Shown here: positions 1 to 64,000 of the stretch, in pieces
How the letters are laid out: each line of letters begins with the position of its first letter
Numbering within the stretch: position 1 is the stretch's first letter
Assembly (NCBI RefSeq): GCF_900101785.1
Contig: NZ_LT629688.1
Coordinates: 992,001 to 1,056,000 of the forward strand
Reading direction: 5' to 3'
Length of the DNA stretch: 64,000 bases
Source of the DNA: Auraticoccus monumenti
GTDB taxonomy: Bacteria; Actinomycetota; Actinomycetes; Propionibacteriales; Propionibacteriaceae
The notes under the pieces: generated by a model
Database searches by the model: none
Told to the model about the DNA's origin: nothing
What the model saw: only the letters and a program-made list of their open reading frames with translations
Position numbers and translations under genes: made by a program

Positions 1-13
1 CCTCTCGATCCCA

Positions 14-32
14 GCTCGGCGTCGCGCCGAGC
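14..32. terminator. Short GC hairpin after the HNH gene
   Basis: Perfect 8-bp stem GCTCGGCG/CGCCGAGC with a 3-nt loop, just downstream of the minus-strand HNH gene. No T-tract follows on either strand, so termination is only inferred. Confidence 0.4.
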
Positions 33-70
33 AACCCCCGGGTGGGGGAAGTCTGAACCCGTCACACCCC

Positions 71-451
71 TCAGGCCCCTCCCGAAGGGTTCTGGCCGGG
101 TGGGCTGCTCGCCCCTCCCCCCACCCCGTGGTCGGGTGGTCGGGGCTGGCTGGCGGCGGCGAGGTGGAGGTTGCACGGGGCGCAGGCGGGCCCGCGGTAC
201 TCCGTGCGGTCGTCGGTGTGGTCGAGGTGCCAGTGGCGGCCAAGGAGGCGCGTGTGGCATCGCCAGCAGGTGACGGTCTCACCGGCGTCGATGCGCCGCT
301 GGATGTCGGCCCGGTGCTGGTCGTGGTCTCGGTCGTAGCCTCGCTGCTGCTTCGTGCCTCGGTCCCGCTCGCGAGCGGATCGGCATCTGGGGCAGCGGGT
401 CGTGCGAGTGAGCGTGCCGCACCCGGGGGTGATGCAGACCTTGAGGCCCAC
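71..451 (-). CDS. Phage HNH endonuclease, zinc-binding
   Basis: Predicted 126-residue HNH nuclease of the type found next to terminase genes in tailed actinophages. An N-terminal zinc-ribbon-like part has paired cysteines (C6, C11, C20, C23). The core has CWRC at about residues 62-65, an HLDH segment and a CAPCN pair, which fit the beta-beta-alpha-metal fold with structural zinc. The start is GTG at 451, chosen because GGAGGTGA precedes it. The Pro/Gly-rich last 25 residues look disordered. In related phages this nuclease aids packaging with terminase; the terminase genes would lie left of the window, which is inference. Confidence 0.75.
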   Translation of the reverse strand: MGLKVCITPGCGTLTRTTRCPRCRSARERDRGTKQQRGYDRDHDQHRADIQRRIDAGETVTCWRCHTRLLGRHWHLDHTDDRTEYRGPACAPCNLHLAAASQPRPPDHGVGGGASSPPGQNPSGGA

Positions 452-554
452 GTTGTGTCACCTCCCAGGAGGCGGGAACCCGTACATCCCGGAGTTCGCT
501 GAACCCCCGGTGGCAGCGATGACCCCCGGGGAGGGGGTCCCGGCCCGGGGTCGG

Positions 555-905
555 TCAGCCGAGGTGGCGCCAGACCCAGCCGGCGATCCAGCCGACCAGA
601 TACGGCTCCGTCTCCCACGTGCGCCCCGTCTCCCCGACGTGGTCGAGAATCATGCGGGCGGCGTGGGCTGCCTCGTGGGCGACGCACTCGACGCGCTCCG
701 CCTCGTCGGTGAGGCCGGGGTGCACGTAGATGGTGACCGCGTACTCGCCGTTCGTCGGGTTCACGTCGATGCTCGTGGCGCCCTGCGACGTCGGGTCATC
801 ACCCAGGCTGTCGACGGTCCTCCGTAGCTTGCGCCACTCCTTGACCGAGCGGCACAGGTACAAGTCCGCGCCGTACACGTCGAGCTTGTGGTGCACGGCT
901 GTCAT
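555..905 (-). CDS. Phage protein with HEAAH metallopeptidase-like motif
   Basis: A 116-residue protein beginning at ATG 905 (MTAVHHKLDVYG). A helix carries HEAAHAARMILDHVGE, which matches a HExxH-type zinc site, and a later E-T-E-P-Y-L-V-G-W stretch could give a third ligand. Proteins with this HEAxHA...EPxAYLVGW pattern are common, uncharacterised actinophage early proteins. Proteolysis is not demonstrated for this type. It is separated from its neighbours by more than 50 bp on both sides, unlike the overlapping genes further right. Confidence 0.7.
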   Translation of the reverse strand: MTAVHHKLDVYGADLYLCRSVKEWRKLRRTVDSLGDDPTSQGATSIDVNPTNGEYAVTIYVHPGLTDEAERVECVAHEAAHAARMILDHVGETGRTWETEPYLVGWIAGWVWRHLG

Positions 906-953
906 GGGCCGGCCCCCGTTCCTTCTGCACCACCGCGAGGGCAGACTCAGCGC

Positions 954-1166
954 ATGGCATTCAGCGTGGGATACACGAACGAAGAGGGCACGTCGGTGAC
1001 GAGCAAGTACGGGGACGACTGCTCGTATCGCATCGGCGAGACCAACGGGGTCCTGACCATCCAGGAGCCAGACTCGGTGATGCACCTATCTCCGGGTGCT
1101 TGGCAGTGGGTTGCTGGCGGCCCCGTGACGAGCGCCTACACAGACAGCGAGTTCGTCGTTCTGTAG
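954..1166 (+). CDS. Small plus-strand protein of unknown function inside the phage early region
   Basis: A 70-residue frame (MAFSVGYTNEEG...) read against the direction of all surrounding phage genes. Its composition is protein-like: mixed polar and aromatic residues, with little of the Arg/Pro/Ala bias typical of non-coding frames at this GC. A G-rich stretch (GCGAGGGC) lies about 12 bp upstream as a weak ribosome binding site. No family recognised. Its isolated reverse orientation suggests a separately expressed accessory (moron-type) gene. A chance open frame remains possible. Confidence 0.5.
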   Translation: MAFSVGYTNEEGTSVTSKYGDDCSYRIGETNGVLTIQEPDSVMHLSPGAWQWVAGGPVTSAYTDSEFVVL

Positions 1167-1554
1167 GACGCCCAAGCTCTGTCGTGCGCTCGCGCTGGGA
1201 CTCGCGCTCACGCAGCGAGTGGGGCCGTGCCCGGTTGAGTGTGCTGCCGGTCGACGAGTCCCAGCGGAGGATCACATTGCCCGGCAGCCGCTCCACGCTG
1301 CCGCGATCGCCGAGCCGACACTGCCCGGGCCGTGCGGGCGGCGTTATGGCGATGCGGGGTAGGAGTGCCAGGCTGCCGGGCAAAGCCCGGTGTGAGGGGA
1401 GTGGAAGTCGTGCTCGGCTCGCGAGGGCGGAGCACCCATCCCCTGCGACTTGCGGCCCACCCCTGGTGCACTGAGCTGCGCCATCCCAGGAACGCGAGGC
1501 TCCGGGTACGCGAACGGCCAGTCACTCCGAGACGGATGACCAGCCAAGAGAAGG
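1167..1554. other. Non-coding stretch in the prophage
   Basis: About 390 bp in which I see no convincing gene on either strand. Open frames here have the Arg/Pro/Ala-rich composition of chance reading in GC-rich DNA. No tRNA cloverleaf was found by eye. It separates the leftmost phage genes from the overlapping early cluster and could hold a late promoter. Confidence 0.5.
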
Positions 1555-1761
1555 CTAACGGCGTCCCGTCAAGTGGGCAATGGAGACCTCGACGACGCTG
1601 GGGCGGACGAGGCGGCGGACCTCCTCGAGCTCGACGTAGGTGCGGCGGGGTGAGGGCCGGCGCGACGTCACCCGCTGGTCCTGCACCAGCCGGCGGATGG
1701 TGCGCTCCGGGCAACGCAGTACCCGTGCGGCCACAGGAACCGTGACCCACCGAACCGTCAT
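1555..1761 (-). CDS. Excisionase-like helix-turn-helix protein
   Basis: A 68-residue protein from ATG 1761, overlapping the stop of the upstream gene by 4 bp. The segment VAARVLRCPERTIRRLVQDQ forms the helix-turn-helix, and RTYVELEEVRRL resembles the wing/recognition region of MerR/excisionase-type small DNA-binding proteins. It could be a recombination directionality factor or an early regulator; the sequence does not decide. It is the last gene of the minus-strand early cluster before the gap. Confidence 0.75.
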   Translation of the reverse strand: MTVRWVTVPVAARVLRCPERTIRRLVQDQRVTSRRPSPRRTYVELEEVRRLVRPSVVEVSIAHLTGRR

Positions 1762-2084
1762 GGTCGCCACTCCTCGCGGTAGTCCTCGTGCTCGGCGTAC
1801 GGCAGCGCGAGCGCCTGCAGAGCCATCTCCAGCGCCCACTCGCCGTTGTCCCCGTGCTCCAGCTCTGGGCTGTAGTCCCGAGCCGCAGTCACGATCCGCC
1901 GCTTCGCCTCGCACTCGGCCAGTACCCGCCCGGACGTGACCGTGCAGCGGGCGTATCCGTCGCGGTTCACGAAGCCCAGGTCGGTGAGGTCGCGCGTGCT
2001 CAAGTTCTCGTGAGGACGCACCCCCTGCGCCACCGCCTCGTCCTCGGCGATGCGTGCCAGCAGGAACTCAGTGAGGGTGGTCAC
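1758..2084 (-). CDS. DUF6221 family protein (copy 1)
   Basis: A 108-residue protein starting at GTG 2084 (GTGA overlap with the gene before). It shows the DUF6221 hallmarks: N-terminal TEFLLARIAEDEAVA, central RVLAECEAKRRIV and C-terminal LALPYAEHEDYREEW. The function of DUF6221 is unknown; it is frequent in actinophages and their hosts. A second copy (3163-3516) lies 1.1 kb upstream, so the two flank the HicA-like cassette. Confidence 0.85.
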   Translation of the reverse strand: MTTLTEFLLARIAEDEAVAQGVRPHENLSTRDLTDLGFVNRDGYARCTVTSGRVLAECEAKRRIVTAARDYSPELEHGDNGEWALEMALQALALPYAEHEDYREEWRP

Positions 2085-2518
2085 TTCGGCTGCTGCCCGT
2101 CCGTGGGGCGCTGCACGGCGGCCAGCGGGATCACGTTGACGGTGCCGACCTTGACCGACGGGAGGGTGCCGTAGCCGATGCGGGACAGGACGGCCTGGCG
2201 GGTGACCCCGAGGATGTCGGCGGCCTCCTGCACGGACACCAGCGGCGGGATGTCGGTGGAGTTCATCCGCCGCTCCCAGTCGGTGGTGGTGAGGACGTGG
2301 ATGCCGACGGGGTGGAGCTCGGCCGCCTCGGTGACGGCGAGCGAGGTGCTGGTGGCCTGCCGGATGGTGGGCGCGTCGAGGACCAGCACCGCGGCCAGTC
2401 CGCCCACGGGCGTGGCCACGAGGCTGACGTGGTAGTCGGCGAGCTGGGTGAAGGCGCGGTCGACGGCGTCCTCGTCGCCGAAGGGTTCCGCCAGGTCGAC
2501 GGTGACGGTGTACTCCAT
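2081..2518 (-). CDS. DNA-binding protein with alpha/beta N-domain and C-terminal HTH
   Basis: A 145-residue protein with ATG 2518 preceded by AGGAGCACC. The N-terminal ~85 residues have a ferredoxin-like alternation (YTVTVDLAEP...VLVLDAPT). The C-terminal ~55 residues (SVQEAADILGVTRQAVLSR) are an excisionase-type helix-turn-helix. The same arrangement occurs in many actinobacterial proteins annotated only as HTH proteins. It lies directly downstream of the HicA-like gene, so an antitoxin or autoregulator role is conceivable, but the N-domain is not a recognisable HicB fold. Confidence 0.7.
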   Translation of the reverse strand: MEYTVTVDLAEPFGDEDAVDRAFTQLADYHVSLVATPVGGLAAVLVLDAPTIRQATSTSLAVTEAAELHPVGIHVLTTTDWERRMNSTDIPPLVSVQEAADILGVTRQAVLSRIGYGTLPSVKVGTVNVIPLAAVQRPTDGQQPK

Positions 2519-2562
2519 AGCTGGTGCTCCTGCTGGGATCGGGTGGATGATGGAGGCTGACC

Positions 2563-2603
2563 GGCCCGGCCGGGGGGCACTTCGGATGCTCCCCGGCCGG
2601 GCC
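2563..2603. terminator. Strong hairpin terminator after the HicA-like gene
   Basis: 17-bp stem with one G-U pair (left arm 2563-2579, right arm 2587-2603) closed by a CTTCGGA loop. It starts 6 bp past the stop of the minus-strand HicA-like gene. A short T-run (TTTCCT) follows on the plus strand only. Confidence 0.75.
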
Positions 2604-2608
2604 TTTCC

Positions 2609-2806
2609 TCAACGGGGCCACTCGAACCCTGCCCGCCGCAGCGCGGCGATCGCGTTCTTCCACGACCTGTGGTCGCTGGGGCTACCAGCCAGCCACGTGA
2701 CGTGCACCCCGTCGAGGGAGACGTGTGTATGACCACGGCGGTTGGTGATGCAGGTGAACCCCTGCTCCTCCAGCGCCTTGATCACCTTCTTGGTGTCCTT
2801 GTTCAT
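2609..2806 (-). CDS. HicA-like mRNA interferase-type protein
   Basis: A 65-residue basic protein. The start is ATG 2806 because GAGGGGGTGAG sits just upstream. The layout VIKALEEQGFTCITNRRGHTHV followed by W-x-(9)-RSWKNAIAALRRAGF resembles the dsRBD-like HicA fold, with the histidine of the GHTH segment in the place of the catalytic HicA histidine. It has its own promoter (2838-2866) and terminator (2563-2603), so it forms a separate transcription unit inside the cluster. No clear HicB partner is adjacent. Toxin activity is inferred from the fold only. Confidence 0.6.
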   Translation of the reverse strand: MNKDTKKVIKALEEQGFTCITNRRGHTHVSLDGVHVTWLAGSPSDHRSWKNAIAALRRAGFEWPR

Positions 2807-2827
2807 GTTCTCACCCCCTCGACTCGA

Positions 2828-2866
2828 TGACAAGTACAGTCTACGTCATACCTTGTCATTATGCAA
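2828..2866 (-). promoter_or_regulatory. Promoter of the HicA-like gene with overlapping inverted repeat
   Basis: On the minus strand: TTGCAT (2866-2861), 17-bp spacer, TAGACT (2843-2838), with the start codon about 25 nt past the expected transcription start. A perfect 7-bp inverted repeat TGACAAG/CTTGTCA (2828-2834 and 2852-2858) brackets the -10 element and looks like an operator. Confidence 0.65.
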
Positions 2867-3163
2867 GGGTGGAGGCGCGGGGCTGCGCTCCGGGCAGCGA
2901 GCATGGACCCGCGGCTGGCCGTCCATCTTGATGGTGAGCATCCGCCCGCACCAGTCGCACGGGGCGTGCCCTCTGCGACAGGCCTGCGACCAGTCGCCGG
3001 TGGGACCCGTCTCGTCGCCGAGGCCCTCGCGGCCGCACATCTGGCAAGCCCAGCGCGGGGGACGACGCTGCATCCCGTACGCCCCGCCCCAGCCTCGGTC
3101 AGGGCGCACCATGGTGAACCGGGTGCCCAGCACAGCCACCGAGCTCACCTTGAGCCAGGCCAT
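2846..3163 (-). CDS. Small zinc-finger phage protein
   Basis: A 105-residue protein with ATG 3163 overlapping the stop of the upstream gene (TGATG). CQMCGREG, CRRGHAPCDWCGR and a distal HARC supply two probable zinc-knuckle sites. Its 3' end runs into the promoter of the next gene (2838-2866). No family recognised; small treble-clef proteins of this sort are typical of actinophage early clusters. Confidence 0.7.
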   Translation of the reverse strand: MAWLKVSSVAVLGTRFTMVRPDRGWGGAYGMQRRPPRWACQMCGREGLGDETGPTGDWSQACRRGHAPCDWCGRMLTIKMDGQPRVHARCPERSPAPPPLHNDKV

Positions 3164-3516
3164 CAGCCGCGACTCCGGTGAGGGCCAGGAGGACGCCAGT
3201 CCCACTCCTCGCGGTACTCGGGGTGGCTGGCGTACGGCAAGGCCAGGTTGTGCACCACCCACAGCAACGTCGGGTCCTGGTCCCATGCCTCCTGCTGGTG
3301 CACGATCGCCCGCTTCGCCTCACACTCGGCCAGCGCGCGCTCGGGCTCGATGCACAGCAGGTCGTATTCGTCGTGCCAGCCGAGCCGCCAAGCTTGATGG
3401 GTCTCCGGCCCGCGGCCCGCGGCCACCTCTCGCTGGACGAAGAGGGCGCGCTCCTCGTCATCGGCGATGCGGGCCAGCACGAAGGCCGCCAGGGTTGCCG
3501 TGGACTGCTCAGCCAC
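3163..3516 (-). CDS. DUF6221 family protein (copy 2)
   Basis: A 117-residue protein with the same landmarks as copy 1: AAFVLARIADDEERA at the N-terminus, ALAECEAKRAIV in the middle and LALPYASHPEYREEW near the end, followed by a short extra tail. The start is ATG 3516, overlapping the stop of the DUF550 gene by 8 bp. The divergence from copy 1 indicates an old duplication or independent acquisition. Function unknown. Confidence 0.85.
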   Translation of the reverse strand: MAEQSTATLAAFVLARIADDEERALFVQREVAAGRGPETHQAWRLGWHDEYDLLCIEPERALAECEAKRAIVHQQEAWDQDPTLLWVVHNLALPYASHPEYREEWDWRPPGPHRSRG

Positions 3517-4108
3517 GGCCGGGCTCCGCGGTGCGGACGTGCTCGATCGCCTGGTCGGGTGACATCGTGCGCCAGTCTGGCCACGTGCGTGACTCGTTCC
3601 GCGCCTGCTTAGCGCGGATGGCGGCGATGATCTGCTTGGGGCTGGCGCCGCTGCGCCAAGCGCCGTCGAGGGCCAGGATCACCACGTCAACCCACTCGCC
3701 CAGGTCGTCGGGGGCCGCCTCGATCTCCCGCAGCTCCTTGCGGATGTGGTCGACGACGCCCCTAGTGCGAGCGCCTGGGCCGAACGTGGTCTCGCTCCAC
3801 GCACGCTGACGGCTCAGGTGAGTCTCGTCTATCGAGTCAGTCCCCACCTCGAGCGCCTCGTTAGCGTGGACGACCACGACGGGGAACGGGAGTGAGGACA
3901 GCGGCGTCGGGCCCACTGGCCGCCAGCGGTCGCCCTCGGGCCCCAGCGGGTCATCCTCGCTCGCTGGCCGGCAAAAGTACCAGTCCCCGTCCTCGGTCTC
4001 CCAGCCGAGCCACAGCTCTCCGCCTGCGCGGACCAGCAGGTGGTCGTCGTGCGCGGCGTCGAGGAAGTCGTCCTCGGTCTCGTGCGTCTGAGGCGTCGTT
4101 GTCGTCAT
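3509..4108 (-). CDS. DUF550 (dATP/dGTP diphosphohydrolase-like) protein
   Basis: A 199-residue protein starting at ATG 4108 with an ATGA overlap. The first ~100 residues are acidic and variable. The C-terminal half has the DUF550 signature: SRQRAWSETTFGPG, then HIRKELREIEA, DLGEWVDVVILALDG and KQARNESRTWPDW. The ExxE(x)nExxD arrangement matches the all-alpha NTP pyrophosphohydrolase (MazG-like) metal site. Family members in phages hydrolyse dNTPs and may adjust the nucleotide pool. No PurZ or DatZ partner is visible here, so a base-substituted genome is not implied. Confidence 0.75.
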   Translation of the reverse strand: MTTTTPQTHETEDDFLDAAHDDHLLVRAGGELWLGWETEDGDWYFCRPASEDDPLGPEGDRWRPVGPTPLSSLPFPVVVVHANEALEVGTDSIDETHLSRQRAWSETTFGPGARTRGVVDHIRKELREIEAAPDDLGEWVDVVILALDGAWRSGASPKQIIAAIRAKQARNESRTWPDWRTMSPDQAIEHVRTAEPGRG

Positions 4109-4311
4109 CGGGTCTCCTCGGGTCGGGTGTAGGGGTTGGGTGGTCCGGGCCGGTCGTCCTTCGCTAGGCCGACGGCGAGGCCGGTGCCGTAGCCCCAGGT
4201 GACAGCTGCGGCGAGCCGGTGCCGGTCGGCTTCGTCGCTGGGCACTGGCAGCCCGGCTGCTCGGAGCCGGTCGACGTCGAGGAGCCACCCGGCGGGCTTG
4301 TCACCGGGCAC
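4105..4311 (-). CDS. Small phage protein of unknown function
   Basis: A 68-residue protein coupled by ATGA to the DUF550 gene. It contains the segment GWLLDVDRLRAAGLPVPSDEADRHRLAAAV, which predicts two short helices, and a Pro-rich tail. No recognised family. Tight coupling on both sides supports it as a real gene. Confidence 0.6.
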   Translation of the reverse strand: MPGDKPAGWLLDVDRLRAAGLPVPSDEADRHRLAAAVTWGYGTGLAVGLAKDDRPGPPNPYTRPEETR

Positions 4312-4447
4312 GCTGGTCCTCCTCGGCTTGGCGGGCGCAGCGCAGGGTGATGGCGAGCAGCCCGAGTCCGGTCAGCCAGACGGCGGCCAGGGCGACGCTG
4401 GCGGCGGCCATGGCCCGAGGCATCCCGCACTTCGGCTGGCCGGTCAC
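4301..4447 (-). CDS. Single-span membrane microprotein
   Basis: 48 residues from GTG 4447 (GTGA overlap with the upstream stop). One hydrophobic helix (about residues 13-33, AAASVALAAVWLTGLGLLAI) is followed by a charged tail. It overlaps the next gene by 11 bp. Function unknown. Confidence 0.55.
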   Translation of the reverse strand: MTGQPKCGMPRAMAAASVALAAVWLTGLGLLAITLRCARQAEEDQRAR

Positions 4448-4626
4448 TGAGCGACCCCCAGCGCGACCATGCCCAGGAGGACAGCGAGCACCACCACCAT
4501 GACCAGCAGGACGGCCAGGGGGCTCGGCGGCTGGTCGCGGCGGCGCATCGTGCGGCGAAGCCAGTACGGGCGTTCCGCGTCCGCCTGAGCGGCTGCGCGC
4601 TCCCATTTCTGCTCGGCGGACGTCAT
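4444..4626 (-). CDS. Small membrane protein
   Basis: 60 residues. A charged N-terminal half (AEQKWERAAAQ...RRTMRRRDQ) is followed by one strongly hydrophobic C-terminal helix (LAVLLVMVVVLAVLLGMVAL). It is translationally coupled to its neighbours. The basic-then-hydrophobic layout predicts an inside-N topology. Function unknown. Confidence 0.6.
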   Translation of the reverse strand: MTSAEQKWERAAAQADAERPYWLRRTMRRRDQPPSPLAVLLVMVVVLAVLLGMVALGVAQ

Positions 4627-4814
4627 GCTGCCCGTCCTCGGAAGCGGCGGATGGTGGCCACGATCTCGGCGTGGGTCGGCCGGCCCTGTCGGCAGGCGGA
4701 GCAGAGGCGGTCGTCGTGGCGGGTCAGGCCGCGGCGGAGCGTGAAGCGGTGCTCCTTGGTCGGCCCCTCGGGCTGGTCACCGCAGCGACGGCACGGGTTC
4801 AGGCGGCGGCTCAC
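4623..4814 (-). CDS. Small zinc-ribbon phage protein
   Basis: 63 residues from GTG 4814 (GTGA overlap). CRRC near the N-terminus and CSAC further on give a Cx2C...Cx2C zinc ribbon, followed by a basic tail (TIRRFRGRAA). Probably nucleic-acid binding; no family recognised. Confidence 0.6.
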   Translation of the reverse strand: MSRRLNPCRRCGDQPEGPTKEHRFTLRRGLTRHDDRLCSACRQGRPTHAEIVATIRRFRGRAA

Positions 4815-5314
4815 GAGCCGGCCCCCTGCTCCTGCTGCGGGCGGAGAGCGGTGCGGACATCCTCGACGGCGTGCCTCGCCCACTCCTCGTGCACCCACCG
4901 GGCGGCAACCGCCTCCACCCGAGCCAGCGCCTCGCGAGCCTCCTCCTGCTGCCGCAGGGCGCGCGCCTCGTGACGCTCCGCGGCGCGCGCCCTGCGCATC
5001 AGCCGCTTGGCCACGCGGTAGGCCTCAGTGCGGAATGCGGCCAGCGCCTCGCGGTCGCGTCTGGCCTCACCCCGGACACGCAGCAAGGTGGAGACGACGA
5101 TCTCCGCCCCCTCCGGCAGGTACGTCTCCAGGGCCGCCTCGACGATGATCGCGCGGGCGTCGTCACGCTCCTGCTCCGCGGCGGCCAGCTGGTCCAGCAG
5201 CGGGCCCAGCGCGTTCACCGCAGCCACAGCCAGCTCGCGGTCGCGCCACTGCGCGGGGGTGTCGAAGTTCAGCAGGTACCGCAGCCGCGCCACATCGACG
5301 GTCGGGGCAGTCAC
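4811..5314 (-). CDS. Coiled-coil phage protein of unknown function
   Basis: 167 residues from GTG 5314. From residue ~45 onward it is almost entirely helical with heptad-like Ala/Leu/Arg/Glu patterns (LLDQLAAAEQERDDARAII, REALAAFRTEAYRVAKRL, EEAREALARVEAV), predicting a long coiled coil. It is coupled to both neighbours. No family recognised. Confidence 0.6.
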   Translation of the reverse strand: MTAPTVDVARLRYLLNFDTPAQWRDRELAVAAVNALGPLLDQLAAAEQERDDARAIIVEAALETYLPEGAEIVVSTLLRVRGEARRDREALAAFRTEAYRVAKRLMRRARAAERHEARALRQQEEAREALARVEAVAARWVHEEWARHAVEDVRTALRPQQEQGAGS

Positions 5315-5754
5315 CGGGCACCGTCGTTGGCGGCCTGAACGGCGGCTCGGGCCTCGCTGGTGATCCGCTCGGCGTCGAGTCCGTACTGGCTGGTCCAGTG
5401 GAACAGCCACTCGCCGAAGGTGTCGCCGAAGTCGTACTCCTCGATGATCCGCTGACTGACCCTCGCGGCCCGCTCAGGATCGGCTTCGCGGAGCTCGGTG
5501 AGGAGGAGGTGCGTGACGAAGGAGCCGCTGAGCACGTGGAAGTTGAGGTGCCACTGCTGCCACGCGGCTCTGAGCTCGATACCGAAGAGCTCCCGGTCCG
5601 GCAGCTGGTCGAGGCTGGTGGCTGCGGCGGCGAGTCCGGATGCGGCGAGGAAGCGCAGGTGCTCGTCGAGGGTGACCGGCTCCGGCCGCTGGTAGATGTC
5701 CGGGGCGACCTCGGTGAGGTAGGGCTGTGGGTCGGGTTGAGTGGTGGTGCTCAC
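5311..5754 (-). CDS. Phage protein of unknown function
   Basis: 147 residues. GTG 5754 is chosen because it overlaps the previous stop as GTGA; an ATG nine codons further upstream would need a longer overlap. The sequence is acidic and helical with a Trp/Phe-rich end (FGEWLFHWTSQYG). No recognised domain. Confidence 0.55.
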   Translation of the reverse strand: MSTTTQPDPQPYLTEVAPDIYQRPEPVTLDEHLRFLAASGLAAAATSLDQLPDRELFGIELRAAWQQWHLNFHVLSGSFVTHLLLTELREADPERAARVSQRIIEEYDFGDTFGEWLFHWTSQYGLDAERITSEARAAVQAANDGAR

Positions 5755-6020
5755 TGGTTCTCCTGGGTGGTTGGTCGACACGTCGGGCAGGTGGTGAGAA
5801 CGGCGACGTAGTCAGGTGCTTCGGGGTCGTCGTCGAGGAGGCTGAGGACGTCGCGGGTGGCGACGGTCGAGCCCTCGACGGCGAGCATCAGACGCAGGCG
5901 CTGGATGGTGGACTCGGCGCGGGTGCCGCGGCGGCGCCAGTCGGCCTCCTGCGCGCGGAGCTCGTTGTGCTGGCGCGTGAGGCTGGCGTAGTAGCGCTCC
6001 AGGGTTGACGGCTCGGTCAC
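5751..6020 (-). CDS. Phage protein with C-terminal Cx2C
   Basis: 89 residues from GTG 6020. An N-terminal amphipathic helix region (LERYYASLTRQHNELRAQE) is followed by a C-terminal TTCPTCRP motif that could bind metal with a partner. Coupled to neighbours by 4-bp overlaps. Function unknown. Confidence 0.55.
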   Translation of the reverse strand: MTEPSTLERYYASLTRQHNELRAQEADWRRRGTRAESTIQRLRLMLAVEGSTVATRDVLSLLDDDPEAPDYVAVLTTCPTCRPTTQENQ

Positions 6021-6319
6021 AGCGGGACCACCTGGATCGCGGGGAGCGTGAGGATTACCAACTCCGTCCGGCATTCGGTGCAGACGACGCGAATGGGGAG
6101 CGGGAGGCGTGACCAGGCCGCGAGGGAGCGCTGGGTGCACGGGGTGCACATCAGCGCGAAGCAGCCGCAACGGGCAGTCAGCCGGTGGGTGGCGGGGCGG
6201 CTGGTCTGGCACCTGTCGTGCTCGCACGGCAGCTCCGGCACCCAGTCCAAGTGCTCGATCGCTTGACGGTCGCTGTCGATCAATCCGCCGGGGCGAAGGC
6301 CTGGGAGACGGGTGGTCAT
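6017..6319 (-). CDS. Cysteine-rich zinc-binding phage protein
   Basis: 100 residues starting at ATG 6319 (ATGA overlap with the DUF5131 gene). It has CEHDRC, CGCFALMCTPC and CTEC motifs, enough for two zinc sites of the treble-clef type. Probably nucleic-acid binding; no named family. Confidence 0.65.
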   Translation of the reverse strand: MTTRLPGLRPGGLIDSDRQAIEHLDWVPELPCEHDRCQTSRPATHRLTARCGCFALMCTPCTQRSLAAWSRLPLPIRVVCTECRTELVILTLPAIQVVPL

Positions 6320-7275
6320 GCCGACACCAGCGAGGGGTGCTCATCCCAGGTGCGGCCGTCCAGCTCGCGGCCGGCAGCCCTCTTGCCGACCTTCCAGACG
6401 CTCGGTTCGTCGTTTCCGAGGTGCTTCCACGAGGTGGGTGGCAGCACGATGTCGTCGGGGGACTGGTCCTCGGTGACCCATTCGCCCCACTGCTTGAAGT
6501 GGAAGGCGACGCCAGCGCTGGTGCACTGGTCGCGGAGTGCGCGGGCCCAGTCGGGGTGCATGGGTCGGGCGCCGTGGCCGGACTCGCCGCCGACGATGAC
6601 CCAGTCGAGGAGCGGGTGCGGGGCGCCGGTGCCTCCGCCGGGTCCGCCGGCCCAGTCGGCGGCAAGGGAGCTGATGCCACCCAGGTCGTCGAGGTCGATC
6701 GGTCCGAGTAGGGGTTCGGCGGAGACGAAGCGGACCGTTGCAGGGGTGCCCAGCAGGACGGGCACCCGGACGTTGGCCCAGCGCTGGTCCTCGGTGGAGA
6801 CGCCGAGCCACACGTTGGGCAGCGGCCAGGCGTAGGTGCCGTCCGGGCGGCGCGAGTCGGGCAGCACCGACACGCCCCGCTGCAGGCGGTGCGCGTTGAC
6901 CATCAGGCGGAACAGGGCGGACCGGAGAAGGGAGCGCATCCGGCCGGGCCGCTTGGTCAGCACCTGGAAGGTGTGCAGCTTGGCGATCGACATCACGGCC
7001 CAGACCTCGGCGATGTAGTCGTCCGGGATCTGGTCATGGAAGAGGTCGGACATGCTGTTGACGAAGACCCTGCGGGGGCGCTTCCAGTGCAGGGGCTGGT
7101 TCAAGCGCTCGGGTCTCAAGGTGACGTCGAAGCCGGCGGGGTAGGCCGCGGTGCCGTCGAAGCGGTGGGCGATGGTCTCGGCGTAGCAGTGGTCGCAGCC
7201 GGGCGACACCTTGGTGCAGCCGGTGACGGGGTTCCAGGTGGCGTCGGTCCATTCGATGCCGGTGCGGTCGGCCAT
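6316..7275 (-). CDS. DUF5131 / phage Gp37-Gp68 family protein
   Basis: 319 residues from ATG 7275, preceded by GAAGGAGCACC. The N-terminus MADRTGIEWTDATWNPVTGC with C20, C27 and C30 (CTKVSPGCDHCYAE) is the hallmark of the phage Gp37/Gp68 family, whose cysteine cluster and barrel-like body resemble radical SAM proteins. Conserved WLGVSTEDQ, RFVSAEPLL and VIVGGESGHGARPM segments are present. The C-terminal FKQWGEW motif is typical. The enzymatic role is unproven; it is widespread in prophages and plasmids. Confidence 0.9.
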   Translation of the reverse strand: MADRTGIEWTDATWNPVTGCTKVSPGCDHCYAETIAHRFDGTAAYPAGFDVTLRPERLNQPLHWKRPRRVFVNSMSDLFHDQIPDDYIAEVWAVMSIAKLHTFQVLTKRPGRMRSLLRSALFRLMVNAHRLQRGVSVLPDSRRPDGTYAWPLPNVWLGVSTEDQRWANVRVPVLLGTPATVRFVSAEPLLGPIDLDDLGGISSLAADWAGGPGGGTGAPHPLLDWVIVGGESGHGARPMHPDWARALRDQCTSAGVAFHFKQWGEWVTEDQSPDDIVLPPTSWKHLGNDEPSVWKVGKRAAGRELDGRTWDEHPSLVSA

Positions 7276-7295
7276 GGTGGTGCTCCTTCGGGTGG

Positions 7296-8036
7296 TCAGG
7301 CGGACTGGGGGGTGGGCTGGCTCTTGGTGCGGACGTGGACGCGGCGGCCCAGGCGGGTCCACTCCCAGGAGGACCAGGTGCGGCGGCAGGCGCGGCAGGT
7401 GATCGTTGGTGGGGCGTCGGTCTCCTGTGGGATCGCGGCCCACAGCTCGCCGGGGCAGGGCACCTGCTGACGCTCGCCTTGGACGACCTCGGGGCAGGGG
7501 CCGACGAAGATGGTGGACCGGTTCTTGGGCAGGTCGATGGTCTTCTGGATCTTGAGGTCGAGGTCGCGGGTGGCGATCGCGAGCTGGCCGGCGTTCTCGA
7601 CCAGGCGGTACCGGTCGACGTAGGTGGCGAGGAAGGTGCAGGCGCTGCGGACGCTGGTGCCAGCGGGCGTGCGGCGGACGTGTAGCGCGACGTGGGCGAC
7701 CCAGCCGGACCAGGCGGTGGTCCGGTCGCCGTGGAGGAAGGCGCGGACCTGGCGGGCAACGTCGGCGGCGTGCATCTTCGCCGGGGCGCCCATGCGGAGC
7801 AGCCGGGTGGCGACCTCGGGGTCGTCGGTGGAGGTGAGGAGGGCGGTGGGGACGGCGCGCTGGGTGGGGCGCTCGTCCTGGGGGCCGAGCTGGTCCTGGC
7901 GGGTGATGGTGGTCTGCAGGTCGGCCCAGTTGTCGGCGATGGAGCCGAGGCGGGCGGCGGTCTGGTTGGTGCAGCGGCGGCAGAGGTAGCCGTCGGTGAC
8001 GGGCTCGGCGCAGCTGCCGCAGGTGGTCATCGTCAT
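7296..8036 (-). CDS. Phage zinc-ribbon protein, possibly DNA-binding
   Basis: 246 residues. ATG 8036 is preferred over an ATG at 8057 because GAGGAGCACC lies directly before it. It opens with a Cx2C...Cx2C ribbon (CGSCAEPVTDGYLCRRC) and ends with CxnCRAC before a Trp-rich segment (TWSSWEWTRLGRRVHV), with a helical middle. Proteins of this layout sit next to DnaB in many actinophages. A replication or regulatory role is inference. Confidence 0.65.
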   Translation of the reverse strand: MTMTTCGSCAEPVTDGYLCRRCTNQTAARLGSIADNWADLQTTITRQDQLGPQDERPTQRAVPTALLTSTDDPEVATRLLRMGAPAKMHAADVARQVRAFLHGDRTTAWSGWVAHVALHVRRTPAGTSVRSACTFLATYVDRYRLVENAGQLAIATRDLDLKIQKTIDLPKNRSTIFVGPCPEVVQGERQQVPCPGELWAAIPQETDAPPTITCRACRRTWSSWEWTRLGRRVHVRTKSQPTPQSA

Positions 8037-8053
8037 GGTGCTCCTCGGGGTGT

Positions 8054-9337
8054 TCATGCGATCTCGGCGATGCGGGAGTAGTGGCCCTCGAAGGACATGT
8101 CGAGGGCGAAGGTCTGGCCGTGGCGGAACTTGGCGCAGTGGAGGGTGACCCAGGAGTCGGCCTCGCCCTCGCCGCGCTGGAGGAAGAGCACGACGTCGGC
8201 GTCCTGCTCGAGGGACCCGGACTCGCGGAGGTCGGAGAGCACGGGCTTCTTGTCGGCGCGGGTCTCGATGCCGCGGTTCATCTGGGCGAGGGCCAGCACC
8301 GGGACGGCGAACTCCTTGGCGAGGAGCTTGCAGCCGCGGGACAGCTGCGACACCTGCTCCTGGCGGGGGATGTTCGCGTCGCCGGGGGTCACGAGCTGGA
8401 TGTAGTCGAGGATGACGAGGCCGACGGGGCCGCGGCGGAGGAGGTCCTGGACGGCGCGACGCATGGTGCCGACGGTCTGGCGGGGGTCCTCGTCGAAGGC
8501 GATCGACGTCGGGATCCGGGTCTGCCCGTCGGCGATCCGTTCCCAGTCGGAGTCGGCGAGCTGGCCGGTCTGCAGCCGGTTCATCGAGACCCGGGAGGCG
8601 TTGGAGAGCATCCGGCGGGTGACCTCGCCCTGCGTCATCTCGAGGGACAGGTAGAGGACCTGCTGCCCGGTGGCGGCGACGGACTCAGCACAGTTCTGGG
8701 CGAACATGCTCTTGCCCTGGGCGGGGCGGGCGCCGAGGACGAAGAACCGGCCGGGGACGAGGCCGTGGAGGCGTTCGTTGACCTCGCGCCAGGGGAACGG
8801 GTGGCCCATGCGGCGGCCGTCGCGCTGGAGGGCCTGGAGCTCGTCGATGACGTCGGGGAGGATCTCGTCGACGGTGCGGAGCCGGCCGGTGATGGGGGTG
8901 GCAGCGTCCAGGGCGAGCCGGGCCTTCTCGACGAGGGCGATGGGGTCGGCTTCGGGGTCGTGGGCGCGCTGGCTGATGTGCGCGGCGAGGTCGATGAGCC
9001 GGCGGCGGTCGGCGGCGGTGCGGATCAGCTGGGCGTGGTAGCCGGCGTTGGCGGCCACGTCGACCGCGGCGAACAGCTCAGCCAGGTACGGCAGCCCGCC
9101 GCCGTTGGCCAGGGTGCCGCGACTGCGGAGCTCGTCGCCGACGGTGACCGGGTCGACGGGTCGGCCGGTGCCGTCGAGGGCGGTGATGGCGTCGAAGACG
9201 AACTCGTGGGCAGGTCGGTAGAAGTCGGGGCCGCTGAGCAGGCTGGTGACGGTGGTGATGGCGTCGCGGCTGATCAGCATGGCGCCGAGGACGGCCTGCT
9301 CGGCGGCGAAGTCGTGGGGTGGGGTCAGGTCGGTCAT
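8054..9337 (-). CDS. dnaB: Replicative DnaB-like helicase
   Basis: 427-residue hexameric 5'-3' helicase. The N-terminal domain (residues ~8-105, AAEQAVLGAMLIS...) is the DnaB N-fold for primase and loader contacts. The RecA-like C-domain has Walker A GARPAQGKS at 202-210, SLEMT after the next strand, Walker B VILDYIQL at 308-315, and a DLRESGSLEQDADVV segment as in DnaB. It overlaps the loader gene by 4 bp, so it belongs to a complete phage replication module. Confidence 0.95.
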   Translation of the reverse strand: MTDLTPPHDFAAEQAVLGAMLISRDAITTVTSLLSGPDFYRPAHEFVFDAITALDGTGRPVDPVTVGDELRSRGTLANGGGLPYLAELFAAVDVAANAGYHAQLIRTAADRRRLIDLAAHISQRAHDPEADPIALVEKARLALDAATPITGRLRTVDEILPDVIDELQALQRDGRRMGHPFPWREVNERLHGLVPGRFFVLGARPAQGKSMFAQNCAESVAATGQQVLYLSLEMTQGEVTRRMLSNASRVSMNRLQTGQLADSDWERIADGQTRIPTSIAFDEDPRQTVGTMRRAVQDLLRRGPVGLVILDYIQLVTPGDANIPRQEQVSQLSRGCKLLAKEFAVPVLALAQMNRGIETRADKKPVLSDLRESGSLEQDADVVLFLQRGEGEADSWVTLHCAKFRHGQTFALDMSFEGHYSRIAEIA

Positions 9338-9741
9338 CGCTCGCCTCGGGTGATGGCTCGAGGCTGCACGGAGCGAGCGATCGCGGCGATGTCGGGGTCA
9401 CGGTCGCCTTCGCCGATGCGGTGGCGGATGGCCTGCAGGGTGGTGGCGTAGTCGTGGACGTCGGGGTCGAACCAGTCGGGGAGCTCGATGGCGCCGTAGT
9501 CGGCGAGGCGGCGCGCGATGATCGAGCGGACGCCGGCGATGATGTGCCCGGGCTCGACGTAGCGGGAGCGGCCCAGCTCGAGCGGGGCGCCGACGATGTG
9601 GCGGAGCGCGAGGTCAGCGTTGGCGAAGCTGATGCCGCTGAGCACCTCGGCCCAGGCGTCGGGGGTGAGCTCGTCCATGACCTGGCTGGGGCAGTAGGCC
9701 TTGACCTTCCGCAGCAGCAGCAGAGTCTCGGTGCGGTTCAT
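9334..9741 (-). CDS. Probable helicase loader / replisome organizer
   Basis: 135 residues from ATG 9741 (ATGA overlap with the initiator gene). MNRTETLLLLRKVKAYCPSQ and TPDAWAEVLSGISFANADLALRHI match the small helical proteins found between initiator and DnaB genes in actinophages. It has no Walker motif, so it would be a non-AAA-type loader. The role is deduced from position and residue pattern. Confidence 0.7.
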   Translation of the reverse strand: MNRTETLLLLRKVKAYCPSQVMDELTPDAWAEVLSGISFANADLALRHIVGAPLELGRSRYVEPGHIIAGVRSIIARRLADYGAIELPDWFDPDVHDYATTLQAIRHRIGEGDRDPDIAAIARSVQPRAITRGER

Positions 9742-10607
9742 CGGACCACCGCCAGCGGGCTCCGCGGGTCGCTCGGGTCGGTCCCGGTCTGGGCGTCGAG
9801 GGCGGCGGCGCGCTCGGCGGCCCGGGCGAAGAAGTCGTCGGTCTCGGTCTGGCGGGCGCCGTAGCCGGTGCCGCGGCGGCTGGTGCCTCCGTTGATGACC
9901 TCGTTCACCAGGGACGGCAGCACCGACGGGTGCAGGTCCCCGCGCTGCCACCAGGCCTGCAGGCCGCTACGGACGTCGTCGTAGTCGATGCCCTCCTCGA
10001 GGAGCGCGCGGCAGTGCTTGCTGATCTGCCCGATGACGTTGTTCGGTGGTCGGCGGCGGCAGTGCTCGATCCACTCGGCGACGAGGGTGCCTGCGTTGCG
10101 GCTGGGTGCCTCTTCGACGTCGGCTGGGGGGTGCGGAGCACCAGAACCGTTAGGTTCTGTCTTTTCTGTATCTGTATCTGCTTCCGTTTTGGTTCCCGTT
10201 TGCTGAGCACTTGGTGAAGCACTTGCTTTGCTCTTGCTTCGGCTCTTGGTAGGTGCAGCGCTTCGGGTCTGCCCCGACTTTGCTCCGCCCTTCCGGCCTG
10301 CCTCGGCGCGCTTGCGGCTGAGGTCGTCGACCTCGGCAGCGGAGCGCTGGTGCTCGAGGTAGTCGTGCATGACGACGCCGGTGTCGGTGGCCTCCACCAG
10401 GCCCTCGTCGATGAGCTCCTTCCGGGCGCGGGCGGTGCCGCGCTTGGACCAGGAGGACTGCTTGATGTGGCCGTCGGTGCGGTTCTTGGAGCACCAGCAC
10501 CAGCAGGTGACGAGGAGCCGGAACGCGGCGTCGGAGAGGCCTTCGATCTTCGGGTGGTCGGGCATGCCGTCGTGCACGGTGATGTAGGTGCGGGGGTCCC
10601 GGGGCAT
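9738..10607 (-). CDS. Phage replication initiator with winged helix and low-complexity linker
   Basis: 289 residues. Residues ~1-95 form a winged helix (ITVHDGMPDHPKIEGLSDAAF... then VVMHDYLEHQRSAAE). The RKRAEAGRKGGAKSG motif at ~98-112 is typical of phage replication proteins. A Ser/Lys/Thr-rich linker (~113-150) is encoded by unusually AT-rich DNA. The C-terminal part (~170-289) is helical. Position upstream of the loader and DnaB genes supports initiator function; binding to the internal repeats at 10207-10248 is a hypothesis. Confidence 0.8.
   Translation of the reverse strand: MPRDPRTYITVHDGMPDHPKIEGLSDAAFRLLVTCWCWCSKNRTDGHIKQSSWSKRGTARARKELIDEGLVEATDTGVVMHDYLEHQRSAAEVDDLSRKRAEAGRKGGAKSGQTRSAAPTKSRSKSKASASPSAQQTGTKTEADTDTEKTEPNGSGAPHPPADVEEAPSRNAGTLVAEWIEHCRRRPPNNVIGQISKHCRALLEEGIDYDDVRSGLQAWWQRGDLHPSVLPSLVNEVINGGTSRRGTGYGARQTETDDFFARAAERAAALDAQTGTDPSDPRSPLAVVR
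10140..10270. other. Candidate phage replication origin inside the initiator gene
   Basis: Four GC(A/T)CTTG repeats start at 10207, 10219, 10230 and 10242, about one helical turn apart. They adjoin a clearly AT-rich tract at about 10146-10200, the lowest-GC patch of the early cluster. Lambda-type phages place iterons plus an AT-rich unwinding element inside the initiator gene. Repeated linker codons are an alternative explanation. Confidence 0.4.
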
Positions 10608-10996
10608 CAGGAGTGCGCCTCCGTCCAGGGGTCAGGGGTGGTGGAGAGGGTGGTCACGCCGCCGCTGTGGAGGAGGAAGAACCGCTCGCCGTAGACGGTG
10701 ACGAGGGGGATCTGCTCGGGGTCGTCGGGGCTGAGCTTGCGGATCAGCCAGCCGGTGGCGTAGGCCTCGGCGGGGTGCTCGGTGATCCAGCCGTGGCAGC
10801 CGGTGGTGCCGGTGCCGCAGAGCACGACGAGGCGGCTCAGGGTGTTGACCTGTCGGCTGCCGCCCATGCCGCGGTTCTGGCGGTGGTGGAGGGAGTGGGG
10901 GCCGCGGGCGGTACCGCACCGGCGGCAGCGCCGGTTGTCCCGGTCGTAGGCGGCCTGTCGCATGCCCAGGGTCGGGCCAGTGCTGCGGGGGCTCAC
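10607..10996 (-). CDS. HNH-type nuclease
   Basis: 129 residues. CRRCG near residues 24-28, LHHRQNRGMGG, then the L-V-V-L-C-G...GCHGWITEHP segment make a compact HNH core with zinc cysteines. It overlaps its neighbours on both sides. It may act in recombination or as a homing-type nuclease; the fold is clear, the role is not. Confidence 0.8.
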   Translation of the reverse strand: MSPRSTGPTLGMRQAAYDRDNRRCRRCGTARGPHSLHHRQNRGMGGSRQVNTLSRLVVLCGTGTTGCHGWITEHPAEAYATGWLIRKLSPDDPEQIPLVTVYGERFFLLHSGGVTTLSTTPDPWTEAHS

Positions 10997-11421
10997 GTCT
11001 GGCTCCTGGCCTGCCAGGCGCCGGCTGCACGGTCGTCGGCGCGCCGGGTGCGGTCGTCATCGAGCTCGGCGTGCAGGATCCGCAGCGCTTCCTTGTCGGC
11101 GGACACCCGCTGCTCGGCGGCGCGGTACTGGACGCGGGCGACGTAGACGTCGTCGTCCTGCATCGCCTTGTGGATGCAGACCTCGGCGGAGCGCTCGCCG
11201 GCGGCCCGCTCGGTGACGACGATCTTCCCCAAGAGGCGCTCGTAGCGGCTCTTCGCGGCGGAGTACTCGATCCCGGCGAGCTCGAGGTCGCGGTGATAGA
11301 CCCACATGCGGGCGATGGCCCGGTAGGCGGCGTCCTGGTGCTCGCCGGCACGGCGCAGCTGGCCGTCGCGGTCCCAGCTGAGCTGACTGGCCGCGGTGGT
11401 GGCGAGGTCGGCGTCAGCCAT
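10993..11421 (-). CDS. Helical phage protein of unknown function
   Basis: 142 residues from ATG 11421, with an 8-bp overlap on the upstream gene. It is mostly helical with charged heptads (YEYSAAKSRYERLLGKI-like region, AEQRVSADKEALRILHAEL), suggesting a coiled coil. No recognised domain. It sits between the HNH nuclease and a Gp157-like protein. Confidence 0.6.
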   Translation of the reverse strand: MADADLATTAASQLSWDRDGQLRRAGEHQDAAYRAIARMWVYHRDLELAGIEYSAAKSRYERLLGKIVVTERAAGERSAEVCIHKAMQDDDVYVARVQYRAAEQRVSADKEALRILHAELDDDRTRRADDRAAGAWQARSQT

Positions 11422-11881
11422 CGGTGACCTCCAGCAGGGAGGTGCTGAGCTGCTCGGCGCGGGCCCTGACCTCGACCTCGGCGGCGCTCTTAGCTTCGTC
11501 GGTGAGGCGGCCCTGCAGGTAGCCGGCGCGGTGCTTGACGCGGGCCCAGGTGACCACCTCACCGGTGCGGCGGTCGATGACGTCCGCGCCGGTGATGGCG
11601 AGGTGGGCGACAAGCGCCTTCTTGTAGGACTCCCGGACAGTACGGGTGACGATCACCTCGTCGGGGTTGTCCTCCTCGACGTGCTCGAGGAGGGCGTCGT
11701 CGTCGACGGCGATGCTCTGGGAGGGGGCGACCATGCTGATGCCGCCGAAGCGGGTGCTGAAGCTCTTCGCGCCCGTGGCCTGCTGCACCTGCTCGAGGAC
11801 CTTCTCCTGGTCCTTCACGGCGGCGGTGAGGCCGTGCGCGAGGTAGCGCAGCGCCATCAGGCGGTCAGCGGGCGTCATCAC
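11414..11881 (-). CDS. Phage protein, possibly Gp157-like
   Basis: 155 residues. A long N-terminal helix (LMALRYLAHGLTAAVKDQEKVLEQV) is followed by a beta-rich middle (SFSTRFGGISM) and VTRTVRESYKKALVAHL. The order resembles siphophage Gp157-type proteins located next to single-strand annealing recombinases, which is the arrangement here, but similarity is weak by eye. It overlaps the recombinase gene by 17 bp. Confidence 0.55.
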   Translation of the reverse strand: MMTPADRLMALRYLAHGLTAAVKDQEKVLEQVQQATGAKSFSTRFGGISMVAPSQSIAVDDDALLEHVEEDNPDEVIVTRTVRESYKKALVAHLAITGADVIDRRTGEVVTWARVKHRAGYLQGRLTDEAKSAAEVEVRARAEQLSTSLLEVTDG

Positions 11882-12536
11882 GGCAGAACTTCTCTGCGGC
11901 TGCGGTCCACTGGGCGGGGGAGGCGGTCTCGGGGGTGACGTCGTGCTGGGCCAGGAAGTCGGTCAGGAGGGTCTTGCGCTCGTCGTCGGTGCCGCGGCCC
12001 TCGGTGGCCAGCCAGGCGCTGTTCCGTGCCCGGTCGAGGTCGCTGATCGGTCGGTCGGGCTCGGATGGTGGGGCGTCGCGCAGCTGCTCGGGTGGGAGCG
12101 AGGACTCCAGCTCCTCCTTGGACCACAGGTCCAGGGCGACCCCGAAGCGCATCGCGGCATTGCGGATCGCGTCACCGATGGCCTCCTTGGCGCTGACCCC
12201 GTCGCCCACACCGATGCGGGTCACCCCGAGGACCGTGAGCCGGATCCAGAGGTTGCGGGCGGAGTCGAGGGCGGGGAGCCCTCGCTCGTCGGTGGCCATC
12301 GGCTCCCAGGACCAGCCCGGGTCGACGCTGAGGAGCCGGTCCGTCACCGCGGCGTGACCGACGTAGGGGAGGTGGACGGCGGGGAGGCCGTGGTAGCCGC
12401 CGCACTCGCGGCACTGTCCCTTCGGGGCGTTCTTCTGCATCGGCTTGGGCAGCGTCCCGACCGAGGTGGGCGGGAAGGTGCGGCGGAGCTGCTCGGCGGC
12501 CTCCGTGGTCATGCCGGTGGTGGGGGTGGCGTCCAT
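11865..12536 (-). CDS. Rad52-like single-strand DNA annealing protein
   Basis: 223 residues from ATG 12536 (ATG 12512 is an alternative). Residues ~18-150 carry the pattern of phage Rad52-family annealing proteins: F-P-P-T-S-V-G-T-L-P-K, a CRECGG zinc element, HAAVTDRLLSVDPGWSWEP, LWIRLTVLGVTRIGVGDG and AIGDAIRNAAMRFGVALDLW. The C-terminal third is variable and charged. Expected role is annealing of complementary strands in phage recombination; no separate exonuclease gene was recognised nearby. Confidence 0.8.
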   Translation of the reverse strand: MDATPTTGMTTEAAEQLRRTFPPTSVGTLPKPMQKNAPKGQCRECGGYHGLPAVHLPYVGHAAVTDRLLSVDPGWSWEPMATDERGLPALDSARNLWIRLTVLGVTRIGVGDGVSAKEAIGDAIRNAAMRFGVALDLWSKEELESSLPPEQLRDAPPSEPDRPISDLDRARNSAWLATEGRGTDDERKTLLTDFLAQHDVTPETASPAQWTAAAEKFCRDDAR

Positions 12537-13102
12537 CAGGCGTCCTTCCTGGTGCGGGAGCGGCTGTTGCTGCAGCGGCGGGAGCAGAACCGGGCTGTGG
12601 TCGGCCGGTTGCGGGGCGGGGTGAAGGACGTGCCGCATCCCTCGCAGGTGGTGACGGGCTTCACGGCGAGGGCACGTGCTCGGTTCCAGCACTCCCGAGA
12701 GCAGTAGCGGCGGCGCTGGTGGGGGAGCCCGGTGCCGCAGATCTCGCAGGTACTCGGTGCCCGCCTGGCCGGCCGTGGGGGAGCCGGCTGCTGCTTGGGC
12801 GGGGAGTGGAACAGGCCACCGCACCGGGAAGAGCAGAACCGGCGCTGGCTGCTCGGGGTCGTCTCGAACTGGGAGCCGCACTGCGGGCAGGTGCGCTGCT
12901 CGGTCTTCGGGCGGGTGATGACCTCACCGCCCCAGACGTCGCCCTCGGCGCCGTGCTGGCGGCCGTACGCGAGGCACTCCACCCGCACCGGGCAGTCCCC
13001 GCAGAGACGCTGCTGGATGGTCAGCTTGAGGATGGTGAAGGTGGGCATGCGGGAGCACGCGCCGTCGTCCATCCAGTCCTCGAAGACCACTGGCGCGCTC
13101 AT
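12536..13102 (-). CDS. WhiB-family protein fused to three zinc ribbons
   Basis: 188 residues. Residues 1-65 are a Wbl domain: C16, C34, C37 and C43 for a [4Fe-4S] cluster, followed by the GDVWGGE turn. Three repeats follow, each a Cx2C plus Cx3C pair: C72/C75 with C90/C94, C119/C122 with C134/C138, C153/C156 with C173/C177. Phage WhiB proteins can antagonise host WhiB regulators. The added ribbons are unusual and may give DNA or protein contacts. It lies in the early cluster between an HTH protein and the annealing protein. Confidence 0.85.
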   Translation of the reverse strand: MSAPVVFEDWMDDGACSRMPTFTILKLTIQQRLCGDCPVRVECLAYGRQHGAEGDVWGGEVITRPKTEQRTCPQCGSQFETTPSSQRRFCSSRCGGLFHSPPKQQPAPPRPARRAPSTCEICGTGLPHQRRRYCSRECWNRARALAVKPVTTCEGCGTSFTPPRNRPTTARFCSRRCSNSRSRTRKDA

Positions 13103-14142
13103 GCTGCGACCGGCCGGAGTCGGTGCAGCAGGTCCACACGGTCGTGACGGCGGAGCCGCTGCTCGACGGTGCTCTCAGCGAGCTGCAGATGACGTGCGAT
13201 CGCCGTGAGCGTCTCGCCCTGGTCGGCCAGCCAGACGATGTCCTCGAGCGCGTCGCGGCGGGTCCCGCTCTCGCAACTGGGCGTGCTGGCGGGGTCGTCG
13301 ATCAGGTCGTCGTCCCAGGCGAGCGGCGGCAGCCAGCCGTTGCGTCCAGCCAGCTGGCTGGCCCTCGTGGCTGACGTCTTGGTGGCGCGGTCGCTTCCCG
13401 TGACGGGCTGGTTCCACAGCTCGTCGTACAGCGCCCGGACACCCGCGGCTGTGTGATGCGTGACCTGGCCCTCGCCGGTGACCAGCTTCCAGGCGTTGGC
13501 CGGCTGCCATCCGAGGCGACGGCCGAGTTCGGACATCGACCAGCCGATCGCGACCAGCGCCTGCAGACGCCGGCGGGTACCGGTTCCGTCGACGAGCGCC
13601 CCGGCGGCCAGCGTGACCTGGACGGCGAGCAGCTTCTCCGCGATGTCGCGACGAACACGCTTCCGGGGCGGTCGGTGCTCAGGGTGATCCGGCTGGCTCA
13701 GCAGCTTGCCGTAGAGGATCGCGTACACAGTGCCGTTGGCCACACCGGCGGCTGCTGCCGCCCGCTTCCAGCCCATGCCCTGGGCGGACAAGTCCTTCAG
13801 ATGTGCACGCACGGGATCGGCGTCGACCAAGGAGCCCGGTCGGCCGTAGGCGATGCGGCGCGAGCGGGCACTCTCGTACACGCGGACGGCGTCACGGCAG
13901 GGCCGGCAGCGGCATTTGTCGAGGACGTAGGCCAGTCGGGTGCCGTGCTCGTGGTGGGCCTGAGGGTGGGTGCACTCGCGCTGCTCGCCCGAGGAGCGCT
14001 CCCGCGCGACCCGGCGACGCCGACGCGCCATGCGAACGTTCTGGGCGGCGCACGAGTGCCTGGGGAAGTGGTGGTCAGCGAGGCCCTGGGTCCGGTAGCT
14101 GTGGCTGTGTCCGCAGTCCCGGCAGGTCATCCGGATGGACAT
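13099..14142 (-). CDS. Actinophage HTH DNA-binding protein
   Basis: 347 residues from ATG 14142 (1-bp overlap with the Dam gene stop). The N-terminus has a CRDCGHSHSYRT zinc element and CRCRPCRDAV. Two or three helix-turn-helix segments follow: GWKRAAAAAGVANGTVYAIL, GWSMSELGRRLGWQPANAW and GETLTAIARHLQLAESTVEQ. Proteins of this arrangement are common in actinophage early regions as putative regulators. Target sites are unknown. Confidence 0.75.
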   Translation of the reverse strand: MSIRMTCRDCGHSHSYRTQGLADHHFPRHSCAAQNVRMARRRRRVARERSSGEQRECTHPQAHHEHGTRLAYVLDKCRCRPCRDAVRVYESARSRRIAYGRPGSLVDADPVRAHLKDLSAQGMGWKRAAAAAGVANGTVYAILYGKLLSQPDHPEHRPPRKRVRRDIAEKLLAVQVTLAAGALVDGTGTRRRLQALVAIGWSMSELGRRLGWQPANAWKLVTGEGQVTHHTAAGVRALYDELWNQPVTGSDRATKTSATRASQLAGRNGWLPPLAWDDDLIDDPASTPSCESGTRRDALEDIVWLADQGETLTAIARHLQLAESTVEQRLRRHDRVDLLHRLRPVAA

Positions 14143-14987
14143 CAGCACGCCCTCTGACCGGGGACGGACGCGTCGAAGAGCCCGGGGTGGGGCTCGTAGT
14201 TGGTCCAGACGACTTCGGTGCGTCCGTTTCGGCCGACCTTGTTGGCCTGCTGGGTCGAAGCGCTGATGAGGGTCTGGTGCCAGCCGTTCAGGCGTTCGGC
14301 GTACAAGGCCGAGGCGTACCCGGACAGCGCCACCCGTGCCCGGCACCCAGCAAGCACGCCCAGGAGCTCCCGGTGGTGCTCGGCGGTGGCTTCGTGGCGG
14401 TACTTGCCGCCTGTACGGGTCTCCGGCAGGTAGGGCGGATCGACGTAGAGCAGCGTGCTGGGCTGCCGTCCGTAGTCCCGGACAACGTCGAGGGCGTCCC
14501 GGCACTCCAGGGAGACATGGGCGAGGCGACGGGCAGCAGCGGGCATCCGATCGCGGTAACCATCCAGGTAGCCGGGCATACCTCGGTTGGTGGCTGTGGC
14601 GTCCAGATAGAACCGCCAGCCGGTCGAAGTACGGAGCCCTGCTCTGCCTTGCGTCAGGTGCACCCAGACGCGACGGGCCACCTCAAGGTCGTCGCAGTCG
14701 TCCGTGGTGCGGGACTCGGCCAGCTCGACCCGGGAGTGTGGTGTGAGTTCGCATGCCCTCAGGAGCTCGTCCGGCCGGTCACGGAGGACTCGCCAGAACT
14801 TGACCAGGTGGTGGTCCAGGTCGTTGACCGTCTCGATCTTGGCGGGGCTCTTCGCCAGGAGCACGGACATGCCGCCGCAGTACGGCTCTACGTAGTGCTC
14901 ATGCTCCGGGAACAACGCGACGATCTGTTCAGCGATGCGCTGCTTGGCGCCGAAGTAGGGCAGAGGCGGCCTGAGTGCAGTGGTCAC
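14142..14987 (-). CDS. DNA adenine N6-methyltransferase (D12/Dam class)
   Basis: 281 residues. AdoMet-binding FGAK at 12-15 with VEPYCGG at 33-39, and the catalytic DPPY at 183-186 inside LLYVDPPYLPET, place it in the D12 class (Dam, DpnM). The target-recognition part lies between about 70 and 150. It has no partner nuclease, so it is an orphan phage methylase, probably protecting phage DNA or marking origins and promoters. Confidence 0.9.
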   Translation of the reverse strand: MTTALRPPLPYFGAKQRIAEQIVALFPEHEHYVEPYCGGMSVLLAKSPAKIETVNDLDHHLVKFWRVLRDRPDELLRACELTPHSRVELAESRTTDDCDDLEVARRVWVHLTQGRAGLRTSTGWRFYLDATATNRGMPGYLDGYRDRMPAAARRLAHVSLECRDALDVVRDYGRQPSTLLYVDPPYLPETRTGGKYRHEATAEHHRELLGVLAGCRARVALSGYASALYAERLNGWHQTLISASTQQANKVGRNGRTEVVWTNYEPHPGLFDASVPGQRAC

Positions 14988-15370
14988 CGAGCACCTCCGC
15001 AGGTTTCAGCGAGGCGGCGCTCGTCGAGGAGGATCCGGTGGGCGAGGTCGGCCTCGCGGATGGCGAGCTGCTCCCACTCGACGATCTCGGTGTCGGTGAG
15101 GACGCGGGTCTGCAGGGGGAGGGAGGCGACCGCTGCCGCGTCGTCTGTGCTGTGAGTCCCGGTGAGGCGGTCGAGCTTGGCCCGGGTGATGGCCAGGCGG
15201 GCGCGGTTGACGCCGATCTGGTGCCGCAGCTGGCGATCGGTCAGGGCCGCCGGCGCCGGGGTGAGCTCGGTGGCGCGTTGCGCGGCGAGCTGGGCGCGGT
15301 AGTCGTCGAGGACGCCCGGGCGGAGGGCGGTGACGGTGCCGCCGGCGAGGATGCGGGTGACGGTGCTCAT
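14984..15370 (-). CDS. Helical phage protein of unknown function
   Basis: 128 residues with an ATGA-type overlap to the methylase gene. It is helical with basic and acidic heptads (LRHQIGVNRARLAITRAKLDRL, WEQLAIREADLAHRILLDERRL), so probably a coiled coil. No family recognised. Confidence 0.55.
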   Translation of the reverse strand: MSTVTRILAGGTVTALRPGVLDDYRAQLAAQRATELTPAPAALTDRQLRHQIGVNRARLAITRAKLDRLTGTHSTDDAAAVASLPLQTRVLTDTEIVEWEQLAIREADLAHRILLDERRLAETCGGAR

Positions 15371-15672
15371 CTGGTGGCCGCCTTCTCCAGCTCGCGGCGC
15401 TGCTCGTGCAGCAGCAGCCGCTGGAACTCGGCCTTATGGGCGTCGGCCAGCCGCTTGAAGGCGCGGTTGCGGGCGCGGGCCAGCTGCAGGTACCGCTCCC
15501 GGCTCTCCGCCGGCTGGCGGTTGCGGCGCCACTCCCGGCGGTACTGGCGGATCGCCTCAGCGCACGGTGCGCAGGCCTTCTCCCCAGCGCGGCGGTGCCG
15601 GAGCGCGCCGGCCGCCTGGCCCCGGACGTCGCCGCACGTCTCTGGGAGCGGGTCGTTGAGCGGCCGCGTCAC
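15367..15672 (-). CDS. Actinophage small protein with CG-x-RHRR-x-CxxC motif
   Basis: 101 residues from GTG 15672. CGDVRGQAAGALRHRRAGEKACAPCAEA is a recurrent actinophage and host motif, in which the cysteines and the GxxRHRR-GE stretch form a small zinc or nucleic-acid-binding element. A basic helical tail follows. Function unknown; coupled to both neighbours. Confidence 0.6.
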   Translation of the reverse strand: MTRPLNDPLPETCGDVRGQAAGALRHRRAGEKACAPCAEAIRQYRREWRRNRQPAESRERYLQLARARNRAFKRLADAHKAEFQRLLLHEQRRELEKAATR

Positions 15673-15902
15673 CGGGCACCGTCGGCGGCCGGGTCCTGCA
15701 GCAGGTGCTGGTTGGCGTGGGCCTGCATGCGCGGCACCGCGGTAGAGGTCGGGCCCTCGACCACCGAAGGGCAGGCGGGGCACTGCCAGCGCAGCCAGGA
15801 CGCCGAGCGGATGGCGGCAGCGACGACGACGGCGACCAGGGCCAGCGCCACCAGCAGGACGGCCCCGTTGACGGCTGCTCCCGTGATCAGCAGGGTCGTC
15901 AT
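15669..15902 (-). CDS. Membrane-anchored small phage protein
   Basis: 77 residues. A hydrophobic helix at ~9-32 (AVNGAVLLVALALVAVVVAAAI) is followed by WQCPACP and a distal H-A-N-Q-H, possibly a zinc site on the cytoplasmic side. Coupled by overlaps. Function unknown. Confidence 0.55.
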   Translation of the reverse strand: MTTLLITGAAVNGAVLLVALALVAVVVAAAIRSASWLRWQCPACPSVVEGPTSTAVPRMQAHANQHLLQDPAADGAR

Positions 15903-16090
15903 GCCTGCACCGCACCCTTCTCGGCACCGGCGTCGACGAGCTGGTCGGCGGGGCTGCTACCCACCACGGCCGGAGCGGTCTGGAGGGCGTCGACGACGGC
16001 AAGAGTGGCCGCTGTGATGGCGTAGGCATCCGGGGACAGCGGGCTCTGCCGCAGCGCCTCCCGCGCCAGCTCGTAGTGGGTCCGCTCCAT
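15899..16090 (-). CDS. Small helical phage protein
   Basis: 63 residues from ATG 16090; it overlaps the next gene by 4 bp. The N-terminal half is amphipathic (YELAREALRQSPLSPDAYAITAA), the rest is low complexity. No family recognised. Confidence 0.5.
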   Translation of the reverse strand: MERTHYELAREALRQSPLSPDAYAITAATLAVVDALQTAPAVVGSSPADQLVDAGAEKGAVQA

Positions 16091-16093
16091 CGG

Positions 16094-16945
16094 TCAGCCG
16101 ATCCCGTGGTTGACGTGCAGGTGGGAGGGGGTGCCGGCCTCGACGGTGGCGATCACGGAGTCGAAGGCGTCCTCGAGCACGGTGTCGGGGCGGTGCAGCT
16201 TGAACCCGATGCCGAGGTTGCCGTCCTCGATGCGGTAGCGGAGGCGGGCGGTGACCCGGTACGGCTCGGCGCCCTGGAAGGGGCGGAGCGCGATCGTGAC
16301 GGCGGATGGGATCTCGAGGGTGCCCTTCTCGCCCGCCTTGGAGGTGATGGTCTCCCGGTAGAGGAGCCCGCGGGCGCCGTTGGCGAGGTTCTCCGAGGAC
16401 TCGAAGTCGACGCTTTTCTTCGCGGTGAAGGTGCGGGCGAGGTCGAGCATGGTGGCGGCGTTGGGGTCGATGAAGTCGTCCTGGTTGTCCTCGATGAACT
16501 CGGCGAACTTGACCTGGGTCATCAGCTGGCCGGACACACCCAGCCAGGTGGTCCACTGCTTGTTGGGTCGGAGGGTGAGGACGGCGCGGTGGTCGGCCCA
16601 GCCGGCCTTCCCGGCGTGCTCCGCGGCGTTGAGGACGGCGGTGATGGTGCGCTGGTCGAGGTTGGCCCAGAGCTCGACGTCCTCGGACTCCTCGCCGAGG
16701 AAGCGGCCGGTGTAGTCGAGGAAGGCGGTCGGGTCGAAGGTCTCGACCTTGCGGGGGCCGACCCGGTGCGGCCGCTCGCTGTGCTGCTGGGTGTCGAGGA
16801 CGTGCTGGCGGCCGGTGGTGTCGGTGACGCTGTAGATCCGGCCGCGCTCGAGCAGCTGGGGCTCGGCGGCGGAGAAGGCGAGCCCGGCGACGACCGCGGT
16901 CTCGGTCTGAGGGTCGCCGTCGGTGATGTTGATCAGTCCGGTCAT
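16094..16945 (-). CDS. DUF2303 family phage protein
   Basis: 283 residues from ATG 16945, preceded by GAGGAGCACCACC. The conserved DUF2303 pattern is visible: an N-terminal VTDTTGRQHVLD strand pair, FDPTAFLDYTGRF, the TAVLNAAEHAGKAGWADHRA segment and TWLGVSGQLMTQVKFAEFIEDN. DUF2303 proteins are frequent in actinophage and proteobacterial phage early regions next to recombination genes. Their biochemical role is not established. Confidence 0.9.
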   Translation of the reverse strand: MTGLINITDGDPQTETAVVAGLAFSAAEPQLLERGRIYSVTDTTGRQHVLDTQQHSERPHRVGPRKVETFDPTAFLDYTGRFLGEESEDVELWANLDQRTITAVLNAAEHAGKAGWADHRAVLTLRPNKQWTTWLGVSGQLMTQVKFAEFIEDNQDDFIDPNAATMLDLARTFTAKKSVDFESSENLANGARGLLYRETITSKAGEKGTLEIPSAVTIALRPFQGAEPYRVTARLRYRIEDGNLGIGFKLHRPDTVLEDAFDSVIATVEAGTPSHLHVNHGIG

Positions 16946-16961
16946 GGTGGTGCTCCTCGGG

Positions 16962-17375
16962 TCAGTTGGCGGTGGTCTGGGTGATGTCGCGGGGCGCGGC
17001 CGGCTCGCCGGCGGGCACCTCGCGGAGGCCCGTCAGCTCGGGCTGGGCGGGGTTGGAGCGGGAGAAGTTGCCCTCCTCGCCGAGGTAAAACATCGACGGC
17101 TTGCGCGGGAACGCGGGCAGCTTGAGGCGGACGTCGTCGTGGACCAGGAGCACCTCGTCGTCGGCGCGGCGGTCCGGCTCGACGGTGATGACGAGCGTCA
17201 TGGAGCCCTTCTTGCCGGTCTCCTTCACCCGGTTGACCAGGTCCCACAGGCCCTCGGAGAGCTCGCTGTGGAGGCGGCCGTGGCCCTGCTCGGCGAGGAG
17301 GTCGGCGAAGGGGCGGATGTGCGGGTCGTCGGTGATGGCCCCGGTGCGGGGGTCCTGGAAGCGGCGTTCGGGCAT
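16962..17375 (-). CDS. Phage protein of unknown function, often paired with DUF2303
   Basis: 137 residues from ATG 17375. It begins MPERRFQDPRTGAITDDPHI and contains an alpha/beta core (SMTLVITVEPDRRADDEVLLV) and a Pro-rich end. Immediately upstream of DUF2303 with a short gap, so probably co-translated. No family named with confidence. Confidence 0.65.
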   Translation of the reverse strand: MPERRFQDPRTGAITDDPHIRPFADLLAEQGHGRLHSELSEGLWDLVNRVKETGKKGSMTLVITVEPDRRADDEVLLVHDDVRLKLPAFPRKPSMFYLGEEGNFSRSNPAQPELTGLREVPAGEPAAPRDITQTTAN

Positions 17376-17377
17376 GG

Positions 17378-17551
17378 TCAGGCCTTCCTGGTGGTGTTCT
17401 CGGGGCAACCGGGACGGTGTCCCTGGACGGTGGTGACGTGGCAGCAGGTGGGGCAGGCGTCCGGACGCTGCCGCGAGGTGGTGCACATCGGGCAGCCGCA
17501 GGAGAGGTGGTCGGGCTTCGCCGCGGCGAGCTCGCGCAGGACGGCGGTCAC
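17378..17551 (-). CDS. Cysteine-rich zinc protein
   Basis: 57 residues from GTG 17551 (GTGA overlap). CGCPMC, CPTCCHV and a distal GCP give six or more cysteines in 57 residues, consistent with one or two zinc sites. Too short for firm family assignment. Confidence 0.55.
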   Translation of the reverse strand: MTAVLRELAAAKPDHLSCGCPMCTTSRQRPDACPTCCHVTTVQGHRPGCPENTTRKA

Positions 17552-17862
17552 GACTGGGCCATCGGGTCGTCCACGACGGTCACCGCGATGAGGCCGTCGG
17601 TGGTGTCGATGACCCCGCGCCACCAGGAGTGGGTGGGGCTCACCTCGTTCATGCGGTCGTCCGCCACGACGCTCAACGCCTCACGAATGCTGGCAGTCGC
17701 GCCGGAGTAGCCGCTGATCGTGACGTTCCCGTGCCACTCGACGTGGACGCTGGCGGCCGACAGGAGGTGGATGTTGTCGGCCACCCACTGCAGTGCGCGG
17801 TACCTAGCGTCGGCCGCGGCGACCGCCGTCGCAGGGTCCGGGATGAAGGTGCTGGTACTCAA
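17548..17862 (-). CDS. Phage protein of unknown function with TTG start
   Basis: 104 residues. The start is TTG 17862, decided by AGGAGCACCCG directly upstream, the same leader type used by other genes of this cluster. It reads as a small alpha/beta protein (ARYRALQWVADNIHLL, then SVHVEWHGNVTISGY). First gene after the 17900-17930 hairpin. No family recognised. Confidence 0.55.
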   Translation of the reverse strand: MSTSTFIPDPATAVAAADARYRALQWVADNIHLLSAASVHVEWHGNVTISGYSGATASIREALSVVADDRMNEVSPTHSWWRGVIDTTDGLIAVTVVDDPMAQS

Positions 17863-17899
17863 CGGGTGCTCCTGGGGTGCGGTGGGTGGAAGGGGGTGT

Positions 17900-17930
17900 G
17901 GCCCGTCCTGTCCCCTGATCGGGACGGGCC
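17900..17930. terminator. Hairpin between the repressor gene pair and the early cluster
   Basis: Perfect 9-bp arms GGCCCGTCC (17900-17908) and GGACGGGCC (17922-17930), with an alternative inner GTCCC/GGGAC pairing. It lies 6 bp after the stop of the minus-strand gene 17936-18115. No T-run, so attenuation or antitermination control rather than full stop is possible. Confidence 0.55.
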
Positions 17931-17935
17931 AGAGG

Positions 17936-18115
17936 TCAGGCCGCGCGCTGGCTGGCCGGGTCGGTGAGCAGGCGCCGGAGGCGGGCCTTTTTCGCCTCGT
18001 CCATCGGCGGGATGGGCTTGGCCAGCACCTTCGCGATCTCGAAGTTGTGGAAGTCCTCGGAACCGGGCTTGTGCGGGTTCGGCGAAGTGGGCGTGACCGG
18101 GATGGGCGAGCTCAT
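17936..18115 (-). CDS. Small protein downstream of the Xre gene
   Basis: 59 residues from ATG 18115, with an ATGA overlap to the Xre-type gene. Its order is MSSPIPVTPTSPNPHKPG, then a helix (FHNFEIAKVLAKP) and a basic end (KKARLRRLLTDPASQ). Translational coupling and natural composition support it as real. It may be a Cro-like or anti-repressor partner; that is speculation. Confidence 0.55.
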   Translation of the reverse strand: MSSPIPVTPTSPNPHKPGSEDFHNFEIAKVLAKPIPPMDEAKKARLRRLLTDPASQRAA

Positions 18116-18396
18116 ACGGCAGCACCACGGCGACGGGGCCGGTACTGGACGTCGAGCGCCTCGGCGTCGAGTCCGTACGCAAGTGCGATGGCTCGCAGTA
18201 CTTCGGTCGAGGCGCCGCGGTGGCCGTTCTCGATGGCGGAGAGCGCGCCGCGCGTCAGGGTGAGTTCTGGGTCGGCTTCGTTCGCAGCAGCGCAGACCTC
18301 GTCGAGCGTCATACCGCTCACGCTTCGCAGCGAGCGGAGGTCCACGTAGGGCGGCTGCACCCGCTTCCGCTGCTTCGCGTAGTGGCTGATCGTCAT
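18112..18396 (-). CDS. Xre-family HTH regulator (Cro/repressor-type)
   Basis: 94 residues. ATG 18396 is used; an earlier TTG lies inside the operator. LRSLRSVSGMTLDEVCAAAN...LTRGALSAIENGHRGASTEVLRAIALAYGLD is a full Xre/Cro HTH with the recognition helix at TRGALSAIENG. It is the first gene leftward from the operator array and heads the minus-strand early genes, which fits a Cro-like regulator. It could instead be the immunity repressor. Confidence 0.8.
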   Translation of the reverse strand: MTISHYAKQRKRVQPPYVDLRSLRSVSGMTLDEVCAAANEADPELTLTRGALSAIENGHRGASTEVLRAIALAYGLDAEALDVQYRPRRRGAAV

Positions 18397-18562
18397 AGCC
18401 CTAGAGTAGGGCAAACCTAGCCCTGGAGCAACCCTAAATAGGGCAAACCTTGGCTGACTAGGCCGACGCCTTGTAACTCCCCTGTCTGAGCGGGGGAATC
18501 ACAGCCGTGAGGTTTGCCCAGGGTGCAGCAGGTTTGCCGAACTTCTAGGGCAACCTTGGGGC
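18397..18562. promoter_or_regulatory. Divergent control region with five repeated operators
   Basis: Five copies of one motif: TAGGGCAAACCT at 18407-18418 and 18439-18450 (direct), AGGTTTGCCCA at 18510-18520 and AGGTTTGCC at 18530-18538 (inverted), and a variant TAGGGCAACCTT at 18546-18557. Dyads GCCCTA-GAG-TAGGGC (18398-18412) and CCCTA-AA-TAGGG (18432-18443) overlap the left pair. The sites crowd both divergent starts (18396 and 18563), as in a lysogeny switch. Confidence 0.75.
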
Positions 18563-19189
18563 ATGTCCTCCGAACGCGAGCGGTTCGCACAGATCGTCAA
18601 GCTGCGACGCCAGCAACTCGGGCTCACCCATGCCCTCATTGCGGCGCGGGGTGGGCCGTCCAGCCAGACCTTGTCCAACGTCGAGATGGCTACCGGTAGC
18701 TCCCCGTCTCCGAGCACGCTGCGGAAGCTCGATGAAGCTCTTGAGTGGCAGGCCGGTAGTGCTGCTCGCGCTCTCCAAGGTGGCCGTCCGACCACTCGTG
18801 AGTCAGAGAGCAAGCAGCGCAGCACTCGCATCCACCCGTCGCTCTCGCTGGTTCGGGAGCGCCTGAGGGAGTGGGCGGCCGGACCCATGCAGGAGGAGCC
18901 ACCCTCGGATGCGCTCATGCTCTGGGACGACCGCCAGCTGGTGGAAGAGATGGGCAGGCGTCTAGGCAGTAGGGCAGACCAGATCGCAGTCCTGCGGGAC
19001 CGCGAGTACAGCCGGGCGTCCTCCGTTCCCGAGGTGGGGTCGCGGTCTCAGGTGGACGTCACGGATGCGTCGTTCACGCCGGACCACTACACGCTCGCCG
19101 CCGACCGGCAGGACGAGCCCACCGCCTACGACCGTGCGACCGCCGACCAGGACCTGGCCGGCGAAGAGAGCCAGGAGGACAGGTCGTGA
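18563..19189 (+). CDS. HTH regulator heading the lysogenic operon
   Basis: 208 residues. The N-terminal ~60 residues (RFAQIVKLRRQQLGLTHALIAARGGPSSQTLSNVEMATGSSP) form an Xre-like HTH. The C-terminal ~110 residues are acidic and polar without a recognisable domain. It starts right at the edge of the operator array and is divergent from the 94-residue Xre gene, so it is a good candidate for the maintenance repressor. The next gene overlaps it as GTGA. Confidence 0.75.
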   Translation: MSSERERFAQIVKLRRQQLGLTHALIAARGGPSSQTLSNVEMATGSSPSPSTLRKLDEALEWQAGSAARALQGGRPTTRESESKQRSTRIHPSLSLVRERLREWAAGPMQEEPPSDALMLWDDRQLVEEMGRRLGSRADQIAVLRDREYSRASSVPEVGSRSQVDVTDASFTPDHYTLAADRQDEPTAYDRATADQDLAGEESQEDRS

Positions 19190-20049
19190 GCGAACCAGAG
19201 GTTGAGCACCTGCAACTGAAGTACATCGGCCCCGCGGTGCAAGGTGAGATGCGTGCCCGCACCGTGGGAAGCGTCCTGCAGGATCTGGACGACCTGGTGA
19301 CTCTGGCCAGCCGGACCGGGGAGTTCAACAACATCCCCGCCGCTCCGGACGTCAAGGTGACGGCCACCAACAAGGGCTCCTTCGAGATCGCGGCTGTCGT
19401 GCAGTGGGCCAGCACGCTGGAGGGAGGCGGCACGCTCGTCGCGCTCCTCGGTGGTATCGGCTACGCCATCAGGTACCTGCGCGAGCTCGGCAGCAAGAAG
19501 ATCATCGGCGTCAACCATCGACCGGACCAGGGCACCGTCATCCTCACCTTGGAGAACAAGGAGGTGGTCGAGGTCACAGAGCAGCTCTACGCCATCATCA
19601 TGAACAAGCGCGTCCGTAAGGCGTTGAAGGGCATCGTCCGCCCGCTCGGCAACGGCATCGAGGCGCTGGAGCTGACCGGAGGTGGCGAGACCCACCGCGT
19701 CGCGCTGGAGCAGCAGGACGAGTTCACCGAGCCCGAGGAGGGCGACTGGGACGACGTCGTCACCCGGGAGACCCGATGGGTTCGAGTCCGCCAGCCCGAC
19801 TTCGACAACGACCGCTGGGGCGTGACGATCAACGAAGGACGGGTGTCGGTTACCATCGAAGACGAGGACTTCCTCGCTGACGTAGACACCGGACGGGTGG
19901 CGCTGGCCAACACCCAGTCCTTCCAGGTCCGTCTACGGGTCGAGCAGCGCCGCGAGTCAGGCAAGAAAAAGCCGACCATGCGGTACTTCATCGAACGGGT
20001 TCTGCAGCAGAAGGAACAAGATGAGCCACTCCCAGAGGGGGACCACTAG
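19186..20049 (+). CDS. Lysogenic-operon protein with membrane-like segment (DUF7946/7947-like?)
   Basis: 287 residues from GTG 19186. The N-domain begins LQLKYIGPAVQGEMRARTVG and continues with VTATNKGSFEIAAVV. A hydrophobic stretch follows (GGTLVALLGGIGYAIRYL, ~residues 78-97). The C-domain is beta-rich (WGVTINEGRVSVTIEDEDFL). This two-part layout resembles uncharacterised actinobacterial prophage and defence-island proteins I know as DUF7946/DUF7947; the match is by eye only. Expressed with the repressor, it may affect superinfection; no function is proven. Confidence 0.6.
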   Translation: MSEPEVEHLQLKYIGPAVQGEMRARTVGSVLQDLDDLVTLASRTGEFNNIPAAPDVKVTATNKGSFEIAAVVQWASTLEGGGTLVALLGGIGYAIRYLRELGSKKIIGVNHRPDQGTVILTLENKEVVEVTEQLYAIIMNKRVRKALKGIVRPLGNGIEALELTGGGETHRVALEQQDEFTEPEEGDWDDVVTRETRWVRVRQPDFDNDRWGVTINEGRVSVTIEDEDFLADVDTGRVALANTQSFQVRLRVEQRRESGKKKPTMRYFIERVLQQKEQDEPLPEGDH

Positions 20050-20209
20050 CAGTCCCTTAGGCCGTCTGCCCTGGTTCGGGTGGGCGGCGATCGCGGGCCT
20101 GCTCCTCTGCATCGCCGGCGTCGTGCAGGGCGCCTCTCCCGCGTACCTGCTGCTGCCCTTGATCGTGCTCGCTGCCTCGATCGCGAGCGCTCGCAACTCG
20201 AGCGACTGA
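20021..20209 (+). CDS. Small two-helix membrane protein
   Basis: 62 residues overlapping the previous gene by 29 bp. Two hydrophobic helices (WFGWAAIAGLLLCIAGVVQ and SPAYLLLPLIVLAASIA) are linked by a short loop, forming a hairpin in the membrane. Small holin-like or exclusion-type membrane proteins often occur in lysogenic operons; this one is not identifiable further. Confidence 0.6.
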   Translation: MSHSQRGTTSSPLGRLPWFGWAAIAGLLLCIAGVVQGASPAYLLLPLIVLAASIASARNSSD

Positions 20210-20240
20210 CTGTCGGAGTCGCCCTCTACGGTCGGTCGGC

Positions 20241-20678
20241 ATGGACACCCCTCACCCGTGGCGTTGGTTGCGGGATCACCACCCGCACGTGCTGCTGCAC
20301 TGGCACGACCTGCCGCCGGGCTACCGAGGGACCACCGACGGCCACAGCAACATCTGGATGCGCCGCCGCCTGGTTCAGCGGGAGCGGCGCTCCACGCTGG
20401 CCCACGAGCTGGAGCACATCCGACGCAATCATCGGGGGTGCCAGAGGGAGGCAGTTGAGCGGGTGGTGCGGCACCACGCCGCCCGATGGTTGCTGCCCGA
20501 CCTGGGCGTGGTGCTGGACGCGGTGGTGTGGGCGCGGGGAGACTTCGAGCACGCCGCGGAGGAGCTGTGGGTGGACCGGGCCACCGTGCTGGCCCGGCTG
20601 GACCTGAGACATCTGCACCCGGCGGAGAAGACACTGGTCCAGCGCAGAATCGACGACATGGTGCAGGAGATGGCATGA
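20241..20678 (+). CDS. ImmA/IrrE-like zinc metallopeptidase
   Basis: 145 residues. HELEH at residues 55-59 after the RRSTLAHELEHI helix is the zinc-binding motif of the ImmA/IrrE (COG2856) family. The C-terminal part has an HTH-like segment (AAEELWVDRATVLARLD). ImmA-type enzymes cut cognate Xre-like repressors during prophage or ICE induction. Location in the repressor operon supports that role here. The next start overlaps its stop as ATGA. Confidence 0.8.
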   Translation: MDTPHPWRWLRDHHPHVLLHWHDLPPGYRGTTDGHSNIWMRRRLVQRERRSTLAHELEHIRRNHRGCQREAVERVVRHHAARWLLPDLGVVLDAVVWARGDFEHAAEELWVDRATVLARLDLRHLHPAEKTLVQRRIDDMVQEMA

Positions 20679-21592
20679 GGATCAAAGCAGCACTGGGCGT
20701 CATCGCAGCTGCGTCGATGGTGGTGACGGGCTGCAGTGCCGATGCGTCGCAGCAGGCGCCGCCCGCAGCGACTCCGACCTCATCGAGCTCGTCCCCCAGC
20801 CCTAGCCGGTTGGCTGCTACCGCCTTCGACGTCGGTGGCCACCTGGTCGACGACTACCAGGAGTTCGACGGTGCGGTTGGCGACCTCTGCGAGTCGAAGC
20901 GGATGAAGGACGAGCAGGAGATCCGACTCATCGGGGCTGGTGACGAGCTCACGTCCATCGTGAACGCGGGGCGGGTCGATGAGGACTACGCCTGCGCGTT
21001 CCGCTTCTACTTCGGAGCAGTACCGAGTGGCTCTTACGAGATCGAGATCAGCGAGGGTGTCGCCGCCAGCATCTCCGTCGGTGCCAGCATGGAGCCCCTG
21101 CAGATTCGGCTGCCCGCGGCCTGGTCGGACGACGAGTTGGCCTACCTCGAGTGGGCAGATGTGGTGGCGGACAGCGACGAGGCGGCCAGCACGGTCGCTG
21201 CCGCTCGCGAAGCCTGCGACAACATCGCTAACTCCGACCAGGAGAACGCGATCGCCGGCCTGGTCGACGAAGCCACCGACGAGACCCGCGCCGCGGTGAA
21301 GTACCTCTGTCCCGAGCACGAAGAAGTGCTTGAGGTCGCAGACCGTAGCTTCGGTCAGGGGTCCTACAAAGTGCGCACCCAGGGGAGCCGTGACGAAGAC
21401 GACGTGATCCAGCCAGGCACCTATCGCACCAGGGACGGCGTCGAGGACTGCTACTGGGAGCGCGTCGAGGACAACGGTGAGATCCGGTCCAACGAGCTGG
21501 TCGGCTACGCCCCCGAGGGGGTCGAGATAACGCTGCTCGACACTGGCGGCGGGTTCTCGTCGGAGCGCTGTGGTGTCTGGTACCGCCAGTGA
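20675..21592 (+). CDS. Prophage-encoded lipoprotein
   Basis: 305 residues. MRIKAALGVIAAASMVVTGC is a lipoprotein signal with the lipidated cysteine at position 20, followed by a Ser/Pro/Thr-rich linker. The mature part has two similar-sized beta-rich regions, the second ending in DCYWERVED...GFSSERCGVWYRQ, a pattern seen in many actinobacterial secreted proteins. As a surface lipoprotein expressed in the lysogen it could block superinfection or change the cell surface. That is inference from context. Confidence 0.75.
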   Translation: MRIKAALGVIAAASMVVTGCSADASQQAPPAATPTSSSSSPSPSRLAATAFDVGGHLVDDYQEFDGAVGDLCESKRMKDEQEIRLIGAGDELTSIVNAGRVDEDYACAFRFYFGAVPSGSYEIEISEGVAASISVGASMEPLQIRLPAAWSDDELAYLEWADVVADSDEAASTVAAAREACDNIANSDQENAIAGLVDEATDETRAAVKYLCPEHEEVLEVADRSFGQGSYKVRTQGSRDEDDVIQPGTYRTRDGVEDCYWERVEDNGEIRSNELVGYAPEGVEITLLDTGGGFSSERCGVWYRQ

Positions 21593-21714
21593 CTGACGAG
21601 GACCGTGTCATCCTCGAGGTGGCCGACCGCCCGCGCGCTGTACGGCTCGCTCGGGCGGCCGAGCTGGGCCTGACGTCGGCGCGGTTTCATCAGCGGCTCA
21701 TCGCCCTGCTGTAG
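21589..21714 (+). CDS. DUF3263-like mini-protein
   Basis: 41 residues from GTG 21589 (GTGA overlap with the lipoprotein stop). TDEDRVILEVADRP...RAAELGLTSARFHQRLIALL follows the pattern of DUF3263 proteins (D-x-ILdFE...aGAKeqaI...GLSatRYyQvLNaLi), but shorter. DUF3263 proteins are small HTH-like actinobacterial and actinophage proteins of unknown role. Last gene before the element boundary. Confidence 0.55.
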   Translation: MTDEDRVILEVADRPRAVRLARAAELGLTSARFHQRLIALL

Positions 21715-21840
21715 ACTCGGCAGGCGCTCGAGGAGGTCCCGGTGCTAGTTGGTCGGCTGCGCCGGGTGCAGCACGCTCGACGACTCGCCCGCACCACCTG
21801 AAAGTTCGGGGTTCACCCGATCCAGGGGGGCCGGGCTCGC
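21715..21840. other. Right boundary of the prophage (probable attR)
   Basis: Between the last phage-type gene and the first codons recognisable as TadA (GSLSTTHSRSA, from 21834) there is no gene. The tadA frame continues upstream as a non-homologous run and has no start. The crossover core must lie in this stretch, most likely near 21800-21835, but only comparison with the left boundary can define it. Confidence 0.55.
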
Positions 21841-22190
21841 TGTCCACCACCCACTCCCGCTCGGCGGCCAGCACCGTGGACCGCCTCGCCTCGCGGGTCG
21901 CCCAGGGCGGGGTGCTGCAGATGGACGAGGCCTACCGCCAGATCGCGCACAACATCGACCTCCTGGTCCACGTCAGCCTGGTCGACGACACCTGGCGCGG
22001 CGGGGTCCGCACCCGCCGGGTCAGCGAGATCCGCCAGCTGACCGGGGCCATCGAGCAGGGACGTCCGAGCACCCACCTCGTCTACGCGAGCACCCCGCAG
22101 GGAGCCTTCTTCCAGCCCGACCCCGACTTCATGGTCGACCTGCACCCCTTCCTGCCCACCTGGCGCGCCGGCCGGAGGGTCAGGTCATGA
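21834..22190 (+). pseudogene. tadA: TadA/CpaF-type pilus ATPase, C-terminal fragment
   Basis: About 118 codons matching the end of a type II/IV secretion ATPase. GSLSTTHSRSAASTVDRL is the conserved segment after Walker B, followed by AYRQIAHNIDLLVHVSLVD and VSEIRQLTG. Walker A, the Asp boxes and Walker B are missing because the prophage boundary lies directly upstream. The stop overlaps the tadB start as TCATGA, so the original operon layout is kept. The 5' part presumably lies beyond the left end of the prophage. Confidence 0.8.
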
Positions 22191-23068
22191 CCACGGTGGC
22201 GGTGGCCGCGTGCGGGGCGCTCATGGTCGCCGGTGTGCTGCTCCTGGTGGCAGGGCTGCGTCGGCGCCCGCCCGGGCCGGCATCCCTGCGCGAGCGGCGC
22301 AGCCTGCGGGAGCGGTGGGCCCGAGCCACCCGACGGCCTCCCGGTGGCGCCGGTCGTCGCCGCGACCGGCTGCTGCTGCTCGGTGCCGGGCTGGGGGTGC
22401 TGGCCTTCGCCGTCACCGGGATCCCGCTGACCCTGCTGCTGGTGCCGGTCGCGGTGGTGGGCCTGCCGTGGCTGCTGGCCGACCCCGTCAACGGCGAGCT
22501 GGAGCTGCTGCGCGCCCTGGACCGGTGGGTGCGCGCCATGACCGCCACGCTGCAGACCGGGCAGTCGGTGGCCGACGCCCTCCGGAGCTCCGTCCGACAG
22601 GCCCCGGACCTCCTGGTCGAGGACCTCCGGCTGGTCGCCGCGCGGCTCAACGACCGGTGGACGGTGCGGGAGGCGCTGCTGGCCATGGCCGACTCCCTGG
22701 ACAGCCCGGACGCCGACGCCGTCCTCGCCGCCATGGTGCTGGCCGCCGAACGCGGTGGGACGGGTGTCGCCACCACGCTGCGCGAGCTGTCGGAGTCCAC
22801 CCAGGACCGGCTCCGCTCGATGCGCGAGGTCGAGGTCGAGCGGGCCAAGCCGAGGATCGTGGTCCGGCAGGTCACCGTGATCACGGTGACCGTCCTGGCC
22901 GTGGCGCTGGTGGTGGTGCGCGACTTCTTCGCCCCCTACGCCACCCCGCTCGGGCAGGCGCTGCTGGCCGGGCTGTTGGCGGCCTACGCGGGCTCCCTGG
23001 TGTGGATGCGGCGGCTGACCACCCCCCGCCCGCGGGACCGCATCCTCCGTCCGGAGGTGCAGCGGTGA
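22187..23068 (+). CDS. tadB: TadB-type pilus inner-membrane platform protein
   Basis: 293 residues from ATG 22187, coupled to the tadA stop. It has an N-terminal membrane helix, two helices around residues 65-100, a central T2SSF domain (LDRWVRAMTATLQTGQSVADALR and AERGGTGVATTLRELSESTQDRLRS... pattern), and two C-terminal helices. TadB and TadC form the membrane platform driven by the TadA ATPase. The intact gene depends on a promoter now separated from it by the prophage. Confidence 0.85.
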   Translation: MTTVAVAACGALMVAGVLLLVAGLRRRPPGPASLRERRSLRERWARATRRPPGGAGRRRDRLLLLGAGLGVLAFAVTGIPLTLLLVPVAVVGLPWLLADPVNGELELLRALDRWVRAMTATLQTGQSVADALRSSVRQAPDLLVEDLRLVAARLNDRWTVREALLAMADSLDSPDADAVLAAMVLAAERGGTGVATTLRELSESTQDRLRSMREVEVERAKPRIVVRQVTVITVTVLAVALVVVRDFFAPYATPLGQALLAGLLAAYAGSLVWMRRLTTPRPRDRILRPEVQR

Positions 23069-23964
23069 GCGCCCACCTGACGACGCTGCTGGTCGTGCTG
23101 ACCGGGGCGCTGGTCGGCGGCGGCGTGGTCCTGCTGGTGCGCGCCCTGGTGCCCGCGACGCCGCGGCTGGGTGACGCCCTGGCGGTGCTGTCCACCGACC
23201 TCCCGGTCCGCAGCACCGTGGCGGAGGCGACGCGCCCGACCGGGCGGCTGGAGCGCGTGGGGTCCTGGCTGCACCGCCGCTCGCCCCTGCCGGTGTCGCC
23301 CCGGCAGGCGCGGCTGCTGGAGCTGCGCGGGCAGTCCTCGGCGGAGTTCTTCTCCGAGAAGCTGATCATGGCCGGGGTCGGTGCCGCGCTGCCGGCGTTG
23401 GTCACTGCGTGCCTGCTGCTCCTGGTCGAGGTGTCGGTGGCGGTGCCGGTGCTGGCGACCCTGGCCGGTGCCGTCGTCGGCTGGTTCGTGCCCGACCTCG
23501 CGCTGCGCCGCGGCGAGGCGTCCGCGAGGGGCTCAGCCAGCGAGGCGCTGTTCACCTACTTCGACCTGGTCGTGCTGGAGCGGCTGGCCAACCGGTCCGG
23601 GACCCAGGCCCTCCAGTCGGCGGCGTCCATGTCGAGCACGCCCCTCTTCCTGCGGATCCAGGCAGCCCTGGAGAGGGCCCGGTTGGAGCAGCGTCCGCCG
23701 TGGCCGGAGCTGAAGCGGGTGGCCGACCAGCTGGACCTGCCGCAGCTGGGCGACCTGGCTGACGTGATGAGCCTGGACGAGACGGGCGCCGCCCTGTCGG
23801 AGACGCTGCGCGCCCGGGTCCGCGAGCTGCGGGACGCCCACCGCAACGAGGTCACCATCGCCGCGCAGGAGGTGTCGGAGCGCATGTCGATCGCCATGGT
23901 GGTGCCGGCGATGGTGTTCGGCCTGATCTTCCTCGTCCCACCCCTGCTGAGGCTGCTCGCCTGA
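23065..23964 (+). CDS. tadC: TadC-type pilus inner-membrane platform protein
   Basis: 299 residues from GTG 23065 (GTGA overlap with tadB). It has an N-terminal helix, a pair of helices near residues 95-145 (ALPALVTACLLLLVEVSVAVPVL...), a T2SSF domain (FTYFDLVVLERLANRSGTQALQ...AQEVSERMSIAMVVPAM) and a C-terminal helix. It forms the second half of the Tad platform. Confidence 0.85.
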   Translation: MSAHLTTLLVVLTGALVGGGVVLLVRALVPATPRLGDALAVLSTDLPVRSTVAEATRPTGRLERVGSWLHRRSPLPVSPRQARLLELRGQSSAEFFSEKLIMAGVGAALPALVTACLLLLVEVSVAVPVLATLAGAVVGWFVPDLALRRGEASARGSASEALFTYFDLVVLERLANRSGTQALQSAASMSSTPLFLRIQAALERARLEQRPPWPELKRVADQLDLPQLGDLADVMSLDETGAALSETLRARVRELRDAHRNEVTIAAQEVSERMSIAMVVPAMVFGLIFLVPPLLRLLA

Positions 23965-24033
23965 GAACTGCCCTGTGCACAACCCCGATCCCCGCTGCCG
24001 AGACCGGCAGACTCGACCTAGGAGGTACACCCC

Positions 24034-24213
24034 ATGCAGAAGATGTTGGCCGTCGTCCTCGGCCTCTGGCTCCAGCCGCCGCCCGAGCGCGACGAGCGCG
24101 GGCTCTCCCAGTCCACCGAGAACGCCATCCTGCTGGCCGGTGCCATCGCGGTGGCCACGATCGTGGTCACCGCGGTGACCGTCTACGTGCGATCGAAGAT
24201 GCCGGGCCAGTGA
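24034..24213 (+). CDS. Small Flp-pilin-like membrane protein
   Basis: 59 residues with a strong AGGAGGT 7 bp before ATG 24034. An N-terminal hydrophobic segment and charged RDERG precede LSQSTENAILLAGAIAVATIVVTAVTVYV. A glycine before a polar segment with glutamate and then a long hydrophobic helix is the layout of prepilin-type (class III) proteins. It is the best pilin candidate in this cluster, but lacks the typical Flp EY pair. Confidence 0.65.
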   Translation: MQKMLAVVLGLWLQPPPERDERGLSQSTENAILLAGAIAVATIVVTAVTVYVRSKMPGQ

Positions 24214-24584
24214 GCGGCGGTCGCCACGACGAGCGGGGGGTGACGGAGTCCGTGCAGTGGGCGCTGGTCATCCCCGTCGTCCTGGCGATCCTGCTCGCCG
24301 CCGTGCAGGTCGCCACCTGGGCCCACGGCCGCCACACCGTCCGGCACGCCGCGGCGGCGGCGGCCGAGGCCGCCTCGGTGTCCCGCGGGTCGCCGGAGCG
24401 GGACGCGCGCTCCGCCGCCACCTCCGTGGCGGGGGCCGGCGGACTGCACTCGGTGGAGGTGCTGGTCACGACCCGGCCGGACCGGGTGGAGGTGGTCACC
24501 AGGGCCAGGGTCGACCTGATCGTCGACCTCGGGCTGAGCACGGTAACCGCCCGGGCCGAGGCCCCCCGGGAGCGGGTCTCATGA
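24210..24584 (+). CDS. tadE: TadE-like pseudopilin 1
   Basis: 124 residues from GTG 24210 (overlap with the pilin-like gene). DERGVTESVQWALVIPVVLAILLAAVQVATWAHGRHTVRHAAAAAAEAAS is the TadE domain: a single transmembrane helix followed by an Ala-rich helix. The C-terminal part is a small beta domain (VEVLVTTRPDRVEVVTRARV). Probably a minor pilin of the Tad pilus. Confidence 0.8.
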   Translation: MSGGRHDERGVTESVQWALVIPVVLAILLAAVQVATWAHGRHTVRHAAAAAAEAASVSRGSPERDARSAATSVAGAGGLHSVEVLVTTRPDRVEVVTRARVDLIVDLGLSTVTARAEAPRERVS

Positions 24585-25009
24585 CCCGGAGGACGCGGGA
24601 CGACCGCGGGGCGGTGGCCACCGAGCTGGTGGTGGTGATCCCCGCGCTGGTGATCATCATCGGGCTGCTGGTGGCGGGCGGCCGGATCTGGCTGGCCCGG
24701 CAGGGGGTGCAGGAGGCGGCCGCCAGCGCGGCCCGTGCCGCCTCCCTGGCGCGGGGTGCCGGTGAGGCCCGGCAGGCGGCGGAAGGGTCCGCGGCCGCCA
24801 ACCTCGACACCCAGGGGCTCACCTGCCGCCCGGCGCAGGTGGTCGTGGACACCCGGGGGTACGCACGAGCTCCGGGGACCGAGGCCACGGTCGGGGTCAC
24901 GGTGACCTGCACGATCACCCTCGCCGACGTGGCCGTCCCCGGCCTGCCCGGCTCGATGACCCTGACCACCCGGGCCACCTCGGCCCTCGACACCTTCCGG
25001 AGCCGGTGA
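24581..25009 (+). CDS. TadE/TadF-like pseudopilin 2
   Basis: 142 residues from ATG 24581 (ATGA overlap). RDDRGAVATELVVVIPALVIIIGLLVAGGRIWLARQGVQEAAASAARAAS repeats the TadE layout. The C-domain includes two cysteines (LTCRPAQ and VTVTCTITL) that may form a disulfide outside the membrane. Minor pilin candidate. Confidence 0.8.
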   Translation: MTRRTRDDRGAVATELVVVIPALVIIIGLLVAGGRIWLARQGVQEAAASAARAASLARGAGEARQAAEGSAAANLDTQGLTCRPAQVVVDTRGYARAPGTEATVGVTVTCTITLADVAVPGLPGSMTLTTRATSALDTFRSR

Positions 25010-28000
25010 TGAAGGTCCTGCGGGGGCTCGGCGCCCTGGTCCTGCTCGCGGGACTGCTGATCGGCGCGCCCTGGCTGCTGGCGGTCGGGGGACGTCTGCC
25101 TGACCCCTCGGCTCTGACGCCGGCGGCGTTGTGGCGGACCCTCACCTCGGTCGACGACGGTTCGCTGCTCCTGGTGGCCCTCACGGTGCTGGGGTGGGCG
25201 GCCTGGTGCGTGCTGGTGGTCTCCACCCTGGCCGAGCTCGTCGCGCTGGTCGCGCGGCGGCCGGTGCGGCTGCCCGGCCTGGGCCTGCCCCAGCACCTCG
25301 TCCGCCCCCTGCTGGTGGCCGTGCTGGCTCTCGCGGTGGCACCGCAGGCCGTCGGCGGCGCGCAGGCCGCTCCCGGCAGCCACCTCGAGCAGCGGCTGGC
25401 GACACCGGTCGAGGCCCCGCAGAGCCCGGTCACCGCCCCGATCGGGCAGGACGTGCCCGAGGACGCCCTCGTGCACCGGGTGGTGCCGGAGGACGACCTC
25501 TGGAGCCTGGCCGAGCGCTACTACGGCGAGGGAACCTCCTGGCGCCGGATCGCCGAGGCCAACCCGGGTCTGCTCACCGGTGGAGCCGACCACCTGGAGC
25601 CGGGCTGGCGCCTGGTCCTGCCGGGTGCCCGCACGGGGGAGGCGGCTCCCGCCACTGACGACAGCGCTGGGACCGGCTCGGTGACGGTCCGCGCCGGAGA
25701 CACCCTCGCCTCCCTGTCCGCCGAGCACCTGGGAGACGCCGGACGCTGGAGCGAGCTGCACGCGGCCAACCGGGCCACGGTCCTCGACCCCGACCAGCTC
25801 GAGGTGGGCCAGGTGCTCCGGCTCCCTCGGTCTGCCGCTGATGGTCCGCAGGTGCAGGCCCCGGAGCAGGGGCGTCCCGGGGACCGCGCGCAGGGGGAGC
25901 GTGGTGCCCGCCCGGGCGACCAGCCCGACGGTCGGACGGCCGAGGAGCGGAGCGACCGGACGGAGGACGGGCCGCAGGAGCGGACCGCCGAGCGGTCGGA
26001 GGGCCCGAGCGCCGACCAGGGGACGGGAACCCGCCCGGGACAGGAGCCGGGGGGGCGTCCAGGTGCGGAGGAGCCGGCCGCGGACGAGCCCGGGAGCAGG
26101 GAGCAGGCAGACGGCTCCGGGGCCGAGGGTGACAGCGCCGCCGGGGACACCATCCCTCCAGGCCCGGCTCCCTCCGTCACGCCCGCCCCGGCGGGGCCGC
26201 CCGAGGGTCCAGAGGTCGTACCGGGCGACCAGGAGCTGGACCGGCTGGCCCGGATCGGCGTGGTGGGGAGCACCGGTGGTCTGCTGGCCGCCGCCGTCGT
26301 GGCGGGTCTCGCCCACCGCCGCACCGTCCAGCTGGCCGCACGGCCACCCGGCCGGGGGCTGGTCGCGCCGTCGCCCCCGACCCAGCGCGTCCGCTCCGCC
26401 CTGGCCCAGCACCAGGAGCCCCTGACGCTGGAGCACCTGGTCGCGGTGCAGCGGCTGGTCGCCCGGCACTGCGTCGAGCACGCCGTACCGGTACCCGCCC
26501 TCGATCAGGTGGTGGTCGACGAGGACCGCATCACCATCACCCACCGCGGCACCGAGCTGCCCGCACCTGTCGGGTTCGACGTGCGCACCGAGCTGGTGCC
26601 GGACCCGGTCGGTGGCTGGGCGACACCGGTGACGACCTGGGTGCTGCGACGCGAGCTCTGGGTCCAGGTGCGGCACGGGCTCGACGACGACCAGGGGAGC
26701 GTGGCCTGGCCGGCCCTGGTGTCGCTGGGCCGGCAGCAGGGGTCGTCGGTGCTGGTGTGCCTGCAGCAGCTGGGCCTGACCACCCTGGAGGCCACCGACC
26801 CCGACCTCGGCGCCTCGGCCCTCGCGGCGCTGGTGCTGGAGCTGGGCTGCAGCGGGTGGGCGGGGCAGGTGGCGGTGACCCTGGTGGGTCCGGCGGGCCG
26901 CGACGTCGCGGCAGCGGCCGACCTGGCCACGCTCGCCACCGCCGATGACCTCGAGCCGGTGCTCGGCCGCCTGGAGCACCGCTGGCGCGAGCAGCGAGCC
27001 CTCGAGACCCTCCCGGCGCTGCGACGGCTGGATCCCGACGCCGACACCGCCTGGGACCCCGAGGTGCTGCTGCTCTCGCAGCGGCCCACCACCGACCAGT
27101 GGGGACGGCTGGAGCGCCTGGTCGCCGACGGCGCGCCCGTGGCGGCGGTGGTGCTCGGCGACGTCGGGGGCGCGCCGGTCCCGACGTCGCGGCTGCTGGT
27201 CGGCCAGGACGGCGCGGAGCTACGACGCAGGTCCGGACCGGCGCTCTCCTTCACACCCCAGCTCGTGGAACCAGGGCTGCGGGCGGCCGTGGTGGAGCTG
27301 CTCGAGGTCACCGGTCGGACCAGCACGACACCCGCGCCCTGGTGGGACCCACCGCCCGGCCCGGCCGGTACCGATCCCCGATCCGACCACCGACGTGCTG
27401 ACGACGCGACCGTCGTGCGGCTGCCGACCCGGGGCACCGGGTGGAAGGAGGCACTCCAGGTGAGCAGCCCCCCAGGTCCCGTGCCGGAGACCGGCGCCGG
27501 ACCCACGCTCTTGATGCTGGGGCCCGTCGAGCTGCTGGGTGCGCGCGGCACCGCCCCGGCCCGCGCCGTGAAGCAGTGCATGGAGTACTGCGCCTGGCTG
27601 CTGGAGAACCCCGGTCGCACCGCGGTGGCCATGGCCTCCTCGCTGCTGGTGGCCGAGGGCACCCGGCGCTCGAACATGAGTCGGCTGCGCACCTGGTTGG
27701 GAGCCGACGAGGACGATGAGCCGTACCTGCCGGACGCCTACTCCGGTCGGATCCTGCTCCACCCCGCCGTCGGATCGGACTGGGACGAGCTGCGGGTCCT
27801 GGTGGCCGGTGGGGTCGCCACAGCCCGGACGGAGACCCTCGTGACCGCCCTCCGGCTGGTGCGTGGGGCGCCCCTCGCCGACGCGGCGCCGCACCAGTGG
27901 GGGTGGGCCGAGGAGCTGCGGGTCGAGATGCTCTGCACGGTGCGCGACATCGCCCTGGTGGTGACCGACCGCGCTCTCGCCGACGGCGACCTCGACCTGG

Positions 28001-28224
28001 CCCGCTGGGCCGCCGCGCGCGGTCTGACGGTCAGCCCCGACGACGAGCGGCTGCTGGTGGCTCGGCTGCGGACCGAGCACCAGGCCGGTAACCGGGCCGA
28101 GGTGGAACGGCTGGCCCGACGGCTGACCCGCTCCGCCCGGGTGCTCGGGGTGGACCTCGATGACGAGACGGTGACGGTGCTGCAGCAGGTGATGGAGGGA
28201 CGCATCCGTGCGCGGGAGGCCTGA
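25006..28224 (+). CDS. Large membrane protein with two LysM domains and C-terminal BTAD domain
   Basis: 1072 residues from GTG 25006 (ATG 25009 is equally possible). Three membrane helices lie at ~7-28, 52-78 and 98-116. LysM-like repeats lie at ~155-206 (VVPEDDLWSLAERYYG) and ~226-275 (VRAGDTLASLSAEHLG). A Glu/Arg/Pro/Gly-rich linker spans ~280-405 and a fourth helix ~416-436. The last ~240 residues resemble the bacterial transcriptional activator (BTAD/SARP) domain, with YCAWLLENPGRTAVAMASSLL and tetratricopeptide-like helices. Such proteins close actinobacterial Tad clusters. A sensor or wall-anchoring role is inferred. Confidence 0.8.
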   Translation: MMKVLRGLGALVLLAGLLIGAPWLLAVGGRLPDPSALTPAALWRTLTSVDDGSLLLVALTVLGWAAWCVLVVSTLAELVALVARRPVRLPGLGLPQHLVRPLLVAVLALAVAPQAVGGAQAAPGSHLEQRLATPVEAPQSPVTAPIGQDVPEDALVHRVVPEDDLWSLAERYYGEGTSWRRIAEANPGLLTGGADHLEPGWRLVLPGARTGEAAPATDDSAGTGSVTVRAGDTLASLSAEHLGDAGRWSELHAANRATVLDPDQLEVGQVLRLPRSAADGPQVQAPEQGRPGDRAQGERGARPGDQPDGRTAEERSDRTEDGPQERTAERSEGPSADQGTGTRPGQEPGGRPGAEEPAADEPGSREQADGSGAEGDSAAGDTIPPGPAPSVTPAPAGPPEGPEVVPGDQELDRLARIGVVGSTGGLLAAAVVAGLAHRRTVQLAARPPGRGLVAPSPPTQRVRSALAQHQEPLTLEHLVAVQRLVARHCVEHAVPVPALDQVVVDEDRITITHRGTELPAPVGFDVRTELVPDPVGGWATPVTTWVLRRELWVQVRHGLDDDQGSVAWPALVSLGRQQGSSVLVCLQQLGLTTLEATDPDLGASALAALVLELGCSGWAGQVAVTLVGPAGRDVAAAADLATLATADDLEPVLGRLEHRWREQRALETLPALRRLDPDADTAWDPEVLLLSQRPTTDQWGRLERLVADGAPVAAVVLGDVGGAPVPTSRLLVGQDGAELRRRSGPALSFTPQLVEPGLRAAVVELLEVTGRTSTTPAPWWDPPPGPAGTDPRSDHRRADDATVVRLPTRGTGWKEALQVSSPPGPVPETGAGPTLLMLGPVELLGARGTAPARAVKQCMEYCAWLLENPGRTAVAMASSLLVAEGTRRSNMSRLRTWLGADEDDEPYLPDAYSGRILLHPAVGSDWDELRVLVAGGVATARTETLVTALRLVRGAPLADAAPHQWGWAEELRVEMLCTVRDIALVVTDRALADGDLDLARWAAARGLTVSPDDERLLVARLRTEHQAGNRAEVERLARRLTRSARVLGVDLDDETVTVLQQVMEGRIRAREA

Positions 28225-28314
28225 ACGGCGGAGGACGTCCTCGGTGGTCGACGGCGGGGGGACACCTGGTGGGGCCTGCCGGGCGGTGGCACCCCGATCG
28301 GGGAGGATGCCCTG

Positions 28315-29649
28315 ATGAGCACCGTCGACACCCAGCTCCTCACCGTGGTCGCCCGCGCCCAGCGGGAGCTGCGGATCCCCTCGCTCACCGCCGCCGTCCT
28401 GGCCCGTGGCACGGTGGCCGCCGTGGCCGCCGTCGGGTCGGTCGACGGGCGCCGCGGTGGCGAACCGGTCGGGCCCGACACCCAGTACCGGATCGGGTCG
28501 ATCAGCAAGACCTTCACCGCGGCCCTGGTGATGCGGCTGCGCGACGACGGCCTGCTGTCCGTGGACGACCCGCTCGAGCGGCACGTCCCCGGCACCCCGA
28601 TCGGTGCGGTGACGCTGGGCCAGCTGCTCAGCCACACCTCCGGGCTGCGCGCCGAGACCGACGCCCCGTGGTGGGAGCGCACCGCCGGACTGCCCTTCGC
28701 CGAGCTGGTGCCCCAGCTGCAGCAGGTGGTCCCGGCGGGTTCGCGGCTCCACTACTCCAACCTCGGCTTCGCGGTGCTGGCCGAGGTGGTCGCCCGCCAC
28801 CGCGGGGTGGGCTGGGACGAGTCGGTGCGCACCGAGCTGCTGGAGCCGCTCGGGCTGACCCGCACCACGCCACGGCCGAGCGGCACCCACGCGCAGGGGG
28901 TGGCCCGGCACCCGCACGCCGACCTGCTGCTGGCCGAGCCCGAGCACCACCACGGCGCGATGGCCGCCGCCGGGCAGCTGTGGTCGACGGTCGGCGACCT
29001 GGCCGTGTGGGGTGAGTTCCTGCGTTCTGGGCACCCGGGTGTCCTCGCCCCGGAGACGCTGGCCGAGATGCGCCGGCCCCGCGGGGTGCACGACCTGCCC
29101 GGAGCGGCCTGGCTGGGCGCCCACGGGCTGGGGCTGGAGCTCGGCAACGTCGACGGGCGGCGCCGCGTCGGTCACGGCGGCTCGATGCCGGGCTTCCTGG
29201 CCGTGCTCCGGGTCGACGTCGAGTCCGGACGGGGGCTGGCCGTGATGGCCAACACCACCAGCGGGCTGTCACCGGCCCTGGTCGCCCAGCTGTGGGAGGT
29301 GGTGGAGCAGCAGCCGGCCGAGCGGGTCGAGCCCTGGTACGCCGAGGGCGACGCCGGGCTGCTCGACGTCACCGGCACCTGGTACTGGGGGCCGGCGCCG
29401 TACCGCCTGGACGCCCTCCCCGACGGCGGGCTGGACCTCGCCCCGGCCGGCCTCGGGCGAGCGGCCCGCTTCGTGCCCGCCGGGCCCGACCGGTGGATCG
29501 GCACCAGCGGCTACTTCGACGGGGAGGAGCTGGTGGTGGTCCGCGACGCCGGCCGACCCGCGCACCTCGACCTGGCCTCGTTCCGCTTCACCCGCACCCC
29601 CTACGACCCCTCCGCCGACGTCCCCGGCGGCGTCGACGGGTGGCGCTGA
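28315..29649 (+). CDS. Beta-lactamase-family serine hydrolase
   Basis: 444 residues, start preceded by GGGGAGGA. The class C/DD-peptidase signature is complete: SISK at 62-65 (nucleophile Ser62), HYSNLGF as the Y-x-N motif near 146 and a late GHGGSMPGF as the K/H-x-G motif. No signal peptide, so it is probably cytoplasmic. The C-terminal ~110 residues form an extra beta domain seen in esterase-type members. Substrate unknown. Confidence 0.85.
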   Translation: MSTVDTQLLTVVARAQRELRIPSLTAAVLARGTVAAVAAVGSVDGRRGGEPVGPDTQYRIGSISKTFTAALVMRLRDDGLLSVDDPLERHVPGTPIGAVTLGQLLSHTSGLRAETDAPWWERTAGLPFAELVPQLQQVVPAGSRLHYSNLGFAVLAEVVARHRGVGWDESVRTELLEPLGLTRTTPRPSGTHAQGVARHPHADLLLAEPEHHHGAMAAAGQLWSTVGDLAVWGEFLRSGHPGVLAPETLAEMRRPRGVHDLPGAAWLGAHGLGLELGNVDGRRRVGHGGSMPGFLAVLRVDVESGRGLAVMANTTSGLSPALVAQLWEVVEQQPAERVEPWYAEGDAGLLDVTGTWYWGPAPYRLDALPDGGLDLAPAGLGRAARFVPAGPDRWIGTSGYFDGEELVVVRDAGRPAHLDLASFRFTRTPYDPSADVPGGVDGWR

Positions 29650-29711
29650 GCCCAGCCGGAAGTGTCAGAGGCCTCCGCTGGGATGGGAGGAACCCAGAGA
29701 GAGGACGCTCC

Positions 29712-30311
29712 ATGCCTGGCACCGTCGCCCCGAGTGCGAGTGAGAACACCCTGCTGGCCGAGTTCGTGGTCGCCCAGGTCGACGGCCTGCGCGGCGCCGG
29801 CTACGGGCTGACCGGCGAGCAGCTCCGCGCCACCCCCACCGCCTCCGCCCTCAGCGTCGGCGCGCTGATGGTGCACGGCTGCCACACCGCCGGTGGCTGG
29901 CTCGACCGGGCCGAGGCCGCGCCGGGGCGTGCGCCGTCGGACGCCGTCGCCGCCGAGGACTGGCAGGCGGGCTACGCCGACGACTTCCGGGTGCGCGAGG
30001 ACGACTCGGCAGCCTCCCTGGACGCCCAGCTCGACGAGCTCGCGCAGCGGGTCCGCGCCCTCGTGCCCGGGCTCGACCTCGACGCGCAGGTGCCGGTGCC
30101 CGACGACTCCCCCTGGTGGCCCGCGGGGGTGGACGGGTGGTCGGTGCGCTGGGTGCTGCTGCACCTGGTCCAGGAGCTGGCCCGTCACGCCGGCCACGCC
30201 GACATCATCCGTGAGTCGATCGACGGGGCCACGATGTACGAGCTGATGGCCGGGCGTGAGGGCTGGCCCGCCACCGAGTGGCTCACCCCCTGGCAGCCGC
30301 CCGCGTCGTGA
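29712..30311 (+). CDS. DinB/DUF664-family protein
   Basis: 199 residues from ATG 29712 after GAGAGAGGA. A four-helix DinB-like pattern is visible with three spaced histidines: LMVHGCHTAGGW near the N-terminus and HLVQELARHAGHADIIRESIDG near the C-terminus, the usual metal site. Many actinobacterial members are bacillithiol- or mycothiol-dependent transferases or of unknown function. Monocistronic. Confidence 0.8.
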   Translation: MPGTVAPSASENTLLAEFVVAQVDGLRGAGYGLTGEQLRATPTASALSVGALMVHGCHTAGGWLDRAEAAPGRAPSDAVAAEDWQAGYADDFRVREDDSAASLDAQLDELAQRVRALVPGLDLDAQVPVPDDSPWWPAGVDGWSVRWVLLHLVQELARHAGHADIIRESIDGATMYELMAGREGWPATEWLTPWQPPAS

Positions 30312-30402
30312 GCGGCGCAGCGGGCCGGGAGGGCGCTTGAGCCGGGCCTCGGGGTTCGCTCTTCCTGCCGTCTGTCCGGCGGCGGAATGGGCGCACAAAA
30401 AG

Positions 30403-30437
30403 GTCGGATCCGCCCTCGGGGGATAGGCGGATCCGAC
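30403..30437 (-). terminator. Rho-independent terminator for minus-strand transcription
   Basis: Perfect 12-bp stem GTCGGATCCGCC/GGCGGATCCGAC (30403-30414, 30426-30437) with an 11-nt loop. On the minus strand it is followed by CTTTTTG, the only clear T-tract terminator in the window. Confidence 0.8.
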
Positions 30438-31131
30438 GTCAGGAACGTTAGCGGAAAACATTCACGCTGTCGACAGGGCCCGTGTCGCGGCCGGTCGCGG
30501 ACCTTTCGGACCTGACCCGGCCGGGGCCGGGTGGCTGACGTCGGCGACCACCGACGAGCGGCTGGAGGCGCCGGGGAATGAGAGCCGGCCGACCCCCGTC
30601 GCGTCGCCGGTCACCGGCCCATCTCCCGCCAGGGCGCACCGATGCTGGCCACTCGCAGCCCGATCCTCAGCGAGACGCTCAGGTTGGTCATCCATGGACA
30701 GCTGCTCCAGCCGCAGCTCGAGGCGCTCATCGGCGTCGCTTGAGCGCGGAAACGGGGTGCCCGAGCGCTCGCGCCGTGGGTCGCCCGTGGTCGGCGGCAG
30801 CCTCAAGGGCACCTTGAGGGTCGTGGCCCGTCTCCCTCAGGCGGGCGCCCTCGACCAGGTCCTTCCGCGCCGCCCGCGAGCGCACCTGAACCCGGGCGTC
30901 CGGTCGCCGTCGCCTCCGGCGGATCGGGTCCGGCGTCGCCACGAGGTGGTCCGGGTCACGGGTCTCGCCGGCGAAGGCGTGAGCCGTCCAGGCGCGCCGG
31001 ACAGCATGACGTGGGTGCCGATAATCAGGTCCGGAGCCGGGTGGGCATCGGCGTGGTCATATTTCGTTGAATACTCAACGACGTTCACGAGTTCTTTCCG
31101 TGCTGTGACCTGGATCACCACAAATATGCGA
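30438..31131. other. Gene-poor stretch, possible decayed minus-strand gene
   Basis: The terminator at 30403-30437 and a promoter-like AT-rich patch at about 31035-31125 frame a minus-strand interval. It has one frame open from 31121 to 30837 and again from 30812 to 30462, with a stop between. The first ~45 residues (VIQVTARKELVNVVEYSTKYDHADAH...) and a later ERLELRLEQLSMDDQPERLAEDRAA look protein-like. The rest is low complexity. I cannot name a family; a frameshifted remnant is possible. Confidence 0.35.
31065..31080. promoter_or_regulatory. Palindrome in AT-rich intergenic patch
   Basis: CGTTGA-ATAC-TCAACG, 6-bp arms, within the most AT-rich part of this intergenic region, near a possible minus-strand start. 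Looks like a regulator binding site; the regulator is unknown. Confidence 0.4.
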
Positions 31132-32037
31132 CTAAGCCGTCGCTGGCACCCCGGGCAGGACCGGGGGACCCTGTACCCCGTTGGCCCGCAGCACGATCTG
31201 GCAGCGCTCGAGGATCTCCCGCTGCAGCCCCCACTGGGTGTTGGTGCGGGTCTTGCCGATGATCCGGATGGTCATGGTGTTGCCCACGATGGAGTCCACC
31301 CCGACCACGGTCGGGTCCTCGATGAGGTTCTCGGCGAACTCCTCCTCCGCCGCGACGGCGGCGACGGTGCTCTCCAGCAGCTCGATCACCCGGGTCGGGT
31401 CCTCGGTCGCGGCCACGGGGATGTCGACGATGGCGGTCGACCAGCCCTGGGACTGGTTCCCGATCCTGATGATCTCGCCGTTGCGGACGTACCAGACCAC
31501 ACCACTGGCGTCGCGCAGCCGGGTCACCCGCAGCGTGACCTCCTCCACCGTGCCGATCGCCTCGCCGGTGTCGATCAGGTCACCCACCCCGTACTGGTCC
31601 TCCACGATCATGAAGACCCCGGCGAACAGGTCCTTGACCAGGCTCTGCGCGCCGAACCCGAGCGCGATGCCGCCGATACCCGCCGAGGCCAGCACCGGAC
31701 CCAGTGGCAGCCCGATCGAGGACATGATCGTCAGCACCGCGATCACCACGATGCCGCCGGTGCTCAGGCTGCGCAGCAGCGAGCCGAGCGTCTCGGCCCG
31801 CTGACGGTAGCGGTCGGCCCCCAGGCCGGTGGTGTGCTTGAGCAGCTTGCTGGTCGCCCGCCCGTTCTCCTGGTGCTTCTCGCTACGGCGCACCGCCGAG
31901 GCCACCACCTTGGTGATGGCCCGGGCCAGCACCAGCCGCACGACCACCGCGGCCACGAGGATCACCAGCACCGTGATCAGGGTGTCGGGCCAGACGAGGG
32001 TCAGCGCCTGGGGGATCGGGAGGTGCGGGATGGGCAC
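31132..32037 (-). CDS. mscS: Small-conductance mechanosensitive channel (MscS family)
   Basis: 301 residues. Start GTG 32037 with GAGGAGA 8 bp upstream. Membrane helices lie at ~19-40 and ~92-113. The pore helix is GPVLASAGIGGIALGFGAQSLVKDLFAGVFMI (TM3, Ala/Gly-packed), followed by the cytosolic beta domain (DLIDTGEAIGTVEEVTLRVTRLRD) and an alpha/beta C-domain. It opens under membrane tension in hypo-osmotic shock. Monocistronic. Confidence 0.9.
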   Translation of the reverse strand: MPIPHLPIPQALTLVWPDTLITVLVILVAAVVVRLVLARAITKVVASAVRRSEKHQENGRATSKLLKHTTGLGADRYRQRAETLGSLLRSLSTGGIVVIAVLTIMSSIGLPLGPVLASAGIGGIALGFGAQSLVKDLFAGVFMIVEDQYGVGDLIDTGEAIGTVEEVTLRVTRLRDASGVVWYVRNGEIIRIGNQSQGWSTAIVDIPVAATEDPTRVIELLESTVAAVAAEEEFAENLIEDPTVVGVDSIVGNTMTIRIIGKTRTNTQWGLQREILERCQIVLRANGVQGPPVLPGVPATA

Positions 32038-32082
32038 GGAGGTGTCTCCTCGTGGTCGTCGGGTGGGCGGGGTGCCGGTGGC

Positions 32083-32667
32083 TCAGGAGGCGGCGTCGCC
32101 ACGACCGGCGCGGCCGTCGCCGCCCCGGGTGTCGGCCGCACCGCTCTTGCGGGCGCGGTAGGCCGCCACGTTGGCGCGGTTGCCGCAGCCGGCCTCGCAG
32201 TAGCGCCGCGACCGGTTCTTGCTGAGGTCGAGCACCGGGTTGTCGCAGTCGTCGGCGGCGCAGGTGCGGAGGCGGTCGAGCTCACCGGAGCGGATCACGT
32301 CGGTGAAGGCCATCGCCGCCTCCACCAGCATCCGGGTGGCCAGCGGGGTCTCGGGGGTGGTGGCGTGGAAGTGCCAGCTCCAGCGGTCGTGACGGACCAG
32401 CTGGGGGACGGCCTGCGCCTCGGCCAGCAGCCGGTTCGTCGTCTGGACCGCCGGCACCTCCTCGGCCCGCCACAGGTCGGCCAGCACCGGACGCAGCGCA
32501 CGGACCTCGGCCAGCTCCTCGCGGGTGCGGTCGAAGCGGCCGGTGAACTCCCAGCGCGTCATGAAGGCCTCGAGCTGCTCCACCGTGGTCAGGGTGTCGG
32601 GGTCGAGGCTGGACACGAGGTCGGCCGCGGAGGCCAGCGACACCTCCGTGTCAGCACTGAAGATCAC
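32083..32667 (-). CDS. CGNR zinc-finger transcription regulator
   Basis: 194 residues from GTG 32667 with AAGGAG upstream. The N-terminal ~130 residues are the ABATE/DUF1470 stress-related ligand domain. The C-terminal CGNR finger reads CAADDCDNPVLDLSKNRSRRYCEAGCGNRANVAAYRARK; C-x4-C and C-x3-C bind zinc and the helix contacts DNA. It is divergent from the EamA transporter gene, which is its likely target. Confidence 0.9.
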   Translation of the reverse strand: MIFSADTEVSLASAADLVSSLDPDTLTTVEQLEAFMTRWEFTGRFDRTREELAEVRALRPVLADLWRAEEVPAVQTTNRLLAEAQAVPQLVRHDRWSWHFHATTPETPLATRMLVEAAMAFTDVIRSGELDRLRTCAADDCDNPVLDLSKNRSRRYCEAGCGNRANVAAYRARKSGAADTRGGDGRAGRGDAAS

Positions 32668-32784
32668 GTTGACTCCTTACCTGGTACACCCTACTGTCAG
32701 GAGTGCACCACCGTTTTGCCCCTGACGGTGCGTCGGCCCGGGGCGGGTGCGACACCTGCTCCCACCAGCACCAGGAGGTGCCTC
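32668..32784. promoter_or_regulatory. Divergent promoter region, CGNR regulator / EamA transporter
   Basis: 117 bp shared by two divergent genes. An imperfect inverted repeat TGGTACACC...AGTGCACCA lies near the CGNR start, and AGGAGG precedes the EamA start. The repeat is a candidate operator for the CGNR protein. Confidence 0.45.
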
Positions 32785-33771
32785 GTGACCGCTCTCCCGA
32801 TCCCCGAGGTTAGCGCGCCGACACCGAGGACCCAGCGCTCCGCGGCCGCCTCGGCCCCGCTGACGGGGACCCTGCTGGCGGTCCTGTCGGCCGCCGCCTT
32901 CTCGACGTCCGGTGCCCTCGCCGCCTCGTTGCTGGCCACAGGGTGGACCCCGGCCGCGATCGTCACCTTCCGCCTCGGCCTGGCCGCTTTGGTGCTGCTC
33001 GGGCCCGCGCTGTGGCAGGTCCGCGGACGCACGCACCTGCTCCGCCGGCACTGGCGGCGCGTCGTGGTCTACGGCCTGGTCACCATGGCCGCCTGCCAGC
33101 TGGCCTTCTTCTACGCCGTCAGCCGGCTGTCGGTCGGGGTGGCGCTGCTGCTGGAGTACACCGCGCCGGTGCTGATCGTCGCGCTCGTCTGGGCGCGGAC
33201 CCGACGTCGTCCGAGCTGGCTCCGGCTGGGCGGTGCCGCGACGGCCATGCTGGGGCTGGCCCTGGTGCTCGACGTCTTCAGCGGCTTCCGGATCGACCCG
33301 GTCGGGGTCGTCTTCGGGCTCGCCGCGGCGGTCTGCCTGGTGGCCTACTTCATGATGTCGGCCCACGCCGACGACGAGCTCCCGCCGCTGGTGCTGGCCA
33401 CCGGCGGCCTGGTCAGCGCCACCGTGGTGCTGGCGGTGGTCGGGACCCTCGGCCTGGTCCCGATGGCCTGGTCCACCGACGCCGTCGTCCTGCTCGGCCA
33501 CCGGACCAGCCCGCTGGTGCCCCTGCTGGCCATCTCGCTGGTCGCCGCCGCGCTGGCCTACCTGACCGGCATCGCCGCCAGCCGCCGGCTCGGGGCCACC
33601 ATGGCCTCGTTCCTCGGCCTGCTCGAGGTGTTCTTCGCCGTGGTCTGGGCCTGGCTGCTGCTGGACCAGCTGCCGCTCCCCGTCCAGCTGCTCGGCGGGG
33701 TGGTCATCATGGCCGGGGTGGTGGCGGTCAAGGTCGACGAGGTGCGGGTGGGGCGAACGCTCCCGGGCTGA
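32785..33771 (+). CDS. EamA/DMT-family transporter
   Basis: 328 residues, GTG 32785 after AGGAGGTG. About ten membrane helices in two EamA repeats: residues ~30-165 (AVLSAAAFSTSGALAASLL...) and ~170-315 (GLAAAVCLVAYFMMSAHA...LGLLEVFFAVVWAWLLLDQ). Members export amino acids, nucleosides or drugs. The divergent CGNR regulator suggests induced expression; substrate unknown. Confidence 0.85.
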   Translation: MTALPIPEVSAPTPRTQRSAAASAPLTGTLLAVLSAAAFSTSGALAASLLATGWTPAAIVTFRLGLAALVLLGPALWQVRGRTHLLRRHWRRVVVYGLVTMAACQLAFFYAVSRLSVGVALLLEYTAPVLIVALVWARTRRRPSWLRLGGAATAMLGLALVLDVFSGFRIDPVGVVFGLAAAVCLVAYFMMSAHADDELPPLVLATGGLVSATVVLAVVGTLGLVPMAWSTDAVVLLGHRTSPLVPLLAISLVAAALAYLTGIAASRRLGATMASFLGLLEVFFAVVWAWLLLDQLPLPVQLLGGVVIMAGVVAVKVDEVRVGRTLPG

Positions 33772-34100
33772 TCGGGGTCTACCGGGCTCCGGCTCGGCCC
33801 GCCACTGCTCGGAACACGGCTGGGCGGCGACGAGGGCCTCTGGCGGCGGCTGGTGCGAGCTCCTCCGCGCGGTGCTGAGGTAAGCCCTTCTGCTCGGTTC
33901 TCCGCCCCTGGCCCGACCTCGGAACGAGTGGTCTCCTGAGATCGCAACCACCGCGTCCCGTCGGTGACCGGGCCGGGCGGGCGCCCGACCGCGCTCCCCG
34001 GGTCGCTCGACGCCCCGGCGCTCACGCCACTTCTCGCGCCCGGCGCCAGCGCGCCGGAAGCTTCACAAGTGCCCCAGGTCACAGTTCGGTCACGCCGTTT
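33772..34100. other. Intergenic stretch upstream of the LacI gene
   Basis: About 330 bp without a convincing gene. It contains GC-rich runs with short self-complementary parts (GGGCCGGGCGGGCGCCCG near 33970) that may act as a terminator for the EamA gene. The LacI operators begin right after it. Confidence 0.5.
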
Positions 34101-34144
34101 GCGTCAACGCAGTTGACGCCCTTTGGTGGGGTCAATCGATTGAC
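34101..34144. promoter_or_regulatory. Two LacI-type operators upstream of the sugar locus
   Basis: GCGTCAA-CGCAG-TTGACGC (34101-34119) and the perfect palindrome GTCAATCGATTGAC (34131-34144). Both contain the GTCAA/TTGAC half-site and lie 24-67 bp before the LacI start, which fits autoregulation. Confidence 0.75.
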
Positions 34145-34167
34145 GCGACCGGCGAGAGGGGGACGAG

Positions 34168-35202
34168 ATGCTGACCATGAAGGACGTCGCCGACCGCGTC
34201 GGGGTGTCGGTGTCCACCGTCTCCCTGGTGCTGAGCGGCCGCGACCGCGGCCGCGTCAACCCGCGGGCAGCGGCCCAGGTCCGTGCGGCGGCCGACGAGC
34301 TCGGCTACGTGCCCAACCTGGTGGCCCGCGGGCTGCGGACCAAGCAGTCCCGCACGCTCGGGGTGCTGGCCGACGGGGTGGCGACCATCCCCTTCGCGGG
34401 GCCGATGCTGGCGGGCGCCCAGGAGACCGCGTGGGAGGCGGGCTACCTGCTGATGCTGATCGACATCGGGCACAACAGCGACCTGGAGGCCCCGGCGGTC
34501 CGCGCCCTGCTCCAGCGCCACATCGAGGCCCTCGTCGTGGCGGTGGAGTTCCACAGCGTGGTGCAGCTGCCCAGCGTGCCCCGTCGGCTGCCCGTCGTGG
34601 TCATGGACGGGGTGCCGGCAGCGACCCCCGAGCCCGACGCCCGCCACGCGGACTGGGTGGTCCCCGACGAGGAGGGCGGGGCGCACACCGCCGTCTCGCA
34701 CCTGATCAGCAAGGGGCACCGGCGCATCGGGTACTGCAACGTCTCCGACAGCCGCTTCATCGCCGCCGACCTCCGGCTGCAGGGCTACCAGCGGGCCCTG
34801 TCCGAGGCCGGCATCCCCCTCGACCCGGCCCTGGTGGTGGCGGCCGGTGGTCCGGACACCGTTGACGGGATGGGCGTCGCCCTCGAGCTGCTGGCCCGGG
34901 CAGACCGTCCCACCGCGGTCTCCTGCTTCTCCGACAAGCTCGCGATGGCGTTCTACCACGCCGCTCGCCGACTGGGCCTGTCGGTGCCGGAGGACCTCTC
35001 GATCGTCGGCTTCGACAACCAGCACGCGGTCGCCGAGGCGCAGGACCCCGGTCTGACCACCATCCAGCTCCCGCACCGCGAGATGGGTGCCTGGGCGGCT
35101 CGTCAGGCGATCGCCCGCCTCAGCGCGGAACCGGCCCCCGACGAGCACCACCTGATGCCGTGCCCGCTGATCGAGCGCCACTCGGTCGCACCACCGCCGT
35201 AG
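34168..35202 (+). CDS. LacI-family transcription regulator
   Basis: 344 residues from ATG 34168 (GAGAGGGGGACGAG upstream). The N-terminal HTH MKDVADRVGVSVSTVSLVLSGRDRGRV with the hinge helix at ~45-58 is followed by a periplasmic-binding-like sensor domain (TLGVLADGV...). It likely represses the downstream ABC/GH172/kinase genes and itself through the palindromes at 34101-34144, and is released by a sugar from the imported oligosaccharide. Confidence 0.9.
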   Translation: MLTMKDVADRVGVSVSTVSLVLSGRDRGRVNPRAAAQVRAAADELGYVPNLVARGLRTKQSRTLGVLADGVATIPFAGPMLAGAQETAWEAGYLLMLIDIGHNSDLEAPAVRALLQRHIEALVVAVEFHSVVQLPSVPRRLPVVVMDGVPAATPEPDARHADWVVPDEEGGAHTAVSHLISKGHRRIGYCNVSDSRFIAADLRLQGYQRALSEAGIPLDPALVVAAGGPDTVDGMGVALELLARADRPTAVSCFSDKLAMAFYHAARRLGLSVPEDLSIVGFDNQHAVAEAQDPGLTTIQLPHREMGAWAARQAIARLSAEPAPDEHHLMPCPLIERHSVAPPP

Positions 35203-35295
35203 CCCGGCACGGCACGGCCGCCGACCCCCCAGGCGATGCCGCCGCGCCACCGCACCACCAGTCACACGAGTCCCACACACAAAGGAGTGCTTGCC

Positions 35296-36606
35296 ATGCC
35301 CAGATACAGCCGATCCGGTCGCGCCGTCGTCGCGACCCTCCTCACCATCGGGCTGACCGCGGTCACCGCGGCCTGCTCGTCCACCGACACCGGTGGTGAG
35401 ACGTTCACGATCCTGCAGTACGAACAGGCCGACACCGCCCAGGGGCAGGGGTGGCAGCGCGCCCTGGAGATCTTCCAGGAGCGTCACCCCGACGTCACCG
35501 TCGACTTCCAGACCACCAGCTTCGACGCCATGCGGCAGAACGCCCGGATCACCCTCTCCGGCAACCAGACCCCCGACGTCGTCGAGTTCAACAAGGGCAA
35601 CGCCGACGGTGGGCAGCTCGCCGCCCAGGGCCTGCTCGAGCCCCTCACCGCCGAGGTCGAGGCCCGCGGGTGGGACCAGAAGGTCACCGGGGGCATGCAG
35701 TCCCTCGCCCGCTACGACGAGAACGGCCTCGCCGGCTCCGGTGACTGGTACGGGGTCCCCAACATCGGTGAGTACGTGACCTTCTACTACAACAAGGACG
35801 TGTTCGCCGACGCCGGGATCAGCGAGACACCGACCACCCTCGCCGAGCTCGAGCAGGTGATGGGTCAGCTCCAGGAGAGCGGGCACACCCCGGTGTCCTC
35901 CTCGGCCTCGACCAGCCAGGGCTTCAACCAGATGTGGCTCTGGTACAGCCTCGTCTCCGCCGAGGCCGAGCGGCAGCAGATCGACGACTTCATGTTCCTG
36001 CAGGGCGACGTGGACTTCGCCGCCGAGCCTTGGAAGTCGGCCACCGACACCTTCGTCGAGTGGACCGGACAGGGTTACTTCGGCGAGAACCTGGCCGGGC
36101 TGAACTACGAGCAGGCGACGGTGAACTTCCTCAGCGGTGACTCGGGCATGTTGATGTGGAACCAGGGCATCTTCGACCGGGTCCGCAACGACGCCGACTT
36201 CGAGTGGGGCTACTTCACGATGCCGGGCGCCCTGACGATGGGCTCCTCCGGTCACCTGTGGGGCGTGCCCGCCGAGGCCGACAACAAGGACCTGGCCTAC
36301 GACTGGATCGACATCACCCTCTCCCCGGAGGTGCAGAACCTGATCGGGGACAAGGGTGGGCTCCCGCTCGCCGGTGACAGCTCCCAGATCAGCGACGACC
36401 TCACCCGCGAGTACACCGAGCGGTTCGACCAGCTGGTCGCCGACGACGTCCTCAGCTTCTACCCCGACTACCCGGTCGCAGGGTTCCTGGACTTCATCCA
36501 GAGCCACATGCAGTCGATCGCCAACGGCAACGAGTCCAGCGACGAGTACCTGGCGGCGCTGCAGCAGTTCTACGACGAGGGCAAGGCCGCCTCCACCGGC
36601 AGCTGA
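35296..36606 (+). CDS. Sugar ABC transporter substrate-binding lipoprotein
   Basis: 436 residues from ATG 35296 after AAAGGAG. A lipoprotein signal ends at LTAVTAAC, followed by a short linker and a family 1 solute-binding fold (FTILQYEQADTAQGQGWQRALEIFQERHPDVTV; TPDVVEFNKGNADGGQLAAQGLLEPL). It precedes two matching permeases. No ATPase gene is in the locus, so it probably shares an MsiK-type multi-user ATPase, as is usual for actinobacterial sugar importers. Confidence 0.9.
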   Translation: MPRYSRSGRAVVATLLTIGLTAVTAACSSTDTGGETFTILQYEQADTAQGQGWQRALEIFQERHPDVTVDFQTTSFDAMRQNARITLSGNQTPDVVEFNKGNADGGQLAAQGLLEPLTAEVEARGWDQKVTGGMQSLARYDENGLAGSGDWYGVPNIGEYVTFYYNKDVFADAGISETPTTLAELEQVMGQLQESGHTPVSSSASTSQGFNQMWLWYSLVSAEAERQQIDDFMFLQGDVDFAAEPWKSATDTFVEWTGQGYFGENLAGLNYEQATVNFLSGDSGMLMWNQGIFDRVRNDADFEWGYFTMPGALTMGSSGHLWGVPAEADNKDLAYDWIDITLSPEVQNLIGDKGGLPLAGDSSQISDDLTREYTERFDQLVADDVLSFYPDYPVAGFLDFIQSHMQSIANGNESSDEYLAALQQFYDEGKAASTGS

Positions 36607-36675
36607 CCGCCCCTCGCCCACGAACCCGACGGTGGGGGCGGCCCGCGCCGCCCCCACCCCGAGGAAGGACCTCTC

Positions 36676-37593
36676 ATGCCTCCCCCTGCTCGACGCCGCC
36701 CGCGGGCGCAGCGGAGCTACGGCTGGTACCTGCTCCCCATGGGACTGCTGTTCGGCGTCGTCGTCCTCGGCCCGTTCCTGGCCAACGTCGCGTTCAGCCT
36801 GTTCCGCTGGCGCGGCGGCCGCGCCCCGATGCGCTTCGCCGGTGTGGACAACTACGTCCAGCTGCTCGCCGACGCCGAGTTCTGGCAGGCCTTCCAGAAC
36901 TCTGTGTTCATGATCGTGGCCATCACGGTGGTCCCTACGGCCCTGGGTCTGCTGCTCGCCGCGGTGCTGTTCGACTACCTCGGCAAGACCTTCGGGCCTG
37001 CGGCCATCTCGGTGCTGCGGGGCTGCTACTACCTGCCCCAGATCCTGCCGATCGCCGTGGCCGGCTTCATCTGGGCCTGGATCCTGGCCACCGACGACGG
37101 TGCCCTCAACGCCGTCCTGGGCGCTCTCGGGATCGAGGCGTCCCCGGACTGGCTCGGATCGCCCCAGCTGGCGATCCTGGCCGTCATGCTGATGCTGATC
37201 TGGCTGCAGATCGGCTACCCCACGGTGATATTCATGGCCGCCCTGGAGCGCGTCGACCCCGAGCTCTACGAGGCCGCCGAGCTCGACGGCGCCGGCTGGT
37301 GGTCCCGGTTCGTGCTCATCACCGTGCCCCAGATCCGACCCGAGGTGTTCGTGGTGGTGCTCACCGCGACCGTGGCCGCCCTCAAGGTCTTCGCGCCCAT
37401 CCTCATCCTGACCGGCGGCGGCCCCGAGGGCTCGACCGTGGTCCCCTCCTACTACGCCTACCGCAACTTCTTCGAGCTCTCGCAGGTGGGCTACGGCTCG
37501 ACGATCGCCACGGTGATGTCGCTGGTGATCTTCGTCGTCGCCGCCGCCCTGCTGCACTGGCAGCGTCGAACCGACCAAGGAGCGACCCCATGA
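36676..37593 (+). CDS. Sugar ABC transporter permease 1 (MalF-type)
   Basis: 305 residues from ATG 36676 (GAGGAAGGACC upstream). Six membrane helices. The EAA loop reads ELYEAAELDGAGWWSRFVLITVPQIRP, the docking site for the ATPase. The next permease gene overlaps its stop as ATGA. Confidence 0.9.
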   Translation: MPPPARRRPRAQRSYGWYLLPMGLLFGVVVLGPFLANVAFSLFRWRGGRAPMRFAGVDNYVQLLADAEFWQAFQNSVFMIVAITVVPTALGLLLAAVLFDYLGKTFGPAAISVLRGCYYLPQILPIAVAGFIWAWILATDDGALNAVLGALGIEASPDWLGSPQLAILAVMLMLIWLQIGYPTVIFMAALERVDPELYEAAELDGAGWWSRFVLITVPQIRPEVFVVVLTATVAALKVFAPILILTGGGPEGSTVVPSYYAYRNFFELSQVGYGSTIATVMSLVIFVVAAALLHWQRRTDQGATP

Positions 37594-38438
37594 CGACCGT
37601 CCCCCCGGTGGCCCTCCGACGGGGCCTCACCCGGTACGCCGTGCTCGCCGCCGCGGTGCTGGTGGCCCTGCTGATGGTGGCCCCCTTCGCGCTGCTGGTG
37701 CTGAACGCGTTCAAGACCAGCGCCGACTACTCCACCAACGGCCCGCTGGCCTGGCCCGAGCAGCTCACCCTCGACTCGTTCACCGCCTACCTGTCCCGGG
37801 TCGACTTCCTCACCGCCCTGACGAACTCCGTCGTGAGCTCCACGGTGGTCGCCTTCGCCGCCGTCGCGCTCGCGCTGATCAGCTCCTACGCCATCGGCGT
37901 GGGACGCATCAGGGGCAGCGGGGCCGTCGTCGCGGTCCTGCTGATCGCGACGATGCTGCCGCACGAGGCGCTGATCTACCCGTTGTTCTACCTGGCGCAG
38001 GCGACCGGCACGATCAACACCATCTGGTCGGTGGTGATCATCTTCACCGTCTTCCACGCCGCCTTCGGCACCTACATCGTCTCCAGCGTGATGGGGACCG
38101 TGCCCAAGGAGCTCCTCGAGGCCGCTGCGGTCGACGGTGCCAACCGGTGGCAGATCCTGTGGCGCGTGCTGTTCCCGGTGCTGCGTCCGACGCTCTCGGT
38201 GCTGCTGGTGTTCTTCTTCATCTGGACCTGGAACGAGTTCTACATCCCCCTGGTTCTGCTGGGGTCGCCGGACTCCCACACCGTGCCCATCGCCCTGTCC
38301 ACGCTGCGTGGGCAGCACTCCATCGACATCAACGTCATCAACGCCGGCTCGCTGCTCTCGCTGCTGCCGACGCTGGTCTTCTTCTTCATCTTCCAGCGCA
38401 CCCTCAGCCGGGGCGTCACCGCTGGGTCGGTGAAGTGA
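37590..38438 (+). CDS. Sugar ABC transporter permease 2 (MalG-type)
   Basis: 282 residues from ATG 37590. Six membrane helices, with the EAA loop at PKELLEAAAVDGANRWQILWRVLFPVLRP. It pairs with the upstream permease; both belong to the carbohydrate uptake (CUT1) subfamily judging by size and motif. Confidence 0.9.
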   Translation: MTTVPPVALRRGLTRYAVLAAAVLVALLMVAPFALLVLNAFKTSADYSTNGPLAWPEQLTLDSFTAYLSRVDFLTALTNSVVSSTVVAFAAVALALISSYAIGVGRIRGSGAVVAVLLIATMLPHEALIYPLFYLAQATGTINTIWSVVIIFTVFHAAFGTYIVSSVMGTVPKELLEAAAVDGANRWQILWRVLFPVLRPTLSVLLVFFFIWTWNEFYIPLVLLGSPDSHTVPIALSTLRGQHSIDINVINAGSLLSLLPTLVFFFIFQRTLSRGVTAGSVK

Positions 38439-38521
38439 GCCCAGCAGCCGGTCTCGCACCGGCCGTCTGACGCCCCGCTCCTGCCTACCCGCCACCCACC
38501 CACCCAAGAGGAGACTCCTTC

Positions 38522-39622
38522 ATGTCCCACCGCTGGTCCTCGATCCTGCAGCCGCCGCCCGGCGTGCGCTCGCACTCCATCAACGCCGAGAACCCCACGG
38601 GCGCCCCCGGCCAGGCCGCCCGCGAGCCCTCCGACCTCGGCCCGGCACGCAAGGGGAGCCCCGCTCTCCCGCTCCCGGCGGGAGGCAGCCTCACCCTGGC
38701 CGAGATCGAGGGGCCGGGCGTCATCCGCCACATCTGGATCACCGTGCCGGACCGGACCGAGGCGGGTCCCTTCGTGCTCCGCGACCTCGTCCTGAGGATG
38801 TGGTGGGACGACGCCACGGAGCCGGCGGTGGAGGTGCCGCTGGGGGACTTCTTCTGCAACGGGTTCGCCGACCGCGCGCTGCTGACCTCCGAGCCGGTGG
38901 TGGTCGCACCGTCGGGCGGGATGAACAGCTACTTCCCGATGCCGTTCCGGCGCAACGCCCGCATCGTCATCGACAGCGAGCACCCCGGCGACCTGTCCCA
39001 CGTGTTCTTCCAGGTCGACTACACCACCGGCGACGAGATCACCGACGGCACCGGGCTCTTCCACGCCCAGTGGCGGCGCTCCAACGGGACCACGGCGCTG
39101 GGGGAGGATCACGTGATCCTGGACGGGGTCCGGGGCAGCGGCACCTACGTCGGCACGTTCGTCGCCCTCGCCTCGCTGCACCGCTACTGGTGGGGCGAGG
39201 GGGAGGTGAAGTTCTTCCTCGACGGCGACACCGAGCACCCGAGCCTGTGCAGCACCGGGCTGGAGGACTACGCCGGCGGGGCGTGGGCCTTCCAGGACGC
39301 GCTCCGCGCCGAGCCCGAGCCGAGCGTGATCACCTTCTCCGCGCCGTACTGCGGCTACCACCAGCACGACAACCGCGACCGGACCCGCGCCTCGGAGTTC
39401 GTGACCGAGGCGCTGCCCATGCACGGCATGTACCGGTGGCACCTGCCCGACCCGATCTACTTCCGGCAGGACCTGAGGATCACGCTGCAGCAGATCGGGT
39501 GCTGGAGCCACGGCCTGTTCGAGCGGTCGGACGACGTGTCGACGGTGGCCTACTGGTACCAGGACGGTGGGGTCGTGGACGCGCCGGCGCTGCCTCCCGC
39601 ACGGGCCCGCTGGCCACGCTGA
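38522..39622 (+). CDS. DUF2961 / glycoside hydrolase family 172 enzyme
   Basis: 366 residues from ATG 38522 with AAGAGGAGA upstream. It has a double jelly-roll pattern typical of DUF2961: SHSINAENPTGAPG, GPGVIRHIWITVP, VPLGDFFCNGF, MNSYFPMPFRRNARI, YWWGEGEVKFFLDGD and STGLEDY. The acidic residues around 226-228 and Glu248 are candidates for the catalytic pair. Known GH172 members act on D-fructofuranosyl (difructose dianhydride I) or D-arabinofuranosyl linkages. No signal peptide, so the substrate is probably hydrolysed after import by the adjacent ABC system. Confidence 0.85.
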   Translation: MSHRWSSILQPPPGVRSHSINAENPTGAPGQAAREPSDLGPARKGSPALPLPAGGSLTLAEIEGPGVIRHIWITVPDRTEAGPFVLRDLVLRMWWDDATEPAVEVPLGDFFCNGFADRALLTSEPVVVAPSGGMNSYFPMPFRRNARIVIDSEHPGDLSHVFFQVDYTTGDEITDGTGLFHAQWRRSNGTTALGEDHVILDGVRGSGTYVGTFVALASLHRYWWGEGEVKFFLDGDTEHPSLCSTGLEDYAGGAWAFQDALRAEPEPSVITFSAPYCGYHQHDNRDRTRASEFVTEALPMHGMYRWHLPDPIYFRQDLRITLQQIGCWSHGLFERSDDVSTVAYWYQDGGVVDAPALPPARARWPR

Positions 39623-39670
39623 GCGACCGGCCCCCCCGTCAGCGAGTCCGCCCAGCTGGAGGAGCAGCCC

Positions 39671-41767
39671 ATGGCCCCCGCCGCCCCCACCGCGTTCGTC
39701 GTCGGTGAGGCCCTCGTCGACGTCGTGGACGCCGGTGGCCGCAGACGGGCCCACCCCGGTGGCAGCCCGCTCAACGTCGCCTGCGGGTTGGCGCGTCTCG
39801 GGGTGCCCACGCGTCTGCGCACGAGCCTCGGCGACGACGCGGACGGTGCTCTGGTGCGGGCGCACCTGAGCGCGGCCGGGGTCGATCTGGACCCGGCCTC
39901 GGTCGGGGAGCAGCAGCGCACCTCCACGTCGGTCGCGAGCATCCGGGGCGACCGGGCCGCGGAGTACGACTTCGACGTCGAGTGGGAGCCAGACGTCGTC
40001 GTCGTGCCAGCCACCAGCCTCGTCGTGCACACCGGCTCCATCGCCTCGGTGCTGCGCCCCGGGGCCGACGCCGTCCACGCCGCGCTGAGACAGGCACCCC
40101 CCTCGGCCTTGGTGACGTTCGACCCGAACACCCGTCCCGGGGTGACCCCCGACCGCGACGACGTCCTCGCCACCGTCGAGCGCCTGCTCCCCCTCGTCGA
40201 CGTGCTGAAGCTGAGCGAGGAGGACGCCGCGTGGCTCTACCCCGGCCGCAGCCCGGAGGAGGTGCTGCGACACCACCTGTCCCGCGGCGTCGGGGTGGCG
40301 GCGATGACCCTGGGACCGCGCGGCTGCCTCGTCGCCACCGACAGCGAGTGGGTCGAGGTGGGCTCGGCCGCCACCACGGTCGTCGACACCATCGGGGCGG
40401 GTGACGCCTTCATGTCGGGTCTGCTCTTCGCGCTGCTCTCCCGGGGCCTCACGGCGGCGGTCCGGAGCAGGACGTTGACCGGTGCGGACGTGCGCGCCCT
40501 GGCCCGGGCCGCCACCACGAGCGCCGCCCTCACCGTGGCCCGGGCCGGCGCCCGACCGCCGACGCTGGAGGAGCTGCTCGATGCGACGACGGTGAGCGCG
40601 GACGTGGAGGGGCCGAGCGTCGTCGAGACCGGGTGCTCGGCGGAACCCGGACCGGCTCGGTCGGGGTCCTCCGGGGCCCGCGCGGCGGTCTGCCCGGTGG
40701 CACGCCTCATGGTGTCGGCGCCCGCCCACGACGAGCGGCCGCCGCTGGTGCCGTCACCGGAGGCCCGGTCAGCGCCACCGACGGGCCGCCCACGGAGGGC
40801 GGGCCAGCCGGTGGGGGACCACCTCCGACCGCAGGTGGTCATGGCAGCCGGTGACCCACGGGGCCCCCGCGGGCACGGCACCGGCTCCCTTCCCCGGGGC
40901 GGGGCGGCGGCGTACGTTCGAGTGGTGGACGAGAGGGTTCGCACCCGGTTGACGGCCGAGCAGGCCACCATGCTGGGCACGCTGGTGGGCCGGGCCCGGG
41001 ACGCCCGGTCAGCCCACCCCTGGCTGGGGGACGAGGCCGCCTCCGAGGTGGTCGACCGGGTCGCGCCGGAGGACCTGGCCTGGGTGGGTGTCGACGACGA
41101 CCTCGCCCTGTCGATCGCCGTCCGGGCCCAGCTGCTCGACCGCTGGTGCCGCAGCTTCCTGCACGCCCACCCCGATGCGCTCGTGCTGCACCTGGCCTGC
41201 GGGCTGGACACCCGGTGGGAGCGCCTGCGTCCCGGCCCGTCGGTCGACTGGTACGACGTCGACCAGGCGGGGGTGATGGAGCTGCGGGAACGGCTGCTCC
41301 CCGCCCACCACGCCGGTCAGCACGCCCTGGTCGCCGACGTCACCACCACCGGCTGGCTGGCCGGTCTGCCCACCGGACGTCCCACGCTGGTGGTGGCCGA
41401 GGGCCTCACCATGTACCTGCGCCCGGAGGCCGGGGGAGCGCTGCTGGCCAGGCTGGTGGACCGTCTCGGCGTCGGTGCCGGGCCCGGGGGCGTGATGGTC
41501 TTCGACGCCTACTCCGCCCTCGGGGTCCGCCTCGCCCGGCTGAACCCGGTGGTGCGGCGCAGCGGGGCCCGGCTGCGCTGGGGGGTCGACGACCCGCTGA
41601 CCCTGGAGCCTCTGGGGCTGACCCTGCTCGAGGACCTGCAGCTGGGCGACGTGCTCGGTCCGGGGATCCGTGCCCGCATGTCACCCCGGATGCGACTGCG
41701 GCTCCGCACCGCCCTGGCCGTCCCCGCGTTCCGCACCATGGGTCGCCTGCTCCGCTACCGCTTCTGA
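39671..41767 (+). CDS. PfkB sugar kinase in one open frame with an LCM-type methyltransferase
   Basis: One uninterrupted frame of 698 codons. Residues ~1-310 are a PfkB (ribokinase-family) kinase: HPGGSPLNVACGLARLG near the N-terminus and DTIGAGDAFMSGLL at ~239-252 with the catalytic aspartate. A low-complexity Pro/Gly/Arg linker spans ~311-415. Residues ~419-698 are a class I methyltransferase of the leucine carboxyl methyltransferase/Tcm type (LHLACGLDTRWERLRPG; VVAEGLTMYLRPE). The kinase has no stop of its own. A leaderless-type promoter and GTG at 40925 suggest the methyltransferase may also be made separately (280 residues). The kinase probably phosphorylates the sugar released by the GH172 enzyme. 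Confidence 0.75.
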   Translation: MAPAAPTAFVVGEALVDVVDAGGRRRAHPGGSPLNVACGLARLGVPTRLRTSLGDDADGALVRAHLSAAGVDLDPASVGEQQRTSTSVASIRGDRAAEYDFDVEWEPDVVVVPATSLVVHTGSIASVLRPGADAVHAALRQAPPSALVTFDPNTRPGVTPDRDDVLATVERLLPLVDVLKLSEEDAAWLYPGRSPEEVLRHHLSRGVGVAAMTLGPRGCLVATDSEWVEVGSAATTVVDTIGAGDAFMSGLLFALLSRGLTAAVRSRTLTGADVRALARAATTSAALTVARAGARPPTLEELLDATTVSADVEGPSVVETGCSAEPGPARSGSSGARAAVCPVARLMVSAPAHDERPPLVPSPEARSAPPTGRPRRAGQPVGDHLRPQVVMAAGDPRGPRGHGTGSLPRGGAAAYVRVVDERVRTRLTAEQATMLGTLVGRARDARSAHPWLGDEAASEVVDRVAPEDLAWVGVDDDLALSIAVRAQLLDRWCRSFLHAHPDALVLHLACGLDTRWERLRPGPSVDWYDVDQAGVMELRERLLPAHHAGQHALVADVTTTGWLAGLPTGRPTLVVAEGLTMYLRPEAGGALLARLVDRLGVGAGPGGVMVFDAYSALGVRLARLNPVVRRSGARLRWGVDDPLTLEPLGLTLLEDLQLGDVLGPGIRARMSPRMRLRLRTALAVPAFRTMGRLLRYRF
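40913..40927 (+). promoter_or_regulatory. Leaderless-type promoter for the methyltransferase half
   Basis: TACGTT (40913-40918) followed after 6 nt by GTG 40925. It lies inside the continuous kinase-methyltransferase frame. The same CGTACGTTCG context precedes the photolyase gene. Confidence 0.55.
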
Positions 41768-41803
41768 CCCGACCGGTGGCTGCCGCGTCCCCGGGCCGGT
41801 GGC

Positions 41804-42230
41804 GTGCACAACCGGTCACCCAGCAGACGTCTCCAGCGATATGTCCATCATCGTCTGCTGGGAGACCGTTTCTGCACGGCGCGGGTGCGGCCACGGCGGC
41901 TGGGTCGGCGGGGAGTCAGCACAACCGGTCCTCCAGCCCGATGGCCACCGCCTCAGCCGGCGGGCGTCGGGCTGAGCGACCGGTTCTGCTCGCAGGCGCC
42001 GTCCCCCAGGGGCAGGAGGGCGTTGGCCGCCTTGGGCCGAAGGGTGTGGGGTGTGCACAACCGGTCGCTCAGCAGACGCCTCCGGCGACATGTCCACCGT
42101 CGTCCGCTGAGGGACCGGTTCTGCCGGGGCACGGCAGCAGCCAGCACCGGGGTGTCGCACAACCGGTCACCCAGCCCGACGGCGTCGGCCCCAGGAGCAC
42201 GGCGTCGGGCTGGGCGACCGGTGGTGCGAC
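41804..42230. repeat. Array of four long hairpin repeats between convergent genes
   Basis: Four imperfect inverted repeats of 71-77 bp at 41804-41877, 41919-41989, 42053-42124 and 42154-42230. All start GCACAACCGGTC and end near GACCGGTTCTGC. Units 1 and 3 share the inner arm CAGCAGACG and a related loop (ATGTCCA); units 2 and 4 share CAGCCCGA. Unit 4 has 28-bp arms with two mismatches. They fill the space between the methyltransferase stop (41767) and the aldo-keto reductase stop (42250). Confidence 0.9.
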
Positions 42231-42249
42231 GCGCCAGCGAGGGGCGGGC

Positions 42250-43206
42250 TCAGACGGTGATGGCGTCCAGGGCGTCCAGGTCCTCGGCGGTGGGCTGCCA
42301 GCGCAGAGCGGCGGCGTTGGCCCGGACCTGGTCCCCGGAGGTGGCCCCGGAGATCACCGACGAGACGCACGGCTGGGCGGCCAGGCCGGCGACGGCCACG
42401 TCGAGGATGCTCAGGTCGCGCTCGCGGGCGTAGGCCTCGACGGCCTCGATGCGGTCCCAGTCCGCCTCCGCCAGCCACTGCGACCGCGAGGAGTCCAGCG
42501 CCGCACGGGAGCCCTCCGGGGCGGCCTGCCCACGGCGGTACTTCCCCGACAGCAGCCCGTACTCCAGCGGGAAGTACGGCAGGATCCCCAGCCCGAAGCG
42601 CTCGGCGGCCGGCGCCACCTCGGCCTCGATGCTGCGGTCCAGCAGCGAGTAGCGGTTCTGCACCGAGACGAAGCGGGCGAGGTCGGACGTCCGCGAGGTC
42701 CAGTCGGCGTCGGCGATCTGCCAGCCGGCGAAGTTCGAGCAGCCGAGGTAGCCGATCTTGCCCTCGTGGACCAGGTCGTCCAGCACCGACAGCGTCTCCT
42801 CGATCGGCGTCACGTCGTCGGGCACGTGCAGCTGGTAGAGGTCGATGTGGTCGGTGCGGAGCCGTCGCAGGCTGGCCTCGACGGCGCGTCGGACGTAGCG
42901 GCGGGAGGCCCGGACGCCCTGGTCCTCGCCGTTCGACCCGCGCATGTCGGCACCGAACTTGGTGGCCAGCACGAAGGCGTCCCGCTGCCCCTGCAGGACC
43001 TCGCCGATCAGCTCCTCGCTGCCCCCGGGCGGGTCGCCGTAGACGTCGGCGGTGTCGAGGAGGGTGACACCGGTGTCGCGGGCGGCGGCCACGATGTCGC
43101 GGACCCCGTCCAGGTCGACCCGGCGGCTGAAGGCGTTGCAGCCGATCCCCACCGCGCTGACCATCAGGCCGGAGTCGCCCAGCGGGCGGTACGTCATGTC
43201 GCTCAT
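42250..43206 (-). CDS. Aldo-keto reductase
   Basis: 318 residues from ATG 43206. A TIM-barrel AKR with the catalytic tetrad visible in order: D in TLLDTADVYG, Y in the same segment, K in VLATKFG and H in YQLHVPD. The SVQNRYSLLDR strand and C-terminal SVISGATSGDQVRAN bind NADP. Members reduce aldehydes or dihydroxyacetone-type sugars. It follows the MFS gene on the same strand after a 30-bp palindrome. Confidence 0.9.
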   Translation of the reverse strand: MSDMTYRPLGDSGLMVSAVGIGCNAFSRRVDLDGVRDIVAAARDTGVTLLDTADVYGDPPGGSEELIGEVLQGQRDAFVLATKFGADMRGSNGEDQGVRASRRYVRRAVEASLRRLRTDHIDLYQLHVPDDVTPIEETLSVLDDLVHEGKIGYLGCSNFAGWQIADADWTSRTSDLARFVSVQNRYSLLDRSIEAEVAPAAERFGLGILPYFPLEYGLLSGKYRRGQAAPEGSRAALDSSRSQWLAEADWDRIEAVEAYARERDLSILDVAVAGLAAQPCVSSVISGATSGDQVRANAAALRWQPTAEDLDALDAITV

Positions 43207-43221
43207 GCCCGCGACGCTACC

Positions 43222-43251
43222 GGGGCCGTCCGGGTCGACCCGGACGGCCCC
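43222..43251. terminator. Perfect 30-bp palindrome between the MFS and AKR genes
   Basis: Fully self-complementary from GGGGCCGTCCGGG to its mirror, centred on TCGA. It lies 9 bp past the MFS stop and 16 bp before the AKR start. Probably a terminator or transcript-processing hairpin; an operator is possible. Confidence 0.65.
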
Positions 43252-43259
43252 CGGGAGGC

Positions 43260-44543
43260 TCAGCGCTGGCCGAACACCTTCCGCGCCACCACGAGGCCCA
43301 CCAGCGAGAGCAGGCAGACGCCCATGTAGTAGAAGGCCGGGGACTCGATCACCTCGGTGGCGGCGATCAGCGCCACGAAGATGGCCGCCGCGAACCCGCC
43401 GAAGGCGGTCACGCCGATGTTGTAGGACAGCGCCAGCCCGGTGCCGCGGATCTCGGTCGGGAACATCGCCGACAGCAGGGCCGGCAGCGGCGCGAAGTAG
43501 CCGGCGGTCAGCACCCCGAGCAGGAACTGGGCCAGGGTCAGCGTCCCCAGCCCGGGGGAGGTGGTGATCAGCAGGAACAGCGGGTAGATGGCCACGATCC
43601 CCACCACCGCGGTCACCAGCATCACCGTGGTGCAACCCACCCGGTCGGCCAGCCGGCCCACGAACGGCGACAGCACGAACAGCGTCACCCCGGCCACGAT
43701 GTTGCCCAGGAAGCCTGAGTACGTCGGCAGCCCCAGGTTGGTGATCGAGAACGTCGGCAGGTAGGACAGCAGGTAGATCGAGATGGTGGCCATGCCGACG
43801 CAGACGGCCGCGGTGAGCACCCGGCCGGCGTTCTGCACGAAGGTGCGGACGAAGACCCCCAGGCTCAGCGGCTCGGTGGCCAGGAACTCCGGGGTGTCGT
43901 CCATCGAGCGGCGGATCCAGATGCCGACCGGGCCGATCAGCAGACCGAAGAAGAACGGCACCCGCCAGCCCCAGGAGGTCAGCGCCTCCGGGCTCAGGGA
44001 GCTGAACAGCGCCAGCCCGAACGAGCCGGCCAGCAGCAGCGCGACACCCTGGGTGGCCACCTGCCAGCTGCCGAGGAAGGCCTTGCCACGGGTGGTGTTC
44101 TCGGTCAGGAACGCGGTCGCGCTGCCGAACTCGCCACCGGCGGAGAAGCCCTGCAGCAGCCGGGCCAGGATCAGCAGCCCCGCCGCCCAGGCCCCGATCA
44201 TGGCGTGGGTCGGCGCGAGCGCCATCAGCCCGACCCCGACGGTCATGATCGCGATGGTCAGCGTCAGCGCCGCCTTGCGGCCGGCGCGGTCGGCGTAGCG
44301 GCCGAGGAAGATCGCGCCGACCGGTCGGGCCAGGTAGCTGACCGCGAACACCCCGAAGGTGAGGATCAGCCCGGTCGCCCCCTCCTGCGTCGGGAAGAAG
44401 ACGCGGGTGATGACCGAGGCGAAGGAGGCGTAGACGATGATGTCGAACCACTCCAGCGCGTTGCCGGTGCCGGCGGCGACGACGGCGCGCCTCGCCCGCC
44501 GGCGCTCCTCCTCGGTCTGCCCGACCAGGGTCGAGGTGCTCAT
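43260..44543 (-). CDS. MFS transporter, metabolite:proton symporter type
   Basis: 427 residues from ATG 44543. GNALEWFDIIVYASFASVITRVFFP at the N-terminus, YADRAGRKAALTLTI between helices 2 and 3, and RLLQGFSAGGEFGSA in helix 4 are typical of the ProP/KgtP-type metabolite:H+ symporter family. Twelve helices predicted. Its start overlaps the M20 peptidase stop as ATGA, so both are co-translated and probably handle the same substrate class. Confidence 0.9.
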   Translation of the reverse strand: MSTSTLVGQTEEERRRARRAVVAAGTGNALEWFDIIVYASFASVITRVFFPTQEGATGLILTFGVFAVSYLARPVGAIFLGRYADRAGRKAALTLTIAIMTVGVGLMALAPTHAMIGAWAAGLLILARLLQGFSAGGEFGSATAFLTENTTRGKAFLGSWQVATQGVALLLAGSFGLALFSSLSPEALTSWGWRVPFFFGLLIGPVGIWIRRSMDDTPEFLATEPLSLGVFVRTFVQNAGRVLTAAVCVGMATISIYLLSYLPTFSITNLGLPTYSGFLGNIVAGVTLFVLSPFVGRLADRVGCTTVMLVTAVVGIVAIYPLFLLITTSPGLGTLTLAQFLLGVLTAGYFAPLPALLSAMFPTEIRGTGLALSYNIGVTAFGGFAAAIFVALIAATEVIESPAFYYMGVCLLSLVGLVVARKVFGQR

Positions 44544-45736
44544 CGGTCCTCCTCCGTGCTCAGCTCGGCGACCAGACGGTCGACGAAGTTCTCGCAGGCC
44601 TCGATCTGGGCCAGCTCCACGTACTCGTCCGCGGCGTGGGCCTGGGCGATGTCGCCCGGCCCGCACACCACGGTGGCGATCCCGGTGCCGGCGAACTGCC
44701 CGGCCTCGGTGCCGTAGGTGACCTTGCCGTCCGAGGGCTCGGCCCCCAGCCGGGTGGCCAGCTCGACCGCGCGGGAGGAGGGCTCGGTGTCCAGACCGGG
44801 CACCTTGGCCAGCAGCTCGACCCGGACGCCGACCTGCCCGGCGCGCTGGGACCCCTCGGCCTCGGCGCGCATGTCGGCCTCGATCCGGGCGGCCTCGGCC
44901 TCGATGCCCTCGATCACGGCGTCGACGTCGAGCGTGGTGAGCCCGCGGAACTCCAGCTGCAGGGTGCAGGTCTCGGGGACGGTGTTGCCGGCGATCCCGC
45001 CGCGGACCAGGTTCACGCTGCCGGTCGTCCAGGCCACCGGGTAGGCGTCGTCGTGCGGGCCCTCGGTGCGCCAGCGGTCGGCCTGCTCGCGGGCGTAGCG
45101 GATCAGCCGGGCGGCGTGCTCGATGGCGTTGACCCCGTGCGGGGTCAGCGAGGAGTGGGCGGCGATCCCGGTGAAGGTGACCTCGATCAGGTTGATCGAC
45201 TTGTGCCCGCGGATGATCCGCATGCTGGTCGGCTCCCCGACGATGCAGGTGTGCGGCTCCAGACCCAGGCGCTGGACGTCCTGCACGAGCCGGGCCCCGC
45301 CGACGCAGCCGACCTCCTCGTCGTGGGTCAGCGCCAGGTGCACCGGCTCGGCCAGCCGGGCCGAGGTGAGCTCGGGCAGCCGGGACAGGATCACGCCGAG
45401 GTAGGACTTCATGTCCGCGCTGCCGCGGCCGTAGAGGCGTCCGTCGCGCACCTCCGGCACGAAGGGGTCGCTGTGCCAGTCCTGGTCGTCCACGGGGACC
45501 ACGTCGGTGTGCGCGCTGAGCACCACGCCGCCGGTCCGGGTGCCGTCCGCAGCCGGGATGGTGGCCAGCAGGTTGGCCTTGTCGCCCTCCTCGGTGGGCA
45601 GCACCGTCGCCTCGATCCCGAACCGGGACAGCTCCTCGGCGACCAGCTCGATCAGCTCGAGGTTGGAGTTGCGGCTGGTGGTGTCCAGGGAGATCAGGCG
45701 GTTGATCCACTCCAGGGAGCGCGGGTGCTGCGTCAC
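44540..45736 (-). CDS. argE: M20 peptidase, acetylornithine deacetylase-like
   Basis: 398 residues from GTG 45736. Zinc ligands: H in VVLSAHTDVVPV, D in GRGSADMKSY, E-E in LTHDEEVGC, E in CIVGEPTS and H near the C-terminus (DIAQAHAADEYV). The SMRIIRGHKSINLIEV dimerisation domain lies between. It removes N-acyl groups from amino acids. Pairing with an MFS importer rather than arg genes suggests use of an imported N-acyl amino acid, so the ArgE label is by similarity only. Confidence 0.8.
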   Translation of the reverse strand: MTQHPRSLEWINRLISLDTTSRNSNLELIELVAEELSRFGIEATVLPTEEGDKANLLATIPAADGTRTGGVVLSAHTDVVPVDDQDWHSDPFVPEVRDGRLYGRGSADMKSYLGVILSRLPELTSARLAEPVHLALTHDEEVGCVGGARLVQDVQRLGLEPHTCIVGEPTSMRIIRGHKSINLIEVTFTGIAAHSSLTPHGVNAIEHAARLIRYAREQADRWRTEGPHDDAYPVAWTTGSVNLVRGGIAGNTVPETCTLQLEFRGLTTLDVDAVIEGIEAEAARIEADMRAEAEGSQRAGQVGVRVELLAKVPGLDTEPSSRAVELATRLGAEPSDGKVTYGTEAGQFAGTGIATVVCGPGDIAQAHAADEYVELAQIEACENFVDRLVAELSTEEDR

Positions 45737-46013
45737 GGCGGGCCTTCCGGGTCGTACGGGAGCAGGGCCGGCGGGGAGCCCGGGCCGACCGTCAGACCCT
45801 AGCCCCGGCGGACCGCGCCGGTGCCTGCTCCTTCGTGCTGGTGAGACCCCGGCTACCAGCGGAACACGGTCGCCGTACGGGTGCCGGCCGAGGCGCGGGT
45901 CCCGCCCCCTGCCGGGGGGGACGTCCGCGCACGACAGCGGTTTCGTCCAGGTCCCAGCGGGATAGGAGGAGGACAGCGTGACGCCCCCTGGTCGCGCCCG
46001 ACGTAGGAGGACC

Positions 46014-46721
46014 ATGACCGAGGCGTACGCCCGTACCGGCTCGATCACCACGACCGGCGGGCGTCGGTCCCGGCCCGTCCCGGTGCGGGTGCCCGGCACC
46101 TACCGGGTCCAGCACGACTCCCTGCTGCTGGCCGAGCAGGTCCGCCGGCTGGCCCCGGGTCGCCGGGTGCTGGACGTCTGCACCGGCAGCGGCTTCCTGG
46201 CCCTGACCGCGGCCCGGGTCGGGGCGTCGGCGGTGACGGCGGTCGACATCGCCCGGCCCGCGGTGGCCAGCACCCGGATCAACTCCCTGCTCCTCCGCGC
46301 CGCGGTGGACGTCCGCCGCGGTGACCTCTTCGCCCCGGTCGGGCAGCAGCGCTTCGACCTGGTCGTGTGCAACCCGCCCTACGTCCCCGCCCCCACCGAC
46401 GAGCTGCCCACCCGCGGCCTGGCCCGGGCCTGGGACGGCGCCACCAGCGGCCGGGCCGTGCTGGACCGGGTCTGCGACGACGTCGCGGGCGTCCTCGCCC
46501 CCGGTGGCACGGTGGCCCTGGTGCACTCCTCGGTGATCGGGGAGGAGAAGACGCTGGAGCGGCTGGCCTCCCGCGGGGTCCAGGCCGAGGTGGTCTGCCG
46601 CCGGCTCATCCCGTTCGGGCCGGTGATGACCAACCGGGCAGACTGGCTGCGCAGCCGGGGCCTGCTGGGCCCCGAGGAGCAGGAGGAGACGCTGGTGGTC
46701 GTGGTGGGCAGGCGCGCGTGA
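46014..46721 (+). CDS. HemK2/MTQ2-like class I methyltransferase
   Basis: 235 residues. ATG 46014 chosen for TAGGAGGACC directly upstream. VLDVCTGSGFLALTAARVGA is the AdoMet site; VCNPPYVPAP is the NPPY motif used by protein-glutamine and DNA-N6 methylases. First gene of a three-gene operon with CDGSH and diiron-oxidase-like proteins. Its target is unknown; a peptide-release-factor or small-molecule substrate is possible. Confidence 0.85.
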   Translation: MTEAYARTGSITTTGGRRSRPVPVRVPGTYRVQHDSLLLAEQVRRLAPGRRVLDVCTGSGFLALTAARVGASAVTAVDIARPAVASTRINSLLLRAAVDVRRGDLFAPVGQQRFDLVVCNPPYVPAPTDELPTRGLARAWDGATSGRAVLDRVCDDVAGVLAPGGTVALVHSSVIGEEKTLERLASRGVQAEVVCRRLIPFGPVMTNRADWLRSRGLLGPEEQEETLVVVVGRRA

Positions 46722-46942
46722 GCGAGATCGCGCGTGCGAGCGGGGCCGACGGTGCCCGGCGCCACCGGGTGACGCTGACCGACGACGGCCCGGTGCTGGT
46801 CGAGGGCCCGGTCGAGGTGGAGCTGCCCGACGGGACGGTGGTCGAGCTGGACCGCCCGGTGGTGGCCCTGTGCACCTGCCGGCGCAGCAAGATCTACCCG
46901 GCCTGCGACACCAGCCACCGACGACGGAGGAGAGCACGATGA
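46718..46942 (+). CDS. CDGSH iron-sulfur protein
   Basis: 74 residues from GTG 46718 (GTGA overlap). CTCRRSKIYPACDTSH matches C-x-C-x(2)-S-x(3)-P-x-C-D-x(2)-H, which binds a [2Fe-2S] cluster through three Cys and one His. A short beta strand region with ELPDGTVVEL precedes it. Probable electron or cluster donor to the next gene's product, given the overlapping genes. Confidence 0.9.
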   Translation: MSEIARASGADGARRHRVTLTDDGPVLVEGPVEVELPDGTVVELDRPVVALCTCRRSKIYPACDTSHRRRRRAR

Positions 46943-47946
46943 CCACCACGACGCACCCGGCGGTGGAGGTGCTGGACCGCCTCGAGCTGCCCGCCCCCTG
47001 CGGCCCGCTGTCGGAGGCCGTGCTCGCCACCCTGCGGGGCCAGAGCCCCACCTGGCCCTCGGTCGACGACGCCGACCCCTTCGGCCGCGACCTCCAGCTC
47101 GCCCTCGCGCTGGGCTACGAGCCGCACTACCGCTCGATCGAGGGCGTGTCGGAGGACGTCGAGTGGGACCCGTCGCTGCTGGCGGCCCGGACCCGGATGG
47201 AGGGGCACTTCCTGGCCGCGCTGCGGGCCGGGGTGGCCGGTGGTGACGACGTCGACGCGGTGGTGCAGGAGCTCCTGGTCGAGCCCGTCGAGGGCACCGG
47301 GGTGTCCTGGCACCTGGCCGCGGACGGGGAGGCCTGGCAGTTCGCCGAGTACGTGGCGCACCGGGCGCACTACCACCGCAAGGAGGCCGACCCCCAGTCC
47401 TGGGTGGTGCCGCGGCTGCAGGGCGCGGCCAAGGCCGGGCTGGTCACCGTGGAGCACGACGAGTACGGGGCCGGTCGTGCCGGGGCGATGCACTCCTGGC
47501 TGTACGCCGAGATGATGACCGAGCTCGGGCTGGACCACCGCTACGGCGCCTACCTCGGCGACACCAGCCGGTGGGTGCTGGCGGAGGTGAACCTGCAGAC
47601 CCTGTGCGGGCTGCGACGGAGCCTGCGCGGGGCCTCGGTCGGGCTGTTCGCGGTGATCGAGCTGACCTCCTCCCCCGGGTCGGCGCGGCTGGTCAAGGCC
47701 GCCCGCCGGCTCGGTCTGGGACCGGCCAGCGAGTACTTCTACGCCGAGCACGTGGAGGCCGACGCCGTCCACGAGCAGGTGCTGCGACGTGACGTGCTGC
47801 GCCCGCTGCTGGCCCTCGAGCCGCACCTGGGCGCCGACGTCGTCTTCGGCATCCAGGCCAGCGACCTGCTCGGCGACGGCTTCTCCGCGGAGCTGCTGGG
47901 CGCCTGGGCCCGGGGCGAGCGGACCGTCGGTGCGCCGCTCGGCTGA
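46939..47946 (+). CDS. Iron-containing redox enzyme (heme-oxygenase-like diiron oxidase fold)
   Basis: 335 residues from ATG 46939. The all-helical core has EYVAHRAHYHRKEADPQSW, EHDEYGAGRAGAMHSW and EYFYAEHVEADAVHEQVL. The last segment contains H-x3-D-x2-H, the ligand pattern of HDO diiron enzymes, and the earlier Glu/His residues could complete the site. HDO members do unusual oxidations and C-C cleavages; the substrate here is unknown. Operon with a methyltransferase and a CDGSH protein. Confidence 0.8.
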   Translation: MTTTTHPAVEVLDRLELPAPCGPLSEAVLATLRGQSPTWPSVDDADPFGRDLQLALALGYEPHYRSIEGVSEDVEWDPSLLAARTRMEGHFLAALRAGVAGGDDVDAVVQELLVEPVEGTGVSWHLAADGEAWQFAEYVAHRAHYHRKEADPQSWVVPRLQGAAKAGLVTVEHDEYGAGRAGAMHSWLYAEMMTELGLDHRYGAYLGDTSRWVLAEVNLQTLCGLRRSLRGASVGLFAVIELTSSPGSARLVKAARRLGLGPASEYFYAEHVEADAVHEQVLRRDVLRPLLALEPHLGADVVFGIQASDLLGDGFSAELLGAWARGERTVGAPLG

Positions 47947-48334
47947 CCGCCTCCCGACCCGCAGCGTGGTGCTGCTCGGCCTCCCCACGGCGGTGCTCGG
48001 CCTGCTGCTGGTGCTGCTCCCGGGGTGGTCCGCCGACGCCCTCGGTTTCGGGCGCGGTCACGGCGGACGCCGCACCGCCCGGCTGCTCGGCGTCCGCGAG
48101 CTGGTGGCCACGGCCGTCTTCGCCCGACGACGCACCCCGGGCTCGTCGTGGGTCTTCGTGGCCCAGGACGCGATGGACCTCCCGCTCCTGCTGGCACTGC
48201 TCGGTCGGCAGCGCCGCACGCCGGGCTCGTCCCCGGTGCGTCGGGCGGTGCTGCTCTGCCTGCTGCTGACCGTCGTGGACGTCACCTCGGCGCTGCGTCA
48301 CCGCCGCGGGGTCACCGCTCGACGGCCTCGCTGA
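47930..48334 (+). CDS. Small multi-span membrane protein
   Basis: 134 residues; start GTG 47930 overlaps the previous gene by 17 bp. Three or four hydrophobic segments (VVLLGLPTAVLGLLLVLLPG; MDLPLLLALLG; AVLLCLLLTVVDVTSAL) separated by Arg-rich loops. The layout resembles DUF4267-type membrane proteins, weakly. It may belong to the diiron oxidase operon. Confidence 0.55.
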   Translation: MRRSADRLPTRSVVLLGLPTAVLGLLLVLLPGWSADALGFGRGHGGRRTARLLGVRELVATAVFARRRTPGSSWVFVAQDAMDLPLLLALLGRQRRTPGSSPVRRAVLLCLLLTVVDVTSALRHRRGVTARRPR

Positions 48335-48563
48335 CCCTCGTACCAGACCCGGTCCCGGCCACCGCTCCCCGCCGCCGCCCGCTCCCCGCCGCCGCCCGCG
48401 CCCAGCCACCGCCCCGGCCGCGAGTGCGGTCGAGTCGGCGGGGTGGGCGTCGACGAGCGACGATCTGCCCGCACCCGCGCGCTCCGGTGGCGATCGTTCG
48501 CAGTGCGGTGGGACGGACTCCTCGCGTCGAGTGGGGTGCTACTGGTCGACGGCCTCGCTGACC
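48319..48563. repeat. 18-bp direct repeat flanking the convergent intergenic region
   Basis: TCGACGGCCTCGCTGACC occurs at 48319-48336 and 48546-48563, at the 3' ends of two convergent genes. Between them is a tandem CTCCCCGCCGCCGCCCG pair (near 48365-48400) and GC-rich low-complexity DNA without genes. Confidence 0.6.
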
Positions 48564-49204
48564 GTCGGCGCCCAGTCGTGCACGTCCACCTCGGTCAGGC
48601 CGTCGGCGTCCAGCTGGGCGCGCTTGGTGGCGGTGAGGGTGGGGCGCAGCCGGAAGACCAGCTGGTGCCCGGCGGTGGGCTGGGTGGAGAGCGGGGCGAC
48701 CAGCCAGTGCAGCTGCAGGTAGGCGCTCCGCCCGGGTGCGAGCTCGGTGGCCGTGGTCGGGCGGTGCTCGTCGGGGAGGAAGGTGGTCCCCACCGGTGAG
48801 CCGTCGGCGTCGCGGACCCGGAGGTCGGGTCGGGCGGGCAGGTCGAAGGGCTCGTCGGTGCAGTTGGTGACGCCGAGCACCAGGTAGCGGTGCCCGAGCG
48901 CGGCCTCCACCTCGCCGCTGCTCACCACCAGCCGGTCCGAGCCCTCGCACCCGACGGAGTCGAGCGGGAGCGCGTCCACCTCGTCCGTGCCCGGGGCCGA
49001 GTCGTCGGAGGGGGACGCACTGGCCGGCGGCGTCGGCACGGGCTGCGGCGACGTCGGTCCGTCGGGGCTGGGGACGGGGGGAGCCGGGGCCTGGTTGCCC
49101 GGCACCGCCTCCAGCCGCGGCGCGGGGCGTCCGAGCAGCACCGCGCCGATGACGACAGCCGCCACCATGGCCACCACCAGCCCCGTCACCCACCGCCGCC
49201 TCAC
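48539..49204 (-). CDS. Membrane-anchored protein with DUF4232-like domain
   Basis: 221 residues from GTG 49204. An N-terminal signal/anchor helix (VTGLVVAMVAAVVIGAVLL) is followed by a Pro/Ser-rich linker (~30-75). The extracytoplasmic domain contains LGHRYLVLGVTNCTDEPFDL and GRSAYLQLHWLVAP, the beta-sandwich pattern of DUF4232, with a probable disulfide between the cysteines near 84 and 114. Function unknown. Confidence 0.7.
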   Translation of the reverse strand: MRRRWVTGLVVAMVAAVVIGAVLLGRPAPRLEAVPGNQAPAPPVPSPDGPTSPQPVPTPPASASPSDDSAPGTDEVDALPLDSVGCEGSDRLVVSSGEVEAALGHRYLVLGVTNCTDEPFDLPARPDLRVRDADGSPVGTTFLPDEHRPTTATELAPGRSAYLQLHWLVAPLSTQPTAGHQLVFRLRPTLTATKRAQLDADGLTEVDVHDWAPTVSEAVDQ

Positions 49205-49694
49205 CCCGTCATCCTCCCAGCACCCGCGCTCCGACGTCAGCGACCGACGTCCCGCCGTGAGTACCCGGCAGGACGTCGATCGCCGGGACCTGGTACGACC
49301 AGGGGCCTCCCTCGGACGTGCTGAGGGTGTCGTGGGTGGTGGGCGCCTGACGGGTGTGGGCGCGGTGGTGCTGGGAGGCCGGGCGTGCCGATGGGGCGGA
49401 TCTGGTGCCCGGGCGGTCCAGCTCTCGGGGACGGGAGACAGGCAGCCCGCTGGCCGACGGCGCCGATGTGGCGTCGCCGAGCGGCTGGATGGCCCCGCCC
49501 CGGGTCAACCCGTCCCTGCGACCGGTCGACCCGAGCGGGTCTGGGCCGTGGCGGCAGGACTTGAGGGTGTTCCGAGGACACGGTGTCTGCTGGGCAGCGG
49601 CGCCGCTGCACCAGCGGTTCGCGGCGGGACGGACCTCCTCCCGCCCGGCGCCGGATGCTCGCTCCCGACAGCACACCACCGAATCGAGCAGCAC
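49205..49694. other. Divergent intergenic region with a 20-bp repeat
   Basis: About 490 bp between two divergent genes, no convincing coding frame. CAGCGACCGACGTCCCGCCG at 49238-49257 recurs exactly at 51765-51784, where it forms one arm of a terminator hairpin. Promoters for both genes are expected here, but none is clear by eye. Confidence 0.5.
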
Positions 49695-50609
49695 GTGATC
49701 GACCGCACCGCCGTGACCGAACGGCGACCACCCCGGCCCGGACTCGACGACCGCCGCCCCTTCGGCGTGCACTTCCGGATGCCGGTGGGGAGGTCGGTCG
49801 TGCTGGTCGTCGCGCTGCCCCTCACCCTGCTGCTGTCGCAGCTCGCACTCCGACGGCTGGCGGCCCTGGTCGAGGGCACCGACCCGCTGGCGCCCACGCT
49901 CACCCCGCTGAGGCTGCTGGCCGCCAACCTCAGCACGGGTCTGACTGCGCTGCTCGCGATGGTCCTCGTGGTGCGGTTCGCCGGGGTGCCGTGGCGCAGG
50001 GTGCTCAGCTCGCCCCGTGCCCCCGACCCGCGTCGCCTGGTGGTGTACCTGCTGGGCTCGGCCGCGCTCGTGGGGGTGGGCATGGCCGTCGTCGCCGGCA
50101 TCGCCCCGGGGAGCACGGGCTGGCGGGCGTTCGGCATCAGCGGCACCACCGTGGCGGTGCTCGTGGTCGTGGCCCTCTCCACCCCGTTCCAAGCGGCCGG
50201 TGAGGAGATCATCTTCCGCGGCGCCATCCTCCCGGCGGCCGGGTCGTGGTTCCGCGCGGTGCGGCCGGCCTTCCTCGCCGGACTGGTCGTCTCCGGCCTC
50301 GCGTTCGCGCTGGTGCACGGCCGCAACGACCCCTGGCTCTTCGGCTACTACGTCTTCCTCTCCGCCTGCACCGCGCAGATGGGCCGGATCTCCCGCGGCC
50401 TCGACGCCGCCGTCGCGTTCCACGTGGCGAACAACGTGGTGATCACCAGCGTCAACGTCCTGCTCGCCGGGGGTGGCGTCATCGCCGTCGACGGGTCCAA
50501 CGGCGCCGGTGGCGGCCCCGCGCTGCTCGTCCTCGCCGCGGTGGACCTGGCCGTGGTGGCCATGGTCTGGCACCGGGAGCGCCGCCAGGGCTCGGACCAC
50601 CTCCGCTGA
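49695..50609 (+). CDS. CPBP-family intramembrane metalloprotease
   Basis: 304 residues if started at GTG 49695; MPVGRSVVLVV about 28 codons later is an alternative start. About eight membrane helices. The three CPBP motifs are present: GEEIIFRGAIL (EExxxR), FALVHGR (FxxxH) and AAVAFHVANNVV (HxxxN/D). Such enzymes cleave prenylated or membrane peptides, or act in bacteriocin self-immunity; the substrate here is unknown. Confidence 0.85.
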   Translation: MIDRTAVTERRPPRPGLDDRRPFGVHFRMPVGRSVVLVVALPLTLLLSQLALRRLAALVEGTDPLAPTLTPLRLLAANLSTGLTALLAMVLVVRFAGVPWRRVLSSPRAPDPRRLVVYLLGSAALVGVGMAVVAGIAPGSTGWRAFGISGTTVAVLVVVALSTPFQAAGEEIIFRGAILPAAGSWFRAVRPAFLAGLVVSGLAFALVHGRNDPWLFGYYVFLSACTAQMGRISRGLDAAVAFHVANNVVITSVNVLLAGGGVIAVDGSNGAGGGPALLVLAAVDLAVVAMVWHRERRQGSDHLR

Positions 50610-50793
50610 GGGTGGGGAGCGCTCGGGTGGGGCGGGCGTCGTCTCAGCCCGCGCGACGGCCCCGACGGCGCTGCAGGCCCTCCGACGGGCCCTGCGCCCG
50701 GCCGGTCATCCCGCTGCTCGGCACCTGTGTGTCGTCGTCACGGTCCTGCTCCGCGGTGGGGGCGCAGGTGCCGACCCCCCAGCAGCCGGCTGA

Positions 50794-51750
<957 letters not shown>

Positions 51751-51767
51751 CCCCTTCCCGACGCCAG

Positions 51768-51809
51768 CGACCGACGTCCCGCCGCGTGCTCGCGGCGGGC
51801 CGTCGGTCG
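51768..51809. terminator. Hairpin terminator between convergent genes
   Basis: 19-bp stem with one mismatch (51768-51786 / 51791-51809) and a TGCT loop, between the hydrolase (+) and HtrA (-) stops. No T-tract. The left arm shares the 20-bp repeat found at 49238. Confidence 0.7.
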
Positions 51810-51838
51810 TCGGACGGACGCAGGACCCGGGGCCCGGC

Positions 51839-53446
51839 TCAGGCGGCGCCGAGGGTGGCGTCGGTGGTGCTGGTCTCGCCGTCGCGCTCGTAGGTGAGGG
51901 TGACGGTGGTGCCGGGGGCCCAGTAGCGGACGGCGGCGATCAGGGCGTCCGCGGAGCCGGTGGGCACGCCCTGGACCTGGGTCACCACGTCTCCGGGCTG
52001 CAGGCCGGCGGCCTCGGCGGCGCTCCCCGGCTGGACCGTCTGCACGGTGGCGCCGGTGCTGCCGGTGGCGGAGTCGGTGCCGGCCAGAGCCACGCCCAGC
52101 GAGGCGTCGGTGGAGGAGCCGGTCTCGACGATCTCCCCGGCCACCCGGCTGGCCACGTCGGCGGGGATCGCGAACCCGATGCCGATGTTGCCCGCCTGCT
52201 CACCGCTGGACCCGGCGGTGCTGGCGATGGAGGAGTTGATGCCGACCACGCGGCCGTCCAGGTCGACCAGCGGCCCGCCGGAGTTGCCGGGGTTGATCGC
52301 GGCGTCGGTCTGCACGGCCTGGTAGACCGCGCTCCCGTCGGAGCCGGAGCGGACCGGTCGGGCGGTGTTGGAGACCACGCCGCTGGTGACGGTGTCGCTG
52401 AGGCCGAGCGGGGCGCCGACGGCGACCACGGTCTGCCCGACCGAGACCGAGTCGGAGGTGGCGAAGGTGGCCGGGGTCAGCGAGCCGAGGTCGAGGTCGG
52501 AGCCGTCCAGCTGGATCACGGCGAGGTCGGTCGTGCTGGACTGCCCCACCACCGTCGCCGCGGCCGTGCGGCCGTCGTCCAGGGTCACCCGGATCTGGGC
52601 ACCCTGCCCGCCGCCGGCCACCACGTGCTCGTTGGTCAGCACGTGGCCCTCGGTGTCGAGGACGACGCCGGTGCCCAACCCGCTGGACTGGCTGCCGCGG
52701 ACCTCGATGGTCACCGTGCTCGGGGCGATCACGTCGGCGGCCGCACCCACGGTGCCGTCGAGCTGGGCGCTGATCGGGGCGGCCCCGCCGTCGACGCTGA
52801 TCGGCGACGTCACGGCCGGGGAGGCCTGGTCGAGCACGGCGTAGCCGCCGATGCCGGTGCCGGCCCCGACCAGGGCGGCCATCGCCACCGCGGCCGCCGT
52901 GGCCCGGACCCCGGACAGCCTCGGACGCCGGGCGACGGCCGTCCCCGCGCCGGGAGCGGCGGGAGCGGTCGCGGCCGGGACGCCGAACGCCCCGCTGGTC
53001 GCACCGGTACCCACGGTCCTCGTGGCGTGCGGGCTGCCGGCCGGTCCGGTGGCGTAGGGGAAGCCCGGCACCCCCGGACCGGTGCCGAGGTGGCCGCCGG
53101 CAGCCGGCCCGGGGGAGTGCACCGCGGCGGGGTTGAAGCCCTGCGCGCCGGAGCCGGCGGGGTCGAACCGCTGCCCGCCGAAGCCGGGTGCGTCGAACCC
53201 CCGCGCGTCGGAGGCGGCGGCGGGGTGGAAACCGGGGGCGCCGGAACCGGCCGGGGCGGACTCGCCGAGGGAGGCGTCCGGGGTGGCAGCCCACCCCGGT
53301 CGCGGGGAGGGCTGCGGCGTCCCGGCGGCCGGCCAGCCCGGGCCCGAGGGCCGGAGGTCGGGGCTCGCCGCGGGGCGGTCACCGGGGCGGGGGCTCCCGT
53401 CCGGGAAGGTGCCGGTGGGGTTCTGTGCGAAGGTCTCGTCGTCCAT
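51839..53446 (-). CDS. HtrA/DegP-like membrane-anchored serine protease
   Basis: 535 residues from ATG 53446. Residues 1-175 are a cytoplasmic Pro/Gly-rich region with GFxxAG repeats. One membrane helix lies at ~183-205. The trypsin-like domain has catalytic H274 (TNEHVV), D307 (TTDLAV) and S389 (GNSGGP). A PDZ domain occupies ~440-535. The protease faces outside and handles misfolded proteins or cuts regulatory substrates under stress. The long N-terminal tail is common in actinobacterial HtrA proteins. Confidence 0.9.
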   Translation of the reverse strand: MDDETFAQNPTGTFPDGSPRPGDRPAASPDLRPSGPGWPAAGTPQPSPRPGWAATPDASLGESAPAGSGAPGFHPAAASDARGFDAPGFGGQRFDPAGSGAQGFNPAAVHSPGPAAGGHLGTGPGVPGFPYATGPAGSPHATRTVGTGATSGAFGVPAATAPAAPGAGTAVARRPRLSGVRATAAAVAMAALVGAGTGIGGYAVLDQASPAVTSPISVDGGAAPISAQLDGTVGAAADVIAPSTVTIEVRGSQSSGLGTGVVLDTEGHVLTNEHVVAGGGQGAQIRVTLDDGRTAAATVVGQSSTTDLAVIQLDGSDLDLGSLTPATFATSDSVSVGQTVVAVGAPLGLSDTVTSGVVSNTARPVRSGSDGSAVYQAVQTDAAINPGNSGGPLVDLDGRVVGINSSIASTAGSSGEQAGNIGIGFAIPADVASRVAGEIVETGSSTDASLGVALAGTDSATGSTGATVQTVQPGSAAEAAGLQPGDVVTQVQGVPTGSADALIAAVRYWAPGTTVTLTYERDGETSTTDATLGAA

Positions 53447-53548
53447 GTCCCTAGTTGACCGCCGGTGCCTGTGCGCGGTCTGTGAGGTCCCTGTCCGCGC
53501 TCTGGGACTTCCGGGCACGTCGGCGAAGGCCCTGTCGGGACGGTCACG

Positions 53549-53564
53549 TACGTTCGGCCGGGTG
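53549..53564 (+). promoter_or_regulatory. Leaderless-type promoter of the photolyase gene
   Basis: TACGTT (53549-53554), 7 nt, then GTG 53562 with no ribosome binding site. Context CGTACGTTCG is identical to that before the methyltransferase start at 40925. Confidence 0.65.
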
Positions 53565-54923
53565 ACGACCTCACTGATGTGGTTCCGGCGCGACCTGCGG
53601 CTGCACGACCACCCGGCCCTCGCGGCGGCGGCCACCGACGGCCCGGTGCTCCCGGTCTTCGTCCTCGACCCGGCCCTGCTGGCCACCGCCGGACCGGTGC
53701 GCACGCACTGCCTCTTCGAGGCGCTCGGCGCGCTGCACGGGGCCACCGACGGCGCCCTGGTGCTGCGGACCGGACGCCCGTCGGAGGTCCTCCCCGCGCT
53801 GGCCCGCGAGGTCGGCGCCGACAGCGTCCACGTCTCGGCCGAGACGACCCCCTACGGCCGCCGCCGCGACGAGCGGGTCGAGCAGGCCCTCGGCGAGGTG
53901 GAGCTGGTCCGGACCGGCAGCCCCTACGCGGTGACCCCCGGACGCGTGCGCAACGGCTCCGGGGACGCCTACCAGGTGTTCAGCCCCTTCTACCGGGCCT
54001 GGCAGCAGCACGGGTGGCGGGATCCCGCCGACCTGCCCCGGGACCTGGCCTGGGCGCGGGCCGACTCCGAGGAGCTCCCCGAGGACCCGCTGGACCGGCT
54101 GGCCGAGCGCCCGGAGCTGCCCGTGGTCACCGAGGCCGCCGCCCGGAAGCGCTACGCCCACTTCTTCGACGCCCTGCTCAGCGGCTACTCCACCGACCGC
54201 GACCGACCCGACCTCGACGGCACCTCCCAGCTCTCGGTGCAGCTCAAGTACGGCACCGTCCACCCGCGGACGCTGCTGGCCGGGCTGACCGGGCGCGGGC
54301 TCACGGAGGAGGCGGCGGCCGGTGTCGAGCGGTTCCGCACCGAGCTGTCCTGGCGCGAGTTCTACGCCGACGTGGTCTGGAACCAGCCGTCCTCGGCCTG
54401 GTCGGACCTCAAGCCCGCCCTGGCCAGCATGGTCTACGACGAGCCGGGCGCGGACTTCGAGGCGTGGCAGGCCGGGCGCACGGGCTACCCGATGGTCGAC
54501 GCCGGGATGCGCCAGCTGCTGGCCATCGGCTGGGTGCACAACCGGGTCCGGATGCTCACCGCGAGCTTCCTGGTCAAGGACCTGCACCTGCACTGGTCGC
54601 ACGGGGCCCGGCACTTCCTGCACCACCTCCGCGACGGGGACGTGGCCTCCAACAACCACGGCTGGCAGTGGGTGGCCGGGACGGGCACCGACGCCTCCCC
54701 CTACTTCCGGGTCTTCAACCCCGTCACCCAGGGCCAGAAGTTCGACCCGGCGGGGGACTACGTGCGCCGCTGGGTGCCCGAGCTGCGCCACCTGCCGGGC
54801 AAGAAGGTGCAGGAGCCGTGGACGGCCGAGGGCGGCTACGACCACGGCTACCCCGAGCGGGTCGTCGACCACGCCGAGGAGCGGCTGGAGGCCCTGCGTC
54901 GCTACGAGGCCGCCCGCCGCTGA
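53562..54923 (+). CDS. phrB: Deoxyribodipyrimidine photolyase
   Basis: 453 residues from GTG 53562. The N-terminal alpha/beta antenna domain (LMWFRRDLRLHDHPAL) binds MTHF or another chromophore. The helical FAD domain has LSWREFYADVVWNQP, the WVHNRVRMLTASFLVKDL segment and DGDVASNNHGWQWVAGTGTDASPYFRVFNP, the CPD photolyase signature with the tryptophan electron chain. It repairs UV-induced pyrimidine dimers in light. Confidence 0.95.
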   Translation: MTTSLMWFRRDLRLHDHPALAAAATDGPVLPVFVLDPALLATAGPVRTHCLFEALGALHGATDGALVLRTGRPSEVLPALAREVGADSVHVSAETTPYGRRRDERVEQALGEVELVRTGSPYAVTPGRVRNGSGDAYQVFSPFYRAWQQHGWRDPADLPRDLAWARADSEELPEDPLDRLAERPELPVVTEAAARKRYAHFFDALLSGYSTDRDRPDLDGTSQLSVQLKYGTVHPRTLLAGLTGRGLTEEAAAGVERFRTELSWREFYADVVWNQPSSAWSDLKPALASMVYDEPGADFEAWQAGRTGYPMVDAGMRQLLAIGWVHNRVRMLTASFLVKDLHLHWSHGARHFLHHLRDGDVASNNHGWQWVAGTGTDASPYFRVFNPVTQGQKFDPAGDYVRRWVPELRHLPGKKVQEPWTAEGGYDHGYPERVVDHAEERLEALRRYEAARR

Positions 54924-54954
54924 CCGGCAGCCGCCCGCGCCAGCCCGCTGCCGT

Positions 54955-54985
54955 CCCCGGAGCGGCTTCGCCGGACGCTCCGGGG
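54955..54985. terminator. Hairpin downstream of the photolyase gene
   Basis: Perfect 10-bp stem CCCCGGAGCG/CGCTCCGGGG with an 11-nt loop, 30 bp past the stop. No T-tract. Confidence 0.6.
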
Positions 54986-55061
54986 GAGCCGCGCACCCCA
55001 GCCGTCGGTCGCCCGACACGGAGATTTAACCCGCTGTCCGGAGAGAAGAGGGCTCTGGGCA

Positions 55062-55091
55062 TTGACCGCCCCCGAGCGGCCTCATTACGTT
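55062..55091 (+). promoter_or_regulatory. Promoter of the secreted beta-helix gene
   Basis: TTGACC (55062-55067), 18-bp spacer, TACGTT (55086-55091). Predicted 5' leader of about 115 nt before ATG 55212. Confidence 0.6.
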
Positions 55092-55211
55092 GAACTGGCG
55101 CGGGGGCAGCACCAGCCCCCTCGGTCGTCGACCTGGATCTCGGGGCTCAGTCCGTGCTCGGGCCGTCATCACCAGCGTTGCGGCACCACCCCCCACATCT
55201 CGGAGGAAAGC

Positions 55212-56204
55212 ATGAAGCGCAAGATCCTTGCCATCACCGCCAGCGCCGGCCTCGCCGTCAGCTCGGCCCTCATCTTCTCCAGCCCGGCCAGCGCCGCACT
55301 GGTCACCCGTTGCGTGGGTGAGGGCGGCGCCGTGACCGTCCCCGGCGACCTCGTCGTCCCCGCCAACCAGGTGTGCACCCTGGACGGCACCACGATCCAG
55401 GGCAACGTCCGTGTCGCCAAGGGCGCGGACCTGGTGATGAACGACGTCACCGTCGAGGGCAACGTGGCCGCCGCCGAGAACGCCTACCTCGAGGCCGTCG
55501 GCTCCACCGTCAGCGGCCAGGTGGCCCTGCGTGGTGCCTTCGGCGCCTACATCGACGGCTCCTCGGTCGCCGGCAACGTGGCCACCCGGACCACCGCCAC
55601 CGTGGACCAGGCCGGCTTCGTGCTGACCAACGACGCCGAGCTGGGCGGCAACCTGATCGCCGACGCCGGTGAGGTGCTCCTCGAGGCCTCCGCGGTCGAG
55701 GGCAACGTCAGCTCCGTCGGGAGCTACTACACCGACGTCTACGAGTCCTTCATCGACGGCAAGGTGACCGTGACGGGCAACGAGCTCGGCGGGGTCTTCT
55801 GCGCCGTGGCGATCGACGGGGTCAGCTCCTTCGCCGACAACGCCGGTGTCCTGCAGCTCGGCGCCGACGGCCCGAACACCTCCTGCGAGGGCACCAGCTA
55901 CTGGGGCGACGACGTCAGCGTGACCGGCAACACCGGCGGTGTCTACGTCGACAACAACATCGTCAACGGCGACCTGGCCCTGACCGGCAACGACCCGGTC
56001 GCCCAGGTGGGCGCGAACAACCGCGTCCGTGGCGACGTCAGCGGCGAGTCCGAGGAGTGGGCCGGCACCGCCGACCCGCAGGCGCGCACCATGGCCCGGG
56101 CCGAGAAGCCCGCCAGCCGCAAGGACGCCCTGGAGAGCAAGATCGCCGACCGCGGCTCCGACGCCGAGGCCGAGGCCGAGAAGGTCGGGCCCGCCGACCT
56201 CTGA
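55212..56204 (+). CDS. Secreted beta-helix repeat protein
   Basis: 330 residues, ATG 55212 after CGGAGGAAAG. A Sec signal ends in SSPASA. The mature part is a ladder of short repeats in which V-x-G-N-V or V-x-G-x-V alternates with Ala/Asp/Asn turns (TIQGNVRVAKGADLVMNDV, VEGNVAAAENAYLEAVGS, and others), predicting a right-handed beta-helix like polymer-forming or DUF-type wall proteins. The C-terminal ~55 residues are charged and helical (ARTMARAEKPASRKDALESK). Function unknown. Confidence 0.75.
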   Translation: MKRKILAITASAGLAVSSALIFSSPASAALVTRCVGEGGAVTVPGDLVVPANQVCTLDGTTIQGNVRVAKGADLVMNDVTVEGNVAAAENAYLEAVGSTVSGQVALRGAFGAYIDGSSVAGNVATRTTATVDQAGFVLTNDAELGGNLIADAGEVLLEASAVEGNVSSVGSYYTDVYESFIDGKVTVTGNELGGVFCAVAIDGVSSFADNAGVLQLGADGPNTSCEGTSYWGDDVSVTGNTGGVYVDNNIVNGDLALTGNDPVAQVGANNRVRGDVSGESEEWAGTADPQARTMARAEKPASRKDALESKIADRGSDAEAEAEKVGPADL

Positions 56205-56220
56205 TCGACCCGCAGCACCC

Positions 56221-56253
56221 GACGGGCCCGGACGCACTGCGTCCGGGCCCGTC
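56221..56253. terminator. Strong hairpin terminator after the beta-helix gene
   Basis: Perfect 15-bp stem GACGGGCCCGGACGC/GCGTCCGGGCCCGTC with an ACT loop, 17 bp past the stop codon. Confidence 0.75.
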
Positions 56254-56274
56254 CTGCGTCCTGGTGCGGCTCAC

Positions 56275-56289
56275 TAGCATCGACGCGTG
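56275..56289 (+). promoter_or_regulatory. Leaderless-type promoter of the methyltransferase gene
   Basis: TAGCAT (56275-56280), 6 nt, then GTG 56287; no ribosome binding site. Confidence 0.65.
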
Positions 56290-56943
56290 AGCCGACCCGA
56301 GCAGCGCCACGTGCCCGTCCCCGAGGCCGCGGCCGACGTCAACCGCTGGCAGCAGCTCGTGGACGCCGACCCCGGTCACTCCGCCCGCTACGCCGACCGC
56401 TTCCGCCGGATGCGGGTCGAGGGCGCGGACCTGGTCGGCGAGGCCAGGATGGTGGACGCGATGCTCGATCGCGGCTCGCGCGTCCTCGACGCCGGCTGCG
56501 GGCCCGGCCGCATCGGCGGTCACCTGGCGCGCCAGGGGCACCGGGTGGTCGGGGTCGACCTCGACCCGGCCCTGGTCGAGGTGGCCCGGGCCGAGGAGGA
56601 GGGCACCTACCTGGCCGGTGACCTCGCCGAGCTGGACGCGGTGCTCGCCGGAGCCGGTGAGCCCGCCGGGTTCGACGTCGTGGTCTGCGCCGGCAACGTG
56701 GTCACCTTCCTCGCCCCCACCCAGCGACGTCCCGTGCTCGACCAGCTGCGTCGGGCGCTGGCCCCCGACGGGCGGGCGGCGATCGGCTTCGGCGCGGGCC
56801 GCGGCTACCCCTTCGAGGAGTTCCTGGCCGACGCCGAGGCGGTCGGGCTGCGCCGGGAGCTGCTGCTGAGCAGCTGGGGCCTGCGCCCGGCCGGCGCCGA
56901 CAGCTCCTTCCTGGTCGCGGTCCTCTCCGGGGGCGTTCGCTAG
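56287..56943 (+). CDS. Class I SAM-dependent methyltransferase
   Basis: 218 residues from GTG 56287. VLDAGCGPGRIGGHLARQGHRVVGVDLDPALVEVA contains motif I and the acidic residue that binds the AdoMet ribose. DVVVCAGNVVTFL is motif IV/post-I. A conserved N-terminal WQQLVDADPGHSARYADRFRRM segment is typical of small actinobacterial methyltransferases. Substrate unknown. Confidence 0.85.
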   Translation: MSRPEQRHVPVPEAAADVNRWQQLVDADPGHSARYADRFRRMRVEGADLVGEARMVDAMLDRGSRVLDAGCGPGRIGGHLARQGHRVVGVDLDPALVEVARAEEEGTYLAGDLAELDAVLAGAGEPAGFDVVVCAGNVVTFLAPTQRRPVLDQLRRALAPDGRAAIGFGAGRGYPFEEFLADAEAVGLRRELLLSSWGLRPAGADSSFLVAVLSGGVR

Positions 56944-57178
56944 ATTCGACGGGTCGGGACCAGGCCCGGTCGCACCGAGAGGGGTGGGCGGCCCGACCGC
57001 AGCACCCGGGCCCCGGTGTGGGCGCCCCGTCTTCGGGACGTGCCGGGGCGGGACGCGAGCCCCTCACGGGGTAAGGCCCCACGGGGCGCGTGCCGAGCAC
57101 GGCCCCGGCCGGGAGCGGGATGCGACCGGCCGCAGCGCACCGGCAGCCGCCGGACAAACGTACGAGGACGGAGAAGGT
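56944..57178. other. Structured leader upstream of the Rieske gene
   Basis: 235 bp without a gene. A TAGATT element at 56942-56947 could start a ~225-nt leader. It has several self-complementary runs (CCCCGTCTTCGGGACGTGCCGGGG near 57026; CCCCTCACGGGGTAAGGCCCC near 57060 and on). No known riboswitch core was recognised. Confidence 0.4.
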
Positions 57179-57520
57179 ATGAGCGAGGGCATCAGGATCG
57201 CCGCGGTAGCGGACGTCGACCCGGCAGACGCGATGCTGGTCGAGGCGGCCACGGTGGGGACCTCCGACGACGTGGCGCTGTTCCGCGACGACGACGGGAC
57301 CTTCTACGCCCTCGACGACACCTGCTCCCACGAGGAGGCGTCGCTGTCCGACGGGTGGATCGAGGCCGGCGAGGTCGAGTGCCCGCTGCACGCCGCCCGC
57401 TTCTGCCTGCGCACCGGCGCCGCCCTCTGCCTGCCGGCCACCCGACCGGTGGGCACCCACCGGGTCGAGGTCCGCGGCGAGGACGTCTACCTCTTCCCCG
57501 GCGAGCCCACCCCGGCATGA
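57179..57520 (+). CDS. Rieske-type [2Fe-2S] ferredoxin
   Basis: 113 residues from ATG 57179 after GGAGAAGG. CSHEEASLSDGWIEAGEVECPLH has the C-x-H...C-x2-H ligand set of Rieske proteins. Size and sequence match the soluble ferredoxin component of ring-hydroxylating systems. The next gene encodes the matching reductase and overlaps by 4 bp, but no oxygenase is nearby. Confidence 0.9.
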   Translation: MSEGIRIAAVADVDPADAMLVEAATVGTSDDVALFRDDDGTFYALDDTCSHEEASLSDGWIEAGEVECPLHAARFCLRTGAALCLPATRPVGTHRVEVRGEDVYLFPGEPTPA

Positions 57521-58791
57521 GCGCCGGTCCGGTCGAGCCGCTGCAGCTCGTACGGGGCCGGGTGGCGGTGGTCGGTGGCGGGCTGGCGGCGGTCAGCCTG
57601 GTGCAGACGCTGCGGGCGGGCGGCTTCGTCGGTGCGCTGAGCGTGCTCGAGGCCGGGCCCGAACCCCACGACCGTCCTCCGCTCAGCAAGGCCTACCTCG
57701 CCGGGCGCCTCGGCCCCGACCAGCTGGCCCTCGTCCCGCCGACGTGGTGGGCCGAGCAGTCGGTGGACCTCCGCACCGGGGTGCGCGTCGAGGGGCTGGT
57801 CCGGCAGGCCGACGGCTCCCTGGTCGTGCTCGCCGACGGGGCGGAGGTCCCGGCCGACCGGGTGGTGCTGGCCAGCGGCGGTCGGCCGCGGCGTCCTCCC
57901 GTCCCGGGTGCCGAGCACGCGCTGGTCCTCCGTGACCGCGTCGACGCCGACGTCCTCCGCGACCGGCTGGGACCGGGGCACCGGCTGGTCGTGGTGGGCG
58001 GCGGGCTGGTCGGCTCGGAGGTGGCCGCCACGGCGCTGACCCTGGGCTGCCAGGTCACCGTGGTCGACCCGCAGGTCCCGTTGACCGCTCTGCTGGGTCA
58101 CGAGCTGGCGGTGTGGCTGCACCTGCTGCACCGGGAGCGGGGCGTCGTCCTGGTGGCTGACGGGGTGGACCGGATCGAGTCGGGCTCGGTCCACGTCCCC
58201 GGTGCGGTGATCCCGGCCGACACGGTCCTCGTCGCCACCGGGCTGCTGCCGGAGGTGCCCGTGGTCGGGGTCGTCCCCGCCGGCGTCGAGGCGGGGACCC
58301 CGGAGGCGGTCGGTGCGGTCGAGGTGCTGACCCGGACCGAGGACGGTGCGGTGCTGGTCGACGAGGCCGGACGGTCCTCGGTGCCCGGGGTGCTCGCGGT
58401 GGGCGACTGCAGCGGGCGCTCGGCGGGCGGGCGCTCGGCCGGGCACTGGGACTCCGCGCGTCTGGACGCCGAGGCCGCAGCGGCCGGGCTGCTGGGGCTC
58501 CCGCTGCCGGTGCGCGGGCCGTCCTGGTTCTGGTCGGACCGTCACGGCCACCACCTGGAGGTGCTCGGCGCGCCGGCGGCCGCCGAGCAGCTGGTGACCC
58601 GCGGCGTCGTCGGCGAGCCGCCGTTCAGCTGCTTCGGGCTCACCGGCGGCCGGGTCGTGTCCGCCGCCAGCGTCGACGACCCGGCCGCGGTCAAGGTGGC
58701 CCGCCGGCTGGCGGCCCTGGGCACCGCGGTCGACCCCGCCGCCCTCGCCGACCCCGCCACCGACCTCCGCCGCCTCGCCCGCGCCCGCTGA
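57517..58791 (+). CDS. FAD-dependent ferredoxin reductase (putidaredoxin reductase-like)
   Basis: 424 residues from ATG 57517 (ATGA overlap). The FAD-binding VAVVGGGLAAVSLVQTL, NAD(P)-binding LVVVGGGLVGSEVAATAL and GVLAVGDCSGR segments are those of the two-Rossmann reductases, with the reductase C-domain from ~325. It passes electrons from NAD(P)H to the preceding Rieske ferredoxin. Final acceptor unknown. Confidence 0.9.
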   Translation: MSAGPVEPLQLVRGRVAVVGGGLAAVSLVQTLRAGGFVGALSVLEAGPEPHDRPPLSKAYLAGRLGPDQLALVPPTWWAEQSVDLRTGVRVEGLVRQADGSLVVLADGAEVPADRVVLASGGRPRRPPVPGAEHALVLRDRVDADVLRDRLGPGHRLVVVGGGLVGSEVAATALTLGCQVTVVDPQVPLTALLGHELAVWLHLLHRERGVVLVADGVDRIESGSVHVPGAVIPADTVLVATGLLPEVPVVGVVPAGVEAGTPEAVGAVEVLTRTEDGAVLVDEAGRSSVPGVLAVGDCSGRSAGGRSAGHWDSARLDAEAAAAGLLGLPLPVRGPSWFWSDRHGHHLEVLGAPAAAEQLVTRGVVGEPPFSCFGLTGGRVVSAASVDDPAAVKVARRLAALGTAVDPAALADPATDLRRLARAR

Positions 58792-58930
58792 CCCGCCCCG
58801 CCGACCCGCCCAGCCCCGGCGGCCATCGACCCGCCCCGCGGACCCGGCCGCCTCCCCGGCCCACCGGTGCGCGCCGCCCGCCCGCGCTGCTCGCCCTGCC
58901 CGCGCTGCTCGCTGCCCGCCCACATGACCC

Positions 58931-59000
58931 ACGTTGCCCCGTCTACGGGCACTCTCCCCCGCCTATAGACGGGGCTAAGTGCCCGTAGACGGGGCAACGT
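58931..59000. repeat. Perfect 23-bp inverted repeat
   Basis: Arms 58931-58953 and 58978-59000 are exact reverse complements (ACGTTGCCCCGTCTACGGG... and mirror), with a 24-nt loop that carries a third related TAGACGGGG copy. It lies 140 bp after the reductase stop and just before a heptamer array. It could act as a terminator, or be a palindromic mobile or regulatory repeat. Confidence 0.8.
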
Positions 59001-59003
59001 CGC

Positions 59004-59105
59004 GGGGTGCGGGGTGCGGGGTGCGGGGTGCGGGGTGCGGGGTGCGGGGTGCGGGGTGCGGGGTGCGGGGGTGCGGGGGTGCGGGGGTGCGGGGGCGCGG
59101 GGTGC
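59004..59105. repeat. GGGGTGC tandem repeat array
   Basis: Nine GGGGTGC units (59004-59066), three GGGGGTGC (59067-59090), one GGGGGCGC and one more GGGGTGC. Runs of four or five G every 7-8 nt on one strand favour G-quadruplex formation and slippage. It ends about 50 bp before the promoter of the next gene. Confidence 0.95.
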
Positions 59106-59151
59106 CCGGGACGCAGAGGGTCGAGGACGTCGCGGCGACCGGGTCGGGCAC

Positions 59152-59166
59152 TAGCGTGGCGGGATG
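59152..59166 (+). promoter_or_regulatory. Leaderless-type promoter of the SRPBCC gene
   Basis: TAGCGT (59152-59157), 6 nt, then ATG 59164; no ribosome binding site. Confidence 0.65.
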
Positions 59167-59670
59167 CCTGTCGTCGAGTCCTCCCGCGAGGTGCCGGTCC
59201 CACCGGCGGTCGCCTTCGCCGTCTCCCAGACCACCGGGGCGACGCGCCTGCGCTGGGACCGGTTCATCCGCCGCCAGGTGCTGCTCGACGGCGCCACCGC
59301 CGCGGCGAAGGACGTCCGGACGCTGACCGTGCACCGCGCCGGGTTCCGGATGGTCAGCCGCTACGTCTCCTACCGCCCGCCCACGTCGGTGGGGATGGCC
59401 ATGGAGTCCGGGCCGTGGTTCTTCGAGAGGCTCGGCGGCGGTTGGCGGTTCGCGGAGGTGCCCGGTGACCCCGGGCGCACGCTCGCCACCTGGCGCTACA
59501 ACTTCGGCTGCCGCCCGGCCTGGCTGGCCCCGCTCGCCGAGCGGGTCGGCTCGCTCGTGCTGGGTCGGGAGATCGAGCGCCGTCTGGCCGGCTTCGTCCG
59601 CGGCTGCGCCGACCCGGAGGTGCTCACGGCCGTCGGCGAAGACCCTTCCGCTGTCGGCGCCGAGCAGTAG
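59164..59670 (+). CDS. SRPBCC (polyketide cyclase/START-like) protein
   Basis: 168 residues from ATG 59164. It opens with the usual SRPBCC strand-helix ESSREVPVPPAVAFAVSQ, continues through VHRAGFRMVSRYVSYRPPTSVGM and WRFAEVPGDPGRTLATWRYNF, and ends with a long amphipathic helix (LVLGREIERRLAGFVRGC). Probably binds a hydrophobic ligand. Its stop codon overlaps the promoter of the sigma factor gene. Confidence 0.75.
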   Translation: MPVVESSREVPVPPAVAFAVSQTTGATRLRWDRFIRRQVLLDGATAAAKDVRTLTVHRAGFRMVSRYVSYRPPTSVGMAMESGPWFFERLGGGWRFAEVPGDPGRTLATWRYNFGCRPAWLAPLAERVGSLVLGREIERRLAGFVRGCADPEVLTAVGEDPSAVGAEQ

Positions 59671-59682
59671 AGTCGGCCCATG
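59668..59682 (+). promoter_or_regulatory. Leaderless-type promoter of the sigma factor gene
   Basis: TAGAGT (59668-59673), whose TAG is also the stop codon of the preceding gene, 6 nt, then ATG 59680. Confidence 0.65.
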
Positions 59683-60768
59683 CCGCAGAGCCTCAACACG
59701 GCCGTCTCCGGCCAGGACGCCACCGAGGACGTCGCCCCCGAGGGCCCGGTCGACGACGCCGGGCAGGTCGACCCATGGCCGGGGGACCCCGGGCACGTCG
59801 ACGCCGACTTCATGGAGCTGGTCGCCCCGCTGCGCCGCGAGCTGACCGCCCACTGCTACCGGATGCTCGGCTCGGTGCACGAGGCCGAGGACCTGGTTCA
59901 GGAGACCTACGTCCGCGCCTGGCGCGCCCACGACCGGTTCGAGGGCCGCAGCAGCCTGCGCACCTGGATGTACACCATCGCCACCCGCGTCTGCCTGACC
60001 GCGCTGGAGAAGGGCAAGCGCCGCCCGATGCCCACCGGCCTCGGCCAGCCCGCCACCGACGCACGCGCCGAGCTGGTGGAGCGGACCGAGATCACCTGGC
60101 TCGAGCCCTGGCCGGGGGCGGCCGAGCGGGCCGACCCCGACCCGGCCTCGGTGGTCGTCGGTCACGAGAGCATCCGGCTGGCCTTCGTCGCCGCCCTGCA
60201 GCACCTGACCCCGCTGCAGCGCGCGGTGCTGGTCCTGCGCGAGGTGCTGGGCTACAGCGCCGCCGAGACGGCCTCGGTGCTGCAGACCACGGTGCCGGCG
60301 GTGAACAGCGCCCTGCAGCGCAGCCGGGCCCGGCTGGCCGACCTGCAGCAGAGCTCCGGCGCAGAGGCGTCCACCCTCGACGAGCGCTCCCAGCAGCTGG
60401 TCGAGCGCTACGCCCGGGCCTTCGAGCGCTACGACATCGACGAGATCGTCTCCGTTCTCACCGAGGACGCCGCCTGGGAGATGCCGCCCTTCGTCGGCTG
60501 GTACTCCGGGCCGGAGCAGATCGCCACCCTGATCTCGACCCGCTGCCCGGCCGAGGCGCCCGGTGACATGCGGATGGTCGCCACGACGGCCAACGGCCAG
60601 CCGGCCTTCGGGCTCTACATGCGGGGTCCCGACGGCGTCCACCGCCCGTTCCACCTGCAGGTGCTCTCGGTCCGCCCCCGCGCGGACGGGGAGCGGGTCG
60701 TCGACCACGTCGCCTGCTTCTTCGACCGCAGCCTGTTCCCCCGCTTCGGGCTGCCCGAGACGGTCTGA
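59680..60768 (+). CDS. ECF sigma factor, SigG/TIGR02960 type, with SnoaL-like C-domain
   Basis: 362 residues. After an acidic N-terminal extension, region 2 is RRELTAHCYRMLGSVHEAEDLVQETYVRAWRAHDRFEGRSSLRTWMYTIATRVCLTAL. Region 4 is LTPLQRAVLVLREVLGYSAAETASVLQTTVPAVNSALQRSRARL. Residues ~240-362 form a SnoaL/NTF2-like domain (LVERYARAFERYDIDEIVSVLTEDAAWEMPPF) that tunes activity in place of a classic anti-sigma factor. It matches the M. tuberculosis SigG group. The next gene starts right after its stop. Confidence 0.9.
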   Translation: MPQSLNTAVSGQDATEDVAPEGPVDDAGQVDPWPGDPGHVDADFMELVAPLRRELTAHCYRMLGSVHEAEDLVQETYVRAWRAHDRFEGRSSLRTWMYTIATRVCLTALEKGKRRPMPTGLGQPATDARAELVERTEITWLEPWPGAAERADPDPASVVVGHESIRLAFVAALQHLTPLQRAVLVLREVLGYSAAETASVLQTTVPAVNSALQRSRARLADLQQSSGAEASTLDERSQQLVERYARAFERYDIDEIVSVLTEDAAWEMPPFVGWYSGPEQIATLISTRCPAEAPGDMRMVATTANGQPAFGLYMRGPDGVHRPFHLQVLSVRPRADGERVVDHVACFFDRSLFPRFGLPETV

Positions 60769-61995
60769 GTGCCGGAGCACGCCCCGCCAGCCCACCTCCC
60801 GTCCGTCTCGCGACGCGGGGCGGTGGCGCCGTTCCAGGTGATGAGCATCCTGGACACGGTGGCCCGGATGCGGGCCGCCGGTCGCGACGTGGTCAACCTG
60901 TGCGTGGGGGAGCCGTCGCAGGGGGCGCCGGCGCCCGTCCGCGCCGCCCTGGCCCGCGCCCTCACCGAGGACGTGCCGATGGGCTACTCCGAGGCGTTCG
61001 GGCTGCGGGCGCTGCGTGAGCGGCTGGCCGGCCTGTACGCGGACCGCTACGGCCTGGACGTCGACCCCGGCCGGATCGCCCTCACCACCGGCTCCTCGGG
61101 GGCGTTCCTGCTGACCTTCCTGGCCGCCTTCGACGCCGGTGACCGCGTCGCGCTGGCCCGTCCCGGCTACCCCGCCTACCGCACCATCCTCTCCAGCCTC
61201 GGGTGCGAGGTGGTCGAGCTCGACTGCGGGCCGGAGCAGCGGTTCCAGCCCACCCCGGAGCTGCTGGACGCCGCCGCCGCCGACGGACCGCTGAAGGGGC
61301 TGGTGCTCGCCTCCCCGGCCAACCCCACCGGCACCATGGTCGACGCCGACCAGCTCGCCGCCCTGGCCCGCTGGTGCGCCGACCACGGCACCCGGCTGGT
61401 CAGCGACGAGATCTACCACGGCATCACCGCCGACGGCCGGGTCGGGGACTGCGCCCGTGTCCGCGACCCGTCCGCGGTGGTGATCTCCTCCTTCTCCAAG
61501 TACTGGGGCATGACGGGCTGGCGGCTGGGCTGGGTGGTGCTCCCCGACGACCTGGTGGCCTCGGTCGACGCGCTGGCCGGCAACTACGCGCTCTGCCCGC
61601 CGGTCCCGGCGATGCACGCCGCCCTGGCCGCCTTCGAGCCGGGGTCGGTGGCGGCCGCCGAGGAGGCGGTGCGCGCCCACGCCCGCGCCCGCGAGGTGGC
61701 CCTGGCCGCCGTCCCCGGTCTGGGCTGGGTGGACGTCGCCCCGGCCGACGGTGCCTTCTACCTCTACGCCGGGATCGGGCCGGTGCTCGGCCGCCACGGC
61801 GACTCCCGCCGCTGGTGCGCCGCGCTGCTGGAGGAGCAGGGCGTCGCCCTCACCCCCGGTGTCGACTTCGACCGCGTCCACGGCCACCAGACGGTCCGGC
61901 TGTCCCTGGCCGCCGGTGCCGACCCCGTGGGGCGGGCCCTGGAGCGGGTCGCGGCGTTCCAGACGGCGGCGGGGCCGGCCCCGGCCCGGGGCTGA
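60769..61995 (+). CDS. PLP-dependent aminotransferase, class I
   Basis: 408 residues from GTG 60769, directly after the sigma stop. VVNLCVGEPSQGAPAPV near the N-terminus, LASPANPTGTMVDADQL, SDEIYHGI and SSFSKYWGMTGWRLGW with the PLP lysine in FSK define fold type I, aspartate-aminotransferase-like. RLSLAAG near the end binds the substrate carboxylate. Amino-acid specificity cannot be read from sequence. Confidence 0.9.
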   Translation: MPEHAPPAHLPSVSRRGAVAPFQVMSILDTVARMRAAGRDVVNLCVGEPSQGAPAPVRAALARALTEDVPMGYSEAFGLRALRERLAGLYADRYGLDVDPGRIALTTGSSGAFLLTFLAAFDAGDRVALARPGYPAYRTILSSLGCEVVELDCGPEQRFQPTPELLDAAAADGPLKGLVLASPANPTGTMVDADQLAALARWCADHGTRLVSDEIYHGITADGRVGDCARVRDPSAVVISSFSKYWGMTGWRLGWVVLPDDLVASVDALAGNYALCPPVPAMHAALAAFEPGSVAAAEEAVRAHARAREVALAAVPGLGWVDVAPADGAFYLYAGIGPVLGRHGDSRRWCAALLEEQGVALTPGVDFDRVHGHQTVRLSLAAGADPVGRALERVAAFQTAAGPAPARG

Positions 61996-62000
61996 GCACG

Positions 62001-62681
62001 GTGCGGGTGCCGGCGGGGTCGAGCGAGCCCGTGGTCACGACCTGGGCCGAGGTGGACGTCGCCACGCTGCTCCGGGTCCTCGGCCTCCCGCGTCCGGACC
62101 GGACCGCGGTGGTGGCCGTCGACGGGCGCAGCGGCGCCGGCAAGTCGACCCTGACCGCCCGGCTGGTGGCCGCGGTGCCGGGTTCGGCGGTGGTGGCCAC
62201 CGACGACGTCGCCTGGCACTCGTCGATGTTCGGCTGGGCCGAGGACCTCCGGACCTCCGTCGTCGAGCCCGTTCTCCGCGGGGAGAGGGTGCGCCACCGC
62301 CCGCCCGGCTGGGTGGAGCGGGGGCGGCCCGGCGCGGTCACCGTCGAGGCGGGCCGCTCGGTGCTGCTCGTCGAGGGGGTCGGGGCCTCCCAGCGGGTGC
62401 TCGCCGACGTCCTCGACGCCGCCGTCTGGGTGCAGTCCGACGTCGGCGCCGCCTTCGCGCTGGGGATCGAGCGGGACGTGGCCAGCGGTGTCAACGGCGA
62501 CCGGGACGCGTCGGTGGCCTTCTGGCACGCGTGGGCCGTGGCCGAGGAGCCGTTCCTGGAGGCGGACCAGCCGTGGCAGCGCGCCGACGCCGTGGTGGCC
62601 GGCGTCCCGCTGGCCCGTCGCGACGGGCTGCTCTGGCGACCACCACCGTCCCCCGCGTCGAGCCCGGGCAGCCGGGCGTAA
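62001..62681 (+). CDS. P-loop kinase, uridine-kinase-like
   Basis: 226 residues from GTG 62001, 5 bp after the aminotransferase stop. VVAVDGRSGAGKSTLTARL is the P-loop, followed by VVATDDVAWHSSMFGW and LLVEGVGASQRVL as the base/Walker B regions. The layout matches actinobacterial small ATP-binding proteins annotated as uridine kinase-like. Nucleoside phosphorylation is inferred. Confidence 0.75.
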   Translation: MRVPAGSSEPVVTTWAEVDVATLLRVLGLPRPDRTAVVAVDGRSGAGKSTLTARLVAAVPGSAVVATDDVAWHSSMFGWAEDLRTSVVEPVLRGERVRHRPPGWVERGRPGAVTVEAGRSVLLVEGVGASQRVLADVLDAAVWVQSDVGAAFALGIERDVASGVNGDRDASVAFWHAWAVAEEPFLEADQPWQRADAVVAGVPLARRDGLLWRPPPSPASSPGSRA

Positions 62682-62694
62682 CGTCTGCGCCGTG
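62679..62694 (+). promoter_or_regulatory. Leaderless-type promoter of the ZIP transporter gene
   Basis: TAACGT (62679-62684), overlapping the kinase stop codon, 7 nt, then GTG 62692. Confidence 0.65.
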
Positions 62695-63399
62695 CTCGCT
62701 GCGATCGGTTGGGGGCTGCTGGCCGCCTCGTCCCTGTTCATCGGTGCCCTGCTCGGGGTGGTCCGCACCTGGCGCGACGGCCTGGTCGGGGCCGTGCTGG
62801 CCTTCGGCGCCGGCGCGCTGATCTCCAGCATCTGCTTCGAGCTGGCCGCCGAGGGGTTCCGGGTGGGCGGCGCGGTGCCGGTGGCCCTGGGCGTCGGCGT
62901 CGGCGCGCTGGCCTTCTTCCTCGCCGACCGCGGTGTGGAGCGGCTCGGCGGTCGCGGAGGGGGCGGGTCGGCCGGGTTGCCGCTGGCCCTCGGGGCCCTG
63001 CTCGACGGCATCCCCGAGCAGGCGGTGCTGGGGATCGCGCTGGCCTCGGGGGAGGGGGTGAGCGCCGCCCTGCTGGTGGCCATCATCGTCTCCAACCTGC
63101 CCGAGGGGGTCGGCTCGGCCGCCGACATGCGCGCGGCCGGACGCTCCCGCGGTGCCGTCCTCCGGCTCTGGGCCGGGGTCGCCGTGTTCGCCGCCCTGGC
63201 CACCCTGGTGGGCTACCTGCTGGCCGACCTCCTCAGCCCCGGCTGGCAGGCCGCCATCGACGGGTTCGCCGCCGGAGCGCTGCTGGTGATGCTGGTGGAC
63301 TCGATGGTCCCCGAGGCCCGGGAGAAGGCGAAGGACTACGCCGGGCTGGCCACCGTGCTCGGGTTCGCGGTCGCCGCCGCGCTCTCCGCCTCCGGCTGA
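62692..63399 (+). CDS. ZIP-family divalent metal transporter
   Basis: 235 residues from GTG 62692. Eight hydrophobic segments. LGALLDGIPEQAVLGIAL (normally H-x-x-PE-) and VSNLPEGVGSAADMR contain the two conserved metal-site helices of ZIP/ZupT, with D-x-x-PE and N-x-PEG. The first motif has Asp where Zn-type ZIPs have His. It probably moves Zn or another divalent ion. Confidence 0.85.
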   Translation: MLAAIGWGLLAASSLFIGALLGVVRTWRDGLVGAVLAFGAGALISSICFELAAEGFRVGGAVPVALGVGVGALAFFLADRGVERLGGRGGGGSAGLPLALGALLDGIPEQAVLGIALASGEGVSAALLVAIIVSNLPEGVGSAADMRAAGRSRGAVLRLWAGVAVFAALATLVGYLLADLLSPGWQAAIDGFAAGALLVMLVDSMVPEAREKAKDYAGLATVLGFAVAAALSASG

Positions 63400-63487
63400 G
63401 CCGTCGGTGCGCGCGACGTCGCCCGCACCGCATCCGCCAGCACCCGGGACGAACGCCGGGAATATCGCGCTGGGGCCGCTGCTTGCC

Positions 63488-63507
63488 TTGGTTGACGCTG
63501 CAACCAA
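63488..63507. promoter_or_regulatory. Palindromic operator upstream of the QorB-like gene
   Basis: TTGGTTG-ACGCTG-CAACCAA, perfect 7-bp arms, 16 bp before the ATG. QorB/NmrA-like genes are often controlled by HxlR regulators; the regulator is not in the window. Confidence 0.6.
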
Positions 63508-63522
63508 ATCGGAAGGCTCCTC

Positions 63523-64000
63523 ATGACCATCGCCCTCACCGGTGCCACCGGCCAGCTCGGACGGCTCACCGTCGACGCCCTGCTCTCCCGCGGCACGCCG
63601 GCGGGCGAGGTCGTGGCCGTCGGACGCTCCCCGGAGAAGCTCGCCGCGCTGGCGGGGGCCACGGGGGTCACCACCCGCACCGCGGCCTACGGCGAGGCGG
63701 ACGCCCTGCGTGAGGCGCTCGCCGGGGTCGAGACGCTGCTGCTGATCTCCAGCAGCGAGGTGGGCCAGCGGGTCGAGCAGCACCGCTCGGTGATCGAGGC
63801 CGCCGAGGCGGTCGGGGTCAGCCGCCTCGTCTACACCAGCGCCCCGCGCGCGACCACCACGTCCCTGGTGCTGGCCCCGGACCACAAGGCGACCGAGGAG
63901 CTGCTGGCGGCGTCCGCGCTCACCACGGCCGTGCTGCGCAACAACTGGTACACCGAGGGCTACCGGCCCCAGCTCGAGCAGGCCGCCGCGACCGGTGAGC
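63523..64000 (+). CDS. NAD(P)H-binding NmrA/QorB-like protein (truncated by window end)
   Basis: The first 159 codons are present; the gene runs past the right edge. MTIALTGATGQLGRLTVDALL is the Rossmann Gly motif of NmrA-type SDR proteins, followed by VVAVGRSPEKLAAL, VETLLLISSSEVGQRVEQHRSVIEAAEAVG and the VLRNNWYTEGY segment typical of quinone oxidoreductase QorB. Ribosome binding site GGAAGGCTCC. Probably reduces quinones or senses redox state. Confidence 0.85.
   Translation, partial: MTIALTGATGQLGRLTVDALLSRGTPAGEVVAVGRSPEKLAALAGATGVTTRTAAYGEADALREALAGVETLLLISSSEVGQRVEQHRSVIEAAEAVGVSRLVYTSAPRATTTSLVLAPDHKATEELLAASALTTAVLRNNWYTEGYRPQLEQAAATGE

Follow-up and report, generated by a model that had tools for sequence, protein, structure and literature searches.

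What truncates the motor ATPase gene of the Tad pilus in Auraticoccus monumenti, and could the gene be made whole again? The window analyzed here, 64,000 nucleotides in length, covers positions 992001-1056000 of a genome assembled as a single 4.46-Mb contig. Phage genes fill its left part, and tadA sets in directly beside them as a 3' fragment. The sequence-only reading had recognized about 118 TadA/CpaF codons, in frame and overlapping tadB, as the first host codons next to a prophage. This description was borne out: the fragment comprises the last 120 codons and the stop codon in frame, and the TGA of tadA overlaps the ATG of tadB in the tetranucleotide ATGA (22187-22190). Coordinates are collected in Table 1.

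Table 1. Features at the right end of the prophage and in the adjoining tad locus (window positions)
Feature	Position	Strand	Remarks
Right-hand part of prophage	1..21829	.	Left 28.4 kb outside the window; delimited by tadA halves and core
DnaB-like replicative helicase of prophage	8054..9337	-	
Divergent HTH DNA-binding protein	18112..18414	-	Repressor region
Right-end lysogeny-type cassette	18563..21592	+	HTH regulator, unknown protein, metalloprotease-like, lipoprotein-like ORF; points at tadB
attP left arm (reconstructed)	21804..21812	+	GTTCGGGGT; inverted symmetry about GG
attR core	21828..21835	+	GGGCCGGG; same 8-bp core at attL, genome 963606-963613
tadA 3' fragment	21828..22190	+	Begins GPGSLSTTHSRS; encodes residues 367-486, then stop
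tadB (T2SSF)	22187..23068	+	Overlaps tadA stop codon
tadC (T2SSF)	23065..23964	+	Under Pfam cut-off
Short Flp-type pilin candidate	24034..24213	+	Judged by sequence shape and by its location between tadC and tadE
Two TadE-like minor pilin genes	24210..25009	+	24210-24584 and 24563-25009; PF07811

The missing part of the gene was found outside the window. A search of the genome for the T2SSE family returned a truncated match at 963159-963608, 28 kb to the left of the window. The tadA frame at this place starts at 962508, continues in frame to Gly367 and then runs into phage sequence. It encodes TadA residues 1-366 (962508-963605) and lies 50.2 kb to the left of the 3' half; hence, the left flank of the element is not unrelated sequence, and prophage insertion into tadA, as proposed from the right end, was confirmed. 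Joining the flanks in silico at the GG of the Gly367 codon yielded a 486-residue TadA without stop or frameshift, and the joined protein carries the motif EAMQAGPGSLSTTHSRS, identical to that of the uninterrupted, 87% identical tadA of the congener G001. The predicted restoration of the gene by exact excision thus held in silico. The cut is positioned just before the GSLSTTHSRS (His-box) motif. It had also been stated that the catalytic part was absent. This applied to the right fragment only, whereas the left fragment keeps the P-loop, Asp box, and Walker B intact. No second intact tadA was seen in the genome, in which the only other ATPases of this type are paralogs of ~30-32% identity. Signs of decay were not detected in the two halves: conserved positions showed no excess of change in this genome (a change private to it at one of four informative conserved tadA positions), and dN/dS relative to the congener was 0.19 for the N-terminal half and 0.42 for the C-terminal half.

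The ends of the element share the short identical core that the earlier reading had called for, GGGCCGGG, so that a plain deletion lacking attL is contradicted. Both gene halves at the ends, one core at both, and a frame restored by joining are the marks of a gene-interrupting prophage. The crossover dinucleotide is predicted to be the GG at 21828-21829. The partner of the left attP arm, ACCCTCGAAC, is located directly to the right of attL. Inverted symmetry about GG extended over 15 of 30 positions, a value equally high in 13 of 2000 shuffles; a center 7.5 bp away gave a higher local palindrome score, 18. A very short shared core and inverted attP arms around the crossover dinucleotide are features of large serine integrase sites. 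Judged by sequence, attB would be the DNA encoding the conserved motif EAMQAG-PGSLSTTH, with the crossover at the GG of the Gly367 codon. An alternative 8-bp core, GGCCGGGC (attL at L003:1944, attR at window position 21829), was discarded, since the frame shifts when the flanks are joined at it. A tRNA gene, as a possible attachment site, was not found within the window.

The element itself (genome about 963606-1013829, 50.2 kb) is a complete-looking prophage of the siphovirus type with all main modules present. Next to the tadA 5' half, at 963634, begins the gene for a serine integrase of 458 residues with the domains PF00239 (Resolvase, 1e-28) and PF07508 (Recombinase, 1e-15) and a PF13408 zinc ribbon barely above the cut-off. 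It matches a PHROG integrase at 1e-99. Identity to the integrases of named phages did not exceed ~41%; members of the same family at about 36-41% occur in prophiGD54-2, Kumao, and Amela (mycobacteriophages/Streptomyces phages). Further genes specify endolysin, tape measure, major capsid protein, protease, portal (52% identity to its counterpart in Arthrobacter phage Hum25), large terminase, DnaB helicase, and DNA methyltransferase, as well as divergent HTH regulators and a metalloprotease-like protein. Integrase, repressor region, replication, packaging, capsid, tail, and lysis genes of a temperate phage are therefore all represented. The large terminase is encoded by two overlapping ORFs that match separate PHROG families (L006 14738-16466, minus strand). 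Adjoining attR, a small HTH frame resembling DUF3263 (21589-21801, plus strand) contains an in-frame TAG at 21712-21714; with this codon read as X, the frame matched PF11662 at 8e-10. A similar frame stands uninterrupted at the same place in the prophage of another genome of the family (G028). The product is possibly a regulator or directionality factor.

On the host side, the gene order T2SSE ATPase, two T2SSF proteins, TadE pilins identifies a Tad pilus locus. The Flp-type candidate had no Pfam pilin match. The gene upstream of the tadA 5' half occupies the usual tadZ/cpaE place and likewise gave no Pfam match. With this gene on one side and tadB, tadC, pilin, and TadE genes on the other, the element lies within a single tad operon and divides it. 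The TadE genes are immediately followed by one for a LysM protein of 1072 residues (25006-28224, plus strand), possibly within the operon. A T2SSE ATPase together with a T2SSF pair is also encoded at two other places in the genome, 183-186 kb and 2096-2099 kb; both loci are apparently intact and might compensate for the split gene, although Micrococcus luteus requires both of its two tad loci.

The same crossover was found in other bacteria. Among 198 genomes of the same bacterial family, about 134 by our count had an uninterrupted orthologous tadA, and the gene was split in 8 of ~142: G000 (this genome), G028, G114, G164, G136, G191, G070, and G017. G136 was counted as a split gene only, its halves being on different contigs without an integrase of the family beside the cut. 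Set aside were G204, in which a contig ends exactly at the crossover, G207, in which the front half was not found, and locus L100, where integrase and CpaF gene are 0.8 kb apart. The contig end in G204 (L106, G204:C38) falls at the tadA GG in a fragmented, partly contaminated assembly and might reflect a mixed population of integrated and excised forms.

Four elements appear to use the GG of Gly367: those of G000, G028 (42 kb), G114 (40 kb), and G164 (15 kb). Both tadA halves were located in each of the other three genomes. In G028, one half stops and the other resumes within residues 367-369, and the integrase beside the front half is 52% identical to that of G000; in G114 and G164, the same codon is cut, and the adjoining integrases are about 41% identical to it. 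In reconstruction, attB of all four restores the TadA frame. Inverted attP symmetry about GG amounted to 15 (G000), 14 (G028), 20 (G114), and 16 (G164) of 30 positions, which is strong in G114, where long arms (CCATGGGTATAAC and its complement) are placed 15 bp to either side of GG, and moderate in G000. GG was the best symmetry center in G028 and G114 and the second best in G000 and G164, where another local palindrome scored higher. For G028, an alignment on TGG was discarded as out of frame; symmetry, too, is highest about the in-frame GG. The elements of G028 and G114 are prophages, and their genes for head and packaging come wholly or partly from other families than those of G000; the 15-kb element of G164 resembles an island and carries a helicase of phage type. 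In the integrase tree, the four formed two non-neighboring pairs, G000/G028 and G114/G164; the tadA integrases could still have a single origin.

Other motifs of the gene family are cut as well. In G017, 2.2 kb of DNA with a distant serine recombinase interrupts the P-loop of tadA (GDQ|GAGKT); this element (L110, G017:C15, about 2357-4577) has a single serine recombinase and an apparent CA core. Elements at about codon 201 of tadA occur in three genomes (L107, L143, L145), and the gene is split there in G191 and G070 by elements of 19-20 kb. A right-end gene with a weak tyrosine-recombinase match is present in G207 and G070, a similar unknown protein of ~585 residues stands at the right end in G191 and G207, and the ends of the G070 element are inverted repeats. 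In two Geodermatophilus genomes and in G082 (L111, L112, L113), the cut lies in the Asp box of a CpaF-type paralog; both halves were located, 8-11 kb apart, and the integrases of these islands are 40-45% identical to that of G000. A class-wide sample of 29 loci was also considered. When loci used for profile building were excluded, the integrase adjoined a CpaF gene cut at the P-loop in 4 of 27 (L081, L092, L094, L095), with one end read at each of these four. Given that a genome has only a handful of T2SSE/CpaF ATPase genes, this share appears far above the expectation for random genes, a comparison made by reasoning rather than by a formal test. Repeated insertion into one gene by diverged integrases, as observed here, is a property of mobile elements that disrupt competence.

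From these data, a temperate siphovirus has very probably integrated site-specifically into tadA by means of its own serine integrase, with tadA serving as a hot spot. That an assembly artefact or a plain tadA deletion accounts for the truncated gene is scarcely credible: nothing in the analysis spoke for it, and the single-contig genome, both halves, the core, the integrase, and the precedent in three other genomes speak against it. The events may be pictured as follows. The virus would enter tadA of the Tad locus through its large serine integrase and cross over at the GG of the Gly367 codon within the attB encoding EAMQAG-PGSLSTTH. The lysogen would then make only a truncated TadA of 366 residues plus a phage-encoded tail, and the remaining pilus operon would be severed from its own upstream region. 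Functional TadA is thus presumably lacking, a polar effect on tadB and the genes behind it is to be expected, and the pilus should not assemble. Because no terminator-like site was found between the right-end cassette and tadA, read-through from the cassette perhaps softens the polar effect. Recombination of attL with attR would restore tadA exactly, so that excision may return the gene to its original state. Unrelated elements with related integrases would use the same dinucleotide, and elements with other recombinases would enter tadA or its paralogs at other motifs. Since unrelated viruses and islands occupy this very spot in other bacteria, tadA appears to be a recurrent docking site.

Why this gene is chosen can be answered in several ways. 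The suggestion that the prophage acts as a reversible switch (active lysogeny), excising under certain conditions and thereby turning on the Tad pilus for adhesion, was only partly supported. Exact restoration is possible, and both halves are intact and free of decay; however, such halves are equally compatible with a recent insertion, and with its full set of virion genes the element has the look of a normal temperate phage, not of one that has been domesticated. We therefore regard a switch as unlikely. As to what the lysogen loses, in Micrococcus luteus, deletion of any tad gene except tadB abolished transformation, both of its two tad loci were required, and the mutants showed no obvious change in adherence (PMC4322843). 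The gene for ComEC was present in all eight genomes tested, this one and seven related ones. Together with the tad requirement in M. luteus, this suggests that the lost function is no less likely to be DNA uptake than adhesion.

The motor might accordingly be targeted because loss of DNA uptake protects the element from removal by transformation. The recurrent attack of diverse recombinases on one gene at several motifs argues for this, as has been reasoned for comFA, comM, and comYC, and so do the M. luteus phenotype and the presence of ComEC; targets of large serine recombinases are also enriched in competence genes (PMC10083194). Other T2SSE paralogs are hit too, and target conservation alone could produce the pattern; we give this explanation somewhat less than an even chance. 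Alternatively, integrases may simply settle on slowly evolving DNA of catalytic motifs, with the loss of the pilus as a tolerated side effect. The cuts coincide with conserved motifs or adjoin them (P-loop, Asp box, His box), and use of one site across genera requires a conserved target. Many other conserved genes exist, however, and the ATPase class is apparently hit far more often than its share of genes would suggest; we place this explanation close to an even chance. Conserved motif DNA in a dispensable gene and disabled DNA uptake are, in short, about equally likely reasons for the choice. A broader and rather doubtful proposal is that the Tad/CpaF ATPase genes of Actinobacteria serve mobile DNA generally as a docking site and as a battleground: many phages, satellites, and islands of unrelated descent, using serine recombinases and perhaps tyrosine recombinases too, would have converged on the catalytic-motif DNA since a disabled pilus blocks DNA uptake and thereby their own removal.

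Integration of the siphovirus into tadA defines a precise, testable attachment site in a pilus motor gene that unrelated elements from different genera have in common. Should Tad pili be a route of DNA uptake here, the conflict between mobile elements and transformation would extend to a phylum with little-studied competence. The four sets of integrase, attP, and attB with one defined crossover may also serve as genetic tools. A search of an open-access library returned no paper on tadA or cpaF as the target of a prophage or serine integrase.

The comK prophages of Listeria (A118, phi10403S), to which the locus had been likened, share with it the serine integrase, the interrupted gene of a DNA-uptake system, and the possibility of exact restoration. 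They differ in that their target is a regulator, in Firmicutes, and that regulated excision has been shown for them. The parallel fits the anatomy, and it may also hold for function, by way of DNA uptake instead of adhesion, given that natural transformation of M. luteus requires Tad pili. Mobile elements that disable competence genes are well described (PMC4774983). The elements in comYC, comFA, and comM, treated there in a model of intragenomic conflict, resemble ours in that related integrases return to orthologous positions of a single gene for a pilus or for DNA uptake; here, the target is a Tad pilus motor ATPase in Actinobacteria, and the term "tad" is absent from that paper. Large serine recombinases with recurrent targets (PMC10083194) likewise include distantly related integrases that share one target gene, with the enrichment in competence genes noted above, whereas T2SSE, CpaF, and pilus do not appear in its main text. 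The prophage is thus a further case of a known gene-interrupting class; of greater interest is the use of the Tad motor gene as a hot spot.
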